A stretch of DNA of 64,000 bases from Candidatus Eiseniibacteriota bacterium (GTDB lineage Bacteria; Orphanbacterota; Orphanbacteria; Orphanbacterales; Orphanbacteraceae), in NCBI GenBank assembly GCA_029262235.1, contig JAJCZU010000004.1, forward strand, positions 744,001 to 808,000, in the 5' to 3' direction. Positions 1-64,000 of the stretch are shown piece after piece. A program made the position numbers and the translations under genes. Position 1 is the first letter of the stretch; each line of letters opens with the position of its first letter. The notes beneath the pieces were generated by a model. That model had not been told where the DNA came from. It made no database searches and was given only the letters and a program-made list of their open reading frames with translations.

Positions 1-1775
1 TCCGTTGCGATGGCGTGCGACCCGCGCGGCGAGGCGCCTTCGTACGTACCGGCACGCAGGATCGGCTTCGCGCGCAGATACTCGGGCGTCATGGCTTCCT
101 CGAGTACGCGACCGGCCATATCGTCGGGCACGGGGAGTCCGAGCAGCGCGAGAATCGTCGGTGCTATGTCGTACACGTCCGCGTTTTTCACTTCGCCGGG
201 CGCAATGCCGGGCCCCTTCAGAATCAATATCCCCGGGTCCTTTTTCGAATGCTTCCCCGACACGAGTTCCGGATCGACCTCGGGTTTTTCTTCGAGCCCG
301 GCCATGGCCGGAATATCACGGTCGAGCTTCCTGTTCGCCGTGATGCCGTGATCGGACACGATCAGATACGTCGTGTTCTCGGGGAACGAGCTCATCATTT
401 CGCCGAGCAGACGGTCGTAGATCACGTAGTTCTGCTCGATCACGTTGCCGAACGTCTCGACGCCGTCCTCGGCGACGGCAAACGAGAACTGCTCCGGCGC
501 GTGGTACTTCCAGTACCGGTGCTGCGACGAGTCGAGCGAGTGCGTATAGAAGATGTAGAGGTACGCGGGATTCTTCCCGAGCAGACGAAGCGACTCACGG
601 AACAGATTCACTTCGGAGCGATAGACGCTGGCGAGCCACGGCGTCGGCGTGAGGCCGGGCGCGTCTTCGAGCGCCCAGTCGTTGTTCCGCAGCGCGCGGA
701 GCGTCGCCTCCTGCTCATCCGGCGGGTGAACGAGCGCGTCGAGGTCGGGGTAGAACTTCATATGGCCGCTGATCTCGAAGCCGAGCACTTCTTCGACGGG
801 CCAGGAAACGAGCAGGTTCGTGAGGCCGACCGGAATCCCGGTATCGTTCGCGATGTTCCAGACCGCCTTCACGCGCCGCATGTTCGTCGTGACGGGTACC
901 GAGCGGCGTTCGAAGAAGAGGTCGGCCAGGCGCTGCACGGGGAAAGCCGCCGGGAGTTCGGCCGGCTGAAGAAAGCCGGGCACCACGTGCCCCTGATCTT
1001 CCAGAAACCAGTGAATTCCATGTTCTTTCGGTGACTTTCCGGTCCAGATCGTAGTCCAGATGACCGGCGACCAGTTGGGGGCCATCGAGCCGAGCTCCGA
1101 CCAGGCGGCACCCTCGAGAAGACGGGCGACATGGGGAAGAACGCCGCGCTCGAGAAGGGGCCGAAGTACCTTCCAGGCCGCGCCGTCCCATGCGATGACG
1201 ACAACCGCCGGGATCGGAGCCTCGTCGATGAGCTGTTCCGCCCGTCCGCTTTCGATCGCGGCAAGCGTGCCGGGCGGGAGTTCGTTCGCTGCGGCGTCGC
1301 CGAGCTCCGCCTGGCCGCCCGGCACATCGGGCCTGAGCAGGAAGAACGCGAAGAGCGCCGAGAGCAGGCCCGCGATGACGGTTCCGGGGAATCGCAGGCG
1401 GCCGGCCAGTTCCGCAAGCACGAACCCGGCCGCGAGCCCGATCGGAATCGAAACGACGGCGGCGGTGCGGGCCGAGAAGCCGGGCATCCATTTCTGGCCG
1501 AACAGGATAAGTATCACGAGGGCCGTTCCGGTCAGGCCGGCGGCCAGTCGATCGCGTACGGAAGTATCGGCGGTGAAGCGGCCGGCGGCGAAGCGCATGA
1601 CGAAGCCGGCTGCCACGGCGGTCAGAACCATCGCGGCCAGGCAGATCGCGAACAGCACCCACGTGGGACCGGCGTTATCAGTTTGATGGGCGTGCGCGGC
1701 GAGGCCTGCGCCGATCCCGGCGCCGATGCCGAGAACGAACGCGTAACGCCCGGTCGAGAGGGAAAGCGGTTTCAC
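1..1775 (-). CDS. Membrane-anchored alkaline-phosphatase-superfamily phosphodiesterase (C-terminus cut by window edge)
   Basis: About 591 codons are visible, read leftward from a GTG at 1775 preceded by a GGAGGAA Shine-Dalgarno six bases away; the C-terminus lies outside the window. The first ~160 residues form several hydrophobic segments. A periplasmic type I phosphodiesterase/nucleotide pyrophosphatase-like domain follows: AWDG supplies the first metal ligand, IWTTIWTG the Thr nucleophile, and THSLDSSQH, SDHG and GKHS the other metal ligands in the usual order. Such enzymes hydrolyse phosphodiester or phosphomonoester bonds in the envelope; the substrate cannot be told from sequence. It diverges from the AsmA-like gene. 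Superfamily assignment is firm, substrate unknown. Confidence 0.85.
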   Translation of the reverse strand, partial: MKPLSLSTGRYAFVLGIGAGIGAGLAAHAHQTDNAGPTWVLFAICLAAMVLTAVAAGFVMRFAAGRFTADTSVRDRLAAGLTGTALVILILFGQKWMPGFSARTAAVVSIPIGLAAGFVLAELAGRLRFPGTVIAGLLSALFAFFLLRPDVPGGQAELGDAAANELPPGTLAAIESGRAEQLIDEAPIPAVVVIAWDGAAWKVLRPLLERGVLPHVARLLEGAAWSELGSMAPNWSPVIWTTIWTGKSPKEHGIHWFLEDQGHVVPGFLQPAELPAAFPVQRLADLFFERRSVPVTTNMRRVKAVWNIANDTGIPVGLTNLLVSWPVEEVLGFEISGHMKFYPDLDALVHPPDEQEATLRALRNNDWALEDAPGLTPTPWLASVYRSEVNLFRESLRLLGKNPAYLYIFYTHSLDSSQHRYWKYHAPEQFSFAVAEDGVETFGNVIEQNYVIYDRLLGEMMSSFPENTTYLIVSDHGITANRKLDRDIPAMAGLEEKPEVDPELVSGKHSKKDPGILILKGPGIAPGEVKNADVYDIAPTILALLGLPVPDDMAGRVLEEAMTPEYLRAKPILRAGTYEGASPRGSHAIAT

Positions 1776-1904
1776 GGTCAGTTCCTCCAGCAACCCGCAG
1801 TATGGCCTTCTGACGTAGAAATTACAAATCGCGGGAGAACCGGAACGTTCTATTCATTGTAGTATGGGAAGCCGCCGGTGGACGCCGGCAAAGGAGTACG
1901 CACA

Positions 1905-4625
1905 ATGCGCCGATTTCTGATCATTTTTCTGCTCGTTCCGCTGGCTGCCCTGATTGTTGCCTATGGGGGACTCAAGATCCTCGTGAAGCCCGAGGAGGTG
2001 CGCGACTGGATTACGGGTAATCTGTCGCGCCAGCTCGGGGTCGAGATCTCGATGGGCCAGGTGAAGCCCTCGCTCTGGCCGTTCGGTGTCCGGATCGCGG
2101 ACGGACGGATCGCGAACCCGGCGCCCGATGCCGACGCCCCGTTCGCCACGCTTGAAAGCGGCGAGATCTCTCTTCGCCTGCGTTCGCTCCTGAAACGGCG
2201 GATCGAACTGTCGGGCGCTGCGCTGCACGGACTCGCGCTTACGATCGTGCGCGATGAAAACGGCGACCTCGTGCTGAGCAAGCCGCGCGAGGGCGAAGCG
2301 GAAGTCGTGGTCGATACGTCCGCGTCGAAGAAGCGCAACCCGTTCGCCGATTTCGCGCTGCTCCTGTCGTCCGCCCAGATCGACAACAGTTCGCTCCGTA
2401 TCGTGGACCGCGCGACCGGGGTCGAACACACGATCAGAAACATCGAGCTCAGCACGGACCTGCAGGTCGAAAACGGCGGCGCCGATGTGGCCGCGCGGGG
2501 CGTCGGCTTCTTCGAAGGGATCGTGACGCCCGAAGTGCCGGCCGGCGTGCCGCTGCTCATCGTCGAATACGACCTGGCCGTGAAACCGGTCGAGGGTACG
2601 CTTTCGGTTCGTACCGCGGCGATCAAGCTCGGCGATCTCGGCGTGCGCGTATCCGGCGAGCTGAGCGATTACGAAACAGCGCCTCGTGGCGAACTCACGA
2701 TCGCGTCGCCCGGTCTCAAGATCGGCGACCTCCTGTCGCTCGTGCCCGCAAGCGCATGGAGCGAAACCGGACCGCTTCAGGCAACGGGCAATGTGGATCT
2801 CGCGGGATCCGTGACGCTTCGCGGCGAGGACCTGCCGGCGTACTCGATCGGGCTCGACGTGGAGAACGTGCGTGTCGAAAACCTGCTGCCGGGCGCGATC
2901 GAGAACGTGACGGGCAAGGTCAACGTGACCGAGACCGAAGTCCGCATCGACGGGCTTACGGCGCGGTTCGACGGGCAGCCGTTCCAGGTAAACGGCACGT
3001 TTGTTCCCGGCGAAGACCCCGGCTTCGATCTGCGCATCGACGGCGGGCTCGATCTCGCGATCGTCGCGAAGCTCGGCATGCTGCCGCCCGGCTCGTCGCT
3101 CGCGGGGTTTGTGACGGCGGACCTGCGCGCGCAGAAAAACGCGGGTGATCCGCGCTCGCTCGCGATGGACGGCACCGCCGACGTGAAGAACATGCGCTTC
3201 GCCTCCCCCGATCTCGGCGTACCGATCGAAAAAGTGAACGGCAGGTTCCGCCTGACCGGGGACGTGATCCGCGCCGACTCGATCTCGATGACCATGGGAC
3301 GATCGAAGCTGCGCGCGTCGCTTACCGCCTCGGATCCGTTCGGAACTCCGAACATCGCGCTTTCGGGAACGGCGAACGTGATCGACCTCGATCAGCTGTT
3401 TCCGCTCGAACTCGCAGAACGAAAAGCCGCGGCCGCGGGCACTCGCTCCGGTAGCGTCGGCGGCGCTCCGGCCGTGCCGATCGTGCCGCCGCTTCCGAAC
3501 GTGCGCGCGTCGGGAACGTTTCGCGCGGATTCCGTCTACACCGGCGGCAACAAGCTCGCGGGCGTTACGATGCAGTACACGATGGCGGGCGAGGAGGCGA
3601 AGACCGAACTCAAGATGAAAAGCGGGCTCTTCGGAACGGTCGCCGTGCAGGACGCGAGCGGCGACATCACAGTCAAGGGGGGAGTGGCGTCGGGGCCGCT
3701 CAAGGCCGCGAAGGCGAAGGCCGGCGTCGTGCCGCTCACCAACGCGTCCGCGAATCTGCGCGCCGAAGGCGACCGCGTCGAAATCCGCGGGCTCCGCGCG
3801 TCGGTCTATCAGGGTTCGCTTACGGGCGACGTGACGGTGACACTCGACGCGAAACGCATTCCCACGTATGAAGTCGCGATGAAGGCCAAAGACTGGGAGG
3901 CGAACGACTTCCTGACCGATCTGACGCCGGCCAAAAACATTCTGTACGGCAAGTTCGAAATGGACTCGAAGTGGTCGGGGCGCGGCGTGCTGCCCGAAGA
4001 AGCGCTCAAGAACCTCAAGGGCACGGGCAAAGCCACGACCCTGAATGGCGAACTGCGCAATCTGGAAGCGCTGAACGCCGTCGCGAATCTGCTCGGCATG
4101 AACGAATTGAAACAGCAGAAGTTCCGGTCGATGTTCACGGTATTCGAAGTGAAAGACGGCAAACTGCACACGGACGAGATTGTGATGAAGAGCGCGGACG
4201 CTGACTGGCGCGCCACGGGCGGCGTCAGCTTCGCGGGAAATCTCGATTACGTGATCAGCGCCACGCTTTCACCGGCGCTCAGCCAGAAGCTGAAGCAGAA
4301 ATCAGCGCTTACGGGGCTTCTGGCGAACAGCGAGGGGCGCATCGTGCTCGACTTCGTCGTCAAGGGCGACGCGAAGAAACCGAAAGTGTCGTACGATCCT
4401 ACGAAGTCTGCCGCGGCGAACAGTTCGAACGCGATCGGCACGATTCTCGAAAGCGTCGACAAGGACGGCCAGATTACGGGCGCGATCAACGAACTGCTGC
4501 AGGGCGATCCGAAGGACGCGGGGAAGACAGTCGATAAACTGCTCGGCGGCTTCCTGAACAAGAAAAAAGCGGCCGACCCGAAAACGGCCCCCGCCGCGCC
4601 CGACTCCGCGAAGAAACCGCAATAG
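1905..4625 (+). CDS. AsmA-family inner-membrane/periplasmic protein
   Basis: A 906-residue protein with one N-terminal membrane anchor (RFLIIFLLVPLAALIVAYGG) and a very long periplasmic part rich in short beta strands. The layout matches AsmA/TamB-like bridge proteins: an N-terminal AsmA segment (GNLSRQLGVEISMG, SLLKRRIELSGAAL) and a C-terminal AsmA_2-like region (LNGELRNLEALNAVANLLGM) near residues 715-800, then a Lys/Ala/Pro-rich tail. The family is linked to phospholipid transport between membranes and outer-membrane biogenesis. I chose the ATG at 1905 because AAGGAG lies eight bases upstream; a GTG at 1878 is in frame but has no ribosome site. The next gene begins nine bases after the stop. 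Confidence 0.85.
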   Translation: MRRFLIIFLLVPLAALIVAYGGLKILVKPEEVRDWITGNLSRQLGVEISMGQVKPSLWPFGVRIADGRIANPAPDADAPFATLESGEISLRLRSLLKRRIELSGAALHGLALTIVRDENGDLVLSKPREGEAEVVVDTSASKKRNPFADFALLLSSAQIDNSSLRIVDRATGVEHTIRNIELSTDLQVENGGADVAARGVGFFEGIVTPEVPAGVPLLIVEYDLAVKPVEGTLSVRTAAIKLGDLGVRVSGELSDYETAPRGELTIASPGLKIGDLLSLVPASAWSETGPLQATGNVDLAGSVTLRGEDLPAYSIGLDVENVRVENLLPGAIENVTGKVNVTETEVRIDGLTARFDGQPFQVNGTFVPGEDPGFDLRIDGGLDLAIVAKLGMLPPGSSLAGFVTADLRAQKNAGDPRSLAMDGTADVKNMRFASPDLGVPIEKVNGRFRLTGDVIRADSISMTMGRSKLRASLTASDPFGTPNIALSGTANVIDLDQLFPLELAERKAAAAGTRSGSVGGAPAVPIVPPLPNVRASGTFRADSVYTGGNKLAGVTMQYTMAGEEAKTELKMKSGLFGTVAVQDASGDITVKGGVASGPLKAAKAKAGVVPLTNASANLRAEGDRVEIRGLRASVYQGSLTGDVTVTLDAKRIPTYEVAMKAKDWEANDFLTDLTPAKNILYGKFEMDSKWSGRGVLPEEALKNLKGTGKATTLNGELRNLEALNAVANLLGMNELKQQKFRSMFTVFEVKDGKLHTDEIVMKSADADWRATGGVSFAGNLDYVISATLSPALSQKLKQKSALTGLLANSEGRIVLDFVVKGDAKKPKVSYDPTKSAAANSSNAIGTILESVDKDGQITGAINELLQGDPKDAGKTVDKLLGGFLNKKKAADPKTAPAAPDSAKKPQ

Positions 4626-4634
4626 AAAGAGGGC

Positions 4635-5633
4635 ATGGAGCAGCAAACGCACGACGTACTCATCGCCGGCGCCGGCCCGATCGGAATCGCATGCGCGATT
4701 TCGGCGAAACGGGTGGGGCTCGATCCGCTCGTGATCGATGCCGGTGCGCTCGTGAACTCGATCGTGCATTACCCGCCGCAGATGGTGTTCTTTACGACAC
4801 CCGAGCTTCTCGAAATCGGCGGCCATCCGTTCCCGTGCTCGGGGGCGAAACCGCGCCGCGACGAAGCGCTCAAGTATTACCGCGGCGTCGTGCGGGCCGA
4901 GGGAATTCGCACGCAGACGTACACGAAGCTGCAGAACGTCACGCGCGACGGCGACATGCTCCGTGCGGACGTTGCCGGCCCCGCGGGAAGCGAAACATTT
5001 CGCTGCCGGGCGCTCGTGCTTGCCACCGGCTACTTCGACCATCCCAATCTGCTCGACGTGCCTGGCGAAGACCTGCCGCATGTGTTCTCGCGCTTCGACG
5101 AAGGGCACCGAAGCTTCGGCCGTAAAGTGGTGGTGGTCGGCGGCAAGAACTCCGCGATCGAAGCCACGCTCGAACTTTATCGCGCCGGCGCGGATGTTAC
5201 GATGGTGTACCGCCATCACGAGTTTCGTTCTACGGTCAAGTACTGGCTTCGCCCCGACATCGAGAACCGGATCGAAGCGGGCGAGATTCGCGCGCTCTTC
5301 CGGACCGATGTCGTTCGCTTCGAGGAGCAATCGATCGTCGTGTGCACGAACGGGCAGAACGAGCAGACGCTCGAGGCCGACCGCGTGTACAAGCTGATTG
5401 GCTATCGCCCGGGGCAGGATCTGTTCCGCAGAATCGGGATCACGCTCGATCCGAGGAACGGGAAACCCGCGCTCGACCCCGAAACGTTCGAAACGAACGT
5501 GCCCGGTGTTTATATGGCGGGGAGCATCACGGCCGGCAACAAAGTGTCGGAAATCTTTATCGAGAACGGCCGCTTCGACGGCGAGAAAATCTTCGGAGGC
5601 TGGAACGAGCGAAACGGAGGGAAGCTGTCATGA
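4635..5633 (+). CDS. ypdA: YpdA-family FAD/NAD(P)H oxidoreductase (putative bacillithiol disulfide reductase)
   Basis: A 332-residue flavoprotein of the thioredoxin-reductase fold. GAGPIG at residues 12-17 binds FAD, an ATGYFD motif lies near 130, and a second Rossmann motif, VVVGGKNSAIE, near 168 binds NAD(P)H. The CxxC redox pair of thioredoxin reductase is absent, as in YpdA, which reduces oxidised bacillithiol or a related thiol. The early NSIVHYPPQMVFFTTPELLEIGG stretch resembles that family closely. It lies in an operon with the AsmA gene and overlaps the acetyltransferase gene by 4 bp. No bacillithiol-synthesis genes are seen nearby, so the thiol substrate is inferred only from family. 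Confidence 0.85.
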   Translation: MEQQTHDVLIAGAGPIGIACAISAKRVGLDPLVIDAGALVNSIVHYPPQMVFFTTPELLEIGGHPFPCSGAKPRRDEALKYYRGVVRAEGIRTQTYTKLQNVTRDGDMLRADVAGPAGSETFRCRALVLATGYFDHPNLLDVPGEDLPHVFSRFDEGHRSFGRKVVVVGGKNSAIEATLELYRAGADVTMVYRHHEFRSTVKYWLRPDIENRIEAGEIRALFRTDVVRFEEQSIVVCTNGQNEQTLEADRVYKLIGYRPGQDLFRRIGITLDPRNGKPALDPETFETNVPGVYMAGSITAGNKVSEIFIENGRFDGEKIFGGWNERNGGKLS

Positions 5634-6820
5634 GCGACACGTATCGTTACGGGAAAATCACCGACCGTGATCGCGCGCAGTACACGGACGTGCTCGACCA
5701 GGCTTTCCCCGACCTCTTTCGCCAGGACAACAAGAACCACTGGATCGATCGCGAGGATCCGTCCACGTTTCGCGGCCTCTGGAACGGCGACCGTCTCGCA
5801 GGCGGTCTCATGAACCTGCCGTGCGGCCAGTGGTTCGGCGGACGCTCCGTTCCGATGGGGGCCGTGCGCGGCGTGGCCGTCGCGTCCGAGAGCCGGGGCA
5901 GCGGCGTGGCGACTCGTCTCATGGACGAGATGCTGCGGGAAACCCGCGCGCAAAGCATGTCGATTTCGACGCTCTACCCGGCCACCCACACGTTCTATCG
6001 CAAGCTCGGCTACGAGATCGCCGGCTCGCAATGTCACTACGAACTGGACCTCCAGCGTATTTCCGCGCGCAACCGGCGCGCAAAGCTCGTGTCGTTCGAA
6101 GCGACGGACTTCGCGATGCGCGAGGGGATCTATCGCCTCGTGGCCGGGCGGATGAACGGTCTCATCGATCGCAGCCAGTGGTTCTGGCAGCGCACCGCCA
6201 CTTCGAAGGCCATGAAGGTGCGCGGCTATGTCGTTCTCGGAGAGAACGGGGATCCCGAGGGTTACTTCGTGTATGAGGCGGGGGAGAAAGCGCGTCCGCA
6301 CGAGGGGTATCGCATAGCCGTGCGCGACTGGATGTTCCTGACACGGAACGCGGCGGAGCGCGCGCTCGCGTTTTTCGCTGACTATCGTTCCGTGGCCTCG
6401 TCGATTCACTGGTGGGGCGCGCCGGTGGAGCCGATGGAAGTGATCGCGGGCGAAGAAGCGATCTCGATCAAGCTGCACCATCCCTGGATGGTCCGCATGG
6501 TCGACGTGCCGCGCGCGCTCGAGGCCCGCGGTTACCGCGGCGACCTCGAAGGCCGCATCTCGTTTGCGGTCGAAGACGATCGCTTCGAGTGGAACCGCGG
6601 TCCGTTTACGTTAACGCTCAAGGACGGGCGCGCGCAGATGGAAGACGGCGGTACGCCCGCCTTCACGATCGACGTGCGGGGACTCGCTCCGCTTTTCACC
6701 GCGTATTCGTCACCGGACGACCTCGCGATGCTCGATCTGCTGGACGCCGACACCGACACGCGCGCCGAACTCGCGGGCATCTTCGCGGGCCCGGTCCCGT
6801 GGATGGTCGACGCGTTCTAA
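5630..6820 (+). CDS. Eis-like GNAT N-acetyltransferase
   Basis: A 396-residue protein. The N-terminal GNAT domain carries the acetyl-CoA loop RGSGVATRLM near residues 88-97 preceded by the VRGVAV strand, and the TLYPATHTFYRKLGYE motif typical of Eis-type enzymes. A second GNAT-like domain fills the middle, and the last ~100 residues look like the sterol-carrier-like domain of the family (GRISFAVEDDRF, GLAPLFTAYSSPDDLAMLDLL). Eis proteins acetylate amines on aminoglycosides, peptides or proteins; the substrate here is unknown. The ATG at 5630 overlaps the ypdA stop (ATGA), which rules out the longer in-frame extension. The stop is four bases from that of the opposing gene. Confidence 0.85.
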   Translation: MSDTYRYGKITDRDRAQYTDVLDQAFPDLFRQDNKNHWIDREDPSTFRGLWNGDRLAGGLMNLPCGQWFGGRSVPMGAVRGVAVASESRGSGVATRLMDEMLRETRAQSMSISTLYPATHTFYRKLGYEIAGSQCHYELDLQRISARNRRAKLVSFEATDFAMREGIYRLVAGRMNGLIDRSQWFWQRTATSKAMKVRGYVVLGENGDPEGYFVYEAGEKARPHEGYRIAVRDWMFLTRNAAERALAFFADYRSVASSIHWWGAPVEPMEVIAGEEAISIKLHHPWMVRMVDVPRALEARGYRGDLEGRISFAVEDDRFEWNRGPFTLTLKDGRAQMEDGGTPAFTIDVRGLAPLFTAYSSPDDLAMLDLLDADTDTRAELAGIFAGPVPWMVDAF

Positions 6821-6824
6821 GACA

Positions 6825-9200
6825 TCATTCCTTCCCGTGCTTTCTTCTCAGCTCGTTCAGGTTGATTTCGATCGACTGATTCGACTCCAGCAGATCCTTC
6901 ATGATTTCGTCACGCGATCTCTCGGCCGGGTCCTTCGGTGCGTCCCCCTCGAGGAACGGCCACAGTATCCGGCGCACGTCATCGGGAAGCACGCTCTCGA
7001 GATATTCGAGCGCGGTCCCGCGCAGGTTGCGGTCGCTGGTATACAGACCGCGGAACGCGATGCGGAGCGGTTCGCGCGGAAGCACGAGCGACAGAATTGT
7101 GAACACGTGCTCCATGCTGCGGTTCGTGCGTTCGCGCAATACCTTGTCGACGATCGGGGAGTCTTCATCATTGTCGGACGGCTTGTCGAGCAGCCGCTGG
7201 CTCTCCCAGACGCGGCGATCCACTTTCGCCTCGGCAATGACGATGTCGAACACGCGTCGTCTTTCGATCTTGACCTCGGGCTGTTTTTCCTTCATGCGAA
7301 CGAGTGCCCGTCCCGACTGAAAGCGCACCTCGAAACGCTTGTCGCGGAGCGCGGTCAGCAGCCCCTGCACGGCGTGTTCGTGCGGGCTCCCCGTGAGCAG
7401 CCTCGGAATCCGCCTGCGAATCGCGAACTCTTCCTTCGCGTCGAGCAGCCGGTCGATGAGCTGGCCCGTAATGGCAGGAGCGATTTCAGCGAGCGCGCGT
7501 CCGGCGGAAAGCGAGACTTCGTCCCAGGCCAGAAGCGGAACCACATGCGCCGCCAGGTGAGGGTCGATCGGGCGGCTCGTGCGCAGGTACGTCCGAATCC
7601 GTTTCGCGTTGCCCGATCGCAGCTCCACGATGGCCGCGATCAGCGGGTCGCGAATGTCCGGTGCGCGCGCGGCCCCCTGCGTGGCGGTGTCGCCCGTTCC
7701 ACCCGCTCCGGCTCTCGCCTTCGCCTGCGCGCTCTCCGCCTCGTCAGCCTCGTCCGCATCGCCCGCCATGGTCGCCATCGAGTGCGTGTTCATCGTCTGC
7801 GTCATGTCCACGCCGGTGAGGTCGATGCCGGAAAGGGTCTGCATGATCGAAGGGTCGCCCCGAAACGCGCCCGGACCGTCGCCATCGAGCGCGGCTCTCT
7901 GGTTCAGCAGGCTCTTTTCGAGCGCGACGGCGCGCCCGCGGTTCATCGTGGTGGCCACGAATCCGGCGACGACCGAAACGAGGGCGGCGCCGAGGAGCAT
8001 TACGGGGTGGCTGATTCCGACAGGAAGGAAGAGCATCAGGCGCACGATTCCGCCGCCGATCGCGTCGCCCATGCGATCGAAGCCGACGTCGACGATCGGT
8101 TTTGTCGCGCGTTTCTTCTCGGGAATGATCGGCGCGAAAAGAAGTTCGTAGCCCGAGCGAAAGAATGAGCTCTGCAGCACCGCCTCGAATCCGCGGAAGA
8201 TCGCGGCCGACGTGAGACTCAGGAACGGAATGACGGTGAGCGCTCCGAGAATCACGAACCCCGGTCGTATGGCCACGGCCGCGGCCACGGAACGCGAGGG
8301 GTCGACTCCTTCGAGAAAGCGCCGCGTGAAACCGGTCTGCACCGCGAACGTAGCGAGCGAAACGAGCGTATAGAAGACGGCGAAAAATCGCATGAGGTCG
8401 TCGCCGTCCGTGAGCGTGGCGGCGGCCTGCGCTTTGAAGACGTAGTCGATCAGTGTGGCGGCGATGTTTCCGAGGAGAACGAGCAGTCCGAGGTTGCGGA
8501 TATAGGCCACGCGCATCAGGATGGCGAGCCCCGACGCCTTCTTTTTGTTCGAGCCGGCCCCTTCGCCGTTGCCGGTGCTGGCCGCAGGATTCAGATACGG
8601 CGCGCCCTTCGGTCGCATCGCGAGGAGCAGAACGGCGCACGCGACCTGGATGATCGCCAGCACGGGGAGCGTAGGCAGAACACCCAGCGTGGCGCCCATC
8701 CGTTCGGCCAGCAACCCGCCCAGCAGTCCGCCCAGAGTGGCGCCTCCCGCAATGCGTCCGATCCGCCGCTTCGCCGTGCGCGGGTCGAAGCGCTCGTTCA
8801 CGACCGACCAGAAACCCGAGATCAGAATGGACCCGATCGAGGCGACATGCAGATAGAGGAGAACGGCCGCGAGCTTCGGATTCTGGCCGGCGACGCCGAA
8901 CTCGATCGTGACGAGGAGCGCGCTCAGCAGAAAGAGAGCCGGGGTCAGTATCCCCGGGGACCAGCGGATCATCGCCTTGCTTGCAAAGTAGACGATCACG
9001 ATCGAGAAGATCGCGGCGGACATGAGCATCGGCGGGAGCTGGTCGACGGCGAAGTGCGACAGGAAGAGCGCGTCGCGGGCGGCCTTGTTGGCGACCTGCT
9101 GGGCGATCATCAGGGCCGAACAGATCGTGGCGATCCAGACAGCGCGGCTCAGTCCGGGCTCCTCCGGAGGAGTATCCTGGATTGATCGGGCTACGGGCAT
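6825..9200 (-). CDS. Multi-TM NTP/NDP-exchange-like (MFS) transporter fused to a HEAT-repeat domain
   Basis: A 791-residue protein. Residues ~20-430 contain about twelve hydrophobic segments in an MFS-type arrangement; phrases such as QQVANKAARDALFLSHF and GFWSVVNERFDPRTAKRRIGRIAGGATLGGLLGG recall ATP:ADP antiporter (NTT/Tlc)-like proteins found as AAA-family MFS relatives in free-living bacteria. Residues ~520-790 are helical, charged and repeated, consistent with HEAT-like repeats (LIAAIVELRSGNAKRIRTYL, LLTALRDKRFEVRFQSGRAL). A 100-residue linker rich in Ala, Gly, Asp and Glu joins the two. A nucleotide-exchange role is weakly supported; the fusion itself is clear. It faces the acetyltransferase convergently. 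Confidence 0.75.
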   Translation of the reverse strand: MPVARSIQDTPPEEPGLSRAVWIATICSALMIAQQVANKAARDALFLSHFAVDQLPPMLMSAAIFSIVIVYFASKAMIRWSPGILTPALFLLSALLVTIEFGVAGQNPKLAAVLLYLHVASIGSILISGFWSVVNERFDPRTAKRRIGRIAGGATLGGLLGGLLAERMGATLGVLPTLPVLAIIQVACAVLLLAMRPKGAPYLNPAASTGNGEGAGSNKKKASGLAILMRVAYIRNLGLLVLLGNIAATLIDYVFKAQAAATLTDGDDLMRFFAVFYTLVSLATFAVQTGFTRRFLEGVDPSRSVAAAVAIRPGFVILGALTVIPFLSLTSAAIFRGFEAVLQSSFFRSGYELLFAPIIPEKKRATKPIVDVGFDRMGDAIGGGIVRLMLFLPVGISHPVMLLGAALVSVVAGFVATTMNRGRAVALEKSLLNQRAALDGDGPGAFRGDPSIMQTLSGIDLTGVDMTQTMNTHSMATMAGDADEADEAESAQAKARAGAGGTGDTATQGAARAPDIRDPLIAAIVELRSGNAKRIRTYLRTSRPIDPHLAAHVVPLLAWDEVSLSAGRALAEIAPAITGQLIDRLLDAKEEFAIRRRIPRLLTGSPHEHAVQGLLTALRDKRFEVRFQSGRALVRMKEKQPEVKIERRRVFDIVIAEAKVDRRVWESQRLLDKPSDNDEDSPIVDKVLRERTNRSMEHVFTILSLVLPREPLRIAFRGLYTSDRNLRGTALEYLESVLPDDVRRILWPFLEGDAPKDPAERSRDEIMKDLLESNQSIEINLNELRRKHGKE

Positions 9201-9283
9201 CCCTTAGGGTACGAGATGGGATCGCACTACGGCCAGAATTAACTGACTCCGGATCGGTATTCGGACGGCTGAAAGATTGAACC

Positions 9284-11779
9284 ATGTCGTATTTTGCCAT
9301 CGACATTCTGCTGGGTGTTCTCGCGCTCGCCGCGGTTCTGATCGCGGTACGGAAACCGCCGTGGTCGCTCCCGTCGATCGGGCGGCTCATACTCGCTCTG
9401 GCGGGGAATTTCGTTCTGATCGCGGTCACGTTCGTGTTCTTCGACAATCGATTTACGGGAAGCCCGCCCGCGCCGGGTGACTGGTATCTTCCGGTCGTTC
9501 TCACGACCGCGTATTTTGCCGTTCGCCTGGCGCTCGTGCTCTGGATGATCCGGTACTGGGTGGCGCTCGGGGAAGGCCGGCGCACGCGATGGCAGCTTCT
9601 CGCGATCGCCGCCTGGTTCTTCACAACCTATTCCGGCAATCCGTTCGTCGCGGCGCTCGCGATCTTGGCCACGATCGCGGGCACGAACCGGCAACGGGCC
9701 GACGACCTCGAAGGGCGGGCGCGCTTCGGTGCCTTCCTCCTTTCGACCCTGGCGTTGATGCTTCTGGTCCCCATCGCGCACGAGCCGATCGTGCTGAGCG
9801 TGTTCGGGCTCGGCCCTGTCGACGGAATCATGCACAGCAGCCAGTACTCGATCGCCGAGTCGGCGCCCGGTCCGGCTCGATGGATCGCGTTCGCCACGCG
9901 CCCTCTCGCGACTTCCGTGCTCTCGCTCATGGCAGTTCTCTGGTTCGCGAATCTGTCCCTGTTCGTGCGCCTCATCGTGCCGCGGATCCAGCTCAAGAAG
10001 CTGCGGCTCAATCCACGCTTCAATCTGATCTATATACTGATGCTTCCAGTGCCGGGGCTCCTTCTGATCATTTCGCTCGGCGCGGCGCTCTACTACGGAG
10101 CGGGGATGAACAGGGCCTCGATTGCCCGGAATCTGATCGACGAAAAAGTCGATGATCTCGTGGAGGCTCTCGCGTTTCCCGCGGCTTCGCTGCGTGACGG
10201 GAAGGATGCGGCGGCAGTGGTCGCCGACTGGGATGTCGCGAGGTCCCGTGAAGACGCGTTCTTTCTGCGGAGCGGCGGGGGGCTTCTGGCAGTTTCCGGA
10301 TTCGTCGCGTCCCCCCTTGCATGGGAGGCCATCCTTCCCGATACGCTGGATCGCGTCGGCGGCCTCTACTATCGCGACGCGAAGCTGTGGCTCGGGGCGG
10401 GCAGGCGCGTCGACTCGACCCGCACGGTCGAAGCGTTCCGGCCCGTCGACCAGGCGTTCGTGCGTCATCTCGGCAATCGTGTCGCGGCCGACCTGTCGAT
10501 CGAGGCGCGCACCAATCTGCGCATCACGGACAAGGGGCTCACATTCGGTTCGGACCACTGGGCCGACTCCGCGTATGTCGTGCGGACGGAAGACTACGAC
10601 ACGACGCGCACGCGGATCATGAACGCCGCCAACACGTACCTGCTCATCGGCGACTGGCTCCATGACGTGCAGGGAACGAGGGGCGGTGTTGCGCTCACGG
10701 TGCAGACCGAGCCGCGGCGCATACTGACCGAATGGCTCGGCGGGGGCGCCATCGTTTATCGTGCCGGCCCGCTGATCGGCACGCTGCTGCTGATCGGCGT
10801 GCTGCTGGGTATCGCCGTAAATGTGGCTGTCGGAATCGGGCGCGGTCTCGTGCGCGGCGTGCTCGGCGACCTCGATCGTCTTACGGAGGGCGTGGAACGT
10901 TTCGGCCGCGGTGATTTCGATTCGCGCGTGGCGATCGACGGACAGGATGAAGTGGCGGATCTTGCGCACTCGTTCAATCGCATGGCGGAGAACATTCGCG
11001 AGAACCAGGCGCAGCTGCTCGAGAAGGAGCGGCTCGAAGCCGATCTCGCCGTTGCGCGCAAGATTCAGGCGCGCCTTCTGCCCCAGTCGTCGCCCGTTAT
11101 CGGGTCGCTCGATGTAGCCGGTATCTCGATCCCTTCACGAGAAGTCGGCGGCGATCTGTTCTCTTATCTGCATCTGCCGAGCGGATTTCTGGGAGTGGCG
11201 ATCGGCGATGTCTCCGGCAAGAGCGTGCCGGCCGCGCTTCTCATGTCGAACGTGCTCGCGGCGCTCCGTTCCGAAGCGAACCACACCGAGCACGCGAACG
11301 AAAGCATGGGGAACATGAACCGGATCGTGTCGGATCAGGTCGACGACCAGTTCGTGACGTTTTTCTACGCCGTGATCGATCCGCGTACGGGGCGTTTGCT
11401 CTACGCCTGTGCCGGGCACAACCCGACACTCGTAGTGAGCGCGGACGGCACGTCCCGCTGGCTCTCCGAGGCCGGACTTCCGCTCGGCGTGATGCCGGAC
11501 TCGCAATACGAACTCCATGAGGATAAACTGCAGCCGGGTGACGTCCTCGTGCTCTACTCGGACGGCGTCACCGAAGCGTGCGACGAAGCGGTCGCGGATG
11601 AAACCGAACTCGAGTTCTACGGCGAAGAACGTCTCGTGGCATCCGTTCGCGAGAACCGCGAAGCGCTGGCCGCCGTGATTCTGCACGGCGTTCTCGACGA
11701 TGTCGGTGAGTTCACGCGCGGCGTGCAGCAGTCCGACGACGTCACGCTCGTCGTCGTCAAGTATTCACCGCCCGCTTAG
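9284..11779 (+). CDS. HAMP-domain SpoIIE/RsbU-type serine phosphatase, membrane-bound
   Basis: An 831-residue sensor phosphatase. Several hydrophobic segments occupy residues 1-270 and a periplasmic-like stretch of about 200 residues follows. A further membrane segment near 490-515 leads into HAMP (LDRLTEGVERFGRGDFDSRV, residues ~525-575), a short coiled coil (KERLEADLAVARKIQ) and a C-terminal PPM/SpoIIE domain with GGDLFSY near 622, IGDVSGKSVPAALLMS, CAGHNPTLV, LYSDGVTEA and SDDVTLVV. All expected Asp metal ligands are present. RsbU-type enzymes dephosphorylate anti-anti-sigma factors in partner-switching cascades. No anti-sigma kinase or STAS protein lies next to it, so its partner is elsewhere. 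Confidence 0.9.
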   Translation: MSYFAIDILLGVLALAAVLIAVRKPPWSLPSIGRLILALAGNFVLIAVTFVFFDNRFTGSPPAPGDWYLPVVLTTAYFAVRLALVLWMIRYWVALGEGRRTRWQLLAIAAWFFTTYSGNPFVAALAILATIAGTNRQRADDLEGRARFGAFLLSTLALMLLVPIAHEPIVLSVFGLGPVDGIMHSSQYSIAESAPGPARWIAFATRPLATSVLSLMAVLWFANLSLFVRLIVPRIQLKKLRLNPRFNLIYILMLPVPGLLLIISLGAALYYGAGMNRASIARNLIDEKVDDLVEALAFPAASLRDGKDAAAVVADWDVARSREDAFFLRSGGGLLAVSGFVASPLAWEAILPDTLDRVGGLYYRDAKLWLGAGRRVDSTRTVEAFRPVDQAFVRHLGNRVAADLSIEARTNLRITDKGLTFGSDHWADSAYVVRTEDYDTTRTRIMNAANTYLLIGDWLHDVQGTRGGVALTVQTEPRRILTEWLGGGAIVYRAGPLIGTLLLIGVLLGIAVNVAVGIGRGLVRGVLGDLDRLTEGVERFGRGDFDSRVAIDGQDEVADLAHSFNRMAENIRENQAQLLEKERLEADLAVARKIQARLLPQSSPVIGSLDVAGISIPSREVGGDLFSYLHLPSGFLGVAIGDVSGKSVPAALLMSNVLAALRSEANHTEHANESMGNMNRIVSDQVDDQFVTFFYAVIDPRTGRLLYACAGHNPTLVVSADGTSRWLSEAGLPLGVMPDSQYELHEDKLQPGDVLVLYSDGVTEACDEAVADETELEFYGEERLVASVRENREALAAVILHGVLDDVGEFTRGVQQSDDVTLVVVKYSPPA

Positions 11780-11842
11780 CGACGGAGGCGGAATGAGAGA
11801 TCCGTTGCGAGACCGAACGTTCCGGGGTGAGGAGAAAGTGCA

Positions 11843-13210
11843 ATGAAGATCGCAAACAGACATGCCGTGCGGCCCGGTCAGCTTCCTCATGAGCGGCCTG
11901 ATCAGATGACGGATCAGAGGACGGGTGTATTCCCGTTCCTGCTGACGATACTTCCGCTTCTGTTTCTGTTGTCCGGCGCACCGGACGCATGGGCCGGATG
12001 GGCGTCGGGCGACTACGCCTCGCCGCTCGGAACCGCTCACGTGAAGGTTTCCGGTGAGAACGTGGCGATCACGTTCGAGGAAATTCCCGGCACCGGGATC
12101 ACGGGCAAGGCCGGCGGGGCCGCGGTGTTCGAGACCGGCGGGGGAGACGTGACCGGGCGGTTGCACGCGGAATCGAACGGCGCGTTTTCGTTTCGAGCGG
12201 AAGGGGAAACGATGTTGTTCGAGCCGACCGGCGCGACCGGTAAGGGACTGTCGCCGCCCGAATCGCCGGGGCATTCCGTGCCTGTACCGTCTGCGTCCGC
12301 ACCATCTTCCTCTTCCACGACTTCGCCGCCGGGCAGGACGCCGGTTTCGCCGCTCACGCCTCTCGGTACCGGCGTGGCGGCTGCCCTGGCGTCGAAACGG
12401 CAGAGCGATCCCTACTTCGGCTTCTCGCTGCTTCCGCCGTCCGGCTGGTCGTTCGAAAAAAACGCGAATGGCTTTCTCATGAAGTCGGGCACGCGGACGA
12501 TTCTCGCTTCGCCGCACGAAATGAATGATGAGGAGATGCTGCGTTCGTCCCTGGCCGAGGGTGTGCAGTTCCCGCAGGCGGGAACCGTGCTGAATCTCGA
12601 AGGAGATGTTGCGGGCTTCGGGGCGGGAGGCGTGACATGCCGCCTTGCCGGTACCGTGGAGGGCGCCGACGCGAGGGCGCTCAACATCGCGCTTGTTTCG
12701 CCGCATGGCGGCGGGGCGTCGCTCGTAGCGTGGGCTGGTCCCGATCAGTACGACGCTTCGTTCGAGGCGACAGCGCGCAAGGTCGCGGAGAGCGTAAAGT
12801 TCGAGGCGCGCGCCGAGCGACCGGAAGTGAAGGAATGGCGCGGTGTGCTCGCCCGATCGCGCCTCAGCATCATCGACAGCGACTACACCAGCGGCCTCTC
12901 TCAGGACGGCTACGGATCCGGGTCCGGATACTCGATCGAGAAGCATTTCGATTTCTGCGCGGACGGCTCGTTCCGGTTCACCGATCAAAGCAGCTACTCA
13001 GTGGACGCGGGATCCGCCGGCGTGGCGGGCGGATCGAACGACGCGAACCGCGCCGGGCAATGGTCGATCCATGTGATCGACCGCTTCGTAGTACTCCTGC
13101 TCCAGTATCAGGACGGACAGTCGGCCCAGCATGTCTTGACCGCGCAGGGGCAGACCGTGTTTCTGGACACCGAAGAATGGCAGCGAAGCGGCAGTCCGCT
13201 CTGTCCCTGA
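11843..13210 (+). CDS. Secreted protein of unknown function with Ser/Pro-rich linker
   Basis: A 455-residue exported protein that I do not recognise. The start at 11843 has GGTGAGGAG eight bases upstream but gives an unusually long polar N-terminus before the hydrophobic core FPFLLTILPLLFLLSG; an ATG at 11906 would give a normal signal peptide but has no ribosome site. After a small beta-rich segment (residues ~52-120) comes a Ser/Pro linker (~125-165). A domain of about 150 residues follows that resembles a PsbP/DUF1795-like fold (YFGFSLLPPSGWSFEKNANGF). The C-terminal domain (DYTSGLSQDGYGSGSGYSIEKHFDFCADGSF) is typical of uncharacterised extracellular proteins. Confidence 0.75.
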   Translation: MKIANRHAVRPGQLPHERPDQMTDQRTGVFPFLLTILPLLFLLSGAPDAWAGWASGDYASPLGTAHVKVSGENVAITFEEIPGTGITGKAGGAAVFETGGGDVTGRLHAESNGAFSFRAEGETMLFEPTGATGKGLSPPESPGHSVPVPSASAPSSSSTTSPPGRTPVSPLTPLGTGVAAALASKRQSDPYFGFSLLPPSGWSFEKNANGFLMKSGTRTILASPHEMNDEEMLRSSLAEGVQFPQAGTVLNLEGDVAGFGAGGVTCRLAGTVEGADARALNIALVSPHGGGASLVAWAGPDQYDASFEATARKVAESVKFEARAERPEVKEWRGVLARSRLSIIDSDYTSGLSQDGYGSGSGYSIEKHFDFCADGSFRFTDQSSYSVDAGSAGVAGGSNDANRAGQWSIHVIDRFVVLLLQYQDGQSAQHVLTAQGQTVFLDTEEWQRSGSPLCP

Positions 13211-13317
13211 TCGATCCCGGTCAGTTTCTGAAGATTTCTTCGTCCTTTTCGGGGGCGCGCTCGTCTATTCAAAGCATAGGGGCGAACGCCGAGCCGCCCC
13301 GTGCCTGAAACCGGGAT

Positions 13318-15948
13318 ATGCCGATGCCCCTCTTCCTCGCCATTTCATGCCTTCTGCTCCTTGCGCTGCCCGCTTCGGGAGAACGCTCGTCCATGACCGC
13401 GAACGCCGTGCGGATCGAGCCGCACGCGATCGAACTCGATGGTCGGCTTGACGACCCGGTCTGGATCGAAGCGCCTTCTGTCGCGGGCTTCACGCAGAGA
13501 GATCCCGCTGAAGGCGATCCTTCGATGGAACACACCGAGATTTCGTTTCTCTACGACGACGAGTATCTGTATGTCGGCGCGCGCCTTCACAAGAGTAAAG
13601 CGAACGACATCCGCGCCACCGTATCCCGGCGCGATCGATCGGGCAATTCCGAGCGCATCATCGTTACGCTTGATACATATAATAATCGGCGCACGTCATA
13701 CAGCTTCTGTGTAACCGCGAGCGGCGTGCGCGTCGACTACTATCATCCGGGCGACAGCGAGGGGAACCGCGAGTACTCGTACGACCCGGTCTGGGAAGCG
13801 CGTACCGAGCAGGGTGAAAACGGCTGGACGGCGGAGATGAAGATACCGTTCTCGCAGCTGCGATTCCAGGATGTCGAAGAGCAGGTGTGGGGGCTCAACA
13901 TGAACCGCTATACGCCTTCGATCAACGAAGACTCCTACTGGGTCTACATTCCGAAGGAGGAGACGGGGTGGTCGTCACGCTTCGGCACGCTGGAGGGACT
14001 GAGCGGAATCCGTCCGTCGCAACGCATCGAGCTGCAGCCGTACTTCGCGAGCGACGCGACGTTCACGAACGACTTCGATGAAGACGATCCGTTCGAAGAC
14101 GGGACAGACTTCGACGGACGAGCCGGCGCGGATCTGAAAGTGGGACTCGGTCCGAACCTCACGCTCGAGGCGGCTTTCAACCCCGACTTCGGTCAGGTCG
14201 AAGCGGATCCGGCCGAGGTGAACCTGAGCGCGTTCGAAACGTTCTTCGACGAAAAGCGACCCTTCTTTATCGAGGGGAGCCGGCTGCTTCAGGGTAACGG
14301 TGCGAACTACTTCTATTCGCGCCGGATCGGGGCCCGCCCGCGCGGGAATGCCGACGGCGACTTCGTGTCGCGTCCGGACAACGCCACGATTCTGGGATCC
14401 GCGAAGATGACGGGGCGGCTTGCGAGCGGCCTTTCCGTCGGGGTGCTGACGGCCGTCACGTCGCGCGAATACGCCGATGTCTATACCGAGTCCACGGATA
14501 CGTTCTCAAAGATCAAGGTCGCTCCGCTCACGACATACAACGTGGGGCGGCTCGAACACGAATTCGGCGAGCATCAGTCGACCGTGGGCGTCACGATGAC
14601 CGCGATGGCGCGCGACTTCGGCGAAACGGAAGAACTGCGCGAGCTGCTGAACGAGCGGGCGTACGCCGGGGGCGGTGACTGGCGCGTCCGTTTCAACGGC
14701 GGCCAGTATCTTCTAGGCGGGGATGTCGGTTTCTCGCACATTGCGGGCGATTCTACCGCCATCCTGCGCGCCCAGCGTTCGAGCCGCCGTTACTTTCAGC
14801 GCCCCGATGCCGACTACGTCGAAGTCGATTCCTCGCGTACGACGATGTCCGGTTACGCGAGCAGCCTCTGGTTCGAGCGTAATGCCGGCGACCACTGGCT
14901 CTGGGGTCTCGGCGGCGCGGCGGAATCGCCCGGGTTCGAAATCAACGATATCGGACGCCTTTCGCAGGGCGACGACATTGACACATGGGCCAACGCGCGG
15001 TATCGGGAAACGAAGCCGGGCGCGATTTTCCGGAACTACAGTCTCGCGCTGTTCGGCAACGCGGCGTGGAATCACGGCTGGCAACGGCAGCGCGTCAGCG
15101 GCTCGTTCGAACTGAACGGAGGGTGGAGGAACTTCTGGTCGAGCTGGGCCGGCATCTGGTACGCGCCGCGCTACAAAGCCGACGACTGGACGCGAGGCGG
15201 CCCGCTCATGGAAACGCTGGATGTATATAATGTATGGTTCGGCACGCAGAACAATTTTGCGAACGACACGTTCTGGTACATGAACACGAACTATACGCGC
15301 GACGAACTAGGCACCTGGAACTACAATATCAGCGGCCAGGTTACCGTAAAGCCGGGAACGCGCTGGGAGATCTCGGCAAGCCCGCGCTACTCGCGCATGA
15401 GCGACGGACGGCAGTTTATCGCGACCGAAGCGCGCGATGCCGGGTCGCTCCGCCCGGGCGATACCTTCGGTAACCGCTACATCTTCTCGTGGATCAATCG
15501 CACGACGCTGGCGACCACGTTCCGGCTGAACTATTCGCTGACCCCCGACCTTTCGCTCGAAGTGTACGCGGAGCCGTTCGTGACGAGCGGCCATTTCTAC
15601 GACTACGGGGAACTCGAAGCGCCCGGCGCCCGGACTCTGATCACGTACGGTGAGGAAGGCGGCACGGAGCTGCAGATCCTCGAAGACGGCAGCCGCGTCG
15701 TGACCGACGGCGAAGAGGAGTTCACGCTGGACAACGACGACTTCAACTTCCTATCGTTCCGCAGCAACTTCGTCCTTCGCTGGGAGTGGCGACGCGGGAG
15801 CACGTTCTTCCTCGTCTGGCAGCAGAACCGGTCCGACTTCTTCGAAGAGGGGAGCCGGGTCGGAGGCCAGGACCTCGTCGACACTTTCTCCGCCGAGGGC
15901 GAAAATTTTCTCGCCGCCAAGGTCACATACTGGATTCCCGTCCCGTAA
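13318..15948 (+). CDS. DUF5916 / CBM9-like outer-membrane beta-barrel protein
   Basis: An 876-residue protein with a signal peptide (residues 1-21). Residues ~30-215 are a carbohydrate-binding family 9-like domain (ELDGRLDDPVWIEAP, EISFLYDDEYLYVGARLHKS, GWTAEMKIPFSQLRF). The rest is the DUF5916 barrel: long alternating strands, FFDEKRPFFIEGSRLLQ near 305, and a C-terminal strand ending AAKVTYWIPVP. Proteins of this kind are common in FCB-group and related bacteria and are predicted outer-membrane proteins of unknown cargo, sometimes near peptidases or glycan enzymes. The aromatic-rich ending is consistent with BAM insertion. It appears monocistronic, with a hairpin terminator about 200 bp downstream. 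Confidence 0.88.
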   Translation: MPMPLFLAISCLLLLALPASGERSSMTANAVRIEPHAIELDGRLDDPVWIEAPSVAGFTQRDPAEGDPSMEHTEISFLYDDEYLYVGARLHKSKANDIRATVSRRDRSGNSERIIVTLDTYNNRRTSYSFCVTASGVRVDYYHPGDSEGNREYSYDPVWEARTEQGENGWTAEMKIPFSQLRFQDVEEQVWGLNMNRYTPSINEDSYWVYIPKEETGWSSRFGTLEGLSGIRPSQRIELQPYFASDATFTNDFDEDDPFEDGTDFDGRAGADLKVGLGPNLTLEAAFNPDFGQVEADPAEVNLSAFETFFDEKRPFFIEGSRLLQGNGANYFYSRRIGARPRGNADGDFVSRPDNATILGSAKMTGRLASGLSVGVLTAVTSREYADVYTESTDTFSKIKVAPLTTYNVGRLEHEFGEHQSTVGVTMTAMARDFGETEELRELLNERAYAGGGDWRVRFNGGQYLLGGDVGFSHIAGDSTAILRAQRSSRRYFQRPDADYVEVDSSRTTMSGYASSLWFERNAGDHWLWGLGGAAESPGFEINDIGRLSQGDDIDTWANARYRETKPGAIFRNYSLALFGNAAWNHGWQRQRVSGSFELNGGWRNFWSSWAGIWYAPRYKADDWTRGGPLMETLDVYNVWFGTQNNFANDTFWYMNTNYTRDELGTWNYNISGQVTVKPGTRWEISASPRYSRMSDGRQFIATEARDAGSLRPGDTFGNRYIFSWINRTTLATTFRLNYSLTPDLSLEVYAEPFVTSGHFYDYGELEAPGARTLITYGEEGGTELQILEDGSRVVTDGEEEFTLDNDDFNFLSFRSNFVLRWEWRRGSTFFLVWQQNRSDFFEEGSRVGGQDLVDTFSAEGENFLAAKVTYWIPVP

Positions 15949-16045
15949 ACCGCTCATGGACCGGGGAAATCTCGCTCGCAATGTAAGATCCCGGTCATTC
16001 GCGCCACTATCCATGGAATCGGTGTGTCAGATACGGGCTCCTCAC

Positions 16046-16140
16046 GTGAGTGAGCGGCGGGTTTCAACGGGGTGCATGGATGGCCCGTCTGCGCTCATGC
16101 GGTTCGCCGCATCAAGCTGCGGGCTTCGTTGAAGCCACTG
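16046..16140 (+). ncRNA. Candidate structured non-coding RNA (rod-like, UUCG-capped)
   Basis: Between two genes lie three nested helices that can fold into one rod: 16060-16069 with 16127-16136 (ten pairs, one G-U), 16083-16088 with 16119-16124 (six pairs), and 16097-16102 with 16107-16112 closed by a UUCG tetraloop. GCU at 16093-16095 can also pair with AGC at 16115-16117. A large asymmetric bulge of 13 against 2 bases separates the first two helices. The strand of the gene is inferred from the terminator that follows. A 6S-like RNA, a small regulatory RNA or a riboswitch are all possible; I match it to no family. Confidence 0.4.
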
Positions 16141-16145
16141 ATTCA

Positions 16146-16184
16146 GGTGCCCTTTTCCGTTAAGGGAAGGGGCACCACCTTTTT
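16146..16184 (+). terminator. Intrinsic terminator
   Basis: A 13-pair stem (16146-16158 with 16164-16176, two G-U pairs) with a GTTAA loop, followed after three bases by five T residues at 16180-16184. It would end transcription from the DUF5916 gene or from the structured RNA just upstream. Confidence 0.7.
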
Positions 16185-16229
16185 GGGGCGGTCATGCCCG
16201 GACGGAATGCTCCGCGGGCTTCTACCTGA

Positions 16230-16235
16230 TAGAAT
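16230..16235 (+). promoter_or_regulatory. Possible leaderless -10 element (TAGAAT)
   Basis: TAGAAT ends six bases before the ATG at 16242, which has no Shine-Dalgarno. This spacing places the transcription start on or beside the A of the start codon. No good -35 hexamer is visible, so confidence is limited. Confidence 0.35.
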
Positions 16236-16241
16236 CGAACC

Positions 16242-17126
16242 ATGAAACCACACGAAAAACCGCTCTCCGGGCTTCTGGCGGCGCTTCTGCTCGCCCTGCA
16301 CGCCGCCCCCGCACTGGCCGGGGCGTGGACGCAGGCGGACAAGGGCTACTACTTCAAGCTCTCCGGCAATTATCTGAACACCACGACCGAGTTCGACAGT
16401 GACGGGAACGAAATCGACATGTTCGCGACGATCGAGGACGAAGATCGCTCGGACGGCGAGTTTCGTGATGTAAACGTCTCGGCCTACGTCGAATATGGCG
16501 TAATGGACGGAGTCACGCTGATCGGGAACGTGGCCGTCAAGAACGTCAGTTCGCGTTATGTGCTGAACCAGGACACCGGGAGTCGGCGGGAAATCGACGG
16601 GTCCACGTTCGGCCTCGGGGATCTCACGGCCGGGTTCCGCTATCGGATCGCCGCCCGACCCGTGGCGCTGGCGATTCAGGCCTCGGCGAAACTGCCGCTC
16701 GGCTACGATCTGGAGCCGCCCGCCGGGGAACCGCCGCTCGGGAACGGAGAAGGCGACGCGGAAGTGAAGGCTCTCGCGGGATACAGCTTCTTTCCCGCGC
16801 CCGTTTATGTGACCGGGGGCGTCGGGATCCGGGGCCGGGGAGGCGACGCGGAGAACGAGATGCTGTACGAGGCGGAAATCGGCTGGTCCACGCCCGCGCT
16901 GCTTGCGAAGATCACGGTCGATATCGTGAGAAGCCGGGGGGAGATCGCGGCCGGGGGAGATTTTGCGGCGGTCACGGGCGAAGCCGACTACCTGAAGCTG
17001 CTTCCCGGGATCGCGGCCCTCATCGCGGAAGGCACCTGGTTCACGGCCGACGTCATTCACGTCATGGACGGCAGGAACACGCTCGCCGGCACCACGTTTT
17101 CGATCGGCGTCGCGTACACGAGATAA
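16242..17126 (+). CDS. Putative outer-membrane barrel protein
   Basis: A 294-residue exported protein with a clear signal peptide (LLAALLLALHAAPALAGA). The mature part is a run of amphipathic beta strands with turns rich in Asp and Gly (YYFKLSGNYLNTTTEF, VNVSAYVEYGVMDGVTLIGNVAV, GLGDLTAGFRYRIAARPVALAIQASAKLPLG) and ends in a strand with a terminal Tyr-Thr-Arg. This resembles the 12-stranded MetA/phenol-degradation-type or OmpW-like barrels without a specific match. The start is ATG 16242, with a TAGAAT box six bases upstream instead of a ribosome site. Its stop lies one base from that of the opposing protease gene. Confidence 0.7.
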   Translation: MKPHEKPLSGLLAALLLALHAAPALAGAWTQADKGYYFKLSGNYLNTTTEFDSDGNEIDMFATIEDEDRSDGEFRDVNVSAYVEYGVMDGVTLIGNVAVKNVSSRYVLNQDTGSRREIDGSTFGLGDLTAGFRYRIAARPVALAIQASAKLPLGYDLEPPAGEPPLGNGEGDAEVKALAGYSFFPAPVYVTGGVGIRGRGGDAENEMLYEAEIGWSTPALLAKITVDIVRSRGEIAAGGDFAAVTGEADYLKLLPGIAALIAEGTWFTADVIHVMDGRNTLAGTTFSIGVAYTR

Positions 17127-17127
17127 G

Positions 17128-18336
17128 CTAGAGCAGTTTGCGGGTCAGGACCTGAATCGTTCTCGTTTCGCCGTCGCGCTCCACTTCCAGCGCGCAGGTC
17201 CTGTCAGGAACGAGAAACCACTCTTCGATCGCTTCGAGCCCCATTTCGGCCGCGGACCGGCCGTCGATCGTCACGAGACGATCGCCCTCCGCCAGCGCGC
17301 ATTCCGCCGCCGGCGTGCCGGGAAGCACCGCGTAGATTTCGATGTTCCCGTCGCGCTTCACGAAGTGAGCCCCGAACGCGTCGTAGTCGAACGGGTCGCC
17401 CATGGTTTCGTTCGGCTCCAATATGAGGCGGGCGCCGGGATAGTCGACGATGACGAGGAAGCGGGACAGCACCTTGGCCCCGATCACGCCGGCCATGTCC
17501 GGATAGGCGAGCGCGCCCTTCGTGTCGATCGTGAAATGGGCGACGGGCGCTTCGAGAGCGTGCGCCCCGATTCGGAACTCGGGCAGACGCCCGACCTTCC
17601 CCTGCACCGCGCCTCCGATGCCGAATCCGGTCGGTCCTTCGATCAACGTTTCCGAGAGTGCGTACAGGCCGTTTCGTTCCGCAAATCCTTCGTTCACGAT
17701 CAGCGCGGGCGATGCGCCGGTATCGAGCACGAACATCCCCTCGTGCTTCTTGTGCACTTCGTCGGATTCCTCTTCGATTCCCGCGTAGACGAACGGGAGA
17801 TTGTGCTGGAAGTGAAGGGGAACTTCGTCGCCGTCGCCCTCGTACGTCCAGTCGGCCGGATCGTGCAGTGTGACGCGCTCGTTTTCGTAGTCGATCTCGA
17901 CAGCGAACGCGCTCAGCACGTTGTAGCCGAGCACGCCGTCGAGCGCGCCCCCCGTGTGTATGGAGAGCGGCGCGAGCGGGGCGCCCGCGAACATCACGTT
18001 CTCGAACGAAGCGTCCCCGATCGTGAGCGTGGCAGCCTGGAAAATCGAGATCTCGTGCGTCTCCGATCCCGCGCCCATCACCTGCGCCTGGCCGACGGCG
18101 GCGAGCCCCAGACGCGCGGCGACTGCCGGGTCGAGTGCCGACATCATCGCGCCGGTGTCGAGAATGAAGGACAGCGTTTCTTCCGAACCGTTGATCGACA
18201 CGGGCAGATAAATCAGGCCGCCTCTCCATTCCATCGACATTTCGAAATCTCCCCCGTAAGTCGGTCCCGCGTGGATCGAGGCGATGAGCAGGCAAGCGAG
18301 CGCCACGATGCCGGCGCGGTTTGTTCGTGTCTTCAA
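17128..18336 (-). CDS. Retropepsin-like aspartyl protease with C-terminal PDZ domain
   Basis: A 402-residue exported protein with a signal peptide at 1-28. Two retropepsin-like repeats each carry an active-site triad, ILDTGAMMS near residue 59 and VLDTGASPA near 204, so a single chain could form the dimer-like active site. Residues ~335-395 form a PDZ domain (PAAECALAEGDRLVTIDG), which often recruits substrate C-termini. Related bacterial aspartyl proteases act in the periplasm. The start is TTG 18336, chosen because it overlaps the preceding stop (TTGA), has GGGAG upstream and gives a normal signal peptide. It follows the uracil-DNA glycosylase gene in the same transcript. Confidence 0.85.
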   Translation of the reverse strand: MKTRTNRAGIVALACLLIASIHAGPTYGGDFEMSMEWRGGLIYLPVSINGSEETLSFILDTGAMMSALDPAVAARLGLAAVGQAQVMGAGSETHEISIFQAATLTIGDASFENVMFAGAPLAPLSIHTGGALDGVLGYNVLSAFAVEIDYENERVTLHDPADWTYEGDGDEVPLHFQHNLPFVYAGIEEESDEVHKKHEGMFVLDTGASPALIVNEGFAERNGLYALSETLIEGPTGFGIGGAVQGKVGRLPEFRIGAHALEAPVAHFTIDTKGALAYPDMAGVIGAKVLSRFLVIVDYPGARLILEPNETMGDPFDYDAFGAHFVKRDGNIEIYAVLPGTPAAECALAEGDRLVTIDGRSAAEMGLEAIEEWFLVPDRTCALEVERDGETRTIQVLTRKLL

Positions 18337-19052
18337 CGGATTGACTCCCGTCGTTTGGGCTGTTTTGCGCCCCGGTCGATCTCATCGCGCGCACGCTCGA
18401 AAACATCGCGCAGCATCGGGGGCGTCAGCCTCCCCGTAAACGTGTTCTGCTGGCTCGGATGATATGACGCGAGCAGGAACGGACGTCCGGGCGAGCGCGA
18501 AAACGCGCCATGGCCGAAGCGCGGGGCGGTTCCGTCTGCGAGCCAGCCGCGCGCGCGAAACTGGAGCAGAGCCGCGCGAAACGCGATACCGCCGAGCGCC
18601 ACGACGCCCCGCAAGGCACGCATGGAGTCGAACGTCGCCGTGAGATGCGCCGCGCACTCTTCGAATTCGTCCCGCGTGGGTTTGTTGCCGGGCGGAGCGC
18701 AATGCACCGCCGCCGTAATGCACGCATCCTGCAGAACGAGTCCGTCGCCGCGGCGCTCCGAAGCGGCCTGGTTTGCAAAGCCGGTTTCATGAAGCGCCCG
18801 GTTCAGGAAATCGCCGGAGCGATCGCCCGTGAACATGCGGCCCGTACGATTCGCGCCGTGCGCGCCGGGCGCGAGCCCCACGATCAGAAGGCGTGCGCGC
18901 GGGCTGCCGAAGTCGGGCACCGGCTTTCCCCAGTACCGCTCGTTCCGATGCGCGGCCCGCTTCTCGCGCGCCACCCGTGTGCAATGTGCGATCAATCGTT
19001 CACACCGGTCGCAACGAACGATTGACTGCTGTAAACTCCTCCAGGTCGTCAT
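18333..19052 (-). CDS. Family-5 uracil-DNA glycosylase (UdgB type)
   Basis: A 239-residue DNA-repair enzyme that removes uracil, and in this family often other deaminated bases, from DNA. GLAPGAHGANRTGRMFTGDRSG is the characteristic motif 1 of family 5, which lacks the usual catalytic Asp of family 1. SYHPSQQNTFTGRLT is the C-terminal motif that enters the DNA groove. Cysteines CDRC at 14-17, Cys24 and two in DACITAAVHC fit the 4Fe-4S cluster of the family. The ATG at 19052 was chosen because it begins the conserved region; longer in-frame extensions run into the divergent gene. Its stop overlaps the TTG of the retropepsin-like gene. Confidence 0.9.
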   Translation of the reverse strand: MTTWRSLQQSIVRCDRCERLIAHCTRVAREKRAAHRNERYWGKPVPDFGSPRARLLIVGLAPGAHGANRTGRMFTGDRSGDFLNRALHETGFANQAASERRGDGLVLQDACITAAVHCAPPGNKPTRDEFEECAAHLTATFDSMRALRGVVALGGIAFRAALLQFRARGWLADGTAPRFGHGAFSRSPGRPFLLASYHPSQQNTFTGRLTPPMLRDVFERARDEIDRGAKQPKRRESIR

Positions 19053-19112
19053 CGTGATCGCCCTTATATTCTGCAGGGGCACCGGCGGCCGAAAGGAGAT
19101 CCGCCCTCTATC

Positions 19113-20474
19113 ATGGAGCCCCGGAAGCTCAGCACAGGTTCCGTCTTCACAGCATGGTGGCCGCTTGCGGCCAGCTGGCTCATGATGGGGCTCGAACTCC
19201 CGCTCGTTTCCGCCGTGGTCGCGCGCCTCGTGGATCCTTCGATTCAACTGGCCGCGTACGGCGGTATCGTGTTTCCGATTTCGCTTCTGATCGAAGCGCC
19301 GATCATCATGATCCTGACAGCCTCGACCGCGCTGTGCAAGGACTGGGATTCGTTCGCGAAACTGCGCCGGTTCACGCTCGCAACCGCGGTCATCCTCACC
19401 GGCATTCACCTGTTGATCGCCGCCACGCCGCTGTTCGATTTCGTCGTGGGCCGTCTGATCGACGCTCCGATGGCGATCCGCGAGCCGGCGCGCATCGGGC
19501 TTCTCATCATGACTCCCTGGACGGCCGCCATCGCGTACCGCCGTTTTCTTCAGGGTGTCCTGATCCGTTTCGGGCGATCGCGCCTGGTCGGCGTCGGTAC
19601 GGCGGTTCGGCTGGCCGCGATTCTCGTGTTTCTGGCCACGGGTTACCTCAATCGATGGTCCGGTATCGTGACGGCCACGGTCGCCGTTGCCGCGGGCGTA
19701 ACGGTCGAGGCCATCTTTGCCATTCTTGTTTCGCGGCCGGTGCTGCGCGGCCCGCTGCGAAACGCGAAGCCGATGTCGCAGGCCCTTACGCTTCGCAAGC
19801 TCCTCGCGTTTTATGTGCCGCTGGCGGCGACGCCGCTCGTCGTGATCTTCGCGCAGCCGCTCGCGAGCGCCGCGATGAGCAGGATGCCGAACCCCATCGA
19901 CTCACTGGCCGTATGGCCCGTGCTCGCGGGGTTTCTGTTCACGTTCCGTTCCGTCGGATTCGCGTACAACGAAGTTGTGGTTCTTTCGCTCGAGACCCCC
20001 GATCCGGACCGCGCGCTGCCACGCTTCACGATCGGCCTCGCGGCCGCCGTCACGACGATCCTGTTCCTGATTGCGGCCACGCCGGCTGCCAGGCTCTGGT
20101 TCGAAAACGTCTCCGGACTGCCCCCCGACCTCGTTGCGGTCGGCGCAAGCGCCATCTGGATCGGTGTCGTCATGCCCGGACTCAGCGTCTTTCAAGCTCT
20201 CTTCATGGGAAAACTGGTGCACGCGCATAGAACGCGTGCGGTCACCGAAGCCGTCTTCGTTTACATTGCAGTGACCGCCGTCATACTCGCGATCGGTGTC
20301 CGAAACGGCACCGTCACCGGGATCTATTTCGGGCAGCTGGCGATGGTATCGGGCAATGCGTGTCAGACTTTCTGGCTCTGGTTTCGCGGGCGCCGGCTCG
20401 GCCGCACGCTTCCCGCGGAAGTTCTGGCGGAAACCGTGGTACCTGTCGAAGCCTGGAAAGAGTCGAAACTATGA
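19113..20474 (+). CDS. MATE/MOP-like multi-TM flippase
   Basis: A 453-residue integral membrane protein with about twelve hydrophobic segments and a two-fold repeat pattern (TAWWPLAASWLMMGLELPLVSAVVARL at the N-terminus, KLLAFYVPLAATPLVVIFAQPLASAAM in the second half). It resembles MATE/MOP exporters of lipid-linked glycans or drugs, without a diagnostic motif. A GAAAGGAG sequence sits 14 bases before ATG 19113, farther than usual. Its last codon overlaps the start of the downstream glycosyltransferase (ATGA), which suggests one step in making or exporting a lipid-linked sugar. Divergent from the glycosylase gene, with a shared 60-bp promoter region that contains TATATT on this strand. Confidence 0.7.
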   Translation: MEPRKLSTGSVFTAWWPLAASWLMMGLELPLVSAVVARLVDPSIQLAAYGGIVFPISLLIEAPIIMILTASTALCKDWDSFAKLRRFTLATAVILTGIHLLIAATPLFDFVVGRLIDAPMAIREPARIGLLIMTPWTAAIAYRRFLQGVLIRFGRSRLVGVGTAVRLAAILVFLATGYLNRWSGIVTATVAVAAGVTVEAIFAILVSRPVLRGPLRNAKPMSQALTLRKLLAFYVPLAATPLVVIFAQPLASAAMSRMPNPIDSLAVWPVLAGFLFTFRSVGFAYNEVVVLSLETPDPDRALPRFTIGLAAAVTTILFLIAATPAARLWFENVSGLPPDLVAVGASAIWIGVVMPGLSVFQALFMGKLVHAHRTRAVTEAVFVYIAVTAVILAIGVRNGTVTGIYFGQLAMVSGNACQTFWLWFRGRRLGRTLPAEVLAETVVPVEAWKESKL

Positions 20475-21823
20475 GTCACCTCTTTCGTCAGCCGATCCCC
20501 GTGTTCTGCATCGCGCTCGCGCTGCGCGCAGTCGTCGTCTTCGTCTTTCTTCGAGACATGCCTTTCGTTTCGGATGCGATGAATTACGCGGAGATGGCGA
20601 TCGGATTCCTGACGGACTTTCCCGGCGAGATCGCGTTCTTCTGGCCACCGGGAACCGCGCTGATTCTGCTGCCATGGCATCTGCTCTTCGGAGAGTCTCC
20701 GGTCGTGGCCCAGTGCGTCGTGCTCGCTCTCAGCAGCCTCGCCGCCGCGCTGACGGTCATGGTGGGGCGCGCCGTGCTCGGTCGGGAATCGGATCTCACG
20801 TGGGTCGGAATCGCGGCCTGCTTCTATCCGGCTTCGCTTCTCATGGCGGGGCAGACCTACTCGCAGCATTTCATCGCGGTGCCGATCCTGCTGATCGCGC
20901 TCGTTCTCGTTCGCTATCTGGATGCGCCGAAAGCGACAACCGCCCTGCTGCTCGGCGTGCTGCTCGGTGTTGCCGTACTCGTCCGTCCTTCGGCGCTCTC
21001 CGTGGCCGCCGCGCTGGTCCCGTTCTTGATCGTGTGGCAGATGACGCAGAATAACGGCACGATGCCCGGGGCCGTACGCGACGTTCTGCTTCTGCTCGTT
21101 CCGGTCGCACTGCTTGCGGCGCCGGTTCTGGTTCACAATCAGAAACACGACGCGGGGTTCTCGCTCTCCACGAATAACGAATGGAACCTGTTCGTCGGGA
21201 ACAACCGCTACACGCCCGATTACAAGACGAGTCATTTCGGTCAGCGCGCCCCCGAGGATCTTCCGCCGGAAATACGCAAGTATCTGCGCGCACAGGCAGG
21301 CTCGCTCGATCGTGAGGACCGAAAGCGCCTGAAGAGCACCACGATCGAATTCATCCGGCAGAATCCGGGGAGAACGGCGGTGCGTACCTGGAATCGCGTG
21401 AAGGCGTTCTGGGGTGCGGACTACATCATGTCGCGGCAGATTCAGAACCATTACGAACTCGGTTCACGTGGCGTGCTGATTCTGCTCGCTTTCGAGGCGG
21501 GGGGATATCTTTTGATCGCGTGTCTGGCGCTCGTCGGATTCTTCCATGCGCGAAGAGACGTCACGCGGGCGGGCCTTTACGCGCTTCCTCTGCTGGCGCT
21601 TGCGTACCAGGCGCCCTACTCGATCGCGTTTTCAGCCGGCACGTACCATTACCCCGTCTTCTTCCTGCTGTTTCCGTTCGCGGCGGTCGGGTTCGGGGAG
21701 GCGCTGCGCCGGAGAATGCTGATCCCCCTTGCGGGGCGGCGGCTTCTCGTCTGTCTCGTTCTGCTCGCGCTCTTCGCGGCCCTGCAGATCGAATACGTGT
21801 ATCACACGATCAAAGCGACGTAA
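20471..21823 (+). CDS. GT39/ArnT-like membrane glycosyltransferase
   Basis: A 450-residue protein with roughly ten membrane segments. The early extracytoplasmic loop has the expected acidic motif (FVSDAMNYAEMA, near residue 30), which in GT-C enzymes holds the catalytic Asp, followed by WPPGTALILLPWHLLFG. Such enzymes transfer sugars from polyprenyl-phosphate donors on the outer face of the inner membrane. The soluble loop with NNEWNLFVGNNRYTPDYKTSHFG near 230 is also typical of the GT39/PMT group. Translationally coupled to the MATE-like gene. Its 3' end overlaps the opposing lipoprotein gene by 14 bp. Start ATG 20471. Confidence 0.78.
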   Translation: MSHLFRQPIPVFCIALALRAVVVFVFLRDMPFVSDAMNYAEMAIGFLTDFPGEIAFFWPPGTALILLPWHLLFGESPVVAQCVVLALSSLAAALTVMVGRAVLGRESDLTWVGIAACFYPASLLMAGQTYSQHFIAVPILLIALVLVRYLDAPKATTALLLGVLLGVAVLVRPSALSVAAALVPFLIVWQMTQNNGTMPGAVRDVLLLLVPVALLAAPVLVHNQKHDAGFSLSTNNEWNLFVGNNRYTPDYKTSHFGQRAPEDLPPEIRKYLRAQAGSLDREDRKRLKSTTIEFIRQNPGRTAVRTWNRVKAFWGADYIMSRQIQNHYELGSRGVLILLAFEAGGYLLIACLALVGFFHARRDVTRAGLYALPLLALAYQAPYSIAFSAGTYHYPVFFLLFPFAAVGFGEALRRRMLIPLAGRRLLVCLVLLALFAALQIEYVYHTIKAT

Positions 21824-22568
21824 CTCCGCCGGGCACCGCGAACACGTTCAGAAGCAGGATCCCCGAGCCGTTGTCGACCTGATGGCTGAAGCGGAGCCAC
21901 GTATCGTAGGGTCCGCTGTAGTTCGCGCCGCTCGGATAGACACGAATATTCGACCCTTCGAGCAATCGGTAGTACCCGAAGTACGTGAGCGGCGAGTCCG
22001 GCTCGAGCGTGCACCCGCACCGGCGTTCCCACTTCTTCTCGCTTTCTCCGAGGCCCATGTTGACCCCGAACTCCACTTCTTCGTCGGCACGGTTGGATAG
22101 CATGATGGCGAAGTACCTGTCGCCGTTCACCGTGTTGTTGATGACGATGCGGGAGGGAGTGGAGGCTGTCACGACGAAGTGATAGCCGAGCGGTTCACCG
22201 ACCAGGTCGCCCGCGGTATTGCGTCCCTGGATCATGTCCCAGCGAAGAGGTCCCCCGTCGAGCGGCACGGTTACGTTGACGGAATCGACGCGACCAGCGG
22301 TGCCGAGTACGGTTCCGTCCTGCGCCAGACGAACGGGGGAGAAGAGCTTGTTGACTACTTTGATGGTTCTTTTCGGGCCGTCCGATCCACCCGGGGAAGT
22401 GTCTGGCGGGTTGCCGCCCCCCGTTGTATTCTCGGGATCGGTAAATCGATTGCCGGAGCCGCAGCCGAGCGCGAGAAGCGCCAGAATGACGAGGCATAGA
22501 AAGGCGAGGCCGGCCAGAGTGGTGGTTTGTGTGCGTTGCACGGGCGGTCTGTCGTTTCCGGGTAGCAT
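21810..22568 (-). CDS. Lipoprotein of unknown function
   Basis: A 252-residue protein with a lipobox (LALLALGC, Cys near residue 36) followed by a flexible Gly/Pro/Ser/Thr linker, so it is probably attached to an envelope membrane. The mature domain is beta-rich (KRTIKVVNKLFSPVRLAQDG, NVTVPLDGGPLRWDMIQG, RIVINNTVNGDRYFAIML) and contains a Cys pair in ERRCGCTLEP. I do not recognise the domain; it resembles small immunoglobulin-like or lectin-like folds. The ATG at 22568 has only a weak ribosome site (CCGGA). The gene converges on the GT39-like gene with a 14-bp overlap of coding ends. Confidence 0.7.
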   Translation of the reverse strand: MLPGNDRPPVQRTQTTTLAGLAFLCLVILALLALGCGSGNRFTDPENTTGGGNPPDTSPGGSDGPKRTIKVVNKLFSPVRLAQDGTVLGTAGRVDSVNVTVPLDGGPLRWDMIQGRNTAGDLVGEPLGYHFVVTASTPSRIVINNTVNGDRYFAIMLSNRADEEVEFGVNMGLGESEKKWERRCGCTLEPDSPLTYFGYYRLLEGSNIRVYPSGANYSGPYDTWLRFSHQVDNGSGILLLNVFAVPGGVTSL

Positions 22569-22650
22569 TCCGGGAGTTCTTCGGCGACCTTGCCGCGGAC
22601 AAGTATCCTAAATACAGGAATAATTGTTACATATCGAAGGGTTTGCGTCA

Positions 22651-23208
22651 ATGGCGAAAAATGACAAACGATCGAGCGCGATGCGCGCGCAAGACGCGAA
22701 GAGCGCGACAAACGAACATCGAACCAAAGCGAGCGAAAAAGGGCCCGTTTCGCTTTTCGTCGTGACCGTGAGCGACAGCAGGACTGCCGAGAACGACGAG
22801 AACGGGAAGTACCTCGGCGCCGCCATCCGGAAAGCGGGCCATACGCTCACCGGGCTCCGGATCGTGCGCGACGAGCCCGCCGAGATCGAGTCGATCCTCG
22901 AAGTCGCGGAGACTCTCGAGGCCCAGATCGTGATCTTCAACGGCGGCACCGGCGTCTCGAAGCGGGACAACACATACGATGTGCTCGCTACCAGGCTCGA
23001 AAAAACGTTGAACGGCTTCGGCGAGATCTTCCGCATGCTGAGCTGGCACGAAGTCGGCGCCGCGGCGATGCTCTCGCGGGCCACCGCCGGTACATATAAA
23101 GGAATGATTCTGATCGCGGTTCCCGGCTCGCCGAACGCCGTCAAGCTCGCCTGGGAGAAGCTGATCGAACCCGAGCTCGCACATCTCGCGTGGGAAGTGG
23201 GCCGCTAG
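22651..23208 (+). CDS. moaB: MoaB/Mog-type molybdopterin biosynthesis protein
   Basis: A 185-residue protein. After a charged, poorly conserved 30-residue N-terminus, the MoaB fold begins at PVSLFVVTVSDSRTAENDENG. The hallmark loop GGTGVSKRDNTYDVL lies near residue 97 and the C-terminal VPGSPNAVKLAWEKLIEPELAHL matches the family. Mog adenylylates molybdopterin before molybdate insertion, and MoaB is its homologue. ATG 22651 is preferred over an in-frame TTG at 22624 because GAAGG precedes it. No other molybdenum-cofactor genes are in this window. Thirty bases separate it from the LtrA gene. Confidence 0.9.
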   Translation: MAKNDKRSSAMRAQDAKSATNEHRTKASEKGPVSLFVVTVSDSRTAENDENGKYLGAAIRKAGHTLTGLRIVRDEPAEIESILEVAETLEAQIVIFNGGTGVSKRDNTYDVLATRLEKTLNGFGEIFRMLSWHEVGAAAMLSRATAGTYKGMILIAVPGSPNAVKLAWEKLIEPELAHLAWEVGR

Positions 23209-23237
23209 GATCATGTCGGCACGCAGAAGGGCACATC

Positions 23238-24401
23238 ATGACCGGTAGGTGGATCCGCCCCATGCAGTCGCGCGACCCGGCCGAATCGCATCGCGCCGCG
23301 ACTCCGCTCGAACTCTTCTTCGATCTCTGTTTCGTGGTCGCGATCGCGCTCGCGGCCTCCGAGCTTCACCACGGACTGGCCCACGGAGAGATCGCCCGCT
23401 CGCTGCAGTCGTACATGCTCGCGTTCTTCGCGATCTGGTGGGCGTGGATGGGCTTCACCTGGTTCGCGTCCGCCTACGATACCGACGACACGCCGTATCG
23501 CATCAAAGTGTTCGTGCAGATGACGGGCGTGCTCGTGCTGGCCGCCGGCATCCCGCAGGTGTTCGACGGGACCGACTTTCGCATCGTGACCCTCGGCTAC
23601 GTAATCATGCGCGTCGGGCTCGTCGCGCAATGGCTGCGCGCGGCAAAGGCCGATCCGTCTCACCGCGCCACGGCACATCGATACGCGGGCGGCACCACGG
23701 TCCTCCAGCTCGGCTGGATCGGACTGCTGTTCGTGCCAGGCGGCTGGTGGGCAGTCGGCTGGACCACTCTCGTTGTTCTCGAACTTCTGGTGCCGATCTG
23801 GGCGGAACAGGCCGGGCCGACCACATGGCATCCGCATCACATCGCCGAACGCTACGGCCTGCTGACGATCATCGTGCTCGGGGAGAGCATTCTCGCGTCC
23901 ACCATGGCCATTCAGGCCGCGATCAAAACGAGCGAGATGACGCCCGCGCTCGGCGGCACGATCGGCGGCGGGCTGCTGATTCTGTTTTCGATGTGGTGGC
24001 TCTACTTCAATGAACCGGCCGCGCGTCACCTGACGAGCATGCGCGCGACGTTCGCCTGGGGATACGTACATCTCGCGGTCTTCATGTCGATCGCGACCGT
24101 AGGCGCCGGCCTCGCGCTCCAGGTCGACTACGTAACCCACCACGCCCACATTTCCCGATTCGCTGCCGCCGCCCCCGTCTGCGTTTCCGTCGCCGTGTTC
24201 GTGCTGCTCGTCTGGTGGCTGCATCAGCGCCCGAAGGGGAGCGACGCACTTGAGACCGCGGCCTATGTGGTCACGGCCCTCGCCGTTTTCGCCGCCGCGC
24301 TCACCCCGTGGGCGATCCCCGCAACCGGAATCCTGACCGCGCTGCTCGTGGCGTTTCAGATCCGGCACGACCACGCTGGTCGAAGCGGGTTGTCTCCGTG
24401 A
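23238..24401 (+). CDS. LtrA-family membrane protein (low-temperature-requirement A)
   Basis: A 387-residue protein with about ten to twelve membrane segments. The N-terminal TPLELFFDLCFVVAIALAASELHH is the signature of the LtrA family, and PHHIAERYGLLTIIVLGESILA near residue 205 is the second conserved block, with His, Glu and Arg inside the membrane region. The family was named from a Listeria cold-growth mutant; its molecular function is unknown. ATG 23238 has GAAGGG eight bases upstream. Its stop overlaps a GTG start (GTGA) for the CIA30 protein, so the two are probably made together. Confidence 0.9.
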   Translation: MTGRWIRPMQSRDPAESHRAATPLELFFDLCFVVAIALAASELHHGLAHGEIARSLQSYMLAFFAIWWAWMGFTWFASAYDTDDTPYRIKVFVQMTGVLVLAAGIPQVFDGTDFRIVTLGYVIMRVGLVAQWLRAAKADPSHRATAHRYAGGTTVLQLGWIGLLFVPGGWWAVGWTTLVVLELLVPIWAEQAGPTTWHPHHIAERYGLLTIIVLGESILASTMAIQAAIKTSEMTPALGGTIGGGLLILFSMWWLYFNEPAARHLTSMRATFAWGYVHLAVFMSIATVGAGLALQVDYVTHHAHISRFAAAAPVCVSVAVFVLLVWWLHQRPKGSDALETAAYVVTALAVFAAALTPWAIPATGILTALLVAFQIRHDHAGRSGLSP

Positions 24402-25066
24402 TCGTGCGCACTGTGCCGATCGAAAAGAAGGGAAGCATTCTGAACCTCGTCGTCTTGTGCCTGTTGCTGTTGACGGGCCCGGGAACCGGGGCTCAGGATA
24501 CGACGGCAGTTCGCGAGAGTACGCAGAAGGAGATAGCGACCATGCCCCAGGCGAAACATCTGGTTTCGTTCGATGACTCGGATTCCGGTGAGTGGTTTGT
24601 CGTGAACGACGGCGTCATGGGCGGCATCTCGCGCAGCGCCATCCGCGCGACGGAGAACGGAACCGGCGTGTTCGCAGGCGATCTCTCGCTCGAGAACAAC
24701 GGCGGTTTCGCGTCGATCCGCTACCTGCTGAACGAATCGCGCGACCTCTCGGAAGCGACCGGGCTCCTGATTCGCGTGCGCGGCGATGGCCGCACCTACC
24801 AGTTGCGATTGCGCGACGACGATCGTTTCGACGGCGCCGCGTTTCGCGCGAGCTTCGAGACAAGAGATGCAGAATGGGTCGAGGCCCGCATTCCGTTCGA
24901 CGATTTCGTGCCGACGTTTCGCGGCCGTACACTGACGAACGTTCCGCCGCTCGATCGCGAGAACATCCGCCAGATCGGAATCATGCTCGCCGACAAGAAT
25001 GCCGGACCCTTCTCGCTCGAGATCGACTTCATCAGCTCGTGGACCGATTCCTCCCACGCGCACTGA
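24398..25066 (+). CDS. Exported CIA30 (NDUFAF1-like) domain protein
   Basis: A 222-residue protein with a hydrophobic export signal (ILNLVVLCLLLLTGPGTGAQ) followed by a CIA30 domain from residue ~55 (LVSFDDSDSGEWFVVNDGVMGG, SLENNGGFASIRY, RTYQLRLR, FDGAAFRASFET, WVEARIPFDDFVPTFRGR, FSLEIDFISSW). In mitochondria CIA30/NDUFAF1 assembles complex I; bacterial members have no settled role and adopt a galactose-binding-like jelly roll. The GTG at 24398 overlaps the LtrA stop by 4 bp; other in-frame GTGs at 24404 and 24413 are possible. Coupling of CIA30 to LtrA is worth noting. Confidence 0.85.
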   Translation: MIVRTVPIEKKGSILNLVVLCLLLLTGPGTGAQDTTAVRESTQKEIATMPQAKHLVSFDDSDSGEWFVVNDGVMGGISRSAIRATENGTGVFAGDLSLENNGGFASIRYLLNESRDLSEATGLLIRVRGDGRTYQLRLRDDDRFDGAAFRASFETRDAEWVEARIPFDDFVPTFRGRTLTNVPPLDRENIRQIGIMLADKNAGPFSLEIDFISSWTDSSHAH

Positions 25067-25079
25067 CCGCGCTTATTTA

Positions 25080-25224
25080 TTTCTCTTCTTCTTTCCTCTT
25101 TTTCCCTCCGCTCCGTTCCTTCCGCTCCTTTCCCTCCGCTCCTTTCCCTCCGCTCCTTTCCCCCGTTCCTTTTCCCTTCCCCCTTCCTTCCGCTCCTTTC
25201 CCTTCCTATCCAATCCTTTCCTTT
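25080..25224. repeat. Polypyrimidine tract with 14-bp tandem repeat
   Basis: About 145 bases almost purely C and T on the + strand. Inside it the 14-mer TCCGCTCCTTTCCC is repeated exactly three times (25121-25162), followed by a degenerate fourth copy. No open frame of interest crosses it. Such polypurine/polypyrimidine runs can form triplex (H-) DNA. Confidence 0.75.
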
Positions 25225-25232
25225 CCGCTGTC

Positions 25233-25350
25233 TGATGTTGGTGTTTCTGGTGAGAGGGGCAGTCCCCTGAGCCCCGAGGCCCATTGGCCGTACGCCAGGA
25301 CGAGGGGCGAAGGGGATCTGCCCCCTCTCCCCAAAAAACCACCAACATCA
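25233..25350. repeat. Large imperfect palindrome, MITE-like
   Basis: A left arm at 25233-25268 and a right arm at 25311-25350 are inverted copies of each other with a few mismatches and length differences (both begin TGATGTTGGTG read inward). The 42-bp spacer shows a weaker palindrome of its own. The remainder of this 500-bp gap, to 25569, is an ordinary-looking leader with one 8-pair hairpin at 25504-25523 and no coding sequence that I can support. The palindrome could be a small non-autonomous element or a transcribed hairpin. Confidence 0.6.
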
Positions 25351-25569
25351 CCACTCTTCTACCACCTTCCTCCAACCTGTCCCATCAACGCACACCAATG
25401 CCCGTCAGGGCGCACGGAATCTCTCAAGATCCTCGGCAGGCTGTCGAAATCTCAAGTAGGAACATGGGAATCGGAGCAGATTGGGACGACCTGCCCCGTC
25501 TCTCGCGTTGCGAATGCAATGCGGGAACAGGAATGGAATGCTGGAAAGAAGAGAGGGGTACCAGGACTA

Positions 25570-26271
25570 ATGAAGAAGATCATCTTCATGACACTGCTCC
25601 TGTCCGTGGCCGGGTCCGCATGGGCTCAGAACACGGGTACGGTGACGGTGCAGGGTAGTGTGCAGAAAGCAGCCGCGCTTCGCTGGTGGGATTTCACGGC
25701 GAACAACACGGAAACGGGCACGAACGCGGACGCCGGTTCCGGCGCCAACACGGTGAACGATCCGCTCAGCTTCACGCTGGACGTCGGTGACGTGGCCGCG
25801 GGCAACAACCTGAACGACTTCGCGGGCGGCTCGGTGGACATCGCGCTCCGCTCGAACTCCGCGTACGAACTCGCCGCGCAGGTTACGTCGAGCTCGGGCT
25901 TCGGTACGAACGCGGCCGAAGACATCGTGCTTTCGGACATCGGTTTCGGGATCACGGGTCTCGCCGCATCCGGTTCGGGCGCGAAAGTGAACCCGGCTGC
26001 CGTTACCGCTTCGCTGATCACGGTCGGCTACAGCAGCGACCCGACGGCGGCCGCGACGGACGCCGACGGCGAGCCGACGTACAGCGCCGACTTCTCGGAT
26101 CTCAGCGCGAGCACGACGGTGCTGACCGGCCCGCGGATTTCGTACCGCGGCGGCCGCAACTCGCCGAACAACGCGCTTGTGGCGACGACGGCTTACGCCG
26201 TGGTCCCGCAGTACTACACGCCGACGGCCTCCTGGGCCGCGACGGTCACGTACACGCTGACTACGCCGTAG
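25570..26271 (+). CDS. Exported subunit-like protein, probable major fibre subunit
   Basis: A 233-residue exported protein with a clean signal peptide (MKKIIFMTLLLSVAGSAWAQ). The mature chain is Ala/Ser/Thr/Gly-rich, beta-type, without cysteines (GTVTVQGSVQKAAALRWWDF, SVDIALRSNSAYELAAQVTSS, WAATVTYTLTTP), like secreted structural subunits of pili or coat fibres of the SCPU/WxL type. It is the first gene of a three-gene run ending in a pilus-type chaperone, so I infer a major structural subunit. Start ATG 25570 has only a weak AGGA nearby; an in-frame extension upstream is not credible. A 200-base leader without genes precedes it. Confidence 0.65.
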   Translation: MKKIIFMTLLLSVAGSAWAQNTGTVTVQGSVQKAAALRWWDFTANNTETGTNADAGSGANTVNDPLSFTLDVGDVAAGNNLNDFAGGSVDIALRSNSAYELAAQVTSSSGFGTNAAEDIVLSDIGFGITGLAASGSGAKVNPAAVTASLITVGYSSDPTAAATDADGEPTYSADFSDLSASTTVLTGPRISYRGGRNSPNNALVATTAYAVVPQYYTPTASWAATVTYTLTTP

Positions 26272-26275
26272 TCGC

Positions 26276-26932
26276 ATGCAGACCTTGTCGAGCCATACGC
26301 GCGGAGGGGGGCTTCGGCCTCTCTCCGCGTTGTTCGTCCCCGCGCTGGCGTGCGTTCTGGCGCTCGCCCCCGGGCGCCTTGCCGCAGACGACTATGTCGA
26401 AGCGCTGTTCGAACTCGTACTGCCCGATCCCGAGCTGAGCGGAGACCGCACCGTGTCCACTGTGCTGCCTCCGGTCGACCTCGGTACGATCAACATGGGC
26501 GAGTACTCGGCCCTGAACGCCGCCGACTTTGCGGGAGGCCGCATCCGCATCCGCATTCGATCGGGGTCGTTCTACTTCCCGCCGTATCGTCTCTGGGCGC
26601 GTGTGCTGACGCCGAACGACCCGACGCCCGGGAACTTCAACGCGTTCGACATCGGCATGGGCGTGCAGCGAATCCAGGCCGGCGCACACGTCGTCAATCC
26701 CGACTACGATTACGATCCCGCAACCGTTCTGAAGGACATCGACGAAGTGCCTATCTTTCTCGGAACGGTCGGTAGCCTGGGATTCTCACCTCCGTATACC
26801 GAGCTCTATCACACGACCGAATTTCGTGTCGGCCGCAACAACCGGTTCGACCTCGTGTTCGCCGTGGGGCCGCAGTTTTTCTCGGTCGACTCTCTCGAAG
26901 GAGTCGTGATCGAAATAGGAGTCACGATATGA
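26276..26932 (+). CDS. Exported minor-subunit-like protein
   Basis: A 218-residue exported protein (signal ALFVPALACVLALAPGRLAA). The mature part is beta-rich with repeated aromatic patches (VLPPVDLGTINMGEYSALNAADFAGGRIRIRIRSGSFYFPPYRLWARV) and ends in a strand (VVIEIGVTI) that could serve for donor-strand exchange. Not recognised as a named family. It starts four bases after the stop of the preceding subunit and overlaps the chaperone gene by 4 bp (ATGA). Context therefore suggests a minor or tip subunit of the same surface structure. Confidence 0.6.
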   Translation: MQTLSSHTRGGGLRPLSALFVPALACVLALAPGRLAADDYVEALFELVLPDPELSGDRTVSTVLPPVDLGTINMGEYSALNAADFAGGRIRIRIRSGSFYFPPYRLWARVLTPNDPTPGNFNAFDIGMGVQRIQAGAHVVNPDYDYDPATVLKDIDEVPIFLGTVGSLGFSPPYTELYHTTEFRVGRNNRFDLVFAVGPQFFSVDSLEGVVIEIGVTI

Positions 26933-27816
26933 CGCGAATGATACGAACGGGTCTCGCTCTGGTGTGCACGCTGGGGGCGCTGGCGGCCCTGGGGCCCGCC
27001 GGTACGACTCATGCCGGCGACGTCACGATTTTTCCGAGCATGATCGAGACGCGCGTGCCGCCGGGCGGCGACTTCACGACCGTGATCCGCGTCGTCTACA
27101 CGAAGGACGACTCGCTCGACACGGCGCCCCTTCGTATTCTGCTGGACATGGAAGACTGGGACATGGACCCGAACGGGCGCCTGTCGTTCACGGCGGAGCC
27201 GATCGACGAGCGAAGCGTGCGGCCGTGGGTGCATTACACGCCCGGCGAAGACGAAATCGTACCGGGCGAAGAAGTGTTCATCCGGCTCTCTGTAGTCGTG
27301 CCGCCTGACGCGCTGCCGGGGGAGTATCGCGGTGCGCTGATCGCACAGCCGCGCGCGCCCTACAAGCCCGTGAAAGCCGGCGAGAAGCGCCTCGATCTTC
27401 GCCTCCGTCTCGCGACCGTGCTCTATATCGAGGTGCCGCCGATCGAGCGGGGTGCCGATCTGATCGGCCTCGAGGTGCGCCCGAACCACGAGAACATCTG
27501 GTGCGTGTATCCGACATTCGTGAACGTCGGAACGGGGCACCTGCGCATTTACGATTCGTTCACCGTGACGCCGAACACACTCGCGCCGAGCGATCCTGTC
27601 ATCGCAATGCCGTTTGCCGAATCGGGGGTCGTGCTTCCGGGACGCCATCGCACGATCGAGATTCCGATGCTCGGCGGCCTGGGGGCCGGCGAATATCGCC
27701 TTTTCTACCAGGCCGAAGCGGGGGAGGATCTGCCCGTGATGGAAGGGGAGACGATCTTTTACGTCCCCGATGGTCTGGAACCGCCCGTGACCGCGACAGC
27801 AGCGGGTGTGCGCTGA
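26929..27816 (+). CDS. Periplasmic fimbrial-type chaperone
   Basis: A 295-residue exported protein with two immunoglobulin-like domains. After the signal peptide the first domain begins VTIFPSMIETRVPPGGDFTTVIRV and has the WVHYTPGEDEIVPGEEVFIRLSVVVPPDALPGEYRGALIAQP block. Its alternating hydrophobic strand and Pro-rich turns match PapD-like chaperones and the broader DUF916-like surface-assembly proteins. The second domain (LIGLEVRPNHENIWCVYPTFVNVGTGHLRIYDSFTV) is also Ig-like. Such proteins hold fibre subunits for delivery to an outer-membrane usher. An intrinsic terminator follows 40 bases later, closing the operon. Confidence 0.7.
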   Translation: MTRMIRTGLALVCTLGALAALGPAGTTHAGDVTIFPSMIETRVPPGGDFTTVIRVVYTKDDSLDTAPLRILLDMEDWDMDPNGRLSFTAEPIDERSVRPWVHYTPGEDEIVPGEEVFIRLSVVVPPDALPGEYRGALIAQPRAPYKPVKAGEKRLDLRLRLATVLYIEVPPIERGADLIGLEVRPNHENIWCVYPTFVNVGTGHLRIYDSFTVTPNTLAPSDPVIAMPFAESGVVLPGRHRTIEIPMLGGLGAGEYRLFYQAEAGEDLPVMEGETIFYVPDGLEPPVTATAAGVR

Positions 27817-27855
27817 CAGAGCTCGAAACGCCTTCAATAATCCATCTCCTCGACA

Positions 27856-27887
27856 CGCGTCCCGGGTTTGCCCCGCGGGCGCGTTTT
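27856..27887 (+). terminator. Intrinsic terminator of the subunit-chaperone operon
   Basis: An 11-pair GC-rich stem (one bulged C, one G-U) with its arms at 27856-27866 and 27872-27883 and a TTTGC loop, followed by TTTT at 27884-27887 and more T residues. Confidence 0.7.
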
Positions 27888-27894
27888 CGTTTAC

Positions 27895-27934
27895 GCTGAC
27901 CTCAGTCAGGCTCGGCTGACCGCAGTCAGGCTCG
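27895..27934. promoter_or_regulatory. Tandem 20-bp repeat with internal dyads upstream of cupin gene
   Basis: Two adjacent copies of GCTGACCTCAGTCAGGCTCG, differing at one base, occupy 27895-27914 and 27915-27934. Each contains the inverted pair CTGAC-N4-GTCAG. The 20-bp period equals about two helical turns, as expected for cooperative binding by a dimeric regulator. It ends 21 bases before the cupin start. Confidence 0.5.
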
Positions 27935-27955
27935 AATGATCAGAAAGGCGGTTCC

Positions 27956-28342
27956 ATGACGAACGACGAACATGCCGTGCCCCCCGTGATCGCGCTCGGA
28001 GAGAAACTCGCGCGCATGAGCGATCCGTGGACGCCGAAAGTCGTCGCGCAGCTGAACGACTATCACTGCAAGCTCGCGAAGCTGGAGGGCGCGTTCGTCT
28101 GGCACAGCCATCCGGAAACCGATGAACTGTTTCTCGTGGTCGAAGGCGAAATGGGAATCGCGTTTCGCGGCGACCGCACCGTGCGTCTTCGTCCGGGCGA
28201 AATGATCGTGGTGCCGGCCGGCATGGAGCACAAGCCGTTCGCCGAGACATCGTGCAGCGTGCTTCTGATCGAACCCGCGGGAACCGTGAACACGGGCGAC
28301 ACGGGCGGCGATCGCACGGCTCCGGCAGACGACTGGATCTGA
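27956..28342 (+). CDS. Small cupin-domain protein
   Basis: A 128-residue single-domain cupin. Motif 1 is [20 protein letters not shown] (residues ~44-63), with the metal-binding His-x-His and Glu. Motif 2 is [18 protein letters not shown] (~79-96), with the last His. The fold probably binds a divalent metal; no substrate can be assigned. Start ATG 27956 has AAAGGCG six bases upstream. It begins a two-gene unit with the AHSA1-like gene, 28 bases apart, behind a tandem operator-like repeat. Both genes lie between the fibre operon and the usher-like gene and may be unrelated insertions. Confidence 0.85.
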
Positions 28343-28370
28343 AGACACTCGGAACGGAAGGGGACGGAGC

Positions 28371-28796
28371 ATGAAGAAGATCATTCACGCGGTTCATGTG
28401 CACGCCGCTCCGGCGCGCGTCTATGGCGCACTTACGACGGTGGAAGGGCTGGCGGGGTGGTGGTCGAAGAAGGTCACGGTGGAGCCGGGGGTAGGCGGGC
28501 TGGTCCGTTTCACGTTTGCGGGGGACTTTCATCCGCACATGAAGCAGACGGCGCTCGACACGAATCGCCGCGTTGCCTGGACGTGCGTCGACGGGCACGA
28601 CAACTGGAGCGATAACACGTTTTCGTTCGCGCTGAACGAGCGCGACGGCGAGACGATGCTTCAGTTCGAACAGCAGTATGCGCGGGAACTCACGGACGAG
28701 GCCTACGGAATCTACAATTTCAACTGGGGCTACTATCTGTCGAGTTTGAAGGCGCTCTGCGAGCAGGGCGAAGGAACGCCGTTTACTCCCGCGTAG
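28371..28796 (+). CDS. SRPBCC/AHSA1-family protein
   Basis: A 141-residue START-like domain protein. It starts MKKIIHAVHVHAAPARVYGALTTVEGLAGWW, a classic AHSA1 opening, and has GGLVRFTF, RRVAWTCVDGHDNWSDNTFSFAL and the C-terminal helix NWGYYLSSLKALCEQG. The family forms a hydrophobic pocket; some members aid Hsp90, and bacterial ones are mostly uncharacterised ligand-binding proteins. It follows the cupin gene directly. Its stop is 12 bases from the stop of the opposing usher-like gene. Start ATG 28371 with GACGGAG upstream. Confidence 0.85.
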   Translation: MKKIIHAVHVHAAPARVYGALTTVEGLAGWWSKKVTVEPGVGGLVRFTFAGDFHPHMKQTALDTNRRVAWTCVDGHDNWSDNTFSFALNERDGETMLQFEQQYARELTDEAYGIYNFNWGYYLSSLKALCEQGEGTPFTPA

Positions 28797-28808
28797 ATCT
28801 CGTGCGAC

Positions 28809-31271
28809 TCAGCGTGACGTGAAGATCGTACGCGTCACGGCGCGCTCCGGCTTCGTGACGGGGATGAGAAGCGTCTCCGGCTCGCCATCCATCGGAATCA
28901 TCACGCGCACGTTCGTTTCCGGCACTTCATAGCCGGGAACCGAAGTGCGGTCGATCACGATCGAATGCCCGCCCGGTGCAATGTCGGAGATCCGAAAACG
29001 GCCGTCGGACCACGTGATCGTGTCCGAACCGTTGCTGGCCACGAGATGCACTTCCGGCATCCCCTCTTCCGCTTCGTCCCGCACGCCGTTCCTGTTCGCA
29101 TCAAGGAACACGAGTCCCGTTACGGAACGATTGAACCCGGTACGAAACGCGACGTCCACCGACTCGAACGCAGGTGCCGTGACGCGGCGCTCACTCTCTT
29201 CGAGCAGCGTGAGATCCGCGCGCAGCGTCTTGAGAGCAAGCCGGATTTCATGATCGCCGGCGGGGATGGCCTTGAACAGGTAGCGACCGTAGTCATCCGT
29301 GATCGCCCGCTTCTTCCCGCCGTTCAGCAGGATCTCTACACCCGGGATCGGGCGGTCGTCACCATCCATTACGCCGTTCATGTTCTGATCGAGATAAACC
29401 TGCCCCCCGATGTCGGCGATATGGCGCACCGGTCGGGAGGGCGTGGGAGAGTGGGCGAGCGGCCCGTCCTTTTCGCCGAACTCGAAACGGCCCTTCATGT
29501 TGATGCGCGAGTCGACCGTGTACTGCCGTTCATGAACGACAACATCCGTGCGGTGGCTCTCGCCGAATCGATACCCGAGGCGAAAATTCAGGAGATAGTC
29601 TTTGCGCTCGGGATCGGTCTGGTCGTTCCAGCTCATGCCGGCCGTGAACTGCACGCGGCTCGAAAGGGAGCGCCCGACCGTGAGCGCGGCGGATGTGATT
29701 CCTTTCTGCGACCACGAAGCGCCGAGCGTGGTCATGCCGAGCGGCGTCGTCTGTGCGAGCCCGCCCGAGTAGGCGCGCGCGTTGTCGAGATTGCCGCGCC
29801 CCCGGGCCGAAACGTACCAGCTCCCCCGCAGCACGCCGCCGCGCAGGTCGAACAGGAACGTCTTGTCGTAGACACCGTCCGTCATGACTTCGTTGTACGC
29901 CGCGCTTGCCGTTTCGATGATCCCGGCGCCGAGATAGAACGAAACCTGCCCGTTGTTCACGACGCTCGCACCGGACAACGTGTCTACATCGTCGCGCACG
30001 ATCTCGGTCCGGGATCCGTGCAGTGAGACAAACGAAACGGGAGAGAGGCGTCCGCCGACCGAGTAGATCCGCGCACCGCGTTCGGGGAAACTCGTGGTCG
30101 GGATCTGGAACTCGCGTTCGTGATACGCGTAGCGCCCGTTCAGCTGGAGCGCGCGCCACGGAGTCAGCTCGATGCGTGATTCGGTGGCGAGGCGATCCGA
30201 GACACGCTCGCCCTGCGTGGCGAAGTGGCCGAGGCTGTTCTGCAGGCGGACCCAGCGTCGCGCGTACCTGTGCTGGGCGGCGACGAGCATTCCCCGTTTC
30301 GCGTCGTGGGTCCGGCCGCGTGCGACGGCGCCGAACGAAACGGCCTGGCCGGCCGGCGCGCCCGGCCGCGCGCCCCACGACCAGCTCGACGCGATGACAT
30401 CGGTGTCGAAGTGAGGGCGCGTCAGTCGGCCCTCGCCTCCGGTCGCCCCGTCAGCCAGCTTCAAATACGTGAACGACAGTCGCTGTTCGCCGCGGCCCTT
30501 CGCGTAGTCCCAGCGCGCGCCGCGTCCCCCCGCGTTCAGCCAGGAGATTTCGCTCCCGACGCCGAGATCGCCCAGCGAGTACGCGTTGCCGGAACGATGC
30601 GCGTACGAGACGAGGAACGAGCGCAGGACCGGGGACTCGCTCTCGGCCGCCTGCACGAACGAACGTGACCGGAGGCTCCCGCGCCCGGCGCGGGCGAGCG
30701 TTTCGACGTTCAGACCGCCGTCCGTGATGTGATCGTTCTGATACGCGTACGCGTTGTAGCGGACTTCTTTCATCCCGAATCTGCCGAGCTCCGAGACACC
30801 GGGAGTAAGCGTTGCGCGGCGACTGACGAGCGTGATCTCGTATTCGTCGGCGCTTACGTGAAGCTGTGCGTTGCAGAGCAGTCCGATCACCGTAATCGGC
30901 AGCACGAGATCGTCGGCGCCGGCACCCGCGGCGAGTCCGGGAGGAAGCGCGAGCGTCGGTTGATTCTCCCGTTCGAGTTCCCCGCTCACGGAGTGATAGC
31001 GGTGGGTGGTCCCTTCACGCGGGTCCGTGACGGAGACCACCTGGCCGTCACCGTCGAACGTGAGGTCCAGGCCGAGGATCCGTGCGATCGGGGCAGCGGG
31101 GAGAAACCACTCGTCATCCCGCTTGTGCGGAACGCGGACGTCGAAGTGCGCCTCCTGGCCGTCGACCGTGACGGTCGGCGTGTCGGGGCGCGCCCAGGCG
31201 GGGCCCGGCGGCCCCTGCATGAGCAGGATCGCGAGCGTAAGCCCTGAAATGTGCCGCAGTCGATGCATCAA
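28809..31271 (-). CDS. Outer-membrane usher-like barrel with SdrD-like repeats
   Basis: An 820-residue exported protein. After the signal peptide (residues 1-27) comes a domain like the N-terminal domain of copper amine oxidases (EWFLPAAPIARILGLDLTFDGDGQVVSV, ~55-80). A long run of barrel strands follows from ~170 to ~600, including YSLGDLGVGSEISWLNAGGRGARW near 230, which recalls the conserved GD and RG motifs of fimbrial ushers. Two Ca-binding SdrD/CnaB-like repeats end the protein (GQVYLDQNMNGVMDGDDRPIPG near 622 and GLVFLDANRNGVRDEAEEGMP near 720). It faces the subunit/chaperone operon 1 kb away. An assembly-platform role is inferred. Confidence 0.7.
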   Translation of the reverse strand: MMHRLRHISGLTLAILLMQGPPGPAWARPDTPTVTVDGQEAHFDVRVPHKRDDEWFLPAAPIARILGLDLTFDGDGQVVSVTDPREGTTHRYHSVSGELERENQPTLALPPGLAAGAGADDLVLPITVIGLLCNAQLHVSADEYEITLVSRRATLTPGVSELGRFGMKEVRYNAYAYQNDHITDGGLNVETLARAGRGSLRSRSFVQAAESESPVLRSFLVSYAHRSGNAYSLGDLGVGSEISWLNAGGRGARWDYAKGRGEQRLSFTYLKLADGATGGEGRLTRPHFDTDVIASSWSWGARPGAPAGQAVSFGAVARGRTHDAKRGMLVAAQHRYARRWVRLQNSLGHFATQGERVSDRLATESRIELTPWRALQLNGRYAYHEREFQIPTTSFPERGARIYSVGGRLSPVSFVSLHGSRTEIVRDDVDTLSGASVVNNGQVSFYLGAGIIETASAAYNEVMTDGVYDKTFLFDLRGGVLRGSWYVSARGRGNLDNARAYSGGLAQTTPLGMTTLGASWSQKGITSAALTVGRSLSSRVQFTAGMSWNDQTDPERKDYLLNFRLGYRFGESHRTDVVVHERQYTVDSRINMKGRFEFGEKDGPLAHSPTPSRPVRHIADIGGQVYLDQNMNGVMDGDDRPIPGVEILLNGGKKRAITDDYGRYLFKAIPAGDHEIRLALKTLRADLTLLEESERRVTAPAFESVDVAFRTGFNRSVTGLVFLDANRNGVRDEAEEGMPEVHLVASNGSDTITWSDGRFRISDIAPGGHSIVIDRTSVPGYEVPETNVRVMIPMDGEPETLLIPVTKPERAVTRTIFTSR

Positions 31272-31402
31272 ACGTGAATTCCCGTTTTACGCGGTTTTCG
31301 TCGATCCCCCGTGAATGTGCGGTCTGCAGAGCCGCCTGGAGGTCCTCTTCTACTAAATCGTTCGGAATCCGTGGGTTCTTGAGGGATTTCGGGGTTTTCG
31401 GT

Positions 31403-31425
31403 GGGCCTGGGTGGGAATGTAGGGG
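31403..31425 (+). other. G-quadruplex motif in divergent intergenic region
   Basis: Four runs of three or more G with loops of 3, 1 and 6 bases satisfy the usual G-quadruplex rule. It sits in the 279-bp gap (31272-31550) between the divergent usher-like and Ala/Gly-rich genes. I see no other clear element in that gap apart from the ribosome site of the latter. Confidence 0.5.
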
Positions 31426-31550
31426 TTTTCCCGCTCATTCTTCCGAAGTCCTCGTCCCTCTCTTGCGGGAGATCGTCCCGGAGAGCAAAATAAAGGGGGC
31501 AAAGTTGCCAGCCGATGAAGTCGGTGCAGAAAGTAAAAAGGAGACCCGTC

Positions 31551-32384
31551 GTGAAAATCAGACCGAACGCGAAACCCATCCCGCCCTTCGGCTCGGGAAA
31601 GTCCGATCCCGCGAAAAAGACCGGAGAGAAGACGACGAAAACGCCGGTCGATCAGGCCGCCGATCTCGCGAAGACCGCGGCCGACGTGACGAAGTCGAAA
31701 ACGAGCAGGCTCGGCAAGTTGATAGGGGGCGCGGCCGCGGGCGCCGCGGATGCCGCCGGAAAAGCGGCCCCCGCCGCCGGCACGGTTGCGGGCGCGGTCG
31801 CGGGTGTCGGCGCGGCGGCCTCCGGAGCCGCGGCCGCGGGAGTCGGTGGAGCTGCTTCTGCCGTCGCCGCCGGTGCGAGGGCCGGCGCGGCTGCAGGAGG
31901 GCGTTCGATGGCGATGTTGCAGACGATCGGTTCGCGGGCGGGCGGCGCCATGAGAGAGGGTCTCGCCGGCGTCATGCCGCGGATCGATCGTTTCCAGAAC
32001 ATCATGCAGCGCCACACCGAACTCGGGTACCTCGTGCGCCTCGGCGGAAAGAACGATGACGAGAACGACGAGGAGATCAGGAAGGCCGCGCTCGGGCTCA
32101 TGGAGCTCAAGGCAGGCGCGGGCGGCGCATCGCCGGGACTGGCGGAGCTGATGGATCGTGTCAAGGATCTCGATCAGAACAGCCCCGCCGGGGAGTTCGC
32201 GAAGCAGCTCGAAGGTGCGGAAGAGTTGATCGAGCAGGCTGGTCAGGAACTCGAAGAACTGGACACGCAGCTCGCACACGAACTGCAGACGGCGGCGTCG
32301 AAACTCACCGAGGCACAGACGCTGCACGGCGAAGTCAACAGGAAGTTCTCGGACGCCGTGGATCGCGTGATCGGAAACATCTGA
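31551..32384 (+). CDS. Ala/Gly-rich protein with coiled-coil C-terminus, function unknown
   Basis: A 277-residue protein that I do not recognise. The N-terminus is basic and polar, without a signal peptide. Residues ~60-125 are almost entirely Ala, Gly and Val with glycine-zipper spacing (GAAAGAADAAGKAAPAAGTVAGAV), able to form a membrane hairpin. The C-terminal third is acidic and heptad-like (QLEGAEELIEQAGQELEELDTQLAHELQTAASKLTEAQ), a probable coiled coil. I chose GTG 31551, since AAGGAG lies seven bases upstream; the in-frame ATG at 31515 has no ribosome site. It stands alone, converging on the glycerol-3-phosphate dehydrogenase gene. Confidence 0.7.
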   Translation: MKIRPNAKPIPPFGSGKSDPAKKTGEKTTKTPVDQAADLAKTAADVTKSKTSRLGKLIGGAAAGAADAAGKAAPAAGTVAGAVAGVGAAASGAAAAGVGGAASAVAAGARAGAAAGGRSMAMLQTIGSRAGGAMREGLAGVMPRIDRFQNIMQRHTELGYLVRLGGKNDDENDEEIRKAALGLMELKAGAGGASPGLAELMDRVKDLDQNSPAGEFAKQLEGAEELIEQAGQELEELDTQLAHELQTAASKLTEAQTLHGEVNRKFSDAVDRVIGNI

Positions 32385-32415
32385 CCGGGGATCGGGAACC
32401 GCCCGGACGCGGGAT

Positions 32416-34104
32416 CTAGATCGATTTGAGAGACGAGGCGGTTGCCAGACGGGTGACCGCCTCGACTTCGCTCTGGAAGCGCTCGTCGTCCCAGCAGAGT
32501 TCGACGGCCATCAGGTTCGCACAGAGCATGATTTCGTCGATTCCGGGGTCTTCTCCGGTGCCGAGGTCGGTGCGGCGCAGCAGAACATCGCTCAGCGTCA
32601 TGGCCATCTCGTTTCGCACCGCGTGAATCACCTGGGCGCCGATCGTTTCCGAGCGTCCGATGGTCGCGCCGAGTTCATCGTCCTCATCCAGGTAGCCGAG
32701 CACTTCGTGATAGCGCGTTCCGTAGTTATGGACGAGCGATTCGACGACACGCGGGTGCAGACTGTCGGGTGCGATGCGAATCGCGTCCGCCAGATATTCA
32801 GTGAAGTTTTCGATTTCGCCCCCGATCAGCGGGCGCTTGTCGGTTTCGCAGCCGGGGTCTTTCCTGCCGAGCTTCTTGATCGCCCGTGTCACGGCGCGAC
32901 TCGCCTCCCATCGCCCCGTCGTGTAACGAACGCCGATGATCGTGAGCAGGTTTTCGATGCCGTCTTCTTTCGCATGATCGATCAGAGTGGAGCGATGCCC
33001 GTACTTGAGATTCTTCGCGCCGGGCGCGTTCTCCCCGAACGGCACGAGACCGCAGTTCACTTTGCTGACATCGGTCATCGAAAGATCGAGCACGGGAAGG
33101 GCGCGATTGATCTCGTCGATAAATCCCTGCAACTCGGAATGCGACACCTGGAACGGATGCTGGGATCCGGGATGCAGCTTGTGCCAGACGCCGATGAGCG
33201 TGTACTGGCGCCACGGCACGATGAACAGGTGACGCTCGCCGCGGCTCAGGATCGCCTCGGGGTCATGCGTGTCTCCCTGCACGGCCAGGGCGTGATCGCT
33301 TTCGAACAGCCGGCGTCCGATGACGAAGCACGCGTCGCGCGAGTACTGGCGTTTCTGCCCGCGATGCGGATCGACGGCTTTCTGGAGCAGCGTTTCCGCG
33401 TACGGGCCCGCCGCGTTCACGAACATCTTTCCGCGAATCGTAAACTCGTCGCCCGACAGGCCGTCCTTTACGTCCACGCCGCTGATGGTTTTTCCGTCGT
33501 GATGAAAGCGAACGGCTTCGATGTAGTTGGCCACGTTCGCGCCGAGGCGCGCGGCGCTGTGAACGACCGAGAGTACGAGGCGCGTGGGGTTGTACATCTG
33601 CCCGTCGCAGAACACGGCCGCGCCCGAATACCGGTCGGCTTCGATGCCGGGAAAGAGAGACGCGAGTTCGCTGCGCCTGATCAGCCGGCCGTTCGGAATC
33701 TGCCGTTCGGGGGTTCGTATCCCGTGGTTCCTGCCCGTGGTCAGTAGATCGTAGAGTCCCATGCCGGTGCGGAGCGCAAGCTTGCCCTTCATGCCGAATC
33801 CGGAAGTCGGGATCGCGATCGGCAGGGGGTGTACGAGATGCGGCGCCATCCTGAGAAACGCGGCGCGCTCGGCGCTCGATCGCCGCAGCCGGGAGATGTC
33901 GAAGTGCTGCAGGTAGCGGATACCGCCGTGGATCATCTTGTAGGAGTGGGCGGACGTGGCGCCGCCGAAGTCGTCCCGCTCGATCAGCGCGACCGAGAGT
34001 CCGCGGATCGCGGCGTCGTAAGCCGCGCATGCGCCGAAGATACCGGAGCCGACTACGACGAGGTCGAATTCCTGGTTCGCGAGAGCCTTCGTGTTGCGTT
34101 TCAT
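32416..34104 (-). CDS. glpD: FAD-dependent glycerol-3-phosphate dehydrogenase
   Basis: A 562-residue flavoprotein oxidising sn-glycerol 3-phosphate to dihydroxyacetone phosphate and passing electrons to quinone. The FAD motif GSGIFGACAAYDAAIRG lies at residues 19-35. ERDDFGGATSAHSYKMIHGGIRYLQ is the GlpD signature, and RTDLG in the C-terminal cap region (LLRRTDLGTGE) is also conserved. Length is normal. ATG 34104 overlaps the stop of the upstream GT4 gene (ATGA), and it is the last gene of the methyltransferase-epimerase-GT4 operon. That setting hints at glycerol-phosphate metabolism tied to a surface glycolipid rather than to glycerol catabolism, since no glpF or glpK is present. Confidence 0.9.
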   Translation of the reverse strand: MKRNTKALANQEFDLVVVGSGIFGACAAYDAAIRGLSVALIERDDFGGATSAHSYKMIHGGIRYLQHFDISRLRRSSAERAAFLRMAPHLVHPLPIAIPTSGFGMKGKLALRTGMGLYDLLTTGRNHGIRTPERQIPNGRLIRRSELASLFPGIEADRYSGAAVFCDGQMYNPTRLVLSVVHSAARLGANVANYIEAVRFHHDGKTISGVDVKDGLSGDEFTIRGKMFVNAAGPYAETLLQKAVDPHRGQKRQYSRDACFVIGRRLFESDHALAVQGDTHDPEAILSRGERHLFIVPWRQYTLIGVWHKLHPGSQHPFQVSHSELQGFIDEINRALPVLDLSMTDVSKVNCGLVPFGENAPGAKNLKYGHRSTLIDHAKEDGIENLLTIIGVRYTTGRWEASRAVTRAIKKLGRKDPGCETDKRPLIGGEIENFTEYLADAIRIAPDSLHPRVVESLVHNYGTRYHEVLGYLDEDDELGATIGRSETIGAQVIHAVRNEMAMTLSDVLLRRTDLGTGEDPGIDEIMLCANLMAVELCWDDERFQSEVEAVTRLATASSLKSI

Positions 34105-35255
34105 GTTCGTTTTCGGCGCTCTTCCTGAAAGATTTTCTCGTAACGCTCCGCGCAACGATCGATGTAATAGTCGCGCACGTGACGGCGGTTGAATCCGCCG
34201 CATTCGTGGAGCAGCGCGGGGTCACCCTTGTACTTCCGAATGGCCTCCAGGAACATTTCCTTACGGCCGAGCGGAATCAGCGACCCCGTTTTCCCCTCTT
34301 CCAGAAAATCGGCCTGTCCGCCGAAATCATAACTGATAACAGGCAGCCCGAAGTGCATTGCCTCCAGATAGACGAGGCCGAAGCCCTCGTGTCGCGTGGT
34401 GGAAACGTAGAGATCGGACGCGGCAAGATAAGCGGCTTTCTCTTCGTCGGTTACGTATCCCGTCAGTCGTACGCGATCGCGCAGTCCGCGCTTCTTTACG
34501 GTCTCCGCGAGCGACTCGCGCAGGGGACCATCCCCCACAATCACGAGCAGATCGTTCGGATCGTTCGTCGATTCGACAAGATCGATCAGATCTTCGAGTC
34601 CTTTGCGGGGAATGAGCCGGCCGATCGTGACCATGACGAATCTATCTTCGCCGATGTCGAGAGCATCGCGGTCGCGCGGAGGAATCGGCGTTTCGGGAAT
34701 GCCGAGGGGAATGATGTCGATCGCGCGGTTCACATTGAAATACGTGCGCGCGTTTTCGGCCGTATTGCGTGACTGGGCGACCACGCGGTCGGCCCCGGAG
34801 AGCAGTTTCGTGATCGTGCCGCGCACGAGAGGAAGCCTGTGCGGGGAGAGGCGTTTCGTGGGGTCGAACAGATCGCCGCCGTGCACGCTGATGATATGCG
34901 GTACGCCGAGCTGGCGCGCGATGATGTCCGCGCTCGGCGAAGATGGCACGACGAAGTGTGAATTCACGATGTCGTACTTGTGTTCTTTCGCGAGGGCGCG
35001 GCCGCGGCGCAAACTGGCTGGGAAGTAGCTGAAGAGCGAACGGAACGTGGCCGTGCGGTCGTCCCTGCGGCCGAGGACGGGAACCCGGTGAATGACGAGA
35101 TTGCCGTCGCGTTCGCATTCCGGGAGCCCGCGAAAGTGTGTGGTGACCACCGTGACCGAGTGCGTCTCGGCGAGTTTACGGAAGATCGCCCGGAAGACGA
35201 CGCCTCCGCCTCCGCCGATCGGAGGGTACTCATAGTTGAACGCGAGAATGTTCAA
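34101..35255 (-). CDS. GT4-family glycosyltransferase
   Basis: A 384-residue GT-B enzyme. The N-terminal domain opens NILAFNYEYPPIGGGGGVVF, the Gly-rich loop common to GT4. The C-terminal nucleotide-sugar domain has FVMVTIGRLIPRKGLEDLI, VGDGPLRESL and the E-x7-E motif HEGFGLVYLEAMHFGLPVISY. The likely role is addition of a sugar to a lipid-linked or surface glycan intermediate in the cytoplasm. The start is TTG 35255, overlapping the epimerase stop (TTGA), which places the conserved N-terminus at residue 2. The in-frame region upstream is shadow coding. Coupled to glpD downstream. Confidence 0.88.
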   Translation of the reverse strand: MNILAFNYEYPPIGGGGGVVFRAIFRKLAETHSVTVVTTHFRGLPECERDGNLVIHRVPVLGRRDDRTATFRSLFSYFPASLRRGRALAKEHKYDIVNSHFVVPSSPSADIIARQLGVPHIISVHGGDLFDPTKRLSPHRLPLVRGTITKLLSGADRVVAQSRNTAENARTYFNVNRAIDIIPLGIPETPIPPRDRDALDIGEDRFVMVTIGRLIPRKGLEDLIDLVESTNDPNDLLVIVGDGPLRESLAETVKKRGLRDRVRLTGYVTDEEKAAYLAASDLYVSTTRHEGFGLVYLEAMHFGLPVISYDFGGQADFLEEGKTGSLIPLGRKEMFLEAIRKYKGDPALLHECGGFNRRHVRDYYIDRCAERYEKIFQEERRKRT

Positions 35256-36250
35256 AGCCAGCCCTGTTTCCGATACCCCTCGATGGTCAGGCAAATCCCC
35301 GCGCGAAGCGAAACGCGCGGCTCGAACCCCAGTTCCTGCCTGGCGCGCTCGATCGAGAAATGTTCGTCGTGCCGATAGAAGTCGAGCCTTCTCCGATAAA
35401 GCGGTGGCTGAATGCCGAAGGGTCTGCAACTGAATTCGATGACCGTCGCCAGCAGATGCATCGCGGGCATCGGGATTCGCTGGAGAGAGCAGGAGGTGCC
35501 GAGTTCCTCCGCGAGGATCTGGACGAGATCGACGAGCGGAACGGATTCGGCGCCGGCCACGTTGTAAACGCGCCCCACCGCTTCCGGTCTCTCCGCAACC
35601 AGCATCATAGCATCGTTCAAGTCGTCGATATAGACCAAGTGATGCTTGCCGCGGCCGTTCCCCACGAGCGGAAACCGCCCCTTCTGAATCATGCGGAACA
35701 GTTTCAGAAGCCGCCCGTCGCCGGCTCCGTACGCGGCGGCAGGCCGCACGGCTGTCACTTCCATGCCGCTTTCGCGACCGAACGCAAAAACGGCCTGCTC
35801 GGCCGCCCATTTGGACTTCTGATAGATGTCCTTCGGGCGGCACTCCGTCTCTTCATCCGTGACGCGCCCGTGGGAGTGTCCGATCACGCCGCTCGTGCTG
35901 CAGTAGACGAATCGCCGGACGCCCGCGTCCCGCGACCACGCCAGCAGACGCTTCGTGGCTTCGCAGTTGATTTCGAAGAAGTGGCTGTCGGGGACGTTCG
36001 CCTCGCGCATGGCGGCGGCGATATGAAATACGGTGTCGGCTCCCTCGAGCGCCGGCCGCATGATCGGCTCTTCGGCGAAGCTCCCGATGCGAAGGTCTAC
36101 GCCCGCGCTCTGCAGCGTCGCGCCGTTTTGCGCTTCGAGCGGGGTGGCCTCGAGCGAAACGGCCGTGACCGGCATTGCGCGTGCGCGACAGGCCAGGGAG
36201 AGCGAGGATCCCAGGAAGCCGGTGCCGCCCGTGACGACTACTTTTGACAG
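35252..36250 (-). CDS. NAD-dependent epimerase/dehydratase (extended SDR)
   Basis: An SDR of about 332 residues. TGGTGFLG at residues 8-15 binds NAD(P), YCSTSGVIG holds the catalytic Ser, and YQKSKWAAE near 142 gives Tyr-x3-Lys. The C-terminal half varies as in sugar-nucleotide or sterol-like epimerases; the substrate is unknown. The conserved N-terminus (SKVVVTGG) starts at a CTG at 36250, which overlaps the methyltransferase end by 13 bp. The first standard in-frame start is ATG 36310, which would add 20 unconserved residues and a 73-bp overlap. I favour the CTG, with limited certainty. Third step of a cell-surface glycan operon. Confidence 0.85.
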   Translation of the reverse strand: MSKVVVTGGTGFLGSSLSLACRARAMPVTAVSLEATPLEAQNGATLQSAGVDLRIGSFAEEPIMRPALEGADTVFHIAAAMREANVPDSHFFEINCEATKRLLAWSRDAGVRRFVYCSTSGVIGHSHGRVTDEETECRPKDIYQKSKWAAEQAVFAFGRESGMEVTAVRPAAAYGAGDGRLLKLFRMIQKGRFPLVGNGRGKHHLVYIDDLNDAMMLVAERPEAVGRVYNVAGAESVPLVDLVQILAEELGTSCSLQRIPMPAMHLLATVIEFSCRPFGIQPPLYRRRLDFYRHDEHFSIERARQELGFEPRVSLRAGICLTIEGYRKQGWL

Positions 36251-36978
36251 ACCGCACCTATCTTCTTCGTAAAGATCGTCGCGTGCTTTCCGTACAGCTT
36301 GTAAAGGCATCGGAATCCGAAATGAAGAACCCCCGTGATCGCGATGGCGACGTAGTTCAGGGGATTCGAGTAGAACACGTAGAGATCGAGCGCGAACGGA
36401 CGCGTCTCGCGGAATCCGCCGAGTTCGCCGTACTGCTTCAGGCTGTATTCCGAGACGAGATGGAAGTGATCGATGTTCTGGCCGACGGCATCGATGCTCA
36501 CGATGGGATTGGATGCGTTCAGTCCGTAGATGATCAGGTAGCCGCCCTGCGTCAGCGCGCGGTGGCACAGTTCGAGCCATTCGATGAGTTCGGGTTGCGC
36601 GAGGTGATTGACTTCCTGTTCGCAGACGATGCAGTCGTACGTGTTTGCATGATTCTGCAGATGCGAGAAAGCGCGTTCGACCTGGCAGGGCAGGTTTCGC
36701 TTTTCCGCGTACGCGATCTTGTCGGGCGCGCTGTCGATGCCGAGCACGTTCGAATAGCCTTCTTCGATCAGCAGGTTCACGAGGTACCCGGGGCCGCAGC
36801 TGACCGCGAGAATCGACGCGCTTTTGTCGCGCGGCATGCGCGAGAGGATGTTGTGCCTGTAGTAGAGGCCGAAGGACCGGTATCCGGCGTCGATATCCCC
36901 CGGCGCCTGCCAGTAGGAGTCGAACGGTTCGAGCCGGGCGGACAGATGATCATCGCGAGTGGCCAAAGCCTGCCTCAT
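36238..36978 (-). CDS. SAM-dependent class I methyltransferase
   Basis: A 246-residue protein. Motif I is ILAVSCGPGYLVNLLIEEGYSNVLGID (~residues 52-78), with the acidic end of strand 2 in LGIDSAPDKIAYA. YDCIVCEQEVNHLAQ and LTQGGYLIIYGLNASNP correspond to later motifs. The final 50 residues are hydrophobic (NYVAIAITGVLHFGFRCLYKLYG), so it may attach to the membrane and act on a lipid-linked or small-molecule substrate. It resembles SAM methyltransferases of O-antigen and capsule clusters. First gene of the leftward operon, with AGAGGA upstream of ATG 36978 and a strong promoter 36-64 bases upstream. Confidence 0.82.
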   Translation of the reverse strand: MRQALATRDDHLSARLEPFDSYWQAPGDIDAGYRSFGLYYRHNILSRMPRDKSASILAVSCGPGYLVNLLIEEGYSNVLGIDSAPDKIAYAEKRNLPCQVERAFSHLQNHANTYDCIVCEQEVNHLAQPELIEWLELCHRALTQGGYLIIYGLNASNPIVSIDAVGQNIDHFHLVSEYSLKQYGELGGFRETRPFALDLYVFYSNPLNYVAIAITGVLHFGFRCLYKLYGKHATIFTKKIGAVCQK

Positions 36979-37013
36979 GGACTGGTTCCTCTGAAAGAAA
37001 GAGTACGACTAAT

Positions 37014-37042
37014 ATAGTAAACATCGGTCGAAACGATGACAA
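37014..37042 (-). promoter_or_regulatory. Promoter of the methyltransferase-epimerase-GT4-glpD operon
   Basis: On the minus strand TTGTCA (37037-37042) is followed after exactly 17 bases by TACTAT (37014-37019), a near-consensus housekeeping promoter, and transcription would start near 37007. The -35 box lies against the end of the DUF423 gene. Confidence 0.7.
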
Positions 37043-37045
37043 ATG

Positions 37046-37432
37046 TTAGCCGGGATCGACGGACCTGTCCTTCAGGACGCCCAGCAGCAGAACGACCCAC
37101 CCCGCGAGGAATAAAAGGCCCCCGAGAGGCGTGATTCGGCCGATTGAGCGGATTCCGGTCAGGGCGATCGTGTAGAGAGAGCCCGAAAAGAGAACGATTC
37201 CGGCGACGAAGAGGATGGCGACCAGGCGCCGCGTGCCGCCGGGCACCCACTGGTGCAATGCGAAAACGAGAAGGATGGCGAGGGCGTGGTACATCTGGTA
37301 CCGTGCCCCTGTCTCGAATACGACCAGGCGTTCCGGCGGAATCGATCCGCGGAGCGCGTGCGCCCCGAACGCGCCTCCCATGACCGAAAGAAGCGCGAGT
37401 AGAGCGGCGATGGCGATGAATGTCCGTTCCAT
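37046..37432 (-). CDS. DUF423 / YgdD-like small membrane protein
   Basis: A 128-residue protein with four hydrophobic segments. MERTFIAIAALLALLSVMGGAFGAHALRG and the block YQMYHALAILLVF are the signature of DUF423 (TMEM256/YgdD), whose function is unknown. Length is typical. ATG 37432 has no Shine-Dalgarno; TACGAT lies nine bases before it, so the transcript may have almost no leader. It diverges from the LPG-synthase-like gene with only 33 bases between start codons, so the two promoters must overlap. Confidence 0.88.
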   Translation of the reverse strand: MERTFIAIAALLALLSVMGGAFGAHALRGSIPPERLVVFETGARYQMYHALAILLVFALHQWVPGGTRRLVAILFVAGIVLFSGSLYTIALTGIRSIGRITPLGGLLFLAGWVVLLLGVLKDRSVDPG

Positions 37433-37465
37433 GATGCGCGAATCGTAGCACGGCGTGAGGGCCCA

Positions 37466-38413
37466 TTGAATCGATTCCTGTCCTACGGCATCAAGCTTCT
37501 GGTCACCGGTGGCCTTCTCTGGTGGGTGTACCGCCAGCTGCCGATCGGAGAAGTGTGGCAGGCGCTGCGAGCCGCGGATCCCGGACTGCTGATCCTCGGC
37601 CTCGTCGCCACCACACTGCTTCGACTCACCGCCGCCTACCAGACACGGCTCCTGACCGCGCAGCAGGGCATGACGATTTCGACGTGGCGGATCTGGGCCG
37701 TGAATTACGAAGCGGCGTTCTACGGGCTTTTCGTGCCGGGATACGTCGCGAGTTCGGCCGTGCGCTGGTATCGCATTGCGCAACCGGACGGCATGCGGAT
37801 GCAGACCGCGGTCGTGATCGTGACGTACCGGATTCTGGACACCTTCGTTCTCGTTCTGACGGGGTTTCTGCTCTACGGACTCGATTCGAACGCGGAAAAG
37901 CCCCGGATCGTCGGTCCCGCCATGCTGATCGTGCTCGTCCTGCTGGGCGCGATGTATCTTCTGGTGTTTAATCGTCCGTTCGCGCGATTCATCTTCAGAA
38001 TGCTCGACCGGATTGCGCTGCCGGATTTTGTCGCGAGCCGCCTGCACAAGCTGAAAAGCGCCGCGGGTCTCATGCACGACCTGCCGCCGAAAACACACGC
38101 GCTCGTATTATTCTATTCATTCGTGAAACATTTCTGCACGGTGATTTCAGGGGTGCTGCTCGTCGCCTCGCTCGACACGAATCTGTCGATCATGACGAGC
38201 GCCTGGGTGCGTCCAGCCGTGTTCGTACTTACGATGCTGCCGATTTCGTTTTCGGGGCTCGGCGTGCGGGAGGGGGCGCTCTTCTATCTGCTCGACTTCT
38301 ACCGCACAGAGCCGGCCGCGATCGCCGCGATTTCTATCCTGTTCTTTCTGCCGCTTCTGCTCTCCGGGTTTGTCGGCGCCATTCTGGAATCCCGACGCTT
38401 CTTTCGCAGGTAA
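37466..38413 (+). CDS. LPG-synthase-TM-type membrane flippase
   Basis: A 315-residue protein with about eight membrane segments of the lysylphosphatidylglycerol-synthase TM family (UPF0104). Characteristic pieces are GLLWWVYRQLPIGEVWQAL at the N-terminus, NYEAAFYGLFVPGYVASSAVRWYR in the middle and LPISFSGLGVREGALFYLL near 265. Members without the synthase domain are thought to flip or transport lipids or lipid-linked sugars. Start is TTG 37466; no better in-frame start is available and the N-terminus matches the family. It ends 20 bases from the stop of the opposing YfhO-like gene. Confidence 0.85.
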   Translation: MNRFLSYGIKLLVTGGLLWWVYRQLPIGEVWQALRAADPGLLILGLVATTLLRLTAAYQTRLLTAQQGMTISTWRIWAVNYEAAFYGLFVPGYVASSAVRWYRIAQPDGMRMQTAVVIVTYRILDTFVLVLTGFLLYGLDSNAEKPRIVGPAMLIVLVLLGAMYLLVFNRPFARFIFRMLDRIALPDFVASRLHKLKSAAGLMHDLPPKTHALVLFYSFVKHFCTVISGVLLVASLDTNLSIMTSAWVRPAVFVLTMLPISFSGLGVREGALFYLLDFYRTEPAAIAAISILFFLPLLLSGFVGAILESRRFFRR

Positions 38414-38432
38414 ACGAATCAGCCGGGCAAGC

Positions 38433-41258
38433 TCACGGATTGATCTTTGCGCGCGCCGGTCCGAATTGCGGGTCGAGGGAAAGCGCGTTCTCGTAGGCGC
38501 GCATGGCGTCGCCCCTTCGGCCCGCGGCCTCGTGAACGAGGCCGGCGCGGTAGTGGGTCAACGGATTGCGCCGGTCAATACTGAGGGACCGCTCGAGCGC
38601 CTGCAGTGCGGGGCCGTGCGCACCCGCCCGCAGCGATGCAAGACCGTTTTCGCTCCAGGCAGTGGCTGCCGCGTGATCGATCGAGCGCGCGTGCCAGGCT
38701 TCGGCCCAGTTGCGGTGTTTCATGGCAGCGCCGGAGCCCACCACGACGAGAAGCGCGAGAGCGACCGGCGCGAGGGACGCGGACTGGAAACGGGGCGCGT
38801 GAGGCACCGCCCCCTCGAGCGCGGCGTCCTTGTATGCTGCCGGCTCATGGCGCGGAGGGCGGGGGGGCCTTGCGGGGAGCACGAATCGCAGGATCAGCAG
38901 AATGAGGCCCGCGCCGCTCATCATCAGTCCCTTCCGCATCCACGCGGGACGGTATTGCGCCTCGTACGTGCCCGGCACGGGAGCGGGGAATGCGAGGAAG
39001 AGTCCGTCGGCCTGGAGCGTCGTCAGAACTTCGCCCGCGGGATCCGTAACGCGCCATCCCGGGTCGTACGTTTCCGCGAGCACGACGAGTCCGCCTCGGT
39101 CGACATCGACAAGTCGCGAGTTCGGCCCCGTGATCGTAAGCGGAAGCGGCCGGTTTGCGGCGCCCGGGAACGGCGGGCCCTGGAACGATGGTGTGCCGGG
39201 GAGCACCGGGGCGCGGTCGACGAACGTAATGGCGCGCGGGTCGTGATCCTTCGCGTGGACCGCTCGCAGGAGGTTTGCGCGGTGCTGTTCCGCCCGCCAT
39301 CGCAGCGAGAGCCGGGCGCGCGGCATCGGGTTCCTGTTTCGTGTGAGGAACAGCCCTCCCGGAAGGGGGGCGCCGGTCCGCGACGAAAGCGCGGCATCGA
39401 CGCTCAGAAGGTCGAGCATACGTTCGCTGTACGCGGGATTCGGAACGCCGGACGTGCCTTCGGGAATGCCGACCCATTCGCGCCATGCGGTGGGAACGAG
39501 TGGGGTGAAGCCTTCGGCTGATTCCGCGCCGTAGAGGAGCGGAACGTTCGGAGTGAGTGACCAGCCGGCCGTACGATACTCGCTCCCGCCCGGCAGTTCC
39601 GCTTGCGGCTCTCCGCGCGCAGGCTCGCGCACGCTCCATCCCGGGGTGAAAGGGTCGACCCGGTCTCGCGCCGGGCGAAGCGTCCGGATTTCGTCGATGT
39701 CCCGTCGCGCAAACCGGGGGGCGTGATCGAGAGTTTCGAGAGCGTGCACTGCCGGCGGCGGCTCTGTTAGAAGCGCGGGATCGATCACGGGATTCCAGCC
39801 CCGCCCCCAGAGAAGCAGGTCGAGTGACAGGATCGCGAGGGGCGCGTAACGGAGCGGAACCGCGTAGCGAATGTAGGTGAAGAGTGCGAGAATGCCGATG
39901 CCCGCGCAGCCGAACACGATCGCGTGAAGCCGGTCGGCGCTCTGTGCATTCTGCAGTCGCGCGAGGCGCGCCGCCCAGTCGTTCGCGAGCGCGGATCCTT
40001 CGCCCGCAGCCGCGATCAGCGCTTCGCCCGGCGTCCCCCAGTTCCCCTGCGCCGCGATTCCGAGGAGCACGAGTGCGACCGTGCCGGCGCCCGCAACGGC
40101 AAGCGCCCGGCGCGAACGCCGGCGTACCGTCGCGTCGATCCCGCACCCGGCGAGGAGCGCCATGCAGAGCAGGAACGGCATCGCGAACCGGCCCGGAATG
40201 CGCGTGGCGTCCAGCAGCGGGAACGCGCCGAGGGCGTTCCACGCGAATCCGTAGCGGCCGATCATGACTGCGAACGAGAGCGCGGCCCCCGTGGCGAGCG
40301 CGAGGGGGACACGCCCGCGCAGAAAGAACAGCCCGACGCAGACGCACGGGATCGCGCTTGCGCCGAAGTAGAAACAGGTTTCTGCATAAAGCGTCCAGTC
40401 GAGGCCCCCGTACCACGTGTCGAGCCGGGGTGTCCCCTGCAGATTCGGCAGCGCCGCGTGGAGCAGGTTCCACGGCGGGAGGGAGCCGAGGGATCGGAAT
40501 GCTTCGCTCATGCCGGCGCTCCGCTCCGTTTCGCGAAGGAGCGAGAAAGTGGCCACTGTCTGGAACGCGCCCGCGAGAAGGCCCGCGCCGGTCGAATAGA
40601 GCACCCGCAGGTATCCGCGCATGCCGTATCCGCCGCCCACTCTCGCAACCACGAGTGTGAACAGCATCGCGATCGCGGCGAGAATGGTGCCGTTCGGGTG
40701 CGGCGCGAGCGAAAGAAGCGTCCAGCCGATCGCGAGAACGATCGCATGTGCCTTGTGCCCCTGCAGGGCGCCGAGCGTGCCCCATATGATCCAGGGCATC
40801 CAGGCTGCGCCGGCGAGAAGATTGAAGTCCGAAATATGTGTGACGAGAAAACCGGAGAACGCGTACATCGTGCCCGCGAACAGCGCGGACGTGTGACGTG
40901 TGTCCAGAAGCCGAGCCATCTGATACGCGCCGAAACCGGCCCATGCGAAGTGAAGAATGATGTCCCATGCGAATGCGAGCGTCGGCGGTAGAAGCGTGAA
41001 CAGTGCGAAGGTGGTCGGGTAGAGCGGCGCGGTCTGCGATTCAGCGAACAGGGGATACCCGGCGAACATCCCTGACGTCCAGAGCGCGAAGTGGCCGCTC
41101 TTCAGCTGTTCGAACCACCACGCCCTCGTGGCGAACGAATGCATCCACGCTTCGTGATGGAAGAACGCTCCCCCGAACGCCGCCTCGCGAAAGAATACGA
41201 TCGGAGCGATCAGAAAAAAGAGCGTGGCTTCGAACTGACGGCGGTTGATGCCGAACAT
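38433..41258 (-). CDS. YfhO-like polytopic membrane protein with C-terminal TPR
   Basis: A 941-residue protein. Residues ~1-480 contain about twelve membrane segments, with the GT-C-like opening FHHEAWMHSFATRAWWFEQLKSGHFALWTSGMFAGYPLFAESQTAPLYPTTF. Residues ~480-780 are a large extracytoplasmic domain, and two more hydrophobic segments follow. The last ~65 residues are TPR-like (WSENGLASLRAGAHGPALQALERSLSID, YRAGLVHEAAGRRGDAMRAYENALSLDP). YfhO proteins modify surface polymers such as teichoic acids with sugars. It starts nine bases after the thioredoxin-like gene ends, so both share a transcript. Confidence 0.8.
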   Translation of the reverse strand: MFGINRRQFEATLFFLIAPIVFFREAAFGGAFFHHEAWMHSFATRAWWFEQLKSGHFALWTSGMFAGYPLFAESQTAPLYPTTFALFTLLPPTLAFAWDIILHFAWAGFGAYQMARLLDTRHTSALFAGTMYAFSGFLVTHISDFNLLAGAAWMPWIIWGTLGALQGHKAHAIVLAIGWTLLSLAPHPNGTILAAIAMLFTLVVARVGGGYGMRGYLRVLYSTGAGLLAGAFQTVATFSLLRETERSAGMSEAFRSLGSLPPWNLLHAALPNLQGTPRLDTWYGGLDWTLYAETCFYFGASAIPCVCVGLFFLRGRVPLALATGAALSFAVMIGRYGFAWNALGAFPLLDATRIPGRFAMPFLLCMALLAGCGIDATVRRRSRRALAVAGAGTVALVLLGIAAQGNWGTPGEALIAAAGEGSALANDWAARLARLQNAQSADRLHAIVFGCAGIGILALFTYIRYAVPLRYAPLAILSLDLLLWGRGWNPVIDPALLTEPPPAVHALETLDHAPRFARRDIDEIRTLRPARDRVDPFTPGWSVREPARGEPQAELPGGSEYRTAGWSLTPNVPLLYGAESAEGFTPLVPTAWREWVGIPEGTSGVPNPAYSERMLDLLSVDAALSSRTGAPLPGGLFLTRNRNPMPRARLSLRWRAEQHRANLLRAVHAKDHDPRAITFVDRAPVLPGTPSFQGPPFPGAANRPLPLTITGPNSRLVDVDRGGLVVLAETYDPGWRVTDPAGEVLTTLQADGLFLAFPAPVPGTYEAQYRPAWMRKGLMMSGAGLILLILRFVLPARPPRPPRHEPAAYKDAALEGAVPHAPRFQSASLAPVALALLVVVGSGAAMKHRNWAEAWHARSIDHAAATAWSENGLASLRAGAHGPALQALERSLSIDRRNPLTHYRAGLVHEAAGRRGDAMRAYENALSLDPQFGPARAKINP

Positions 41259-41267
41259 CCGAGCCGC

Positions 41268-41858
41268 TTACTGCGCGCCGTAGTAGTCGGGTTCGTTCCC
41301 CGGCTTCCATTTTATATTGCAGCCGATGCTCGGCTTCTGCGACTCGTCCGAAGGCAGCGTGCGCGCTTCGATCGTGGCGTCGATCGCCTCCATCAGCTCT
41401 TCGCCTGTAATCGGCACGTCGTTCCCGGGGCTCGCGCCGTCCATGCGGCCGCGGTAGATCAGGCGCTGTCCCATGTCGAACACGTAGAAGTCGGGCGTGC
41501 ACGCGGCGTGATACGCTTTCGCCACTTCCTGCGTTTCATCGAAGAGATACGGGAACGCATACCCCAAGGCCGCCTTCTCTTCCTTCATCTTCTCGGGGCT
41601 GTCCTCAGGATGTTTCTCGATGTCGTTCGCGTTGATCGCGACGAACGCGACCTCCTCGTCGATGTATTTGTCCGCGATTTCTTTGATCTTGTGCTGCACG
41701 TGTTTTACGAACGGACAGTGATTGCAGAGGAACATGATCACGAGCGCGCGCGCGCCCGCGAAATCTTCGAGCTTGACGATGCTCCCGTCGGTGTCGGGGA
41801 GCGCGAAGTCGGGGGCTGCCGTGATGAGCGGCAGCATGGTCGATTCTGTGCGAGCCAT
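41268..41858 (-). CDS. AhpC/TSA-type thioredoxin-fold protein
   Basis: A 196-residue thioredoxin-like protein with CNHC at ~44-47 (IMFLCNHCPFVKHVQHKI). The remainder fits the PRX_like1 group: VAINANDIEKHPEDSPEKM, YLFDETQEVAKAYHAACTPDFYVFD and YRGRMDGASPGNDVPITG. These are small cytoplasmic disulfide oxidoreductases of uncertain substrate. ATG 41858 has AGGA upstream. The gene lies just upstream of the YfhO-like gene. The 322-bp gap to the divergent HD gene (41859-42180) contains only GC-rich short palindromes such as CCCGGGTCCCGGG and no gene that I can support. Confidence 0.88.
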   Translation of the reverse strand: MARTESTMLPLITAAPDFALPDTDGSIVKLEDFAGARALVIMFLCNHCPFVKHVQHKIKEIADKYIDEEVAFVAINANDIEKHPEDSPEKMKEEKAALGYAFPYLFDETQEVAKAYHAACTPDFYVFDMGQRLIYRGRMDGASPGNDVPITGEELMEAIDATIEARTLPSDESQKPSIGCNIKWKPGNEPDYYGAQ

Positions 41859-42180
41859 GGCGAGGTCCTTTCGCTTATTCCCATAGGCCGAGGACGCGCT
41901 TCCGCGGTACTCTGGCCTTCTTCGGACGAATTGTGATTCTCTTCAGTGTAGAAGGAATCCCCGCTCGAAAGCGAGTCTCTTTCGAAATGATCGCGCCAGC
42001 CGCTCTTTTCCGGCAACTCGCCGCCCGTCCGGCGGGATAAGGGGGAGACGGCAGCGGGGAGGGGCGGATTCGCCTTGCCACCCGGGTCCCGGGCTTGCCC
42101 TGACCCGTGCGGATCGACCTTCTTCGCGCCGTCCCATGGTACAATTCAGCTCGTTTTTTCACGCGATCAAAGGAGCGAGA

Positions 42181-42747
42181 ATGGACCGCGATCAAGCCTG
42201 GCAGATCGTCACCGAACATACGGAAAGTGAATCGCTGCGCAATCATATGCGCTCCGTCGAAATTGCCATGCGTGCGTACGCGAAGAAGCATGGCGAGGAC
42301 GAGGAAAAGTGGGGCGTCACAGGGCTGCTCCACGACTTCGATTATGAGAAGTATCCGAACGACGCGCTTTCGCCGACGGAAGAGCACCCGTCGTGGGGCG
42401 TGAACTACCTGCGCGAACGCGGCTGTTCCGACGAAATCTGCGAAGCGATCATGGGGCATGCGCACTATACGGGCGTGCCGCGCGAGTCGCTGCTCGCGAA
42501 AGTGCTTTTCGCGACCGACGAGCTGACGGGGCTCATTACCGCGGTCACGCTCGTCCGCCCGTCGAAGAAGATCGCGGATGTAAAGCTCAAGTCCATCAAG
42601 AAGAAGTGGAAGCAGAAGTCGTTTGCGGCCGGCGTGAATCGCGACGAGATCGTCGAAGGGTGCGAAGCGCTCGGCCTCGATCTCGACGAGCACATGCAGT
42701 TCGTTCTCGACGCGATGAAAGAGCGCGCGGACGAAATCGGCCTTTAG
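42181..42747 (+). CDS. HD-domain (HDIG) phosphohydrolase
   Basis: A 188-residue protein. Metal-binding positions are His in NHMRSVEIAMRAY, His-Asp in GLLHDFDYEKYP and His residues in IMGHAHYTG, the order expected of the HDIG subfamily. Such small stand-alone HD proteins are putative nucleotide or phosphate-ester hydrolases. ATG 42181 is chosen over the in-frame ATG 42136 because AAAGGAG lies five bases before it. A TACAAT hexamer at 42140-42145 is a plausible -10 box, although no clear -35 partner is seen. It is followed 47 bases later by the AI-2E-type transporter. Confidence 0.88.
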   Translation: MDRDQAWQIVTEHTESESLRNHMRSVEIAMRAYAKKHGEDEEKWGVTGLLHDFDYEKYPNDALSPTEEHPSWGVNYLRERGCSDEICEAIMGHAHYTGVPRESLLAKVLFATDELTGLITAVTLVRPSKKIADVKLKSIKKKWKQKSFAAGVNRDEIVEGCEALGLDLDEHMQFVLDAMKERADEIGL

Positions 42748-42794
42748 GAGTGGTAACGTGTTGACAACCGGCCCTGATTCGCCAAGATGATTTC

Positions 42795-43859
42795 ATGACG
42801 GAATCGAACACGCCGAAGTATCTGCAGCCGATCATGCTGTTCGCCCTGATCCTGCTCACGCTGTTTCTCGTGCTGATCCGCGACCTGATCGTGGGCCTTC
42901 TGCTCGGATTCATCGTGGCGGCGATCACGATCAAGCTCTACGACGGCTTTCTGCGGATCTCGCGCGGGCGCGAGAGTCTCGCGGCGGGGCTCTCCGTACT
43001 CTTCATCTTTCTAATCGTCGTGGTTCCGTTCGGCTTCACGGGCTATCTCGTCGCGAACGATCTCTCCGGCTACCTCGACCCGAACGGCAAGCTGCGCCAG
43101 GACGTGATCCCGGCCGTCGAAAACCTCTGGGTCCGGTTTCTGCAGCAGGAGGAATTCCAGATCCTCGGGATTCCGATCAGCGTGACCGATCTCAGCAACA
43201 AGGTGCAGGAGTTCGCCACCAACGTCGCGCAGGTCGTACTCTCGACGGTGCGAAGAGCGGCGAGCAACATCACCGGGTTTCTGCTCGTACTGATCACGTT
43301 TCTCTACACTCTTTATTTCGGGTACCGCGACGGACGCAAGTTCCTGTACTGGCTGATCGGCATTCTGCCGTTTCAAGCCGAGCGCGGGCAGGAGCTGATC
43401 CAGCAGTTTCATACGACCGCGCTCGCCGTGTTCCGCGGCACGCTCGTGATCGGACTCGTGCAGGGGATTCTCGGCGGCATTCTGCTCTGGGCAACCGGAG
43501 TGCCGACGCCGTTTCTCTGGAGCGTCGTGATGATCGTGCTGTCGATCATTCCCGGGCTCGGCGTGCAGCTCGTGCTCGTTCCGTCGGGGATCTTTCTGAT
43601 CGCGGGAGAACATGTGACCGCGGGGGTGATCGTGCTCGTCGTGAGCATCGCCGTGATCGGCACCGTCGATAATCTGCTGCGGCCGATCCTGGTCGGGCGC
43701 GAGACGAAAATGCACGAACTGCTGATCTTCGTCAGCACGATCGGGGGCCTGATCGTGCTCGGCGCTCCCGGGCTCATCATCGGCCCGATCATCGCGGCCC
43801 TTCTGCGCACTTCCCTTCGCTACTATCAGGAGCATCGGGCGGAAATGATCGCCCAGTAA
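42795..43859 (+). CDS. AI-2E/PerM-family transporter
   Basis: A 354-residue membrane protein with the family's usual seven to eight segments. LFLVLIRDLIVGLLLGFIVAAI is at the N-terminus, RAASNITGFLLVLITFLYTLYFGYRDG in the centre, and the C-terminal half carries LSIIPGLGVQLVLVPSGIFLIAG and the very typical GAPGLIIGPIIAALLRTSLRYYQEH. Members export AI-2, Na+ or other solutes; the substrate here is not predictable. A small zinc-binding protein gene follows after 53 bases. Confidence 0.9.
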   Translation: MTESNTPKYLQPIMLFALILLTLFLVLIRDLIVGLLLGFIVAAITIKLYDGFLRISRGRESLAAGLSVLFIFLIVVVPFGFTGYLVANDLSGYLDPNGKLRQDVIPAVENLWVRFLQQEEFQILGIPISVTDLSNKVQEFATNVAQVVLSTVRRAASNITGFLLVLITFLYTLYFGYRDGRKFLYWLIGILPFQAERGQELIQQFHTTALAVFRGTLVIGLVQGILGGILLWATGVPTPFLWSVVMIVLSIIPGLGVQLVLVPSGIFLIAGEHVTAGVIVLVVSIAVIGTVDNLLRPILVGRETKMHELLIFVSTIGGLIVLGAPGLIIGPIIAALLRTSLRYYQEHRAEMIAQ

Positions 43860-43912
43860 GATCCGGCGGCTTCGCCCCACTCACTGCCAGGAATCGCCAG
43901 GGAGCCGACACC

Positions 43913-44164
43913 ATGATGCAGAAACTGATGAACGGGATGATGGGGTCGTGCCGGGAGACGGCGCGGCTTGGAGTCGAGCGCCTTGTGCGTCCGCTGACCA
44001 TCGTGGAGCGGGTCAGAATGACGCTTCATATGTCGATGTGCGGCATTTGTAAGGGGTATGCCCGCCAGATGGCGGCGATTCGCCGCGCCCTTGCCCGGGA
44101 GGACGCCTCGCTCTCGCGCGAGGCGGAAGAACGGATTGTCGAATCGATTCGAAAGGGCGCATGA
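43913..44164 (+). CDS. Small ZAS-type zinc-binding protein (anti-sigma-like)
   Basis: An 83-residue protein. HMSMCGIC at residues 39-46 fits the His-x3-Cys-x2-Cys zinc motif of ZAS anti-sigma factors, and Cys13 in SCRETARLGVERLVRPL provides the fourth ligand typical of this fold. The C-terminus is a charged helix (SREAEERIVESIRKGA). There is no membrane segment, so it would be cytoplasmic. Similar tiny proteins accompany ECF sigma genes, but none is adjacent here. Start ATG 43913 with AGGGAG upstream. The regulatory role is inferred from the motif. Confidence 0.7.
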   Translation: MMQKLMNGMMGSCRETARLGVERLVRPLTIVERVRMTLHMSMCGICKGYARQMAAIRRALAREDASLSREAEERIVESIRKGA

Positions 44165-44209
44165 GGGCCCGGGAACGCCCGGGAAAGCCGCCCCGCCCCG
44201 CCTATTTTA

Positions 44210-44239
44210 TTGTCAGCCACTCCTCAAATGTCGTAGGTT
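44210..44239 (+). promoter_or_regulatory. Putative promoter of the TIGR04282 gene cluster
   Basis: TTGTCA at 44210-44215 and TAGGTT at 44234-44239 are separated by 18 bases. Transcription would begin around 44246, at the edge of the strong AAGGAGG ribosome site at 44246-44252. Confidence 0.5.
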
Positions 44240-44257
44240 CTTCTCAAGGAGGATCTT

Positions 44258-44932
44258 ATGAAGGCTGCTCTTGCCCTCTACTGTCGCGAGCCGAAACCGG
44301 GTCATGTGAAAACGAGACTGGGAATCGACATCGGCGATGAAAGCGCCAGCGACTTCTACGAACGGTGCCTGGGACTGCTCCGGGATGAAGTCGACGCGGT
44401 CCTCGACCTCTACGATCTGATCATCTGTCCGAGCCACGGATACGAGGGGGCCTGGGCCCGCAAGTTCTTCGGCCGCAAGGAGACGCTCGTTCTGCCACAG
44501 GTCGACGGCAATCTCGGCACGAAGCTCAGCCAGAGCCTTTCGGATATTCGCACGGCCGGCTACAGCCCGGTGGTGTTCATCGGATCGGACGCGCCCTCGC
44601 TGCCTGTGCAGTTCCTGCGGGACGTGCACGAGCTCGCGCAGCGGCACGATGTCGTGCTCGGTCCGACGGACGACGGCGGGGTATGGACGATGGCCGTCTC
44701 CGGACAGGCGCCGAGCCTGCGTGAGATTCCATGGAGCACCGAATTCGTGTTCGAGCGCCTGATGGCGGAGTCGCGCCAGGCGGGGATCTCGGTCGGCATC
44801 GCGCGCACCTGGTACGACGTCGATGACAAGCGGGGCCTTCGCCGCGCCGCCGTCGACCTCGACGCGAGCGAATCCACACAGCGACAGGAACTCGCCCACT
44901 GGATCCAGGGCATCATCAAAGGCGTGGCCTGA
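44258..44932 (+). CDS. TIGR04282 (DUF2064) arsenosugar-type glycosyltransferase
   Basis: A 224-residue GT-A-like protein. CREPKPGHVKTRLG near the N-terminus binds the nucleotide, VVFIGSDAPSLPVQFL near 105 holds the Asp, and VVLGPTDDGGVWTMAVSG near 130 is the DUF2064 signature. This family pairs with TIGR04283 proteins in putative arsenosugar biosynthesis and also occurs without arsenic genes. Here the partner lies two genes downstream with a VTT-domain protein between. No ArsM or ArsS is present, so the arsenic link is weak. ATG 44258 has a strong AAGGAGG site. Confidence 0.85.
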   Translation: MKAALALYCREPKPGHVKTRLGIDIGDESASDFYERCLGLLRDEVDAVLDLYDLIICPSHGYEGAWARKFFGRKETLVLPQVDGNLGTKLSQSLSDIRTAGYSPVVFIGSDAPSLPVQFLRDVHELAQRHDVVLGPTDDGGVWTMAVSGQAPSLREIPWSTEFVFERLMAESRQAGISVGIARTWYDVDDKRGLRRAAVDLDASESTQRQELAHWIQGIIKGVA

Positions 44933-44954
44933 GCCGTTTGCTCCCCCTATCCCC

Positions 44955-45812
44955 ATGAAAAAACGTTACGTCCTCCCGATTCCGATCTTGATTCTGCTCG
45001 CCGTGATCGCGGGATTTACTCTCGGCACTCTCGATCAAACCCTGGCTGACTGGGCCGCGCGCCTTCTGACGTACGTGCGCGGGCTCGGCGCGTGGGGTCC
45101 GGTTGTCATCGTCGTCACGATGATGGTCGTCTGCGTGACTTCGCTCCCGGGCGCCCCGCTCACACTGGGTTGCGGCTTTCTGTTCGGCGTATGGAAGGGG
45201 ACGCTGATCGCGACGGCCGGCGCGACCCTCGGCGCGAGCGCCGCGTATGTTCTCGGCCGCACGTTCGCGCGGAACTGGGTGAAGCGAAGCATCAGCAGAA
45301 GGGCGCGTTTCGCCCGCCTCGACCGGGCCACGCAGCATCACGGGTTCATGATCGTGCTGCTCTCGCGCCTCTCGCCGCTCTTTCCGTTCAACCTGCTGAA
45401 CTATGCGTTTTCGGTGACCGCGGTGAAGTTCCGCGATTACTTTTTCGCTACGATGATCGGTGTGATCCCGGCGTGCTTCGTGTGGGTTTACATGGGCACG
45501 TTCATGAAGACGATCGCGGAAGTGGCGACAGGCAAGGTCGACCCTTCGACAGTGAAGCCGTGGGTTCTCGTGCTGAGTCTCGTGATCACGCTCATCGCGA
45601 TGGTGGTTCTGGCGTACGTTGCGAAGAAGATGCTCGCGCGCGCGCTGGCGGAGGAAGTCACGCCGGAGGAAGCGGCCGCCATGGCCGAAGCGCTCGAAGG
45701 TACGAGCGCGCGTCACGCGAGTTCGCTGAGCGCGGAAGAGCTCGGCGAGGACCTCATCGAGTCGTCGAAGCGGATCGATCCTGTCGATCCCGCGCATCCC
45801 GACGGGTCTTGA
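44955..45812 (+). CDS. TVP38/TMEM64 (VTT/DedA-type) membrane protein
   Basis: A 285-residue protein with about five to six membrane segments. The VTT core is clear: SLPGAPLTLGCGFLFGVWKGTLIATAGATLGASAAYVLGRTFAR, then FMIVLLSRLSPLFPFNLLNYAFSVTAVKFRDYFFATMIGVIPACFVWVYMG, including the conserved Arg and Pro of the re-entrant loops. An 80-residue acidic cytoplasmic tail follows. VTT proteins scramble phospholipids or undecaprenyl phosphate. It sits between TIGR04282 and TIGR04283 genes, a common arrangement, and could supply lipid carrier for them. ATG 44955 begins 22 bases after the preceding stop. Confidence 0.88.
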   Translation: MKKRYVLPIPILILLAVIAGFTLGTLDQTLADWAARLLTYVRGLGAWGPVVIVVTMMVVCVTSLPGAPLTLGCGFLFGVWKGTLIATAGATLGASAAYVLGRTFARNWVKRSISRRARFARLDRATQHHGFMIVLLSRLSPLFPFNLLNYAFSVTAVKFRDYFFATMIGVIPACFVWVYMGTFMKTIAEVATGKVDPSTVKPWVLVLSLVITLIAMVVLAYVAKKMLARALAEEVTPEEAAAMAEALEGTSARHASSLSAEELGEDLIESSKRIDPVDPAHPDGS

Positions 45813-45827
45813 GCGACGGGAAGAGCC

Positions 45828-46547
45828 GTGAAGGAATCCGCATCAGCCGCCGCTGCCCGCTCCCCGCGGCCCGCACGCGACCCTTACGTTTCGATCGTGA
45901 TCCCCGTATTCAATGATTCCATGGAACTGGCCCGTCAACTGACCGATCTCCGCGCACACTTCGGCAATGTCGAGATCATCGTGTCGGACGGCGCGAGCTG
46001 GGACGATCCCGGTGCTGTGGCGGCCGGGTTCGACACGCGGTTCGTCGAGTCCGAGCCCGGACGCGGACCGCAGATGAACGCCGGCGCCGCGGCCGCGAAC
46101 GGCGACGTGCTCTGGTTTCTGCACGCCGACAGCGTGGTCGACCCCGGCAGCATCGGCGCGATCGAGCGTGCGCTCTCGGACCCGGACGTGATCGGCGGGG
46201 CGTTTCGCTTCTCGCTGGCGAAAAACACATGGTACAAACCGATGCTTGACGCCTGCGTCGCGTGGCGAACGAACACCCTGCGGCAGGCGTACGGCGATCA
46301 GGGCATCTTCGTGCGCGCCGAAGTGTTCCGTCTGCTCGGCGGCTATCCCCCGATCGTGAGCATGGAGGATCTCGTATTCTACCGCCGCCTGCGTGAAACG
46401 GGACCGCTCGCGGCGCTCGACATCCCGATCGGCGTCAATCCGAGGCGCTGGGAGAGCGACGGTTTTCTGCGCACCACCGCGCGCAATCTGATCGCCTGGT
46501 TCTGGTGGGATCTGCGCGGGAAGGGACGTGCGCGCGGCGGGGCATGA
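45828..46547 (+). CDS. TIGR04283-type GT2 glycosyltransferase
   Basis: A 239-residue GT-A enzyme. VSIVIPVFNDSMELARQL opens the domain, FLHADSVVDPGSI near 98 supplies the DxD-like metal site (HAD), and GGAFRFSL, YGDQGIFVRAEVFRLLGGYP and MEDLVFYRRLR follow in family order. Members appear in predicted arsenosugar pathways with TIGR04282 proteins. The start is GTG 45828 with GGGAAG upstream; it lies 15 bases after the VTT gene. The protein has no membrane segment but ends with a basic aromatic helix that may contact the membrane. Confidence 0.85.
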   Translation: MKESASAAAARSPRPARDPYVSIVIPVFNDSMELARQLTDLRAHFGNVEIIVSDGASWDDPGAVAAGFDTRFVESEPGRGPQMNAGAAAANGDVLWFLHADSVVDPGSIGAIERALSDPDVIGGAFRFSLAKNTWYKPMLDACVAWRTNTLRQAYGDQGIFVRAEVFRLLGGYPPIVSMEDLVFYRRLRETGPLAALDIPIGVNPRRWESDGFLRTTARNLIAWFWWDLRGKGRARGGA

Positions 46548-46561
46548 AGTCGGCTCGTCTA

Positions 46562-46580
46562 CCTGTGATAAAATCACAGG
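46562..46580. promoter_or_regulatory. Perfect inverted repeat, candidate operator
   Basis: CCTGTGAT-AAA-ATCACAGG is a perfect 8-bp dyad. It resembles a CRP/FNR-type site (TGTGA/TCACA) but with five instead of six bases between half-sites. It lies 22 bases before the start of the small winged-helix-like gene and 14 bases after the TIGR04283 stop. Confidence 0.5.
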
Positions 46581-46602
46581 CGATGAGCCTGGAGGATTCG
46601 GG

Positions 46603-46872
46603 ATGGAATTCGACCCCGTAGAAGCATTGATTCTCGACCTGCTCGAGTGGATCGGCCCGCACCCCCGCGCCTACACGGAGGTCATGGACGCCTGGCGGAC
46701 GTCGTGCCCGCGTCTCCCTGTCTGGGAGGAGGCGAACGAGCGCGGTTTCATCGGCAGCGGTACGGGAGGGAGCACGGAGGGAAGCGCCGGGGGGGCTGAA
46801 ACGGGCGAATTCGTCACCGTAACGAGCCGGGGGGCCGCGTTCCTGGCAGAGCACCGCAGAGCCTTCAGTTAA
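46603..46872 (+). CDS. Small winged-helix-like protein
   Basis: An 89-residue protein. Its first half (FDPVEALILDLLEWIGPHPRAYTEVMDAWRTSCPRLPVWEEANERGFI) has the helix-turn-helix spacing of short winged-helix proteins, and the last part (EFVTVTSRGAAFLAEHR) matches the wing and final helix. A Gly/Ser/Thr/Glu spacer replaces the usual loop. Comparable short proteins are common and uncharacterised. ATG 46603 has GGAGGA six bases upstream, with a palindromic operator candidate just above it. No function assigned. Confidence 0.65.
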   Translation: MEFDPVEALILDLLEWIGPHPRAYTEVMDAWRTSCPRLPVWEEANERGFIGSGTGGSTEGSAGGAETGEFVTVTSRGAAFLAEHRRAFS

Positions 46873-46900
46873 AATTGTCGGTATTATTAAATTAAAAATA

Positions 46901-46929
46901 TTGACAAAATCAAATAAACGGCTTACTGT
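46901..46929 (+). promoter_or_regulatory. Consensus promoter giving a leaderless transcript
   Basis: TTGACA (46901-46906, perfect -35) and TACTGT (46924-46929) are 17 bases apart. The ATG of the regulator begins at 46936, seven bases beyond the -10 box, so transcription should begin at the start codon itself. The surrounding ~60 bases are strikingly AT-rich for this genome. Confidence 0.7.
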
Positions 46930-46935
46930 TCGTGC

Positions 46936-47538
46936 ATGGAAACGAACACGAAGGCCATGCAAGGCACCCACCGAGTCACCGACGACGCGCAGCGGAAAGC
47001 GCTGACGTCGCCCATCCGGCTCGAAATCATCGGTCATTTTACGGGGCCCGAGCCTCTCTCGGTCGCCGAGATCGGGGCGCGCATGGGGCGCCCGCCGACC
47101 GCCATCTACTATCACATCCATCAACTCGAAGAAGTCGGCCTGCTGATACGTACCGGGAGCCGCGGGAGCGGCAAGAAGGCCGAAGTTCTCTACCGCCCGA
47201 TCGCCGACTATCTGGACCTTACTCCGGATCGCGGCAATCGAGAGCATGACGCCGACACGCTCGCGACGCTCAAGGCGGCGCATCGCATGGCGGCGCGCGA
47301 CATGGAAGCGGCCCTGCAGAACCAGACCGGATGCTACGACGGTGCACGCCGCAATTTCATCGCGTCCAGAATGCACGCGCGCCTGTCGCCGGAATCACTC
47401 GCCGCGGCGAACGAGCACATCGACGCCCTTTTCGAAATCTTCATGCAGGAATCATCCGCGGACGATAGCGCCGACGGCGACTTCTGTTCGTTCACGATCA
47501 CACTCTTGCCTCTTCGAGGCCGTCAGGGAAGCGAGTAG
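46936..47538 (+). CDS. ArsR-type winged-helix transcriptional regulator
   Basis: A 200-residue DNA-binding protein. ALTSPIRLEIIGHFTGPEPLSVAEIGARMGRPPTAIYYHIHQLEEVGLLIRTG is a textbook ArsR/HTH_20 winged helix (residues ~23-75). The C-terminal 110 residues are helical and probably form a dimerisation and sensing domain (TLATLKAAHRMAARDMEAAL, NEHIDALFEIFMQE). No metal-binding Cys motif is obvious. The ATG at 46936 has no Shine-Dalgarno and lies at the predicted transcription start. The following CPBP gene starts two bases after the stop, so the regulator probably controls this operon. Confidence 0.85.
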   Translation: METNTKAMQGTHRVTDDAQRKALTSPIRLEIIGHFTGPEPLSVAEIGARMGRPPTAIYYHIHQLEEVGLLIRTGSRGSGKKAEVLYRPIADYLDLTPDRGNREHDADTLATLKAAHRMAARDMEAALQNQTGCYDGARRNFIASRMHARLSPESLAAANEHIDALFEIFMQESSADDSADGDFCSFTITLLPLRGRQGSE

Positions 47539-47540
47539 CC

Positions 47541-48296
47541 ATGCCTTCGTTGCTTGATCAGCTCTTCGTTCTGTTTCTCGTTCTGCTGTTCCCGCTCTAC
47601 AACTGGAACGAGGCGCGCAAAGTGAGGCGCGATATCGCCGGCGGGCTGGATCCGGCTTCGTTCGACACTGCAGGCGATTACAAAAAGGGAATCGCGATTC
47701 TCTGGGCGCTTGGAATCGCGGGCGTGGCATTCTGGCTCATGCAGTCGAGGAGCTGGGATGCGCTCGGAATGGGTGGCGGATCGGACAGCGCGCTCCGGTG
47801 GGCGGGCGGAATCGCCGTGGCGGTTGCCGGTCTCGCGCTCACGTATCTGCAGGCCGCCCAGGTCGGGAAGAGCGACGATGCGCGGAAGCAGCTCCACGAT
47901 CAGATCGGCGATCTCATGTACTTCCTTCCGAAGACGCAGAAGGAATTCTACTGGTTCAAATGGCTCTCGCTGTCCGCGGGTATCTGCGAGGAAATTCTGT
48001 ATCGCGGCTTTCTGATGTGGTTCATCGGCAGTTATTTCGGCGTTCTCCCCGCGATCTTGCTGAGCTCCGTCGCCTTCGGAATCGCCCATTCCTATCAGGG
48101 GTTCGGGAACGCGGCCCAGACCGCGATTATCGGTCTCTGGATGGCGATTCTGTTCTGGCTGACCGGCTCGATCTGGGTTCCGATGATCGCCCACTTCCTG
48201 GTCGATGTGATCGGTGGGCGCATGATCTACGGAGTTCTGGCGCGGGATGCGCGCGGGTCCGGCGGGACGCGGATGGCTTCGCCGGGCAGCGCATGA
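47541..48296 (+). CDS. CPBP-family intramembrane metalloprotease
   Basis: A 251-residue membrane protein with about seven hydrophobic segments. The Abi/CPBP active site is intact: EEILYRGF near residue 149, FGIAHSY near 179 and HFLVDVIGG near 217, giving the glutamates, Arg and histidines expected of Rce1-like glutamate proteases. Substrates are unknown; family members process prenylated proteins, bacteriocin-related peptides or regulators. It is translated just behind an ArsR-type regulator and overlaps a degenerate paralogue by 4 bp. Confidence 0.88.
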   Translation: MPSLLDQLFVLFLVLLFPLYNWNEARKVRRDIAGGLDPASFDTAGDYKKGIAILWALGIAGVAFWLMQSRSWDALGMGGGSDSALRWAGGIAVAVAGLALTYLQAAQVGKSDDARKQLHDQIGDLMYFLPKTQKEFYWFKWLSLSAGICEEILYRGFLMWFIGSYFGVLPAILLSSVAFGIAHSYQGFGNAAQTAIIGLWMAILFWLTGSIWVPMIAHFLVDVIGGRMIYGVLARDARGSGGTRMASPGSA

Positions 48297-49189
48297 TGCT
48301 CGGGGCACCGAACACCACGCTTCGCGTCTGGCCGTTCCGCAGAACGCGCGCGATTCTCTGGCGCACGATCTCGTTCTTCGTGCTCTTCGGCGTGCTGGGC
48401 GCGGTTGTCATCGTACCCGTGGCTTCGAAACTGGAAGACTGGAAAGCTTCATCGAGCGCGGCCGCTCATCTCTATCCTGACTTTGCCGGTCTTCTCGCGA
48501 TTCTCGCGGCGACCTGGATCATGACGCGGTTCGTCGACCATCGCCCCTTCCGCACGGTCGGCTTCGCTCCGGGCACGGTCGTGCGCGACATCGCGCTCGG
48601 TCTCGCGCTCGGCGCGCTCTGGCTCACGCTCTCCGTCGGCATTGCATGGGCGTGCGGCTGGGCAACGTGGCAGGGGCGCGTGAGCATGACGGGGGGGGAG
48701 CTGCTCGAAGCGGGCGGCGCGATCTTCTTCAACGTGCTCACCCAGCAGCTGCTGCTATGCGGCTACATCTTCCAGACGATTCGCAGTCGAACGAATTTCG
48801 CGCTGGCCCTGCTTCTGTCGGCCGCTCTCTTTTCGGTTTTTCACGCCGGCGCGTTCGAAGGCGCCCTGCTTCCTGCCGTGAACGTATTCGCAGTCGGCGT
48901 CCTGTTCTGCGCCGCGTTCCAGGTCACGGGAAACCTGTGGCTGCCCGCCTCACTGCACTTCGCCTGGAACTTTCTGCTCGGTCCCGTATTCGGACTGACG
49001 GTAAGCGGAAGCGACAGCCTGGGACTCGGCTGGACCGCATTCGCGATCGAGGGCCCGGCGCTCTTTACCGGGGGTGCGTTCGGGCTCGAGGGCGGCCTTG
49101 TCGTGACCTTGACGACCGGTGCCCTCGCGGTCGCACTGCTGCTCATGCTCCACCGCGCCCGCGGGCGCATCCTGCCGGCTCCGGCGTAG
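48293..49189 (+). CDS. Degenerate CPBP-family membrane protein (active-site Glu pair replaced)
   Basis: A 298-residue polytopic protein aligned in layout with its upstream neighbour. The first motif reads TQQLLLCGYIF near residue 149, where the active family has EE and a later Arg. The second (FSVFHAGAF near 180) and third (HFAWNFLLG near 221) motifs keep their His residues. Loss of both Glu and the Arg suggests it is catalytically dead and may act as a partner or scaffold for the active protease. ATG 48293 overlaps the previous stop (ATGA); a second ATG at 48296 is equally possible. Confidence 0.78.
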   Translation: MMLGAPNTTLRVWPFRRTRAILWRTISFFVLFGVLGAVVIVPVASKLEDWKASSSAAAHLYPDFAGLLAILAATWIMTRFVDHRPFRTVGFAPGTVVRDIALGLALGALWLTLSVGIAWACGWATWQGRVSMTGGELLEAGGAIFFNVLTQQLLLCGYIFQTIRSRTNFALALLLSAALFSVFHAGAFEGALLPAVNVFAVGVLFCAAFQVTGNLWLPASLHFAWNFLLGPVFGLTVSGSDSLGLGWTAFAIEGPALFTGGAFGLEGGLVVTLTTGALAVALLLMLHRARGRILPAPA

Positions 49190-49347
49190 AGCAGGAACGC
49201 GCGGGACCACTTTCTCACGACTCCAATGAAACAGTTCGACTAGACTGGGTGGAAGACTGCCGCCGCCGACTCACCGCGCCTCGCAATCGCGGTGCTTCGC
49301 GCGCGCAATCTCGAATCGAATGACCGACATCAAAAGGAGAAACAGAA

Positions 49348-50295
49348 ATGTCCAAAAAAATCATTGCCGTTGTGGGCGCGACCGGAGCGCAGGGCGGCGG
49401 GCTCGTACGTGCGATCTTGAGCGACGCTGGCGGCGGGTTCGCTGTGCGCGCCCTGACGCGTGACGCCAATTCGGACAAGGCGAAGGCTCTCGCAAAATCG
49501 GGGGCGGAAGTCGTTGCGGCCGACCTCGACGACCAGGCGAGCCTCGAGGGCGCGCTCGATGGCGCGTACGGCGCCTACTTCGTGACCGCGTTCTGGGAGC
49601 ACTTCTCGCCCGAAAAGGAGAAGGCCCAGGTTCGCAACATGGCCGCCGCGGCGAAGGGAGCGGGGGTCAAACACGTCATCTGGTCGACGCTCGAAGATAC
49701 GCGCCAGTGGGTTCCGCTTTCGGACGACAGAATGCCGACGCTCATGGAGCATTACAAAGTGCCTCACTTCGATGCCAAAGGGGAGTCGAACAAGGTATTC
49801 ACGGAGCTCGGCGTGCCGACGACGTTTCTGTTCACGTCGTTCTACTGGGACAACCTGATTCATTTCGGCATGGGGCCGAAGAAGGGCCCGGACGGCAAGC
49901 TCGCGTTCACGCTGCCGATGGCCGACAAGAAGCTGCCCGGGATGGCGGCGGAAGACATCGGAAAGTGCGCGTACGGTATCTTCAAGAAGGGGAACGATTT
50001 TATCGGGAAGAGCGTGGGGATTGCGGGAGAGCATCTGACAGGGACCCAGATGGCCGACGCGCTCTCGCAGGCGCTCGGCGAAGGAGTGAAATACAACGCC
50101 GTAACCCCGGAAATGTATCGGGGCTTCGGGTTTCCCGGCGCCGACGACCTCGGCAACATGTTCCAGGTCAAGTGCGATTTCGAAAAGGAGTTCTGCGGCG
50201 CGCGCAGCGTCGAGGTCTCGCGAAACCTGAACCCCGAGCTGCAGACGTTCGCCACGTGGCTCGATCGGAACAAAGCCGCGATCCTCGTCGATTAA
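49348..50295 (+). CDS. NmrA-like NAD(P)-binding protein
   Basis: A 315-residue SDR-like protein. GATGAQGGGLVRAIL at ~10-24 is the NmrA form of the NAD(P) motif. VRALTRDANSDKAKAL, VVAADLDDQASLEGALDGAYGAYFVT and VKHVIWSTLED follow in order, and there is no active-site Tyr-x3-Lys, as in NmrA/HSCARG proteins. These act as redox sensors or as reductases of unknown substrate. AAAGGAG is nine bases before ATG 49348. A terminator lies 73 bases downstream, so it is probably monocistronic. The 158-bp gap before it holds no recognisable element. Confidence 0.88.
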   Translation: MSKKIIAVVGATGAQGGGLVRAILSDAGGGFAVRALTRDANSDKAKALAKSGAEVVAADLDDQASLEGALDGAYGAYFVTAFWEHFSPEKEKAQVRNMAAAAKGAGVKHVIWSTLEDTRQWVPLSDDRMPTLMEHYKVPHFDAKGESNKVFTELGVPTTFLFTSFYWDNLIHFGMGPKKGPDGKLAFTLPMADKKLPGMAAEDIGKCAYGIFKKGNDFIGKSVGIAGEHLTGTQMADALSQALGEGVKYNAVTPEMYRGFGFPGADDLGNMFQVKCDFEKEFCGARSVEVSRNLNPELQTFATWLDRNKAAILVD

Positions 50296-50367
50296 ACATG
50301 GCCGGCCGCTTTTTCGTATCGAGCTTGACGCGCTGCGCGGTACTGCTGCAGTACCTGCGCTCCAGAT

Positions 50368-50392
50368 GAGGGGGAGCGGCCCCCCCTCTTTT
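50368..50392 (+). terminator. Intrinsic terminator after the NmrA-like gene
   Basis: GAGGGGG (50368-50374) pairs with CCCCCTC (50382-50388) across a short loop and is followed by TTTT. A second small palindrome, GGTACTG-CTG-CAGTACC, lies just upstream. Confidence 0.7.
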
Positions 50393-50394
50393 CC

Positions 50395-50423
50395 TTTACA
50401 GTTCGAGTGAAAACTGCTATCCT
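50395..50423 (+). promoter_or_regulatory. Putative promoter of the WGEVKSMFR-tailed secreted protein
   Basis: TTTACA (50395-50400) and TATCCT (50418-50423) are 17 bases apart, immediately after the terminator of the upstream gene. The transcript would have a leader of about 130 bases before ATG 50560. Confidence 0.5.
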
Positions 50424-50559
50424 GCCGATCGTTCCAGCCATTTCTCATACTCGCTGTTTTGATCCCGTCTTTCACGTTTCCCCCGAAGCCCTGTGGCGTC
50501 GGTGAAAGGCATCTATGCTGCGATTTTCAAACCTCACTGCAATGAAAGGAGCTCCCCTC

Positions 50560-51666
50560 ATGAAGCGAATGCTTACTGTGTTCGTCGTGCTCTGTATTAC
50601 GGCCGCGAATGCCGGGGCGACCATGCCGCTCGGCACGGAGTCGGCCATGGATATCGACGCGATTCAGGCGGCCAAGGACGCCAACATGCTTCACAACCCG
50701 TACACCCCCGGTGCGCCGGCAGGTGGTGAAGACGTCGGCACTGCAACCGTGATTCCGGGCCTCCCGTACGTCGACGTCGGCAACACATGCGCGGCAGTCA
50801 ACGATTATGTCGAGGCGTGTCCGTTCATCAATGACGGCGCCGGCGACCTCGTGTACGCCTACACGCCGGGCGCGAACGGCGCGATTACGATCGGGACGTG
50901 CAATTCGTTCTACGACACGCGAGTCTACGTGTACGAGAACGCGGTCACACCCGGATTTCCTTATGCCTGCAACGACGATGGCTGCAGCGGCCCCAATTTC
51001 CCGTTCGCCTGGCTTTCGTTCATCGAGAACATGCCGGTCACGGCCGGAAACACGTACTACATCGTGGTCGACGGCTACAGTACCGAATGCGGCGACTATG
51101 AGCTGACGGTTGACGAATACGTTCCGCCGGCGCCTTGCGAGCCCTGTCCCGCCAACGCGATTATCGAGGGCGAACCGGATTGCGCTGATGGCTACGCGGA
51201 CGACTACAACGCAGGCTGCAACTTCCCGGCAGGCAGCTCCGAGAGCTGGACGGCGCTGCCCTGCGGCGACCGGATCGATGTCTGTGGGAAGACGGGGAAC
51301 GGCTACATCACCGACGGGTTCTTCAACCGCGACACGGACTGGTACCGCATTACGCTGACAGTGGCGCAGGATCTGCACATCTGTTTCTGCGCGGACTTTG
51401 CCGGTGCGGTCGGCGTGCTGGACGCCATCTGCCCGCCGATCGGAACGTACTGCTTCGAGAACAACGTGGCCGGCACGGAAATCTGCTGCGATGTTTCTCT
51501 CGGACCGGGTGACTACTATATTTTCGCTTCGACCGCCGGCTTCGGCGATCTCGGCGACCTCGTTCCCTGCGGCAGTGAATACACGCTGTCGATCACGGGG
51601 CACGACTGCCCGACCACCGCGACCGAGGACGCGTCATGGGGCGAAGTCAAATCGATGTTCCGCTAG
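50560..51666 (+). CDS. Secreted Cys-rich protein with putative C-terminal sorting tail
   Basis: A 368-residue exported protein (signal RMLTVFVVLCITAANAGA). The mature part has two similar beta-sandwich domains of PPC type (NDGAGDLVYAYTPGANGAITIGTCNSFYDTRVYVYENA; DWYRITLTVAQDLHICFCADFAG) with many paired cysteines, ending DYELTV and EYTLSITG. The last residues, ATEDASWGEVKSMFR, follow a flexible stretch and look like a conserved aromatic-basic tail that I associate with exported proteins of Eisenbacteria-like genomes. The in-frame start at 50515 is rejected because AAAGGAG lies nine bases before ATG 50560. Terminator downstream. Confidence 0.8.
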   Translation: MKRMLTVFVVLCITAANAGATMPLGTESAMDIDAIQAAKDANMLHNPYTPGAPAGGEDVGTATVIPGLPYVDVGNTCAAVNDYVEACPFINDGAGDLVYAYTPGANGAITIGTCNSFYDTRVYVYENAVTPGFPYACNDDGCSGPNFPFAWLSFIENMPVTAGNTYYIVVDGYSTECGDYELTVDEYVPPAPCEPCPANAIIEGEPDCADGYADDYNAGCNFPAGSSESWTALPCGDRIDVCGKTGNGYITDGFFNRDTDWYRITLTVAQDLHICFCADFAGAVGVLDAICPPIGTYCFENNVAGTEICCDVSLGPGDYYIFASTAGFGDLGDLVPCGSEYTLSITGHDCPTTATEDASWGEVKSMFR

Positions 51667-51710
51667 AGTAGATACGCTGGGGAAGCGAACTCAGGGTAGA
51701 ACACAGAAAA

Positions 51711-51743
51711 GAAGGCGGGCCCTTTGCAGGGTTCGCCTTCTTT
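51711..51743 (+). terminator. Intrinsic terminator
   Basis: Stem 51711-51723 with 51728-51740 (13 pairs, two G-U), TTGC loop, then TTT. Its stem is almost the same sequence as that of the terminator at 52263-52290. Confidence 0.75.
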
Positions 51744-51852
51744 CGTTTGCAGTCAGAATCCGGTGCTGCTACGACTCATAAGGAGCCTCATGTGCTTCGC
51801 CCGGGCGTATTGCGCCGTGCAGGGGTGAAAAGCAAACGGGAGGTACGAAACG

Positions 51853-52251
51853 ATGGTTATTGGGAAAGAGCTTCGCATCGGCGCTTCAATAAAGGCGCTG
51901 ATGATTCTGACACTGATGACGACTCTCGGCTGCGGAACGACGTCTCTCCGGGGCTCGTGGGTCCGGATCGACGACGAGGCGCCGCAGGGACAGACGGTCA
52001 AGATTCTCACGGAGGAACGTTTCGCGTTCGGGCTTCATGCCAGGAACGAGATTATCGCGGGCGGGGGACGCTACGTTCTCGATGGCGACTCCTACACGGA
52101 GACGATCGAGTATCACTGGATGCCGAGCCTCGTGGGGAAAACCGTCGTGTTCGATTGCGATCTGGACGGCGACATCTGGCACCATACCGGCAAGATCAAA
52201 ACCGGCGGCGGCGTGCTCGTGATCGACGAAGTGTGGGAGCGGATCGAGTAG
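51853..52251 (+). CDS. Small lipocalin-like lipoprotein
   Basis: A 132-residue lipoprotein with lipobox LMTTLGC (Cys near 27). The mature domain is a small beta barrel (GSWVRIDDEAPQGQTVKILTEERFAFGL, GRYVLDGDSYTETIEYHWMPSLVGKTVVFDCDLDGDIWHHTGKI, VIDEVWERI) that resembles DUF4488/DUF4440-neighbour families of small lipocalin-like proteins. Function unknown. The start ATG 51853 has GGAGG about eleven bases upstream. It lies between two nearly identical terminators, so it is a single-gene unit. Confidence 0.75.
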   Translation: MVIGKELRIGASIKALMILTLMTTLGCGTTSLRGSWVRIDDEAPQGQTVKILTEERFAFGLHARNEIIAGGGRYVLDGDSYTETIEYHWMPSLVGKTVVFDCDLDGDIWHHTGKIKTGGGVLVIDEVWERIE

Positions 52252-52262
52252 CGCAAAAAAAA

Positions 52263-52290
52263 GAAGGCGGGCCCGACCGGGTCCGCCTTC
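52263..52290 (+). terminator. Intrinsic terminator, near-copy of the one at 51711
   Basis: Stem 52263-52274 with 52279-52290 (12 pairs, one G-U), GACC loop; an A-rich run precedes it, so it could also act on the minus strand, where those bases read as T. Confidence 0.7.
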
Positions 52291-52311
52291 CTCGTATTCA
52301 GACTCGAGCCG

Positions 52312-52383
52312 TGTGCTACGGCTTGACGCACTTGCGTGCTACGACTTGATGAGTTTGTGCGCTACGACTTGACACGCGTGTAC
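52312..52383. repeat. 23-bp tandem repeat overlapping the DUF1579 stop codon
   Basis: The 12-mer GCTACGRCTTGA occurs at 52315, 52338 and 52361, exactly 23 bases apart, with partly similar spacers. On the minus strand each copy contains AAGTCGTAG-like sequence, that is, the last codons and stop of the DUF1579 gene repeated twice beyond the true end. Confidence 0.7.
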
Positions 52384-52979
52384 ATGATTACGCCGTTCTT
52401 GAATTCCGTGCCGTCTTCCATCACTTCATACATCGTAACGGACGCGTGATCATCGTCGATCACTTCGCTGACGACTTTCGACGTCTTCATGGCGCCGGTC
52501 ATGCCGTCAACGTACGTTCCGATCAGCGTGATCTTGTTGCAATGATCCTCGCAACCGCCTTCGCTGTACATCATCGTCGTGCTCATGTTGTCGGTCCAGA
52601 TGCCCATATGCTTGCCGCTGGCGTTGTCATAGCCCCACATGCCGTGGCCTTCGAACGGCATGCCCATCATCGTGCCGCTGTACGTTTCCATGAGATACCG
52701 GCCGCCCAGCGCGAGTTCCTGCGACGCCGTGCCCTTGCTGACCATCGGTTCGGCATCCGGAGTCATCCAGAACGTCGACTCGGTCATCCATTTGCCGACG
52801 CTTTTCGCCATCATTTCATGATGCGGGCCCGGGGTGGCCAGTTCCATCCACTTCGCCATCATGGCGTCTTCGCCGCCTTCGGCCATGGCGTGGTCGTGAT
52901 CATCTCCGGCGAGAACGGGGGTAGCCAGCCATGCGGCCGTACAGAAAATCGCGCTCGCAATCAGCAGAATCCGTTTCAT
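52362..52979 (-). CDS. Exported DUF1579-family protein
   Basis: A 205-residue exported protein with a signal peptide (LLIASAIFCTAAWLATPVLA), a short His/Asp-rich stretch (GDDHDHAMAEGG), and a DUF1579 domain from ~50 (SVGKWMTESTFWMTPDAEPMVSKGT, LGGRYLMETYSGTMMGMPFEGHGMWGYDNASGKHMGIWTDNMST). It is methionine-rich, which may reflect metal or redox chemistry. Function of the family is unknown; it forms a lipocalin-like barrel. ATG 52979 has GGAGGA upstream. Divergent from the PepF gene across ~190 bp. Confidence 0.85.
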   Translation of the reverse strand: MKRILLIASAIFCTAAWLATPVLAGDDHDHAMAEGGEDAMMAKWMELATPGPHHEMMAKSVGKWMTESTFWMTPDAEPMVSKGTASQELALGGRYLMETYSGTMMGMPFEGHGMWGYDNASGKHMGIWTDNMSTTMMYSEGGCEDHCNKITLIGTYVDGMTGAMKTSKVVSEVIDDDHASVTMYEVMEDGTEFKNGVIMYTRVKS

Positions 52980-53032
52980 TGGCAGTTCCTCCAGAAATTT
53001 GAGTGAACGATCCGTGGTCAGTTTCCGTCCTG

Positions 53033-53038
53033 TATAAT
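53033..53038 (+). promoter_or_regulatory. Consensus TATAAT box upstream of PepF
   Basis: A perfect TATAAT hexamer preceded directly by TG, in the intergenic region; no convincing -35 element is found at the right distance. It may start the PepF transcript with a leader of about 130 bases. Confidence 0.35.
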
Positions 53039-53173
53039 GTAGACGGCCCGTATTCGGAGCCCCCCGAAAGGCTACCTGCCCGGGCTCCTGTGTTGCAAGC
53101 CGAAATGCGTTGACCGGAGATCGACTTCCCTTGATAGTCGAATGATCCCACTGCTGATTTCCTGGAGGTTTTG

Positions 53174-55063
53174 ATGAGGTTTTTTGCTAAAGTATTTGGA
53201 ATTATGCTCTTATCCGTCTTTGTCTGGCACGCGGTCCCGTTTGCCGACGAAGCGAAGATGGCCGCGACCGAGCGGCACGAGATCGACGACAAGTTCAAAT
53301 GGAACACGGCGGCGATTTTCGCATCGGACGAAGTCTGGGAAAAGGAGCTTGCGGCGCTCACGAAAGAGGCGGCCGTTCTCAAGGATTACCAGGGGACGCT
53401 CGCGAAGTCATCGGACGCGCTGGCCGACTATTTTCTGCTTCGCGACAAGCTCCTCCAGCGCGTCGAGATCTTGAGCATCTACGCGTCGCTCCGGTCGGAC
53501 GAAGATACCCGCGTCGCGAAGTACAAGGACATGGATACCCGCGCCGGCAAACTCTACACGAAGTTCGCCGAATGGACGGCGTGGGAAGATCCCGAACTGG
53601 CCGCGATCCCGGCTGACAAGCTGCGCGGCTTCCTGAAGAAGAACAAGCGACTTGCCTCGTATGAGTTTTCGATCGAGAATTCGATCCGGCTTCGGCAGTA
53701 CACGCTTTCGCCCCGCGAAGAGGAGCTGCTCGCGATGGCGGGAACGGCGCTGGGCGCGCCCGCGGACATTGCGGGCATGATCCGGAACGCCGACTTCAAA
53801 TGGCCGTCGATCAAGGACGAAGACGGGAACGAAGTGGAGCTCACGAGCGGGCGCTTCGAAAAGTTTCGCCGGTCGAAGGACGTGCGCGTTCGCCGCGACG
53901 CCTACAATGCCGCGCTCGGAGCGTACGGCGGCATTTCGAATACGCTGGCCTCAGCGCTCGCCGGAGCGGTCGAAGGCCACATCTTCAATGCGCGGGCGCG
54001 CGGCTACGAGTCGTCGCTGCATGCGTCCCTCGCCCGGAACAACATTCCGGAATCAGTCTATCGCAACCTGATTCAGACCGTCGGCGAGAACATCGATCCC
54101 GTGCACCGGTACGTGGCGCTTCGCAAGAAAGCGCTCGGGCTCGACGAGATGCACTACGTCGACCTGTACCCGTCGATCGCGTCGAATCCGCCCGGCGGAA
54201 CGCCGTATGACGAAGGTCGCAAGATGGTTCTCGGCGCGGTGGAAGTGCTCGGCGAACCGTATGTGAACGACTTGAACGCCGGTCTCGACGCGGGCTGGGT
54301 GGACGTTTACGAAAACGTGGGCAAGCGAAGCGGCGCCTACTCGCACGGCACGAAGGGCACCATGCCGTACATCCTCATGAACTACGGCGACAACATCAGT
54401 GGTGTCTTCACACTCGCGCACGAAGCGGGCCACTCGATGCATTCGCTTCTTACGGGGCGGAATCAGGAGTACGTGAACTGCGACTACTCGACGTTCGTCG
54501 CCGAAGTGGCGTCGACAGGCGTCGAAGCGCTGCTGCAGTTCAAGCTCGGTCGCGAGAGCGAAGGCGCGGGACGCGACGAACAGATCTATCTGCTCGACCA
54601 CTTCATCCAGGACATGATGGGGACGATGATCCGCCAGACGATGTTCGCCGAGTTCGAGCTCGGCATTCACGAAATGGCCGAGCGCGGCGAAACGCTGACG
54701 CCCGAGGCGATGGGCGCGTTCTACTCGGGACTCGTCGCGAAGTACTACGGCCCCGCCATGGTCGTCGATCCGGAAACGGCGTACACGTGGGCGCGCATTC
54801 CCCACTTCTTCTATAACTTCTACGTGTTCCAGTACGCGACGAGTTATGCGGCTTCGTTCGCGATCGCCGAGAAAATCGACAAAGGGGAACCGGGCGCGGT
54901 TGACGCGTTCCTGAATCTTTTGAAAGAAGGCGGCAGCGACTACCCGATCGAGCAGATGAAGCGTGCGGGCGTCGACATGACGACGCCCGCTCCGATCGAA
55001 GCCGCCATGCGGACGATGAGCGACGCCGTCACGCGTCTTGAAAAATTGATCGAGGCTTCGTAG
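53174..55063 (+). CDS. pepF: Exported oligoendopeptidase F (M3 family)
   Basis: A 629-residue zinc metallopeptidase. The active site HEAGHSMHS is near residue 415 with the downstream glutamate in STFVAEVASTGVEALL; other family blocks are IDPVHRYVALRKKALGLDEMHYVDLYPS and YYGPAMVVDPETAYTWARIPHFFYNFYVFQYATSYAAS. It cleaves short peptides. The classic enzyme is cytoplasmic, but this one starts with a signal peptide (VFGIMLLSVFVWHAVPFADE), so it probably works in the periplasm. ATG 53174 has GGAGG five bases upstream. A strong intrinsic terminator follows. Confidence 0.92.
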   Translation: MRFFAKVFGIMLLSVFVWHAVPFADEAKMAATERHEIDDKFKWNTAAIFASDEVWEKELAALTKEAAVLKDYQGTLAKSSDALADYFLLRDKLLQRVEILSIYASLRSDEDTRVAKYKDMDTRAGKLYTKFAEWTAWEDPELAAIPADKLRGFLKKNKRLASYEFSIENSIRLRQYTLSPREEELLAMAGTALGAPADIAGMIRNADFKWPSIKDEDGNEVELTSGRFEKFRRSKDVRVRRDAYNAALGAYGGISNTLASALAGAVEGHIFNARARGYESSLHASLARNNIPESVYRNLIQTVGENIDPVHRYVALRKKALGLDEMHYVDLYPSIASNPPGGTPYDEGRKMVLGAVEVLGEPYVNDLNAGLDAGWVDVYENVGKRSGAYSHGTKGTMPYILMNYGDNISGVFTLAHEAGHSMHSLLTGRNQEYVNCDYSTFVAEVASTGVEALLQFKLGRESEGAGRDEQIYLLDHFIQDMMGTMIRQTMFAEFELGIHEMAERGETLTPEAMGAFYSGLVAKYYGPAMVVDPETAYTWARIPHFFYNFYVFQYATSYAASFAIAEKIDKGEPGAVDAFLNLLKEGGSDYPIEQMKRAGVDMTTPAPIEAAMRTMSDAVTRLEKLIEAS

Positions 55064-55096
55064 TCGGCGACAGATCCGATCGGCTATGGTAACTTG

Positions 55097-55132
55097 AAGG
55101 GAGTCGAACCACCGTTCGGCTCCTTTCTTTTT
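55097..55132 (+). terminator. Strong intrinsic terminator directly before the DUF2779 start
   Basis: A 13-pair stem (55097-55109 with 55114-55126, two G-U pairs), CACC loop, then C and five T residues ending at 55132. The possible starts of the next gene lie only 3 or 15 bases later. Confidence 0.8.
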
Positions 55133-55146
55133 GGGTGGATGCGGGG

Positions 55147-56631
55147 ATGAAGAAGACTTTCACTTTTTCCAAACAGGCGATCAAGCGCGCGAGCTTTTGC
55201 AAAAAGGCCGCGTATCTGCGCGTGACGGAAAGCCGGAACGGAGATCCGTATGTGCATTCCGCGACGGATCTCGTGCGCATGGAGTACGGGCGGATCGTGC
55301 GCGATGCGGTGCGCGCGGAGTTCCCCGGCGGGCATGCGATCCGCGCGAAGAGCCACGAAGAAGCAGTTGCGAAGACGCAGGACGCGCTCGACGCCGGTGA
55401 GGCGGTGCTGTTCAACGCCGCGTTTTCGCACGGGCCGCTTCGGATCCGGATCGACATTCTCGAGCGTACGGCGCCCGATCACTTCCAGGTGTGGGAGGTC
55501 AAGGCGGGGACGTCCGTCGAGAAGTACGTGCCGGATCTCACCGTGCACATATTTGCGATGCGGGAGCTCGGCTTCTCGGTAGACCCGGGCATGATCGTGC
55601 TCGACAAGCAGGCGAAATGGGGCGCGGACACATACTTTCGTCGCGTCGACTGTTCGCAGTCTGTGCATGACCGGCTCCCGAAGATCCGAAAGCGCTACGA
55701 AGAACTGCTGCGCGCACTCGAAAGCGAAACGCCGCCGGAAGTACCGCTGAAACGGATGTGCGGCCGCTGTTCGTTTCTTCGCACCTGCTGGCCCTCGCTT
55801 CCCGAGCGCAGCGTGTTCGAGCTATACCAGGGCGACGGCGGCTGGGAGGCTGTCGACAAGCTCATCAAGCGCGGCATCTTCGATGTCGAATCACTTCCCG
55901 TGAGCGGGTCGTACAACACGATCCAGAAACGCCAGATCCGCTCCGTACGCGAAGGGCGCGCAGTCGTGGCGGGAAGTCCCGCGCAAAGCCTTCGCCGGTC
56001 GGTCACGTATCCGCTTTTCTTCCTCGACTTCGAATCGACCGCGCCTCCGATTCCGGCGTTCGTTCATCAGCGGCCTTATGATCTCGTACCCTTCCAATGG
56101 TCGTGCCACGTGCAGAGAAAACCCGGCGGGCCGATCGAACATCACGATTTTCTATGGGATCGCGAGGGCGACCCCCGCCGCGAACTTACCGAATCGCTTC
56201 TCTTTCTTCTCGGGAGCGAGGGGACCATCGTCGTCTATTCCGATTTCGAAGAACGGGTCGTCCGGCGCATGGGAGAAGTGTTTCCTGAACTCCGCTCTCC
56301 CTTGAAGCGCGTCAGCAAGCGCATTCTCGATCTGCTTCGCGTCATCCACAGGCACTACTATCATCCCGACTTCCGCGGCTCGTTCTCGATCAAGAATGTG
56401 TTGCCGATCATGGTCCCCGGCATCGACTATTCCGGGCTTGGCATCGCGGACGGCATGGAGGCGATTCTGGCTTATAATCGACTGCAGAACGAAGCCATGA
56501 CAGAAGAGGAGCGTGCACAGCTGATGAGTGATCTGAGAGCGTATTGCGAGCTCGACACGCTGGCGATGGTCGAGATCTTTCGCGTGCTCATGCAGCCGCC
56601 CGCCACGCTTCGGGAGAACCCCGCGAAATGA
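55147..56631 (+). CDS. DUF2779 protein: RecB-like nuclease plus DnaQ-like exonuclease
   Basis: A 494-residue protein. The N-terminal half has a PD-(D/E)xK-like core with WEVKAGTS near 116 and RIDILERT before it. A Cys cluster (CGRCSFLRTC near 204) recalls the Fe-S or zinc site of Cas4/RecB relatives. The C-terminal DUF2779 domain begins YPLFFLDFEST near 290 and has YSDFEERVV, then AYCELDTLAMVEI near the end, the DEDD motifs of a 3'-5' exonuclease. Its role is unknown. The start is ATG 55147 or GTG 55135, both right after a terminator. Its end overlaps the kynureninase-like gene (ATGA). Confidence 0.8.
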   Translation: MKKTFTFSKQAIKRASFCKKAAYLRVTESRNGDPYVHSATDLVRMEYGRIVRDAVRAEFPGGHAIRAKSHEEAVAKTQDALDAGEAVLFNAAFSHGPLRIRIDILERTAPDHFQVWEVKAGTSVEKYVPDLTVHIFAMRELGFSVDPGMIVLDKQAKWGADTYFRRVDCSQSVHDRLPKIRKRYEELLRALESETPPEVPLKRMCGRCSFLRTCWPSLPERSVFELYQGDGGWEAVDKLIKRGIFDVESLPVSGSYNTIQKRQIRSVREGRAVVAGSPAQSLRRSVTYPLFFLDFESTAPPIPAFVHQRPYDLVPFQWSCHVQRKPGGPIEHHDFLWDREGDPRRELTESLLFLLGSEGTIVVYSDFEERVVRRMGEVFPELRSPLKRVSKRILDLLRVIHRHYYHPDFRGSFSIKNVLPIMVPGIDYSGLGIADGMEAILAYNRLQNEAMTEEERAQLMSDLRAYCELDTLAMVEIFRVLMQPPATLRENPAK

Positions 56632-57785
56632 CCGACGGTATCGATCGCGCGATTCGGGACCAGTTCCCGATACTCGCGAAGAAGAACTATCTCGTGAGCC
56701 ATTCGCTCGGCGCGATGCCGGTCGGCGCGCGCGAAGGGCTCATGCAATATGCGGACGAGTGGGAGACGAAGGGCGTGGTCGCCTGGGAGGAAGGGTGGTG
56801 GGAACTGCCCGTTACGATCGGCGACAAAGTCGGCGCGATCATCGGCGCCCCGCGCGGCTCGGTCGGCATGCAGCCGAACGTTTCGCTCGCAACGGGCGTA
56901 TTTCTCTCTTCGCTTCCGTTCGAGGGAAAACGCAACAAGATCGTCACCACCGACATGAACTTCCCGACCAATCTGTATCTGTTCGAAGGGTGGGAGAGTG
57001 CGGGAGCGCGCGTCGTTCGCGTGCCGACGAAAGACGATGTGAGCGTCGAAACGGAGCGCCTGATCGCGGCCATCGACGCGGAAACCCAGGTTGTCGCGAT
57101 TTCGCACGTTCTCTTTCGTTCCTCGTACATACAGGACGTCGCGGCGGTCGTGGCGAAGGCGCATGCCGTCGACGCGCTCGTTCTGATCGACGTCTATCAG
57201 TCGGCGGGGACCGTGCCGCTGCACGTCTCGGATCTCGGCGTCGACGCCGCGGTCGGCGGATGTCTGAAGTGGCTGTGTGGGGGGCCGGGCAACGCGTTCC
57301 TGTACGTGCGCCCCGACCGCGCGCGCGAACTGAAACCGCGTCTCACGGGGTGGCAGTCGCACGAGAAGCCGTTCGCGTTCGATCGTGATTCGTTCCGGCG
57401 GGCGGAGGGCGCCTGGCGTTTCCTGACCGGCACGCCCACGATCGCGACCATGCGCGCGGCCGAAGCGGGGCTCGGGATCGTGCATGCGGTGGGCATGGAC
57501 AAGATTCGCGCGAAGTCCCTCCGTCTTACGCGGCTGATTCTCGACCGCTGCGATCGCGAAGGGTGGCCCGTGAATTCGCCGCGCGATGACGCGGTGCGCG
57601 GCGGGACCGTGACGATCGCGCTTCCCGATGCGGAGCAACTGAAGGACGAGCTGATTCGAAACGACATTCTCGTGGACTACCGGCCGAGCGCCGGCGTTCG
57701 GATCGCGCCCCACTTCTACAATACCGAGGAAGAAGTGCTGGCGGCACTCGACGCGCTGGCCGCCATCACAGGAGCGAAGCGATGA
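56628..57785 (+). CDS. kynU: Kynureninase-like PLP enzyme (aminotransferase class V)
   Basis: A 385-residue class V PLP protein. The cofactor Lys is in GGCLKWLCGGPGNAFLYV near 214; the PLP-binding Asp is in LVLIDVYQSAGTVPLHVSDLGVDAAVGG. YLVSHSLGAMPVGAREGL at the N-terminus and RPSAGVRIAPHFYNTEEEV at the C-terminus match kynureninases and their close relatives. It would cleave kynurenine or hydroxykynurenine to anthranilate and alanine. The next gene, a kynurenine formamidase-like cyclase, overlaps by 4 bp and supports this; no tryptophan dioxygenase is present in the window. Confidence 0.8.
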   Translation: MTDGIDRAIRDQFPILAKKNYLVSHSLGAMPVGAREGLMQYADEWETKGVVAWEEGWWELPVTIGDKVGAIIGAPRGSVGMQPNVSLATGVFLSSLPFEGKRNKIVTTDMNFPTNLYLFEGWESAGARVVRVPTKDDVSVETERLIAAIDAETQVVAISHVLFRSSYIQDVAAVVAKAHAVDALVLIDVYQSAGTVPLHVSDLGVDAAVGGCLKWLCGGPGNAFLYVRPDRARELKPRLTGWQSHEKPFAFDRDSFRRAEGAWRFLTGTPTIATMRAAEAGLGIVHAVGMDKIRAKSLRLTRLILDRCDREGWPVNSPRDDAVRGGTVTIALPDAEQLKDELIRNDILVDYRPSAGVRIAPHFYNTEEEVLAALDALAAITGAKR

Positions 57786-58417
57786 GCCCCGAAATCATCG
57801 ATATTTCACGCGCGCTGACGGCAGAGACCGCGCCATGGCCGGGTGACGTCCCGTTCTCGCGCGAATGGACGACCCGGATCGAAGACGGCGCGGCCGTGAA
57901 CCTGAGTGCGTTCCGGATGTCGCCGCATGTGGGGACGCATGCGGACTCGCCGTTTCATGTCACGGCCGGCGCGCCCGGAATCGAATCGATGCCCCTCGGG
58001 TCTTACATCGGTTATGCGCGCGTCGTCACGGTGCCGGGGAAACCGAAGCAGGTCGTACCCGAGCACCTGGCCGCGTTCGACCTCAAGATGCCGCCGCGCA
58101 TTCTGCTGCGAACGAGCACTGATCCTGACCCCACTGTGTTTCCCGAAGAGTGCACCACGCTTTCGCCCGACCTGGCCCGTCTTCTCGCGCACGGAGGTAC
58201 GAAGCTCGTCGGCATCGACACGCCGAGCATCGATCCGACCGACTCCAGAGAACTGGCCGCCCACAAGATTCTGGCGGAAGCCGGGATCGTGTGGCTCGAG
58301 AACCTCGACCTCACGCATGCCCCCGACGGCATCTATCTGCTCGCGGCGCTTCCGCTCAAGATCCCGGGATCCGACGCGGCCCCGGTCCGCGCCGTTTTAG
58401 TCCGCGACATCGAATAA
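57782..58417 (+). CDS. kynB: Kynurenine formamidase-like cyclase
   Basis: A 211-residue member of the cyclase/KynB family. IDISRALTAETAPWPGD is the typical opening. The metal motif HVGTHADSPFH lies near residues 49-59, and GTKLVGIDTPSIDPTDS, HKILAEAGIVWLENLDL and DGIYLLAALPLKIPGSDAAPVRAVL complete the family pattern. Bacterial KynB hydrolyses N-formylkynurenine to kynurenine using zinc. The GSDAAP ending is typical. ATG 57782 overlaps the end of the kynU-like gene, so the pair forms part of a kynurenine pathway. It is the last gene before a 470-bp non-coding stretch. Confidence 0.88.
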   Translation: MSPEIIDISRALTAETAPWPGDVPFSREWTTRIEDGAAVNLSAFRMSPHVGTHADSPFHVTAGAPGIESMPLGSYIGYARVVTVPGKPKQVVPEHLAAFDLKMPPRILLRTSTDPDPTVFPEECTTLSPDLARLLAHGGTKLVGIDTPSIDPTDSRELAAHKILAEAGIVWLENLDLTHAPDGIYLLAALPLKIPGSDAAPVRAVLVRDIE

Positions 58418-58500
58418 ACTCCCCGTTCGACGAGTAATCCCTGCAGCAACAGACTGAAGAAGAATCGGATCAGGAGGCGCGAGGTCGTTATTCTTCTCGA

Positions 58501-58810
58501 CCCGCTCGTCCTGGCCAAATGGCCAACTACGGAGGCCGAGCGGGATCCGAAGAACAACTCCTCGCGCCTCGGAATCCGCCTTCACACAGCGGTTTGTGCG
58601 CGGGGGGGAGACCGGCTGGCGAGACTCGATTCATAGGATTTGGGCATCTCCGTCTCCGCCCTCCGGACCCGCTCCCTTCCGCTCCTGCCTCGCCGCCTCC
58701 ATTGGAAGGGGAATGGGGGCGTGGAAGGTCTTTCCAGGAGGCCTCTCGGCCTCCGTAGTTGGCCAGTCTGGCCAGGACGAGAGGCCTCCGGGAAGATCCT
58801 TTCACGCCCC
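58501..58810. repeat. Nested palindromic repeat element
   Basis: Two interlocked inverted repeats fill this non-coding stretch. A 36-37-bp near-perfect pair lies at 58505-58540 and 58745-58781. A second pair of 33 bp with five mismatches lies at 58716-58748 and 58778-58810 and shares bases with the first, so the two folds exclude each other. The left arm also closes locally by CCCGCTCG/CGAGCGGG (58501-58508, 58537-58544). The rest of the 473-bp gap (58418-58500) shows nothing recognisable. It may be a miniature transposable element or a hairpin-rich RNA. Confidence 0.65.
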
Positions 58811-58830
58811 AAGCCTCCTCTTCCTATTTT

Positions 58831-58866
58831 TTTACAAATGTGATATCATATCGATATTGATATGAT
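58831..58866 (+). promoter_or_regulatory. Promoter with overlapping palindromic operator for the SPFH operon
   Basis: TTTACA (58831-58836) can serve as -35 with TATTGA (58855-58860) 18 bases later. Overlaid are TGATATCA (58841-58848), ATATCGATAT (58848-58857) and the dyad ATCATATC-N6-GATATGAT (58845-58866). A dimeric repressor bound here would block the promoter. The ribbon-helix-helix protein encoded in the operon is a natural candidate. Confidence 0.55.
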
Positions 58867-58890
58867 GGCTCAAAGAAAGGAACGCATACC

Positions 58891-59769
58891 ATGATCAAGG
58901 AACAAACAAGAGGTGCCTGGAGCGGCTATTTCATGCTGTTCGTCGTGATTTTCTTTTTCCTCTTCTCGCTCGCGGTCGTAATCACGGGCGGGGCGAGCGG
59001 CGTCCGTATCTTCGTGCTGCAGGGCATCTTCGGACTCTTCATCACTGCGTTTCTGGGGGCGGGATTTTTCATCGTGAACCCGAATCAGGCGCGCGTGCTT
59101 GTGTTGTTCGGCAAGTACAAGGGCACCGTGAAGCAGAACGGCTTTTTCTGGGCGAACCCGTTTTTCGTCAAGACGAAGGTGTCGCTCCGCGCGCGCAATC
59201 TGAACGGCGAGCGGCTCAAGGTGAACGATCAGTCGGGGAATCCGATCGAGATCGCGGCCGTGGTCGTGTGGCAGGTGTCCGACACCGCGCGCGCGTCGTT
59301 CGATGTCGACGACTACAAGGAATACGTGGTCGTGCAGAGCGAAGCGGCCGTGCGGCATCTGGCGGGGTCGTACCCGTACGATACGTGGGAGGACGATCAC
59401 GAAGGCGTCATCACACTGCGCGAGGGCACGGAGGTCGTGAGCCAGATGCTGGAAAAGGAGCTGCGCGAACGCTTCAGCCGAGCCGGAGTCGAAGTGATCG
59501 AAGCGAGAATCAGCCATCTCGCCTACGCGCCCGAAATCGCCGAAGCGATGCTGCGCCGGCAGCAGGCGAGTGCGGTCGTCGCGGCGCGCACGCAGATCGT
59601 CGACGGCGCGGTGGGCATGGTGAGCATGGCCCTCGAAAAGCTGTCGCAGCAGGGCATCATCGACTTCGACGAAGACAAAAAGGCGACGATGGTGAGTAAC
59701 CTGCTCGTGGTTCTCTGCGGCGAGTCGTCGGTTCACCCCGTGATCAACACCGGCACGCTGCACCAGTAG
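58891..59769 (+). CDS. SPFH/band-7 domain membrane protein
   Basis: A 292-residue stomatin-like protein. Two N-terminal hydrophobic segments ([24 protein letters not shown] and [20 protein letters not shown]) anchor it, then the SPFH domain begins [29 protein letters not shown], with [26 protein letters not shown] and [20 protein letters not shown]. The C-terminal helix ([30 protein letters not shown]) promotes oligomerisation. SPFH proteins organise membrane microdomains and regulate proteases. ATG 58891 has AAAGGA nearby. The next gene, a ribbon-helix-helix protein, starts two bases after the stop, a known conserved pair. Confidence 0.9.
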
Positions 59770-59771
59770 CG

Positions 59772-59957
59772 ATGGCCAAGCGAAAGGCATTTCTCCTTCG
59801 GATGAACCCCGCGCTCTGGGACGAACTCGAAAAGTGGGCCGCGGACGACTTCCGCAGCGTGAACGGCCAGATCGAGTTCCTGCTGCGCCAGGCGGTGCGT
59901 GAGAAACGGAAGAAGGACGTACGCGAAAGGGGGAGGGACGACGTCCCTCCCTCGTGA
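59772..59957 (+). CDS. Ribbon-helix-helix (Arc-like) DNA-binding protein
   Basis: A 61-residue basic protein. KAFLLRMNPALWDELEKWAADDFRSVNGQIEFLLRQAVREKRKK fits the Arc/CopG pattern: a short strand, then two helices, with Ser-Val-Asn-Gly at the turn. It would bind DNA as a dimer. Two bases separate it from the SPFH gene and 12 bases from the sulfatase-like gene. Arc-like proteins accompany SPFH genes in many bacteria, and it probably represses this operon through the palindromes at 58841-58866. That link is inferred. Confidence 0.82.
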   Translation: MAKRKAFLLRMNPALWDELEKWAADDFRSVNGQIEFLLRQAVREKRKKDVRERGRDDVPPS

Positions 59958-59969
59958 TACTCTCGGGCG

Positions 59970-61928
59970 ATGCAGGCGAATGAGCAAACCAACGCGCGTG
60001 CGGGGTCCGCGGCGGGCACGCTGACGGCGACTGCTTTGATCGGCTTCATCGGCGCGATCTGGCAGTGGAGGCGCGCGCTGACCGCCGACCCGTTTCACTA
60101 CGCCGACAGCGGTACGATCGCTTCCGCCCTTCTCTTTTCGCTGGCACTCTTCGTCGGATTGGCGGCCGTCATCTGGCTGCTCACACGACTCCTTCGCGCC
60201 CACCTGCTGGCGCCGGCACTTCTTGCGGCTTCCTTCCTCTACCTCGAATTCCTGGCGTGGTTCGCGGGGCGTCAGATCTCGGTCAGGACGCCGACGTTCG
60301 TGATCGGCATTCTGCTCACGTCAGTAGCGGCCGTCATCCTGGCGGGAGTGGTGCGAAGAGGCACGGGCCGGCGCATTTTCACGCGTATTCTGATGGCCGC
60401 CGCGCTCGTTCTGGTGATGGCGACAGCACTTCCTCTCGCTGCGCTGCTGCAGGGGGATCAGGAGAGCGACGGGCATCACGCGACCGCGCTTTCGGATCGC
60501 CGGCCCGCGCCGCCCGGCGCACCGAACCTCGTGCTCATCACGATCGATACGCTGCGCCCCGACTTTCTCGGCGCGTACGGAAATCCGGCCGTCTACACGC
60601 CCCATATCGACCGGTACGCGCGCGAGGGAACGCAGGTGATGCGCGCGCTCTCGTCGATTCCGATCACGCTGCCCAGCCACGCGACGATCATGACCGGGAC
60701 GCACCCTTCCACGCACGGCATCAACAACAACGGCTTCCCGTTCACGCAGGCCGAAGAGACGGTGCTTGCCGGACATTTGCGAAACCACGGGTATCGAACG
60801 GGGGCGTTCGTCGCTGCCTATCCGCTCGACGGCGCCTTCGGCCTCGGGGTCGGGTTCGATGTGTACGATGACGAAACCGAAGACGCGGCCATTCTTTCCG
60901 TATATCGATTCCGCAAGTTTTTGAACGAGACTTCCACGGGCGCTGTCCTGAAACGCCTCGGACGTCGCGTCATGGACCACGGTGTGGCGGAACGCAAGGG
61001 TGAGGTCGTGTGGGGCGCGGCCCGCGTATGGCTCGAAGAGCAGGATGAAAGCCCGTTCTTTCTATGGCTTCATTTCTATGATCCGCACGCTCCCTATGAT
61101 CCGGGGCCGATCGGGACTCGCCTGTATGAAGACCGCACCGTTCTGCGTGGCGGAATGGAACTCGATGAGATCGAAGTGCCGCCGTACGCGCGGCTCAAAG
61201 ACGCGAAGGACATGAAGGATTACCGCGGTCTTTACGCGGGGGAAGTGACGCGCCTCGACCGCGTGATCGGTGAGGTCGGCGCGTACTTCGATCAGCGCGG
61301 ATGGAGCGCGCGCACTCTCTTTGCGTTGACGGCGGACCACGGCGAAGGACTCGGCTCGCATGACATTCTGACTCATGCGCCGCGATTGCACGACGAGCAG
61401 CTCGCGGTGCCGCTCTTCCTGCGCGGGCCCGGAATCGCCCGCGGAGAACTTTCGCGGGCGCCGTTTCGGCTGGTCGATCTGGCGCCGACGCTGCTTGCCC
61501 GGGCCGCTCTGCCGCCGCTCCCGGACGCGGAGGGCCGTGTGATGACGCTGGATCGCGGGCTGAGAGGATCGGAAGAGACGGGAGCCGGGGAAGCCGGGGG
61601 CGACGCGGCGGGCGATGCGGCTCGCGATTTTCTGCACGTAGCCGAAACGCCGATTGACGGAGGGCGCCGCTCGCTTGAATCAGACGGCTGGAAACTGGTA
61701 CATACACTTCGCACGGGAGATTACGAACTCTTCGATCAGGTGAACGATCCCGGCGAAACGACAAATCGCATCACCGACAGGCAGGCCGATGACATGTTCC
61801 GGTCGCTCGGTGATCTGCTGGAGTCGATTCCTTCCGCGCTTCACGGAGGCAGCGCGCCGGATTTCGCGAACCTTCCCGAATCCGCGCGCGAGAAGCTCCG
61901 CGGCCTCGGATACCTGAACGATAACTAA
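59970..61928 (+). CDS. Membrane-anchored sulfatase-like hydrolase with Thr nucleophile
   Basis: A 652-residue protein. Residues ~20-170 form about five membrane segments. From ~185 a sulfatase fold begins with LVLITIDTLRPDFLGAYG (first metal Asp). The active site is ITLPSHATIMTGTHPSTHG near 231: the Cys/Ser-x-Pro-Ser-Arg signature of true sulfatases is replaced, leaving a Thr/Ser as nucleophile, as in phosphoethanolamine or glycerol-phosphate transferases. FLWLHFYDPHAPYDPGP and LTADHGEGLGSHD near 455 hold further ligands. The substrate is probably a phospho- or sulfo-ester in the envelope. ATG 59970 has TACTCT six bases upstream and no ribosome site. Confidence 0.82.
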   Translation: MQANEQTNARAGSAAGTLTATALIGFIGAIWQWRRALTADPFHYADSGTIASALLFSLALFVGLAAVIWLLTRLLRAHLLAPALLAASFLYLEFLAWFAGRQISVRTPTFVIGILLTSVAAVILAGVVRRGTGRRIFTRILMAAALVLVMATALPLAALLQGDQESDGHHATALSDRRPAPPGAPNLVLITIDTLRPDFLGAYGNPAVYTPHIDRYAREGTQVMRALSSIPITLPSHATIMTGTHPSTHGINNNGFPFTQAEETVLAGHLRNHGYRTGAFVAAYPLDGAFGLGVGFDVYDDETEDAAILSVYRFRKFLNETSTGAVLKRLGRRVMDHGVAERKGEVVWGAARVWLEEQDESPFFLWLHFYDPHAPYDPGPIGTRLYEDRTVLRGGMELDEIEVPPYARLKDAKDMKDYRGLYAGEVTRLDRVIGEVGAYFDQRGWSARTLFALTADHGEGLGSHDILTHAPRLHDEQLAVPLFLRGPGIARGELSRAPFRLVDLAPTLLARAALPPLPDAEGRVMTLDRGLRGSEETGAGEAGGDAAGDAARDFLHVAETPIDGGRRSLESDGWKLVHTLRTGDYELFDQVNDPGETTNRITDRQADDMFRSLGDLLESIPSALHGGSAPDFANLPESAREKLRGLGYLNDN

Positions 61929-61958
61929 GCGACGACTAAGCGACGACTAAGCGACGGC
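61926..61958. repeat. 11-bp tandem repeat at the stop codon
   Basis: Three head-to-tail copies of TAAGCGACGAC (the third differs at one base) start with the TAA stop codon of the sulfatase-like gene. The rest of the convergent gap to 62032 shows nothing further. Confidence 0.75.
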
Positions 61959-62032
61959 TGACCGCCAACTGAAAGACATCGGAACGAAGACTGGCCGACA
62001 ACCGAACGTGTGCGATTCGTCTTCATGGCCGC

Positions 62033-63922
62033 TCAGTGAAAGTCGACGAGGAACGATCGGCTCTCGAACGGGCGCAGTTCCTCCACGTTCAGTACGAGCG
62101 CGTCATTCTCACGCTCATACGTGTAGCTCGGCGCGTTGAACCCGATGACAGACGGCGTCACCGTGATCTTGCCGGGCGAGCGCGGGAGATACGTGCGCAG
62201 GTTGATCGCGGGAATCGGCTTGTCGTATTCGCTCGAAACATAGAGCCCGAGGCGATTCGGTCCGAGCACTTCGGTCCGGAAGCGCACGCCGTCACGCGCC
62301 TCCCACCAGTTCGCCACGTCTCCTCCGGTCGCGATCCACACTCTCTTCGAGCGCATGTAATTCACGAGCTTCGGGATCACGTCTTCCACGCCCTGCTTCG
62401 TCAGCAGATGTGTGTGAAACGACAGAAAATAGATCGTACCCATGCGGTAGTGCGCGAGGAACGACGTCTTGTACGCTTCGATTACGGCGCGCGGGTCCTT
62501 GAGATCCTGCGTAACGAGGAGTTCGTAGTCGTCGACGCCGACGCGCGGAATTTCGACGATGCGATTCGACTTCGAGCGCTTCCATGCCGTGCCGCCGCGC
62601 GCGATGGTGTGAATCGCGGGCACGGCAGAGGACGCCTCGAATCCGCCCACCATATAACGGTAGCCGGCGTGGGCAAGCGCGCGAATCGTCTCTTCGTCAT
62701 ACTTTTCCTCGGGCGGCCGAAACCCCACGCACGCCTGCCCCGTGATCTCCTCGAGATCGGCTTTCGTACGCGTGATGCGCGCGAGCTGCTTTTCATACTG
62801 CACGCCGCCGAGCGGTGAGTGGTCGTCCGAATGCGACCCGATTTCGCCGACGGCCGCAAGCCGCGTGGTAAGGGCCTCGTGATCGCGGGCGAGATCGGAC
62901 ACGCAGAAAAACGTTACGGGAACGTCGAGTTCGGTGAAAATGCGCTGCGTTTCTTCGGACGCCTGATAGAACGATTCGGTGTCCTGCGCGAAGATGACGG
63001 CCGAGCGCCGGCCCTCGGGCCACGTGTCGATCGCAGCCACCGGGCGCCGGGCGACCCAGTCGACCGCGTTCGTTGCGAGCCGCGCCGGAACGTTAGCGGT
63101 TTGTTCTTTCGTATGAAACGCCGTGAGGGGCATGCCGAACCAGACGAAACGGCCGTCGCCCGCGCTTGTGTGGAGCGCGAACGAGTAAGGCCCGCGGTCG
63201 GCTTCCGGCTCCAGGTCGACGAACTGACGCGCGCGGTCTGTGTAATAGCCGTCCGCCCAGTCGACGTTGTATGCGGCGAGTGCGAGTTTCCCGTCGAGCG
63301 CGCCGAGGATCGTTCCCTCCGGAATGCCGGCGGTTACGGGGGAGTGTCCGGAGGTCGAAACGAACCACGGCTTGACGCCGTCCGGAAGCGACGGAGAATC
63401 CGTGATCCTGCCGTTCGAGAAGCGTTCGATCATTTCGTAGCCGACCCACTCGCCCTTCTCGTCGCGCGCGCCCGTGTACCAGCTCGCGACTACGCCGCCG
63501 CCTGCCGCGAGATACTCGTCGATCCGTTCGCGCTCGAGCGCCGTGAGAGATATCGCGGCGGGCAGAACGAGCGCGTCGAAGCCCGCGCTCCGCGAAGCCG
63601 TCCATGACTCCAGCTCGCTGTCGGAAATCTTGACGACCGACGCGCCGGCGTCGGCAAGCCACTGCGCCCAGACTTCGGCCAGCGATTCGCCCATCGGCAG
63701 ATCCGTCTTCGCGAGATAGTCACGAGAATGCTTCGAGTCGAGCACGGCAACGCGCGCCGGATCCTCGTCGAGAAATCCCTGCCCGTCCATTGTGAAATAG
63801 CCGAACACGTTGCGCAGCAGCAGCAGATAGATCAGCACGCCGGAAGCGATCACGATCACGGCGAACAGAAGCATGTAGGCTTTCAGAAGCCATGGGGAAG
63901 AAATGCGCCCGGGCAATCCCAT
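62033..63922 (-). CDS. Membrane-anchored polysaccharide deacetylase-like protein
   Basis: A 629-residue protein with one N-terminal membrane segment (KAYMLLFAVIVIASGVLIYLLLL). Residues ~55-290 resemble a class I glutamine-amidotransferase-like or DUF4350-type domain (DALVLPAAISLTALERERIDEYLAAGGGVVAS). From ~300 a NodB-like deacetylase follows: VIFAQDTESFYQ near 312 with the metal Asp, GSHSDDHSPL near 362 with the His-x3-His pair, and ACVGFRPPEEKY. A beta-rich tail ends the protein. It probably removes acetyl groups from an envelope or extracellular polysaccharide. ATG 63922 follows the preceding stop without a gap. Confidence 0.82.
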   Translation of the reverse strand: MGLPGRISSPWLLKAYMLLFAVIVIASGVLIYLLLLRNVFGYFTMDGQGFLDEDPARVAVLDSKHSRDYLAKTDLPMGESLAEVWAQWLADAGASVVKISDSELESWTASRSAGFDALVLPAAISLTALERERIDEYLAAGGGVVASWYTGARDEKGEWVGYEMIERFSNGRITDSPSLPDGVKPWFVSTSGHSPVTAGIPEGTILGALDGKLALAAYNVDWADGYYTDRARQFVDLEPEADRGPYSFALHTSAGDGRFVWFGMPLTAFHTKEQTANVPARLATNAVDWVARRPVAAIDTWPEGRRSAVIFAQDTESFYQASEETQRIFTELDVPVTFFCVSDLARDHEALTTRLAAVGEIGSHSDDHSPLGGVQYEKQLARITRTKADLEEITGQACVGFRPPEEKYDEETIRALAHAGYRYMVGGFEASSAVPAIHTIARGGTAWKRSKSNRIVEIPRVGVDDYELLVTQDLKDPRAVIEAYKTSFLAHYRMGTIYFLSFHTHLLTKQGVEDVIPKLVNYMRSKRVWIATGGDVANWWEARDGVRFRTEVLGPNRLGLYVSSEYDKPIPAINLRTYLPRSPGKITVTPSVIGFNAPSYTYERENDALVLNVEELRPFESRSFLVDFH

Positions 63923-64000
63923 CTACGCGTCCCCTTCGCGATCATGTGACGCGCCGTGATCGTGCGACACGCCCTGCGCGCGCGGCCCGCTGGGAGCGCG
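63923..64000 (-). CDS. C-terminal fragment of an upstream gene (cut by window edge)
   Basis: The last 26 codons of an open frame that ends in TAG at 63925-63923, directly abutting the ATG of the deacetylase gene. The tail is polar and His/Asp-rich (VSHDHGASHDREGDA). Only the exact abutment and codon use like that of the neighbours support it; too little is visible to name. Confidence 0.4.
   Translation of the reverse strand, partial: RAPSGPRAQGVSHDHGASHDREGDA

Follow-up and report, generated by a model that had tools for sequence, protein, structure and literature searches.

A probable divergent chaperone-usher locus from a widespread, unannotated family of systems that assemble bacterial surface proteins

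The locus described here lies in a 64,000-nucleotide stretch of DNA from Candidatus Eiseniibacteriota (the window) and is a member of a family of bacterial systems for surface-protein assembly that is widespread but unannotated. It is probably a divergent chaperone-usher pathway. Its four genes, which encode two small exported subunit-like proteins, a two-domain chaperone and an usher-like outer-membrane barrel, belong together, and their coordinates are summarized in Table 1.

Table 1. Features of the locus, with positions in the window.
Feature	Position	Strand	Description
Subunit 1 gene	25570-26271	+	233 aa, ATG start; exported, Cys-free, beta-rich; terminal strand 'ATVTYTLTTP'
Subunit 2 gene	26276-26932	+	218 aa; 4-nt gap after subunit 1; exported, distant homologue of subunit 1
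Chaperone gene	26929-27816	+	295 aa; ATGA overlap with subunit 2; two-domain PapD/WxLIP-like periplasmic chaperone (hhalign profile comparisons)
Alternating-hydrophobic segment KRLDLRLRLATVLY	27385-27426	+	chaperone residues 153-166, aligned near FimC G1 donor strand
Cupin gene	27956-28342	+	Pfam; between chaperone and barrel genes
AHSA1/SRPBCC gene	28371-28796	+	Pfam; between chaperone and barrel genes
Usher-like outer-membrane barrel gene	28809-31271	-	820 aa, TTG start; AlphaFold2 and Foldseek
Two SdrD_B/CarboxypepD_reg domains	28854-29420	-	at usher CTD1-CTD2 position; DxNxNGxxD loops
26-strand barrel	29481-30779	-	residues 165-597, DSSP of model; without plug insertion
Usher-type motif GDLGVGSEISWLNAGGRG	30519-30572	-	barrel residues 234-251; cf. 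FimD GDGYTQGDIFDGINFRG
Barrel N-terminal periplasmic domain, Cu_amine_oxidN1-like	30822-31184	-	residues ~30-150, in place of usher N-terminal domain

Gene layout and conservation

The open reading frames placed the four genes exactly where the preliminary description had put them. The split of the locus over two strands, also described there, is real in the window, but it is a feature of the lineage, and the genes are co-directional elsewhere; in other phyla, they follow the order subunit, chaperone and usher in one operon. A terminator had been thought to close the operon after the chaperone gene. However, the scan returned 6 terminator-like sites against 6.1 by chance, and the proposal was dropped. 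An Rfam search for a riboswitch 5' of the operon gave no match.

With the barrel gene on the opposite strand and the cupin and AHSA1 genes in between, the barrel and the chaperone operon could be read as unrelated neighbours. This reading is extremely improbable and was considered refuted because the layout is conserved: the convergent order was kept in five genera of two phyla (among them G001, G004, G387 and G343), and in a second copy in the same genome all genes run in one direction. In the sister genome (contig L021/L007), the chaperone and barrel ORFs are convergent and about 0.27 kb apart, and the cupin and AHSA1/SRPBCC genes are missing. Thus, these two genes are probably an unrelated insertion between the halves of the locus.

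Conservation of the gene set in related genomes, which had been suggested as a check, was found in close and distant genomes, across phyla and above chance. Using the chaperone profile alone, the chaperone family was recovered in more than 30 genomes of other phyla. Among 31 loci chosen by the chaperone alone, 20 had an ORF of at least 750 aa directly downstream, compared with 2 of 139 background ORFs (p = 7e-15). Moreover, the C-terminal SdrD-like pair of the window barrel recurs at the end of these large ORFs, with E values of 1e-10 to 1e-65.

The chaperone and its relation to PapD and WxLIP

The chaperone had been described from its sequence as a two-domain PapD-like protein, and profile comparison agreed. 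The chaperone profile matched canonical PapD chaperones (FimC/ElfD/YehC and relatives) with an hhalign probability of 99.6 and E 3e-24 over 219 columns, and two Ig-like domains homologous to PapD are present in the window chaperone. The score was 172, compared with at most 17 in column-shuffled controls. As the iterated chaperone HMM drifted into NEW3-type Ig domains in the last rounds, the first-round search and the shuffled hhalign comparison were used instead. In a whole-genome search, a four-sequence profile of the lineage (A1) matched a PF00345 chaperone at 6e-10, and this chaperone adjoins a PF00577 usher. Pfam PapD_N (PF00345) itself gave no match to the window chaperone at E <= 10 and matched 1 of 16 family chaperones (8.8e-6).

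In the hhalign alignment, the carboxylate anchors Arg8 and Lys112 are absent from the window chaperone, with Ser and Thr at the aligned positions; archaic chaperones likewise lack these classical Arg/Lys anchors (PMC4654587). The segment KRLDLRLRLATVLY, in which R160, T163 and Y166 are conserved, may serve as a donor strand, judging from its pattern and alignment. Chaperones of sister loci carry SPOR domains, which are peptidoglycan-binding; such a tail is missing from the window chaperone.

At the sequence level, the chaperone links pilus chaperones to the Gram-positive cell-wall protein WxLIP. The chaperone family aligned with WxLIP over both domains (hhalign 98.5, E 2.7e-15), whereas there is hardly any match between PapD and WxLIP themselves. 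The best solved-structure match of the chaperone profile was EfmWxLIP1 (9e-8, both domains), which ranked ahead of all pilus chaperones (EcpB, 0.0017). The window chaperone gave no match to DUF916-DUF3324, and single relatives matched PF06030 at 9e-4. The chaperone tree, in which the deep forks lack resolution and some rows are fragments only, gave no order of PapD, the window chaperone family and WxLIP.

These matches also suit a different reading, namely, a Gram-negative counterpart of WxL/WxLIP clusters, in which the chaperone-like protein would be a permanent, peptidoglycan-linked holder completing a domain at the surface, the barrel would let through or anchor a complex that does not polymerise, and no fibre would be made. 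Strand complementation of WxL and peptidoglycan binding have been predicted for WxLIP (PMC10599100), the SPOR domains of sister chaperones fit such a holder, and WxL clusters (DUF916+DUF3324, PF13731; Gram-positive) also encode small exported subunits with a similar last strand, the terminal strands at our locus resembling WxL ends such as TLVWTL. However, the PapD score of the chaperone exceeds its WxLIP score, and the window chaperone has neither a SPOR tail nor a membrane anchor, whereas WxLIP has a C-terminal membrane helix. Moreover, WxL clusters lack an outer-membrane barrel, the barrel at this locus has usher features, and the window subunits have no detectable WxL homology (hhalign at most 15%). 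Accordingly, this reading was judged unlikely.

The outer-membrane barrel

The likeness of the barrel to ushers, proposed earlier from motifs, was found to be structural. The AlphaFold2 model had a pLDDT of 83.2 and a pTM of 0.54, and owing to this pTM the placement of domains in it is uncertain. In a Foldseek search of the PDB, ranks 1-13 were all FimD or PapC (E 3e-17 to 2.5e-9). Of the long matches listed, ushers alone covered the barrel and both C-terminal domains (residues 163-808), with the PapC and FimD chains aligning to residue 804-808. The preliminary description had named the lack of a large barrel with a plug as grounds for refutation; the barrel was predicted, but the plug was absent from the model. 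The longest inter-strand gap was 15 residues (DSSP), and a plug HMM gave no match to the window barrel. Clear plug HMM matches were obtained only in the relatives L118, L058 and L116, which the canonical usher HMM matched at 5e-16, 3e-13 and 7e-12, respectively, including plug and CTDs.

Pfam Usher (PF00577) matched no window protein at E <= 10 and none of the 14 large family proteins scanned. The barrel part alone of the window lineage, for which the close alignment holds six sequences only, gave an hhalign probability of about 1% against canonical ushers, that is, no sequence link. For the window lineage, the connection between barrel and usher is structural and runs through relatives.

The GD and RG motifs reported earlier were located in the barrel (Table 1), and their narrow spacing recurred in 15 of 28 family barrels versus 4.6 expected (P 5e-6); only this narrow spacing is informative, the wide GD-RG pattern being uninformative. 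For the amine-oxidase-like N-terminal domain (Cu_amine_oxidN1, PF07833), the match in the window was weak and missed the cut-off (E 0.024); E was 0.044 in L015 and 4e-8 in the relative L058. This domain is confident in the AlphaFold2 model, and PapC_N, the usher N-terminal domain, gave no match to the window barrel. Across family barrels, the N-terminal domain is swapped between amine-oxidase-N1-, secretin-N- and NEW3-like types. As for the SdrD-like repeats, two copies are indeed present (PF17210, E 2.6e-15), but they do not replace the usher CTDs as had been stated, since they align to CTD1-CTD2 (hhalign probability 97-98). The pair was assigned to this position because the FimD and PapC matches span the barrel and both C-terminal domains.

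On the barrel alone, other pores score similarly. MtrB (6r2q, a 26-strand barrel) aligned with a Z of 18.7 (5.2 A, 385 residues), close to the 18.1 of PapC, and numerous Occ/AlgE porins reach scores similar to those of ushers. With the plug absent and the barrel sequence unlinked to ushers, the protein could be a pore of the porin, polysaccharide or electron-conduit type (like MtrB, AlgE or Occ), encoded next to an operon for a surface protein that depends on a chaperone. Such an arrangement is improbable, given that the barrel is linked to the chaperone in more than 20 loci of many phyla, carries the usher CTD pair and has relatives with the usher plug. MtrB/PioB barrels have neither a CTD pair nor a chaperone operon, no cytochrome or polysaccharide genes were recognised in the operons read, and electron-transfer partners are absent at the window locus. 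The window barrel pore is related to pilus ushers, without their usual plug and start domain.

Subunits, proposed pathway and meaning

Signal peptides were seen in both small exported proteins, which share ..DPxxxxKxxDxxPxF.. and YAVGPQFYTP-type segments. Both had been called cysteine-free; this was true of subunit 1, while subunit 2 has one Cys, within the signal peptide. Homologues of subunit 1 (L015:3505-4188, 55%; L107, L017 and L053) always lie ahead of the chaperone. A C-terminal strand motif was enriched in ORFs upstream of the chaperone (18/168 vs 5/765) and was also found in subunits beside PF00577 ushers. Subunit 1 had no match in Pfam, NCBIfam or PHROG, and no convincing hhalign match of the subunits was obtained with WxL, FimA-type, archaic-type or other subunit profiles. 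Despite similar C-terminal strands, the subunits are not claimed as WxL domains or pilins. The earlier proposal of fibre assembly gained no support, as the subunits match no known family and the AlphaFold2 subunit model was unusable (pLDDT 49).

Compared with classical and archaic chaperone-usher systems (FimC-FimD, PapD-PapC, Csu; PF00345, PF00577), the family shares a two-Ig chaperone by profile, the operon order (in loci of other phyla) and a large barrel with a GD-RG motif and two C-terminal beta-sandwich domains. Unlike these systems, the window proteins have no chaperone-usher Pfam match, and the barrel has 26 predicted strands rather than 24 and a plug, most family members being plug-less. 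Its N-terminal domain is replaced and its C-terminal domains are of the SdrD_B type. Moreover, sister-locus chaperones are SPOR-tailed, and the subunits are unlike known pilins.

As a divergent chaperone-usher pathway, the locus would work as follows. The two small exported proteins would reach the periplasm via Sec, where the chaperone would capture them, most likely by donating a beta-strand in the manner of PapD and WxLIP, and hand them to the 26-strand barrel. The complexes would dock at the N-terminal domain of the barrel, and its two C-terminal beta-sandwich domains, which occupy the place of usher CTD1-CTD2, would likewise grip the subunit on its way out. On the outside, the subunits may form a fibre or a short complex at the surface. 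Because there is no plug, something else would have to close the barrel, such as its N- or C-terminal domains or a subunit that stays in place. In sister loci, SPOR domains would hold the chaperones on peptidoglycan.

More tentatively, these systems could form an unrecognised, widespread donor-strand secretion class, ancestral to or intermediate between chaperone-usher and WxL-WxLIP, in which the same strand-lending protein would work with a plug-less 26-strand usher in diderms and, in monoderms, with a complex of the cell wall; this is possible, if doubtful.

By our own count, roughly 40 of 386 genomes carry the window-type chaperone. PF00577 ushers occur in 8 of 372 mostly uncultured relatives, and a profile search found none in the genome or phylum of the window. 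In named Deinococcus, genes of this family are annotated as "hypothetical protein"; one co-directional set lies on a plasmid of a Deinococcus sp. (CP058536, 79362-84964). No paper joining chaperone-usher with SdrD, NEW3 or SPOR domains was found in the open-access literature. Thus, in the sampled relatives, this version of the pathway is commoner than the PF00577 one, yet current annotation does not see it. The family raises the question of how a plug-less usher is gated, supplies naturally varied forms of each usher domain, and makes it possible to test whether pilus chaperones and Gram-positive WxLIP are linked by evolution.

Organization and conservation of the gene set

The four window genes are listed in the table. 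The tight spacing of the three plus-strand genes confirmed the coupled operon of two subunits and a chaperone proposed in the preliminary description; cupin and AHSA1 genes sit between this operon and the barrel gene. Among the four proteins, Pfam and NCBIfam matches were confined to the SdrD_B/CarboxypepD_reg domains of the barrel; subunits and chaperone gave no convincing match, and neither PF00577 (usher) nor PF00345 (PapD chaperone) was matched in this genome or its small phylum (7 genomes). A dispersed, partly palindromic repeat of ~57 bp (~25262-25319, without Rfam match) closely precedes the operon, adjoined by a pyrimidine-rich run (25075-25230). The repeat-bearing stretch has 28 matches in the genome, most covering the repeat part at 75-95% identity.

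Coordinates of the genes and of the modelled barrel domains
Feature	Position	Strand	Remark
Subunit 1	25570-26271	+	first gene of operon
Subunit 2	26276-26932	+	second gene, 4-nt gap after subunit 1
Chaperone	26929-27816	+	third gene, ATGA overlap with subunit 2
Barrel, 820 aa	28809-31271	-	faces the operon
N-terminal domain	barrel residues about 30-150		AlphaFold2 model
26 barrel strands	barrel residues 165 to 597		AlphaFold2 model
Two beta-sandwich domains	barrel residues 618-806		AlphaFold2 model
Second copy L016 (G000:C8:194000-210000)	4400-10429	co-directional	two subunits, SPOR-tailed chaperone, 1195-aa barrel

The gene set is conserved in related genomes. In the sister genome G001, deposited in GenBank as a 'Gemmatimonadetes bacterium' MAG (barrel 88%, chaperone 92%), the chaperone and barrel ORFs converge about 0.27 kb apart, without a cupin or AHSA1 gene between them. 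The convergent order also occurs in G004 (another genus, 37-55% identity) and in G387 and G343 (another phylum), and the window's own genome contains another, diverged copy on one strand, the barrel of which has a long, probably disordered Thr/Asn-rich N-terminus. G002 carries a further set, its chaperone having two SPOR domains between the Ig domains; such a chaperone lies at L019 1131-2753. A gene for an Ala-rich protein of about 290-300 aa is oriented divergently to the barrel gene, in the window (31515-32384, +) as well as in locus L007 (6247-7149, -).

Using a profile built from four chaperones of the window lineage, relatives were found in many genomes of other phyla; matches at model positions above 280 were SPOR domains only and were left out. 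An ORF of at least 750 aa directly followed the chaperone in 20 of the 31 loci fetched for the chaperone alone, versus 2 of 139 background ORFs (p 7e-15), and lay slightly further away in additional loci. The C-terminal part of these large proteins matched the window-seeded barrel HMM (E 1e-10 to 1e-65), and no large family protein scanned by Pfam matched Usher. In named Deinococcus plasmids, the set consists of four genes annotated 'hypothetical protein'. One region, L100 (G359:C75:97000-116000), encodes a PF00577 usher together with a 907-aa protein and three members of the chaperone family, and may hold the family and PF00577 versions of the pathway side by side. One and the same short TPR-like tail (YSTGDYQ.A...W..LL..DPGN..A) ends the barrels of L056 and L059 and the chaperone-family proteins next to them, and may be a docking tag common to both.

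Relationships of the chaperone and subunits

The proposed PapD-like nature of the chaperone was borne out when its profile was aligned with one of FimC, ElfD, YehC and seven further proteins (probability 99.6, E 3e-24, 219 columns). Five WxLIP proteins (DUF916+DUF3324) of Gram-positive WxL clusters also matched (98.5, E 2.7e-15, 222 columns). The scores of 172 and 114, respectively, compare with maxima of 17 and 21 after column shuffling, while PapD and WxLIP compared directly scored only 32. Among solved structures, the best sequence match was EfmWxLIP1 (9e-8) and the top pilus chaperone was EcpB (0.0017). At the level of sequence profiles, the chaperone is a family-level homologue of both PapD and WxLIP. 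WxLIP is predicted to bind peptidoglycan and to supply a strand that completes the WxL sandwich (PMC10599100). This is the principle on which PapD works; chaperones go unmentioned in that paper. Unlike classical pilus chaperones, the window protein has Ser/Thr at the Arg/Lys anchor positions; archaic chaperones likewise lack these anchors (PMC4654587).

The two subunits are distant homologues of each other, with no profile link to pilins or WxL. Family-wide, a C-terminal motif, GxY...[VIL]x[YFL][TS][LIV], was present in 18 of 168 ORFs preceding a chaperone versus 5 of 765 controls; three of these five are neighbours of PF00577 ushers, and another, L061, sits between a chaperone and a barrel of this family. 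Separately, two proteins of G260 (L137 92-745 and 843-1547) match Pfam WxL (E 3.5e-9 and 5.7e-7) and end in ...ATVTYTPVQ. The class of G260 is represented by only two genomes in the sample, and this genome also encodes a WxLIP/chaperone-like protein (L138); L137 is possibly a case of WxL outside the classical Gram-positive hosts.

The barrel and its usher-like parts

The barrel was modelled with AlphaFold2 from 24 sequences, six of which cover the barrel region (pLDDT 83.2, pTM 0.54). The preliminary description had made a large barrel with plug a test of its reading; the model showed a 26-strand barrel and no inserted plug. The first 13 PDB matches of the model in Foldseek were FimD or PapC (E 3e-17 to 2.5e-9). 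For the barrel alone, MtrB and porins scored as well as ushers; the PapC/FimD chains, however, align through to residue 804-808, so both C-terminal domains are included. The SdrD_B/CarboxypepD_reg pair was aligned with usher CTD1-CTD2 by hhalign (97-98). The predicted structure is usher-like, including the C-terminal pair.

Three relatives, L118, L058 and L116, matched a canonical usher HMM (5e-16, 3e-13 and 7e-12), and clear plug HMM matches were confined to these three. The GD-x13-16-RG motif was found in 15 of 28 barrels versus 4.6 expected. The N-terminal domain of the large proteins varied: it was Cu_amine_oxidN1 in L058 (4e-8), T2SS-T3SS_pil_N in L066 and L069 (2e-5 and 1e-5), and NEW3/FixG_C in L060 and L019.

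Judged strictly by Pfam match, a count of 24 strands, a plug and an usher N-terminal domain, the window barrel falls outside PF00577. The locus most likely represents a divergent chaperone-usher class with modular usher parts, in which most members, the window barrel among them, would have lost the plug, the N-terminal domain would have been swapped, and the C-terminal domains would be of the SdrD type. Its most likely mode of working is like that of a chaperone-usher system: the chaperone would lend a strand to the subunits, which would pass through the barrel and form a surface fibre.
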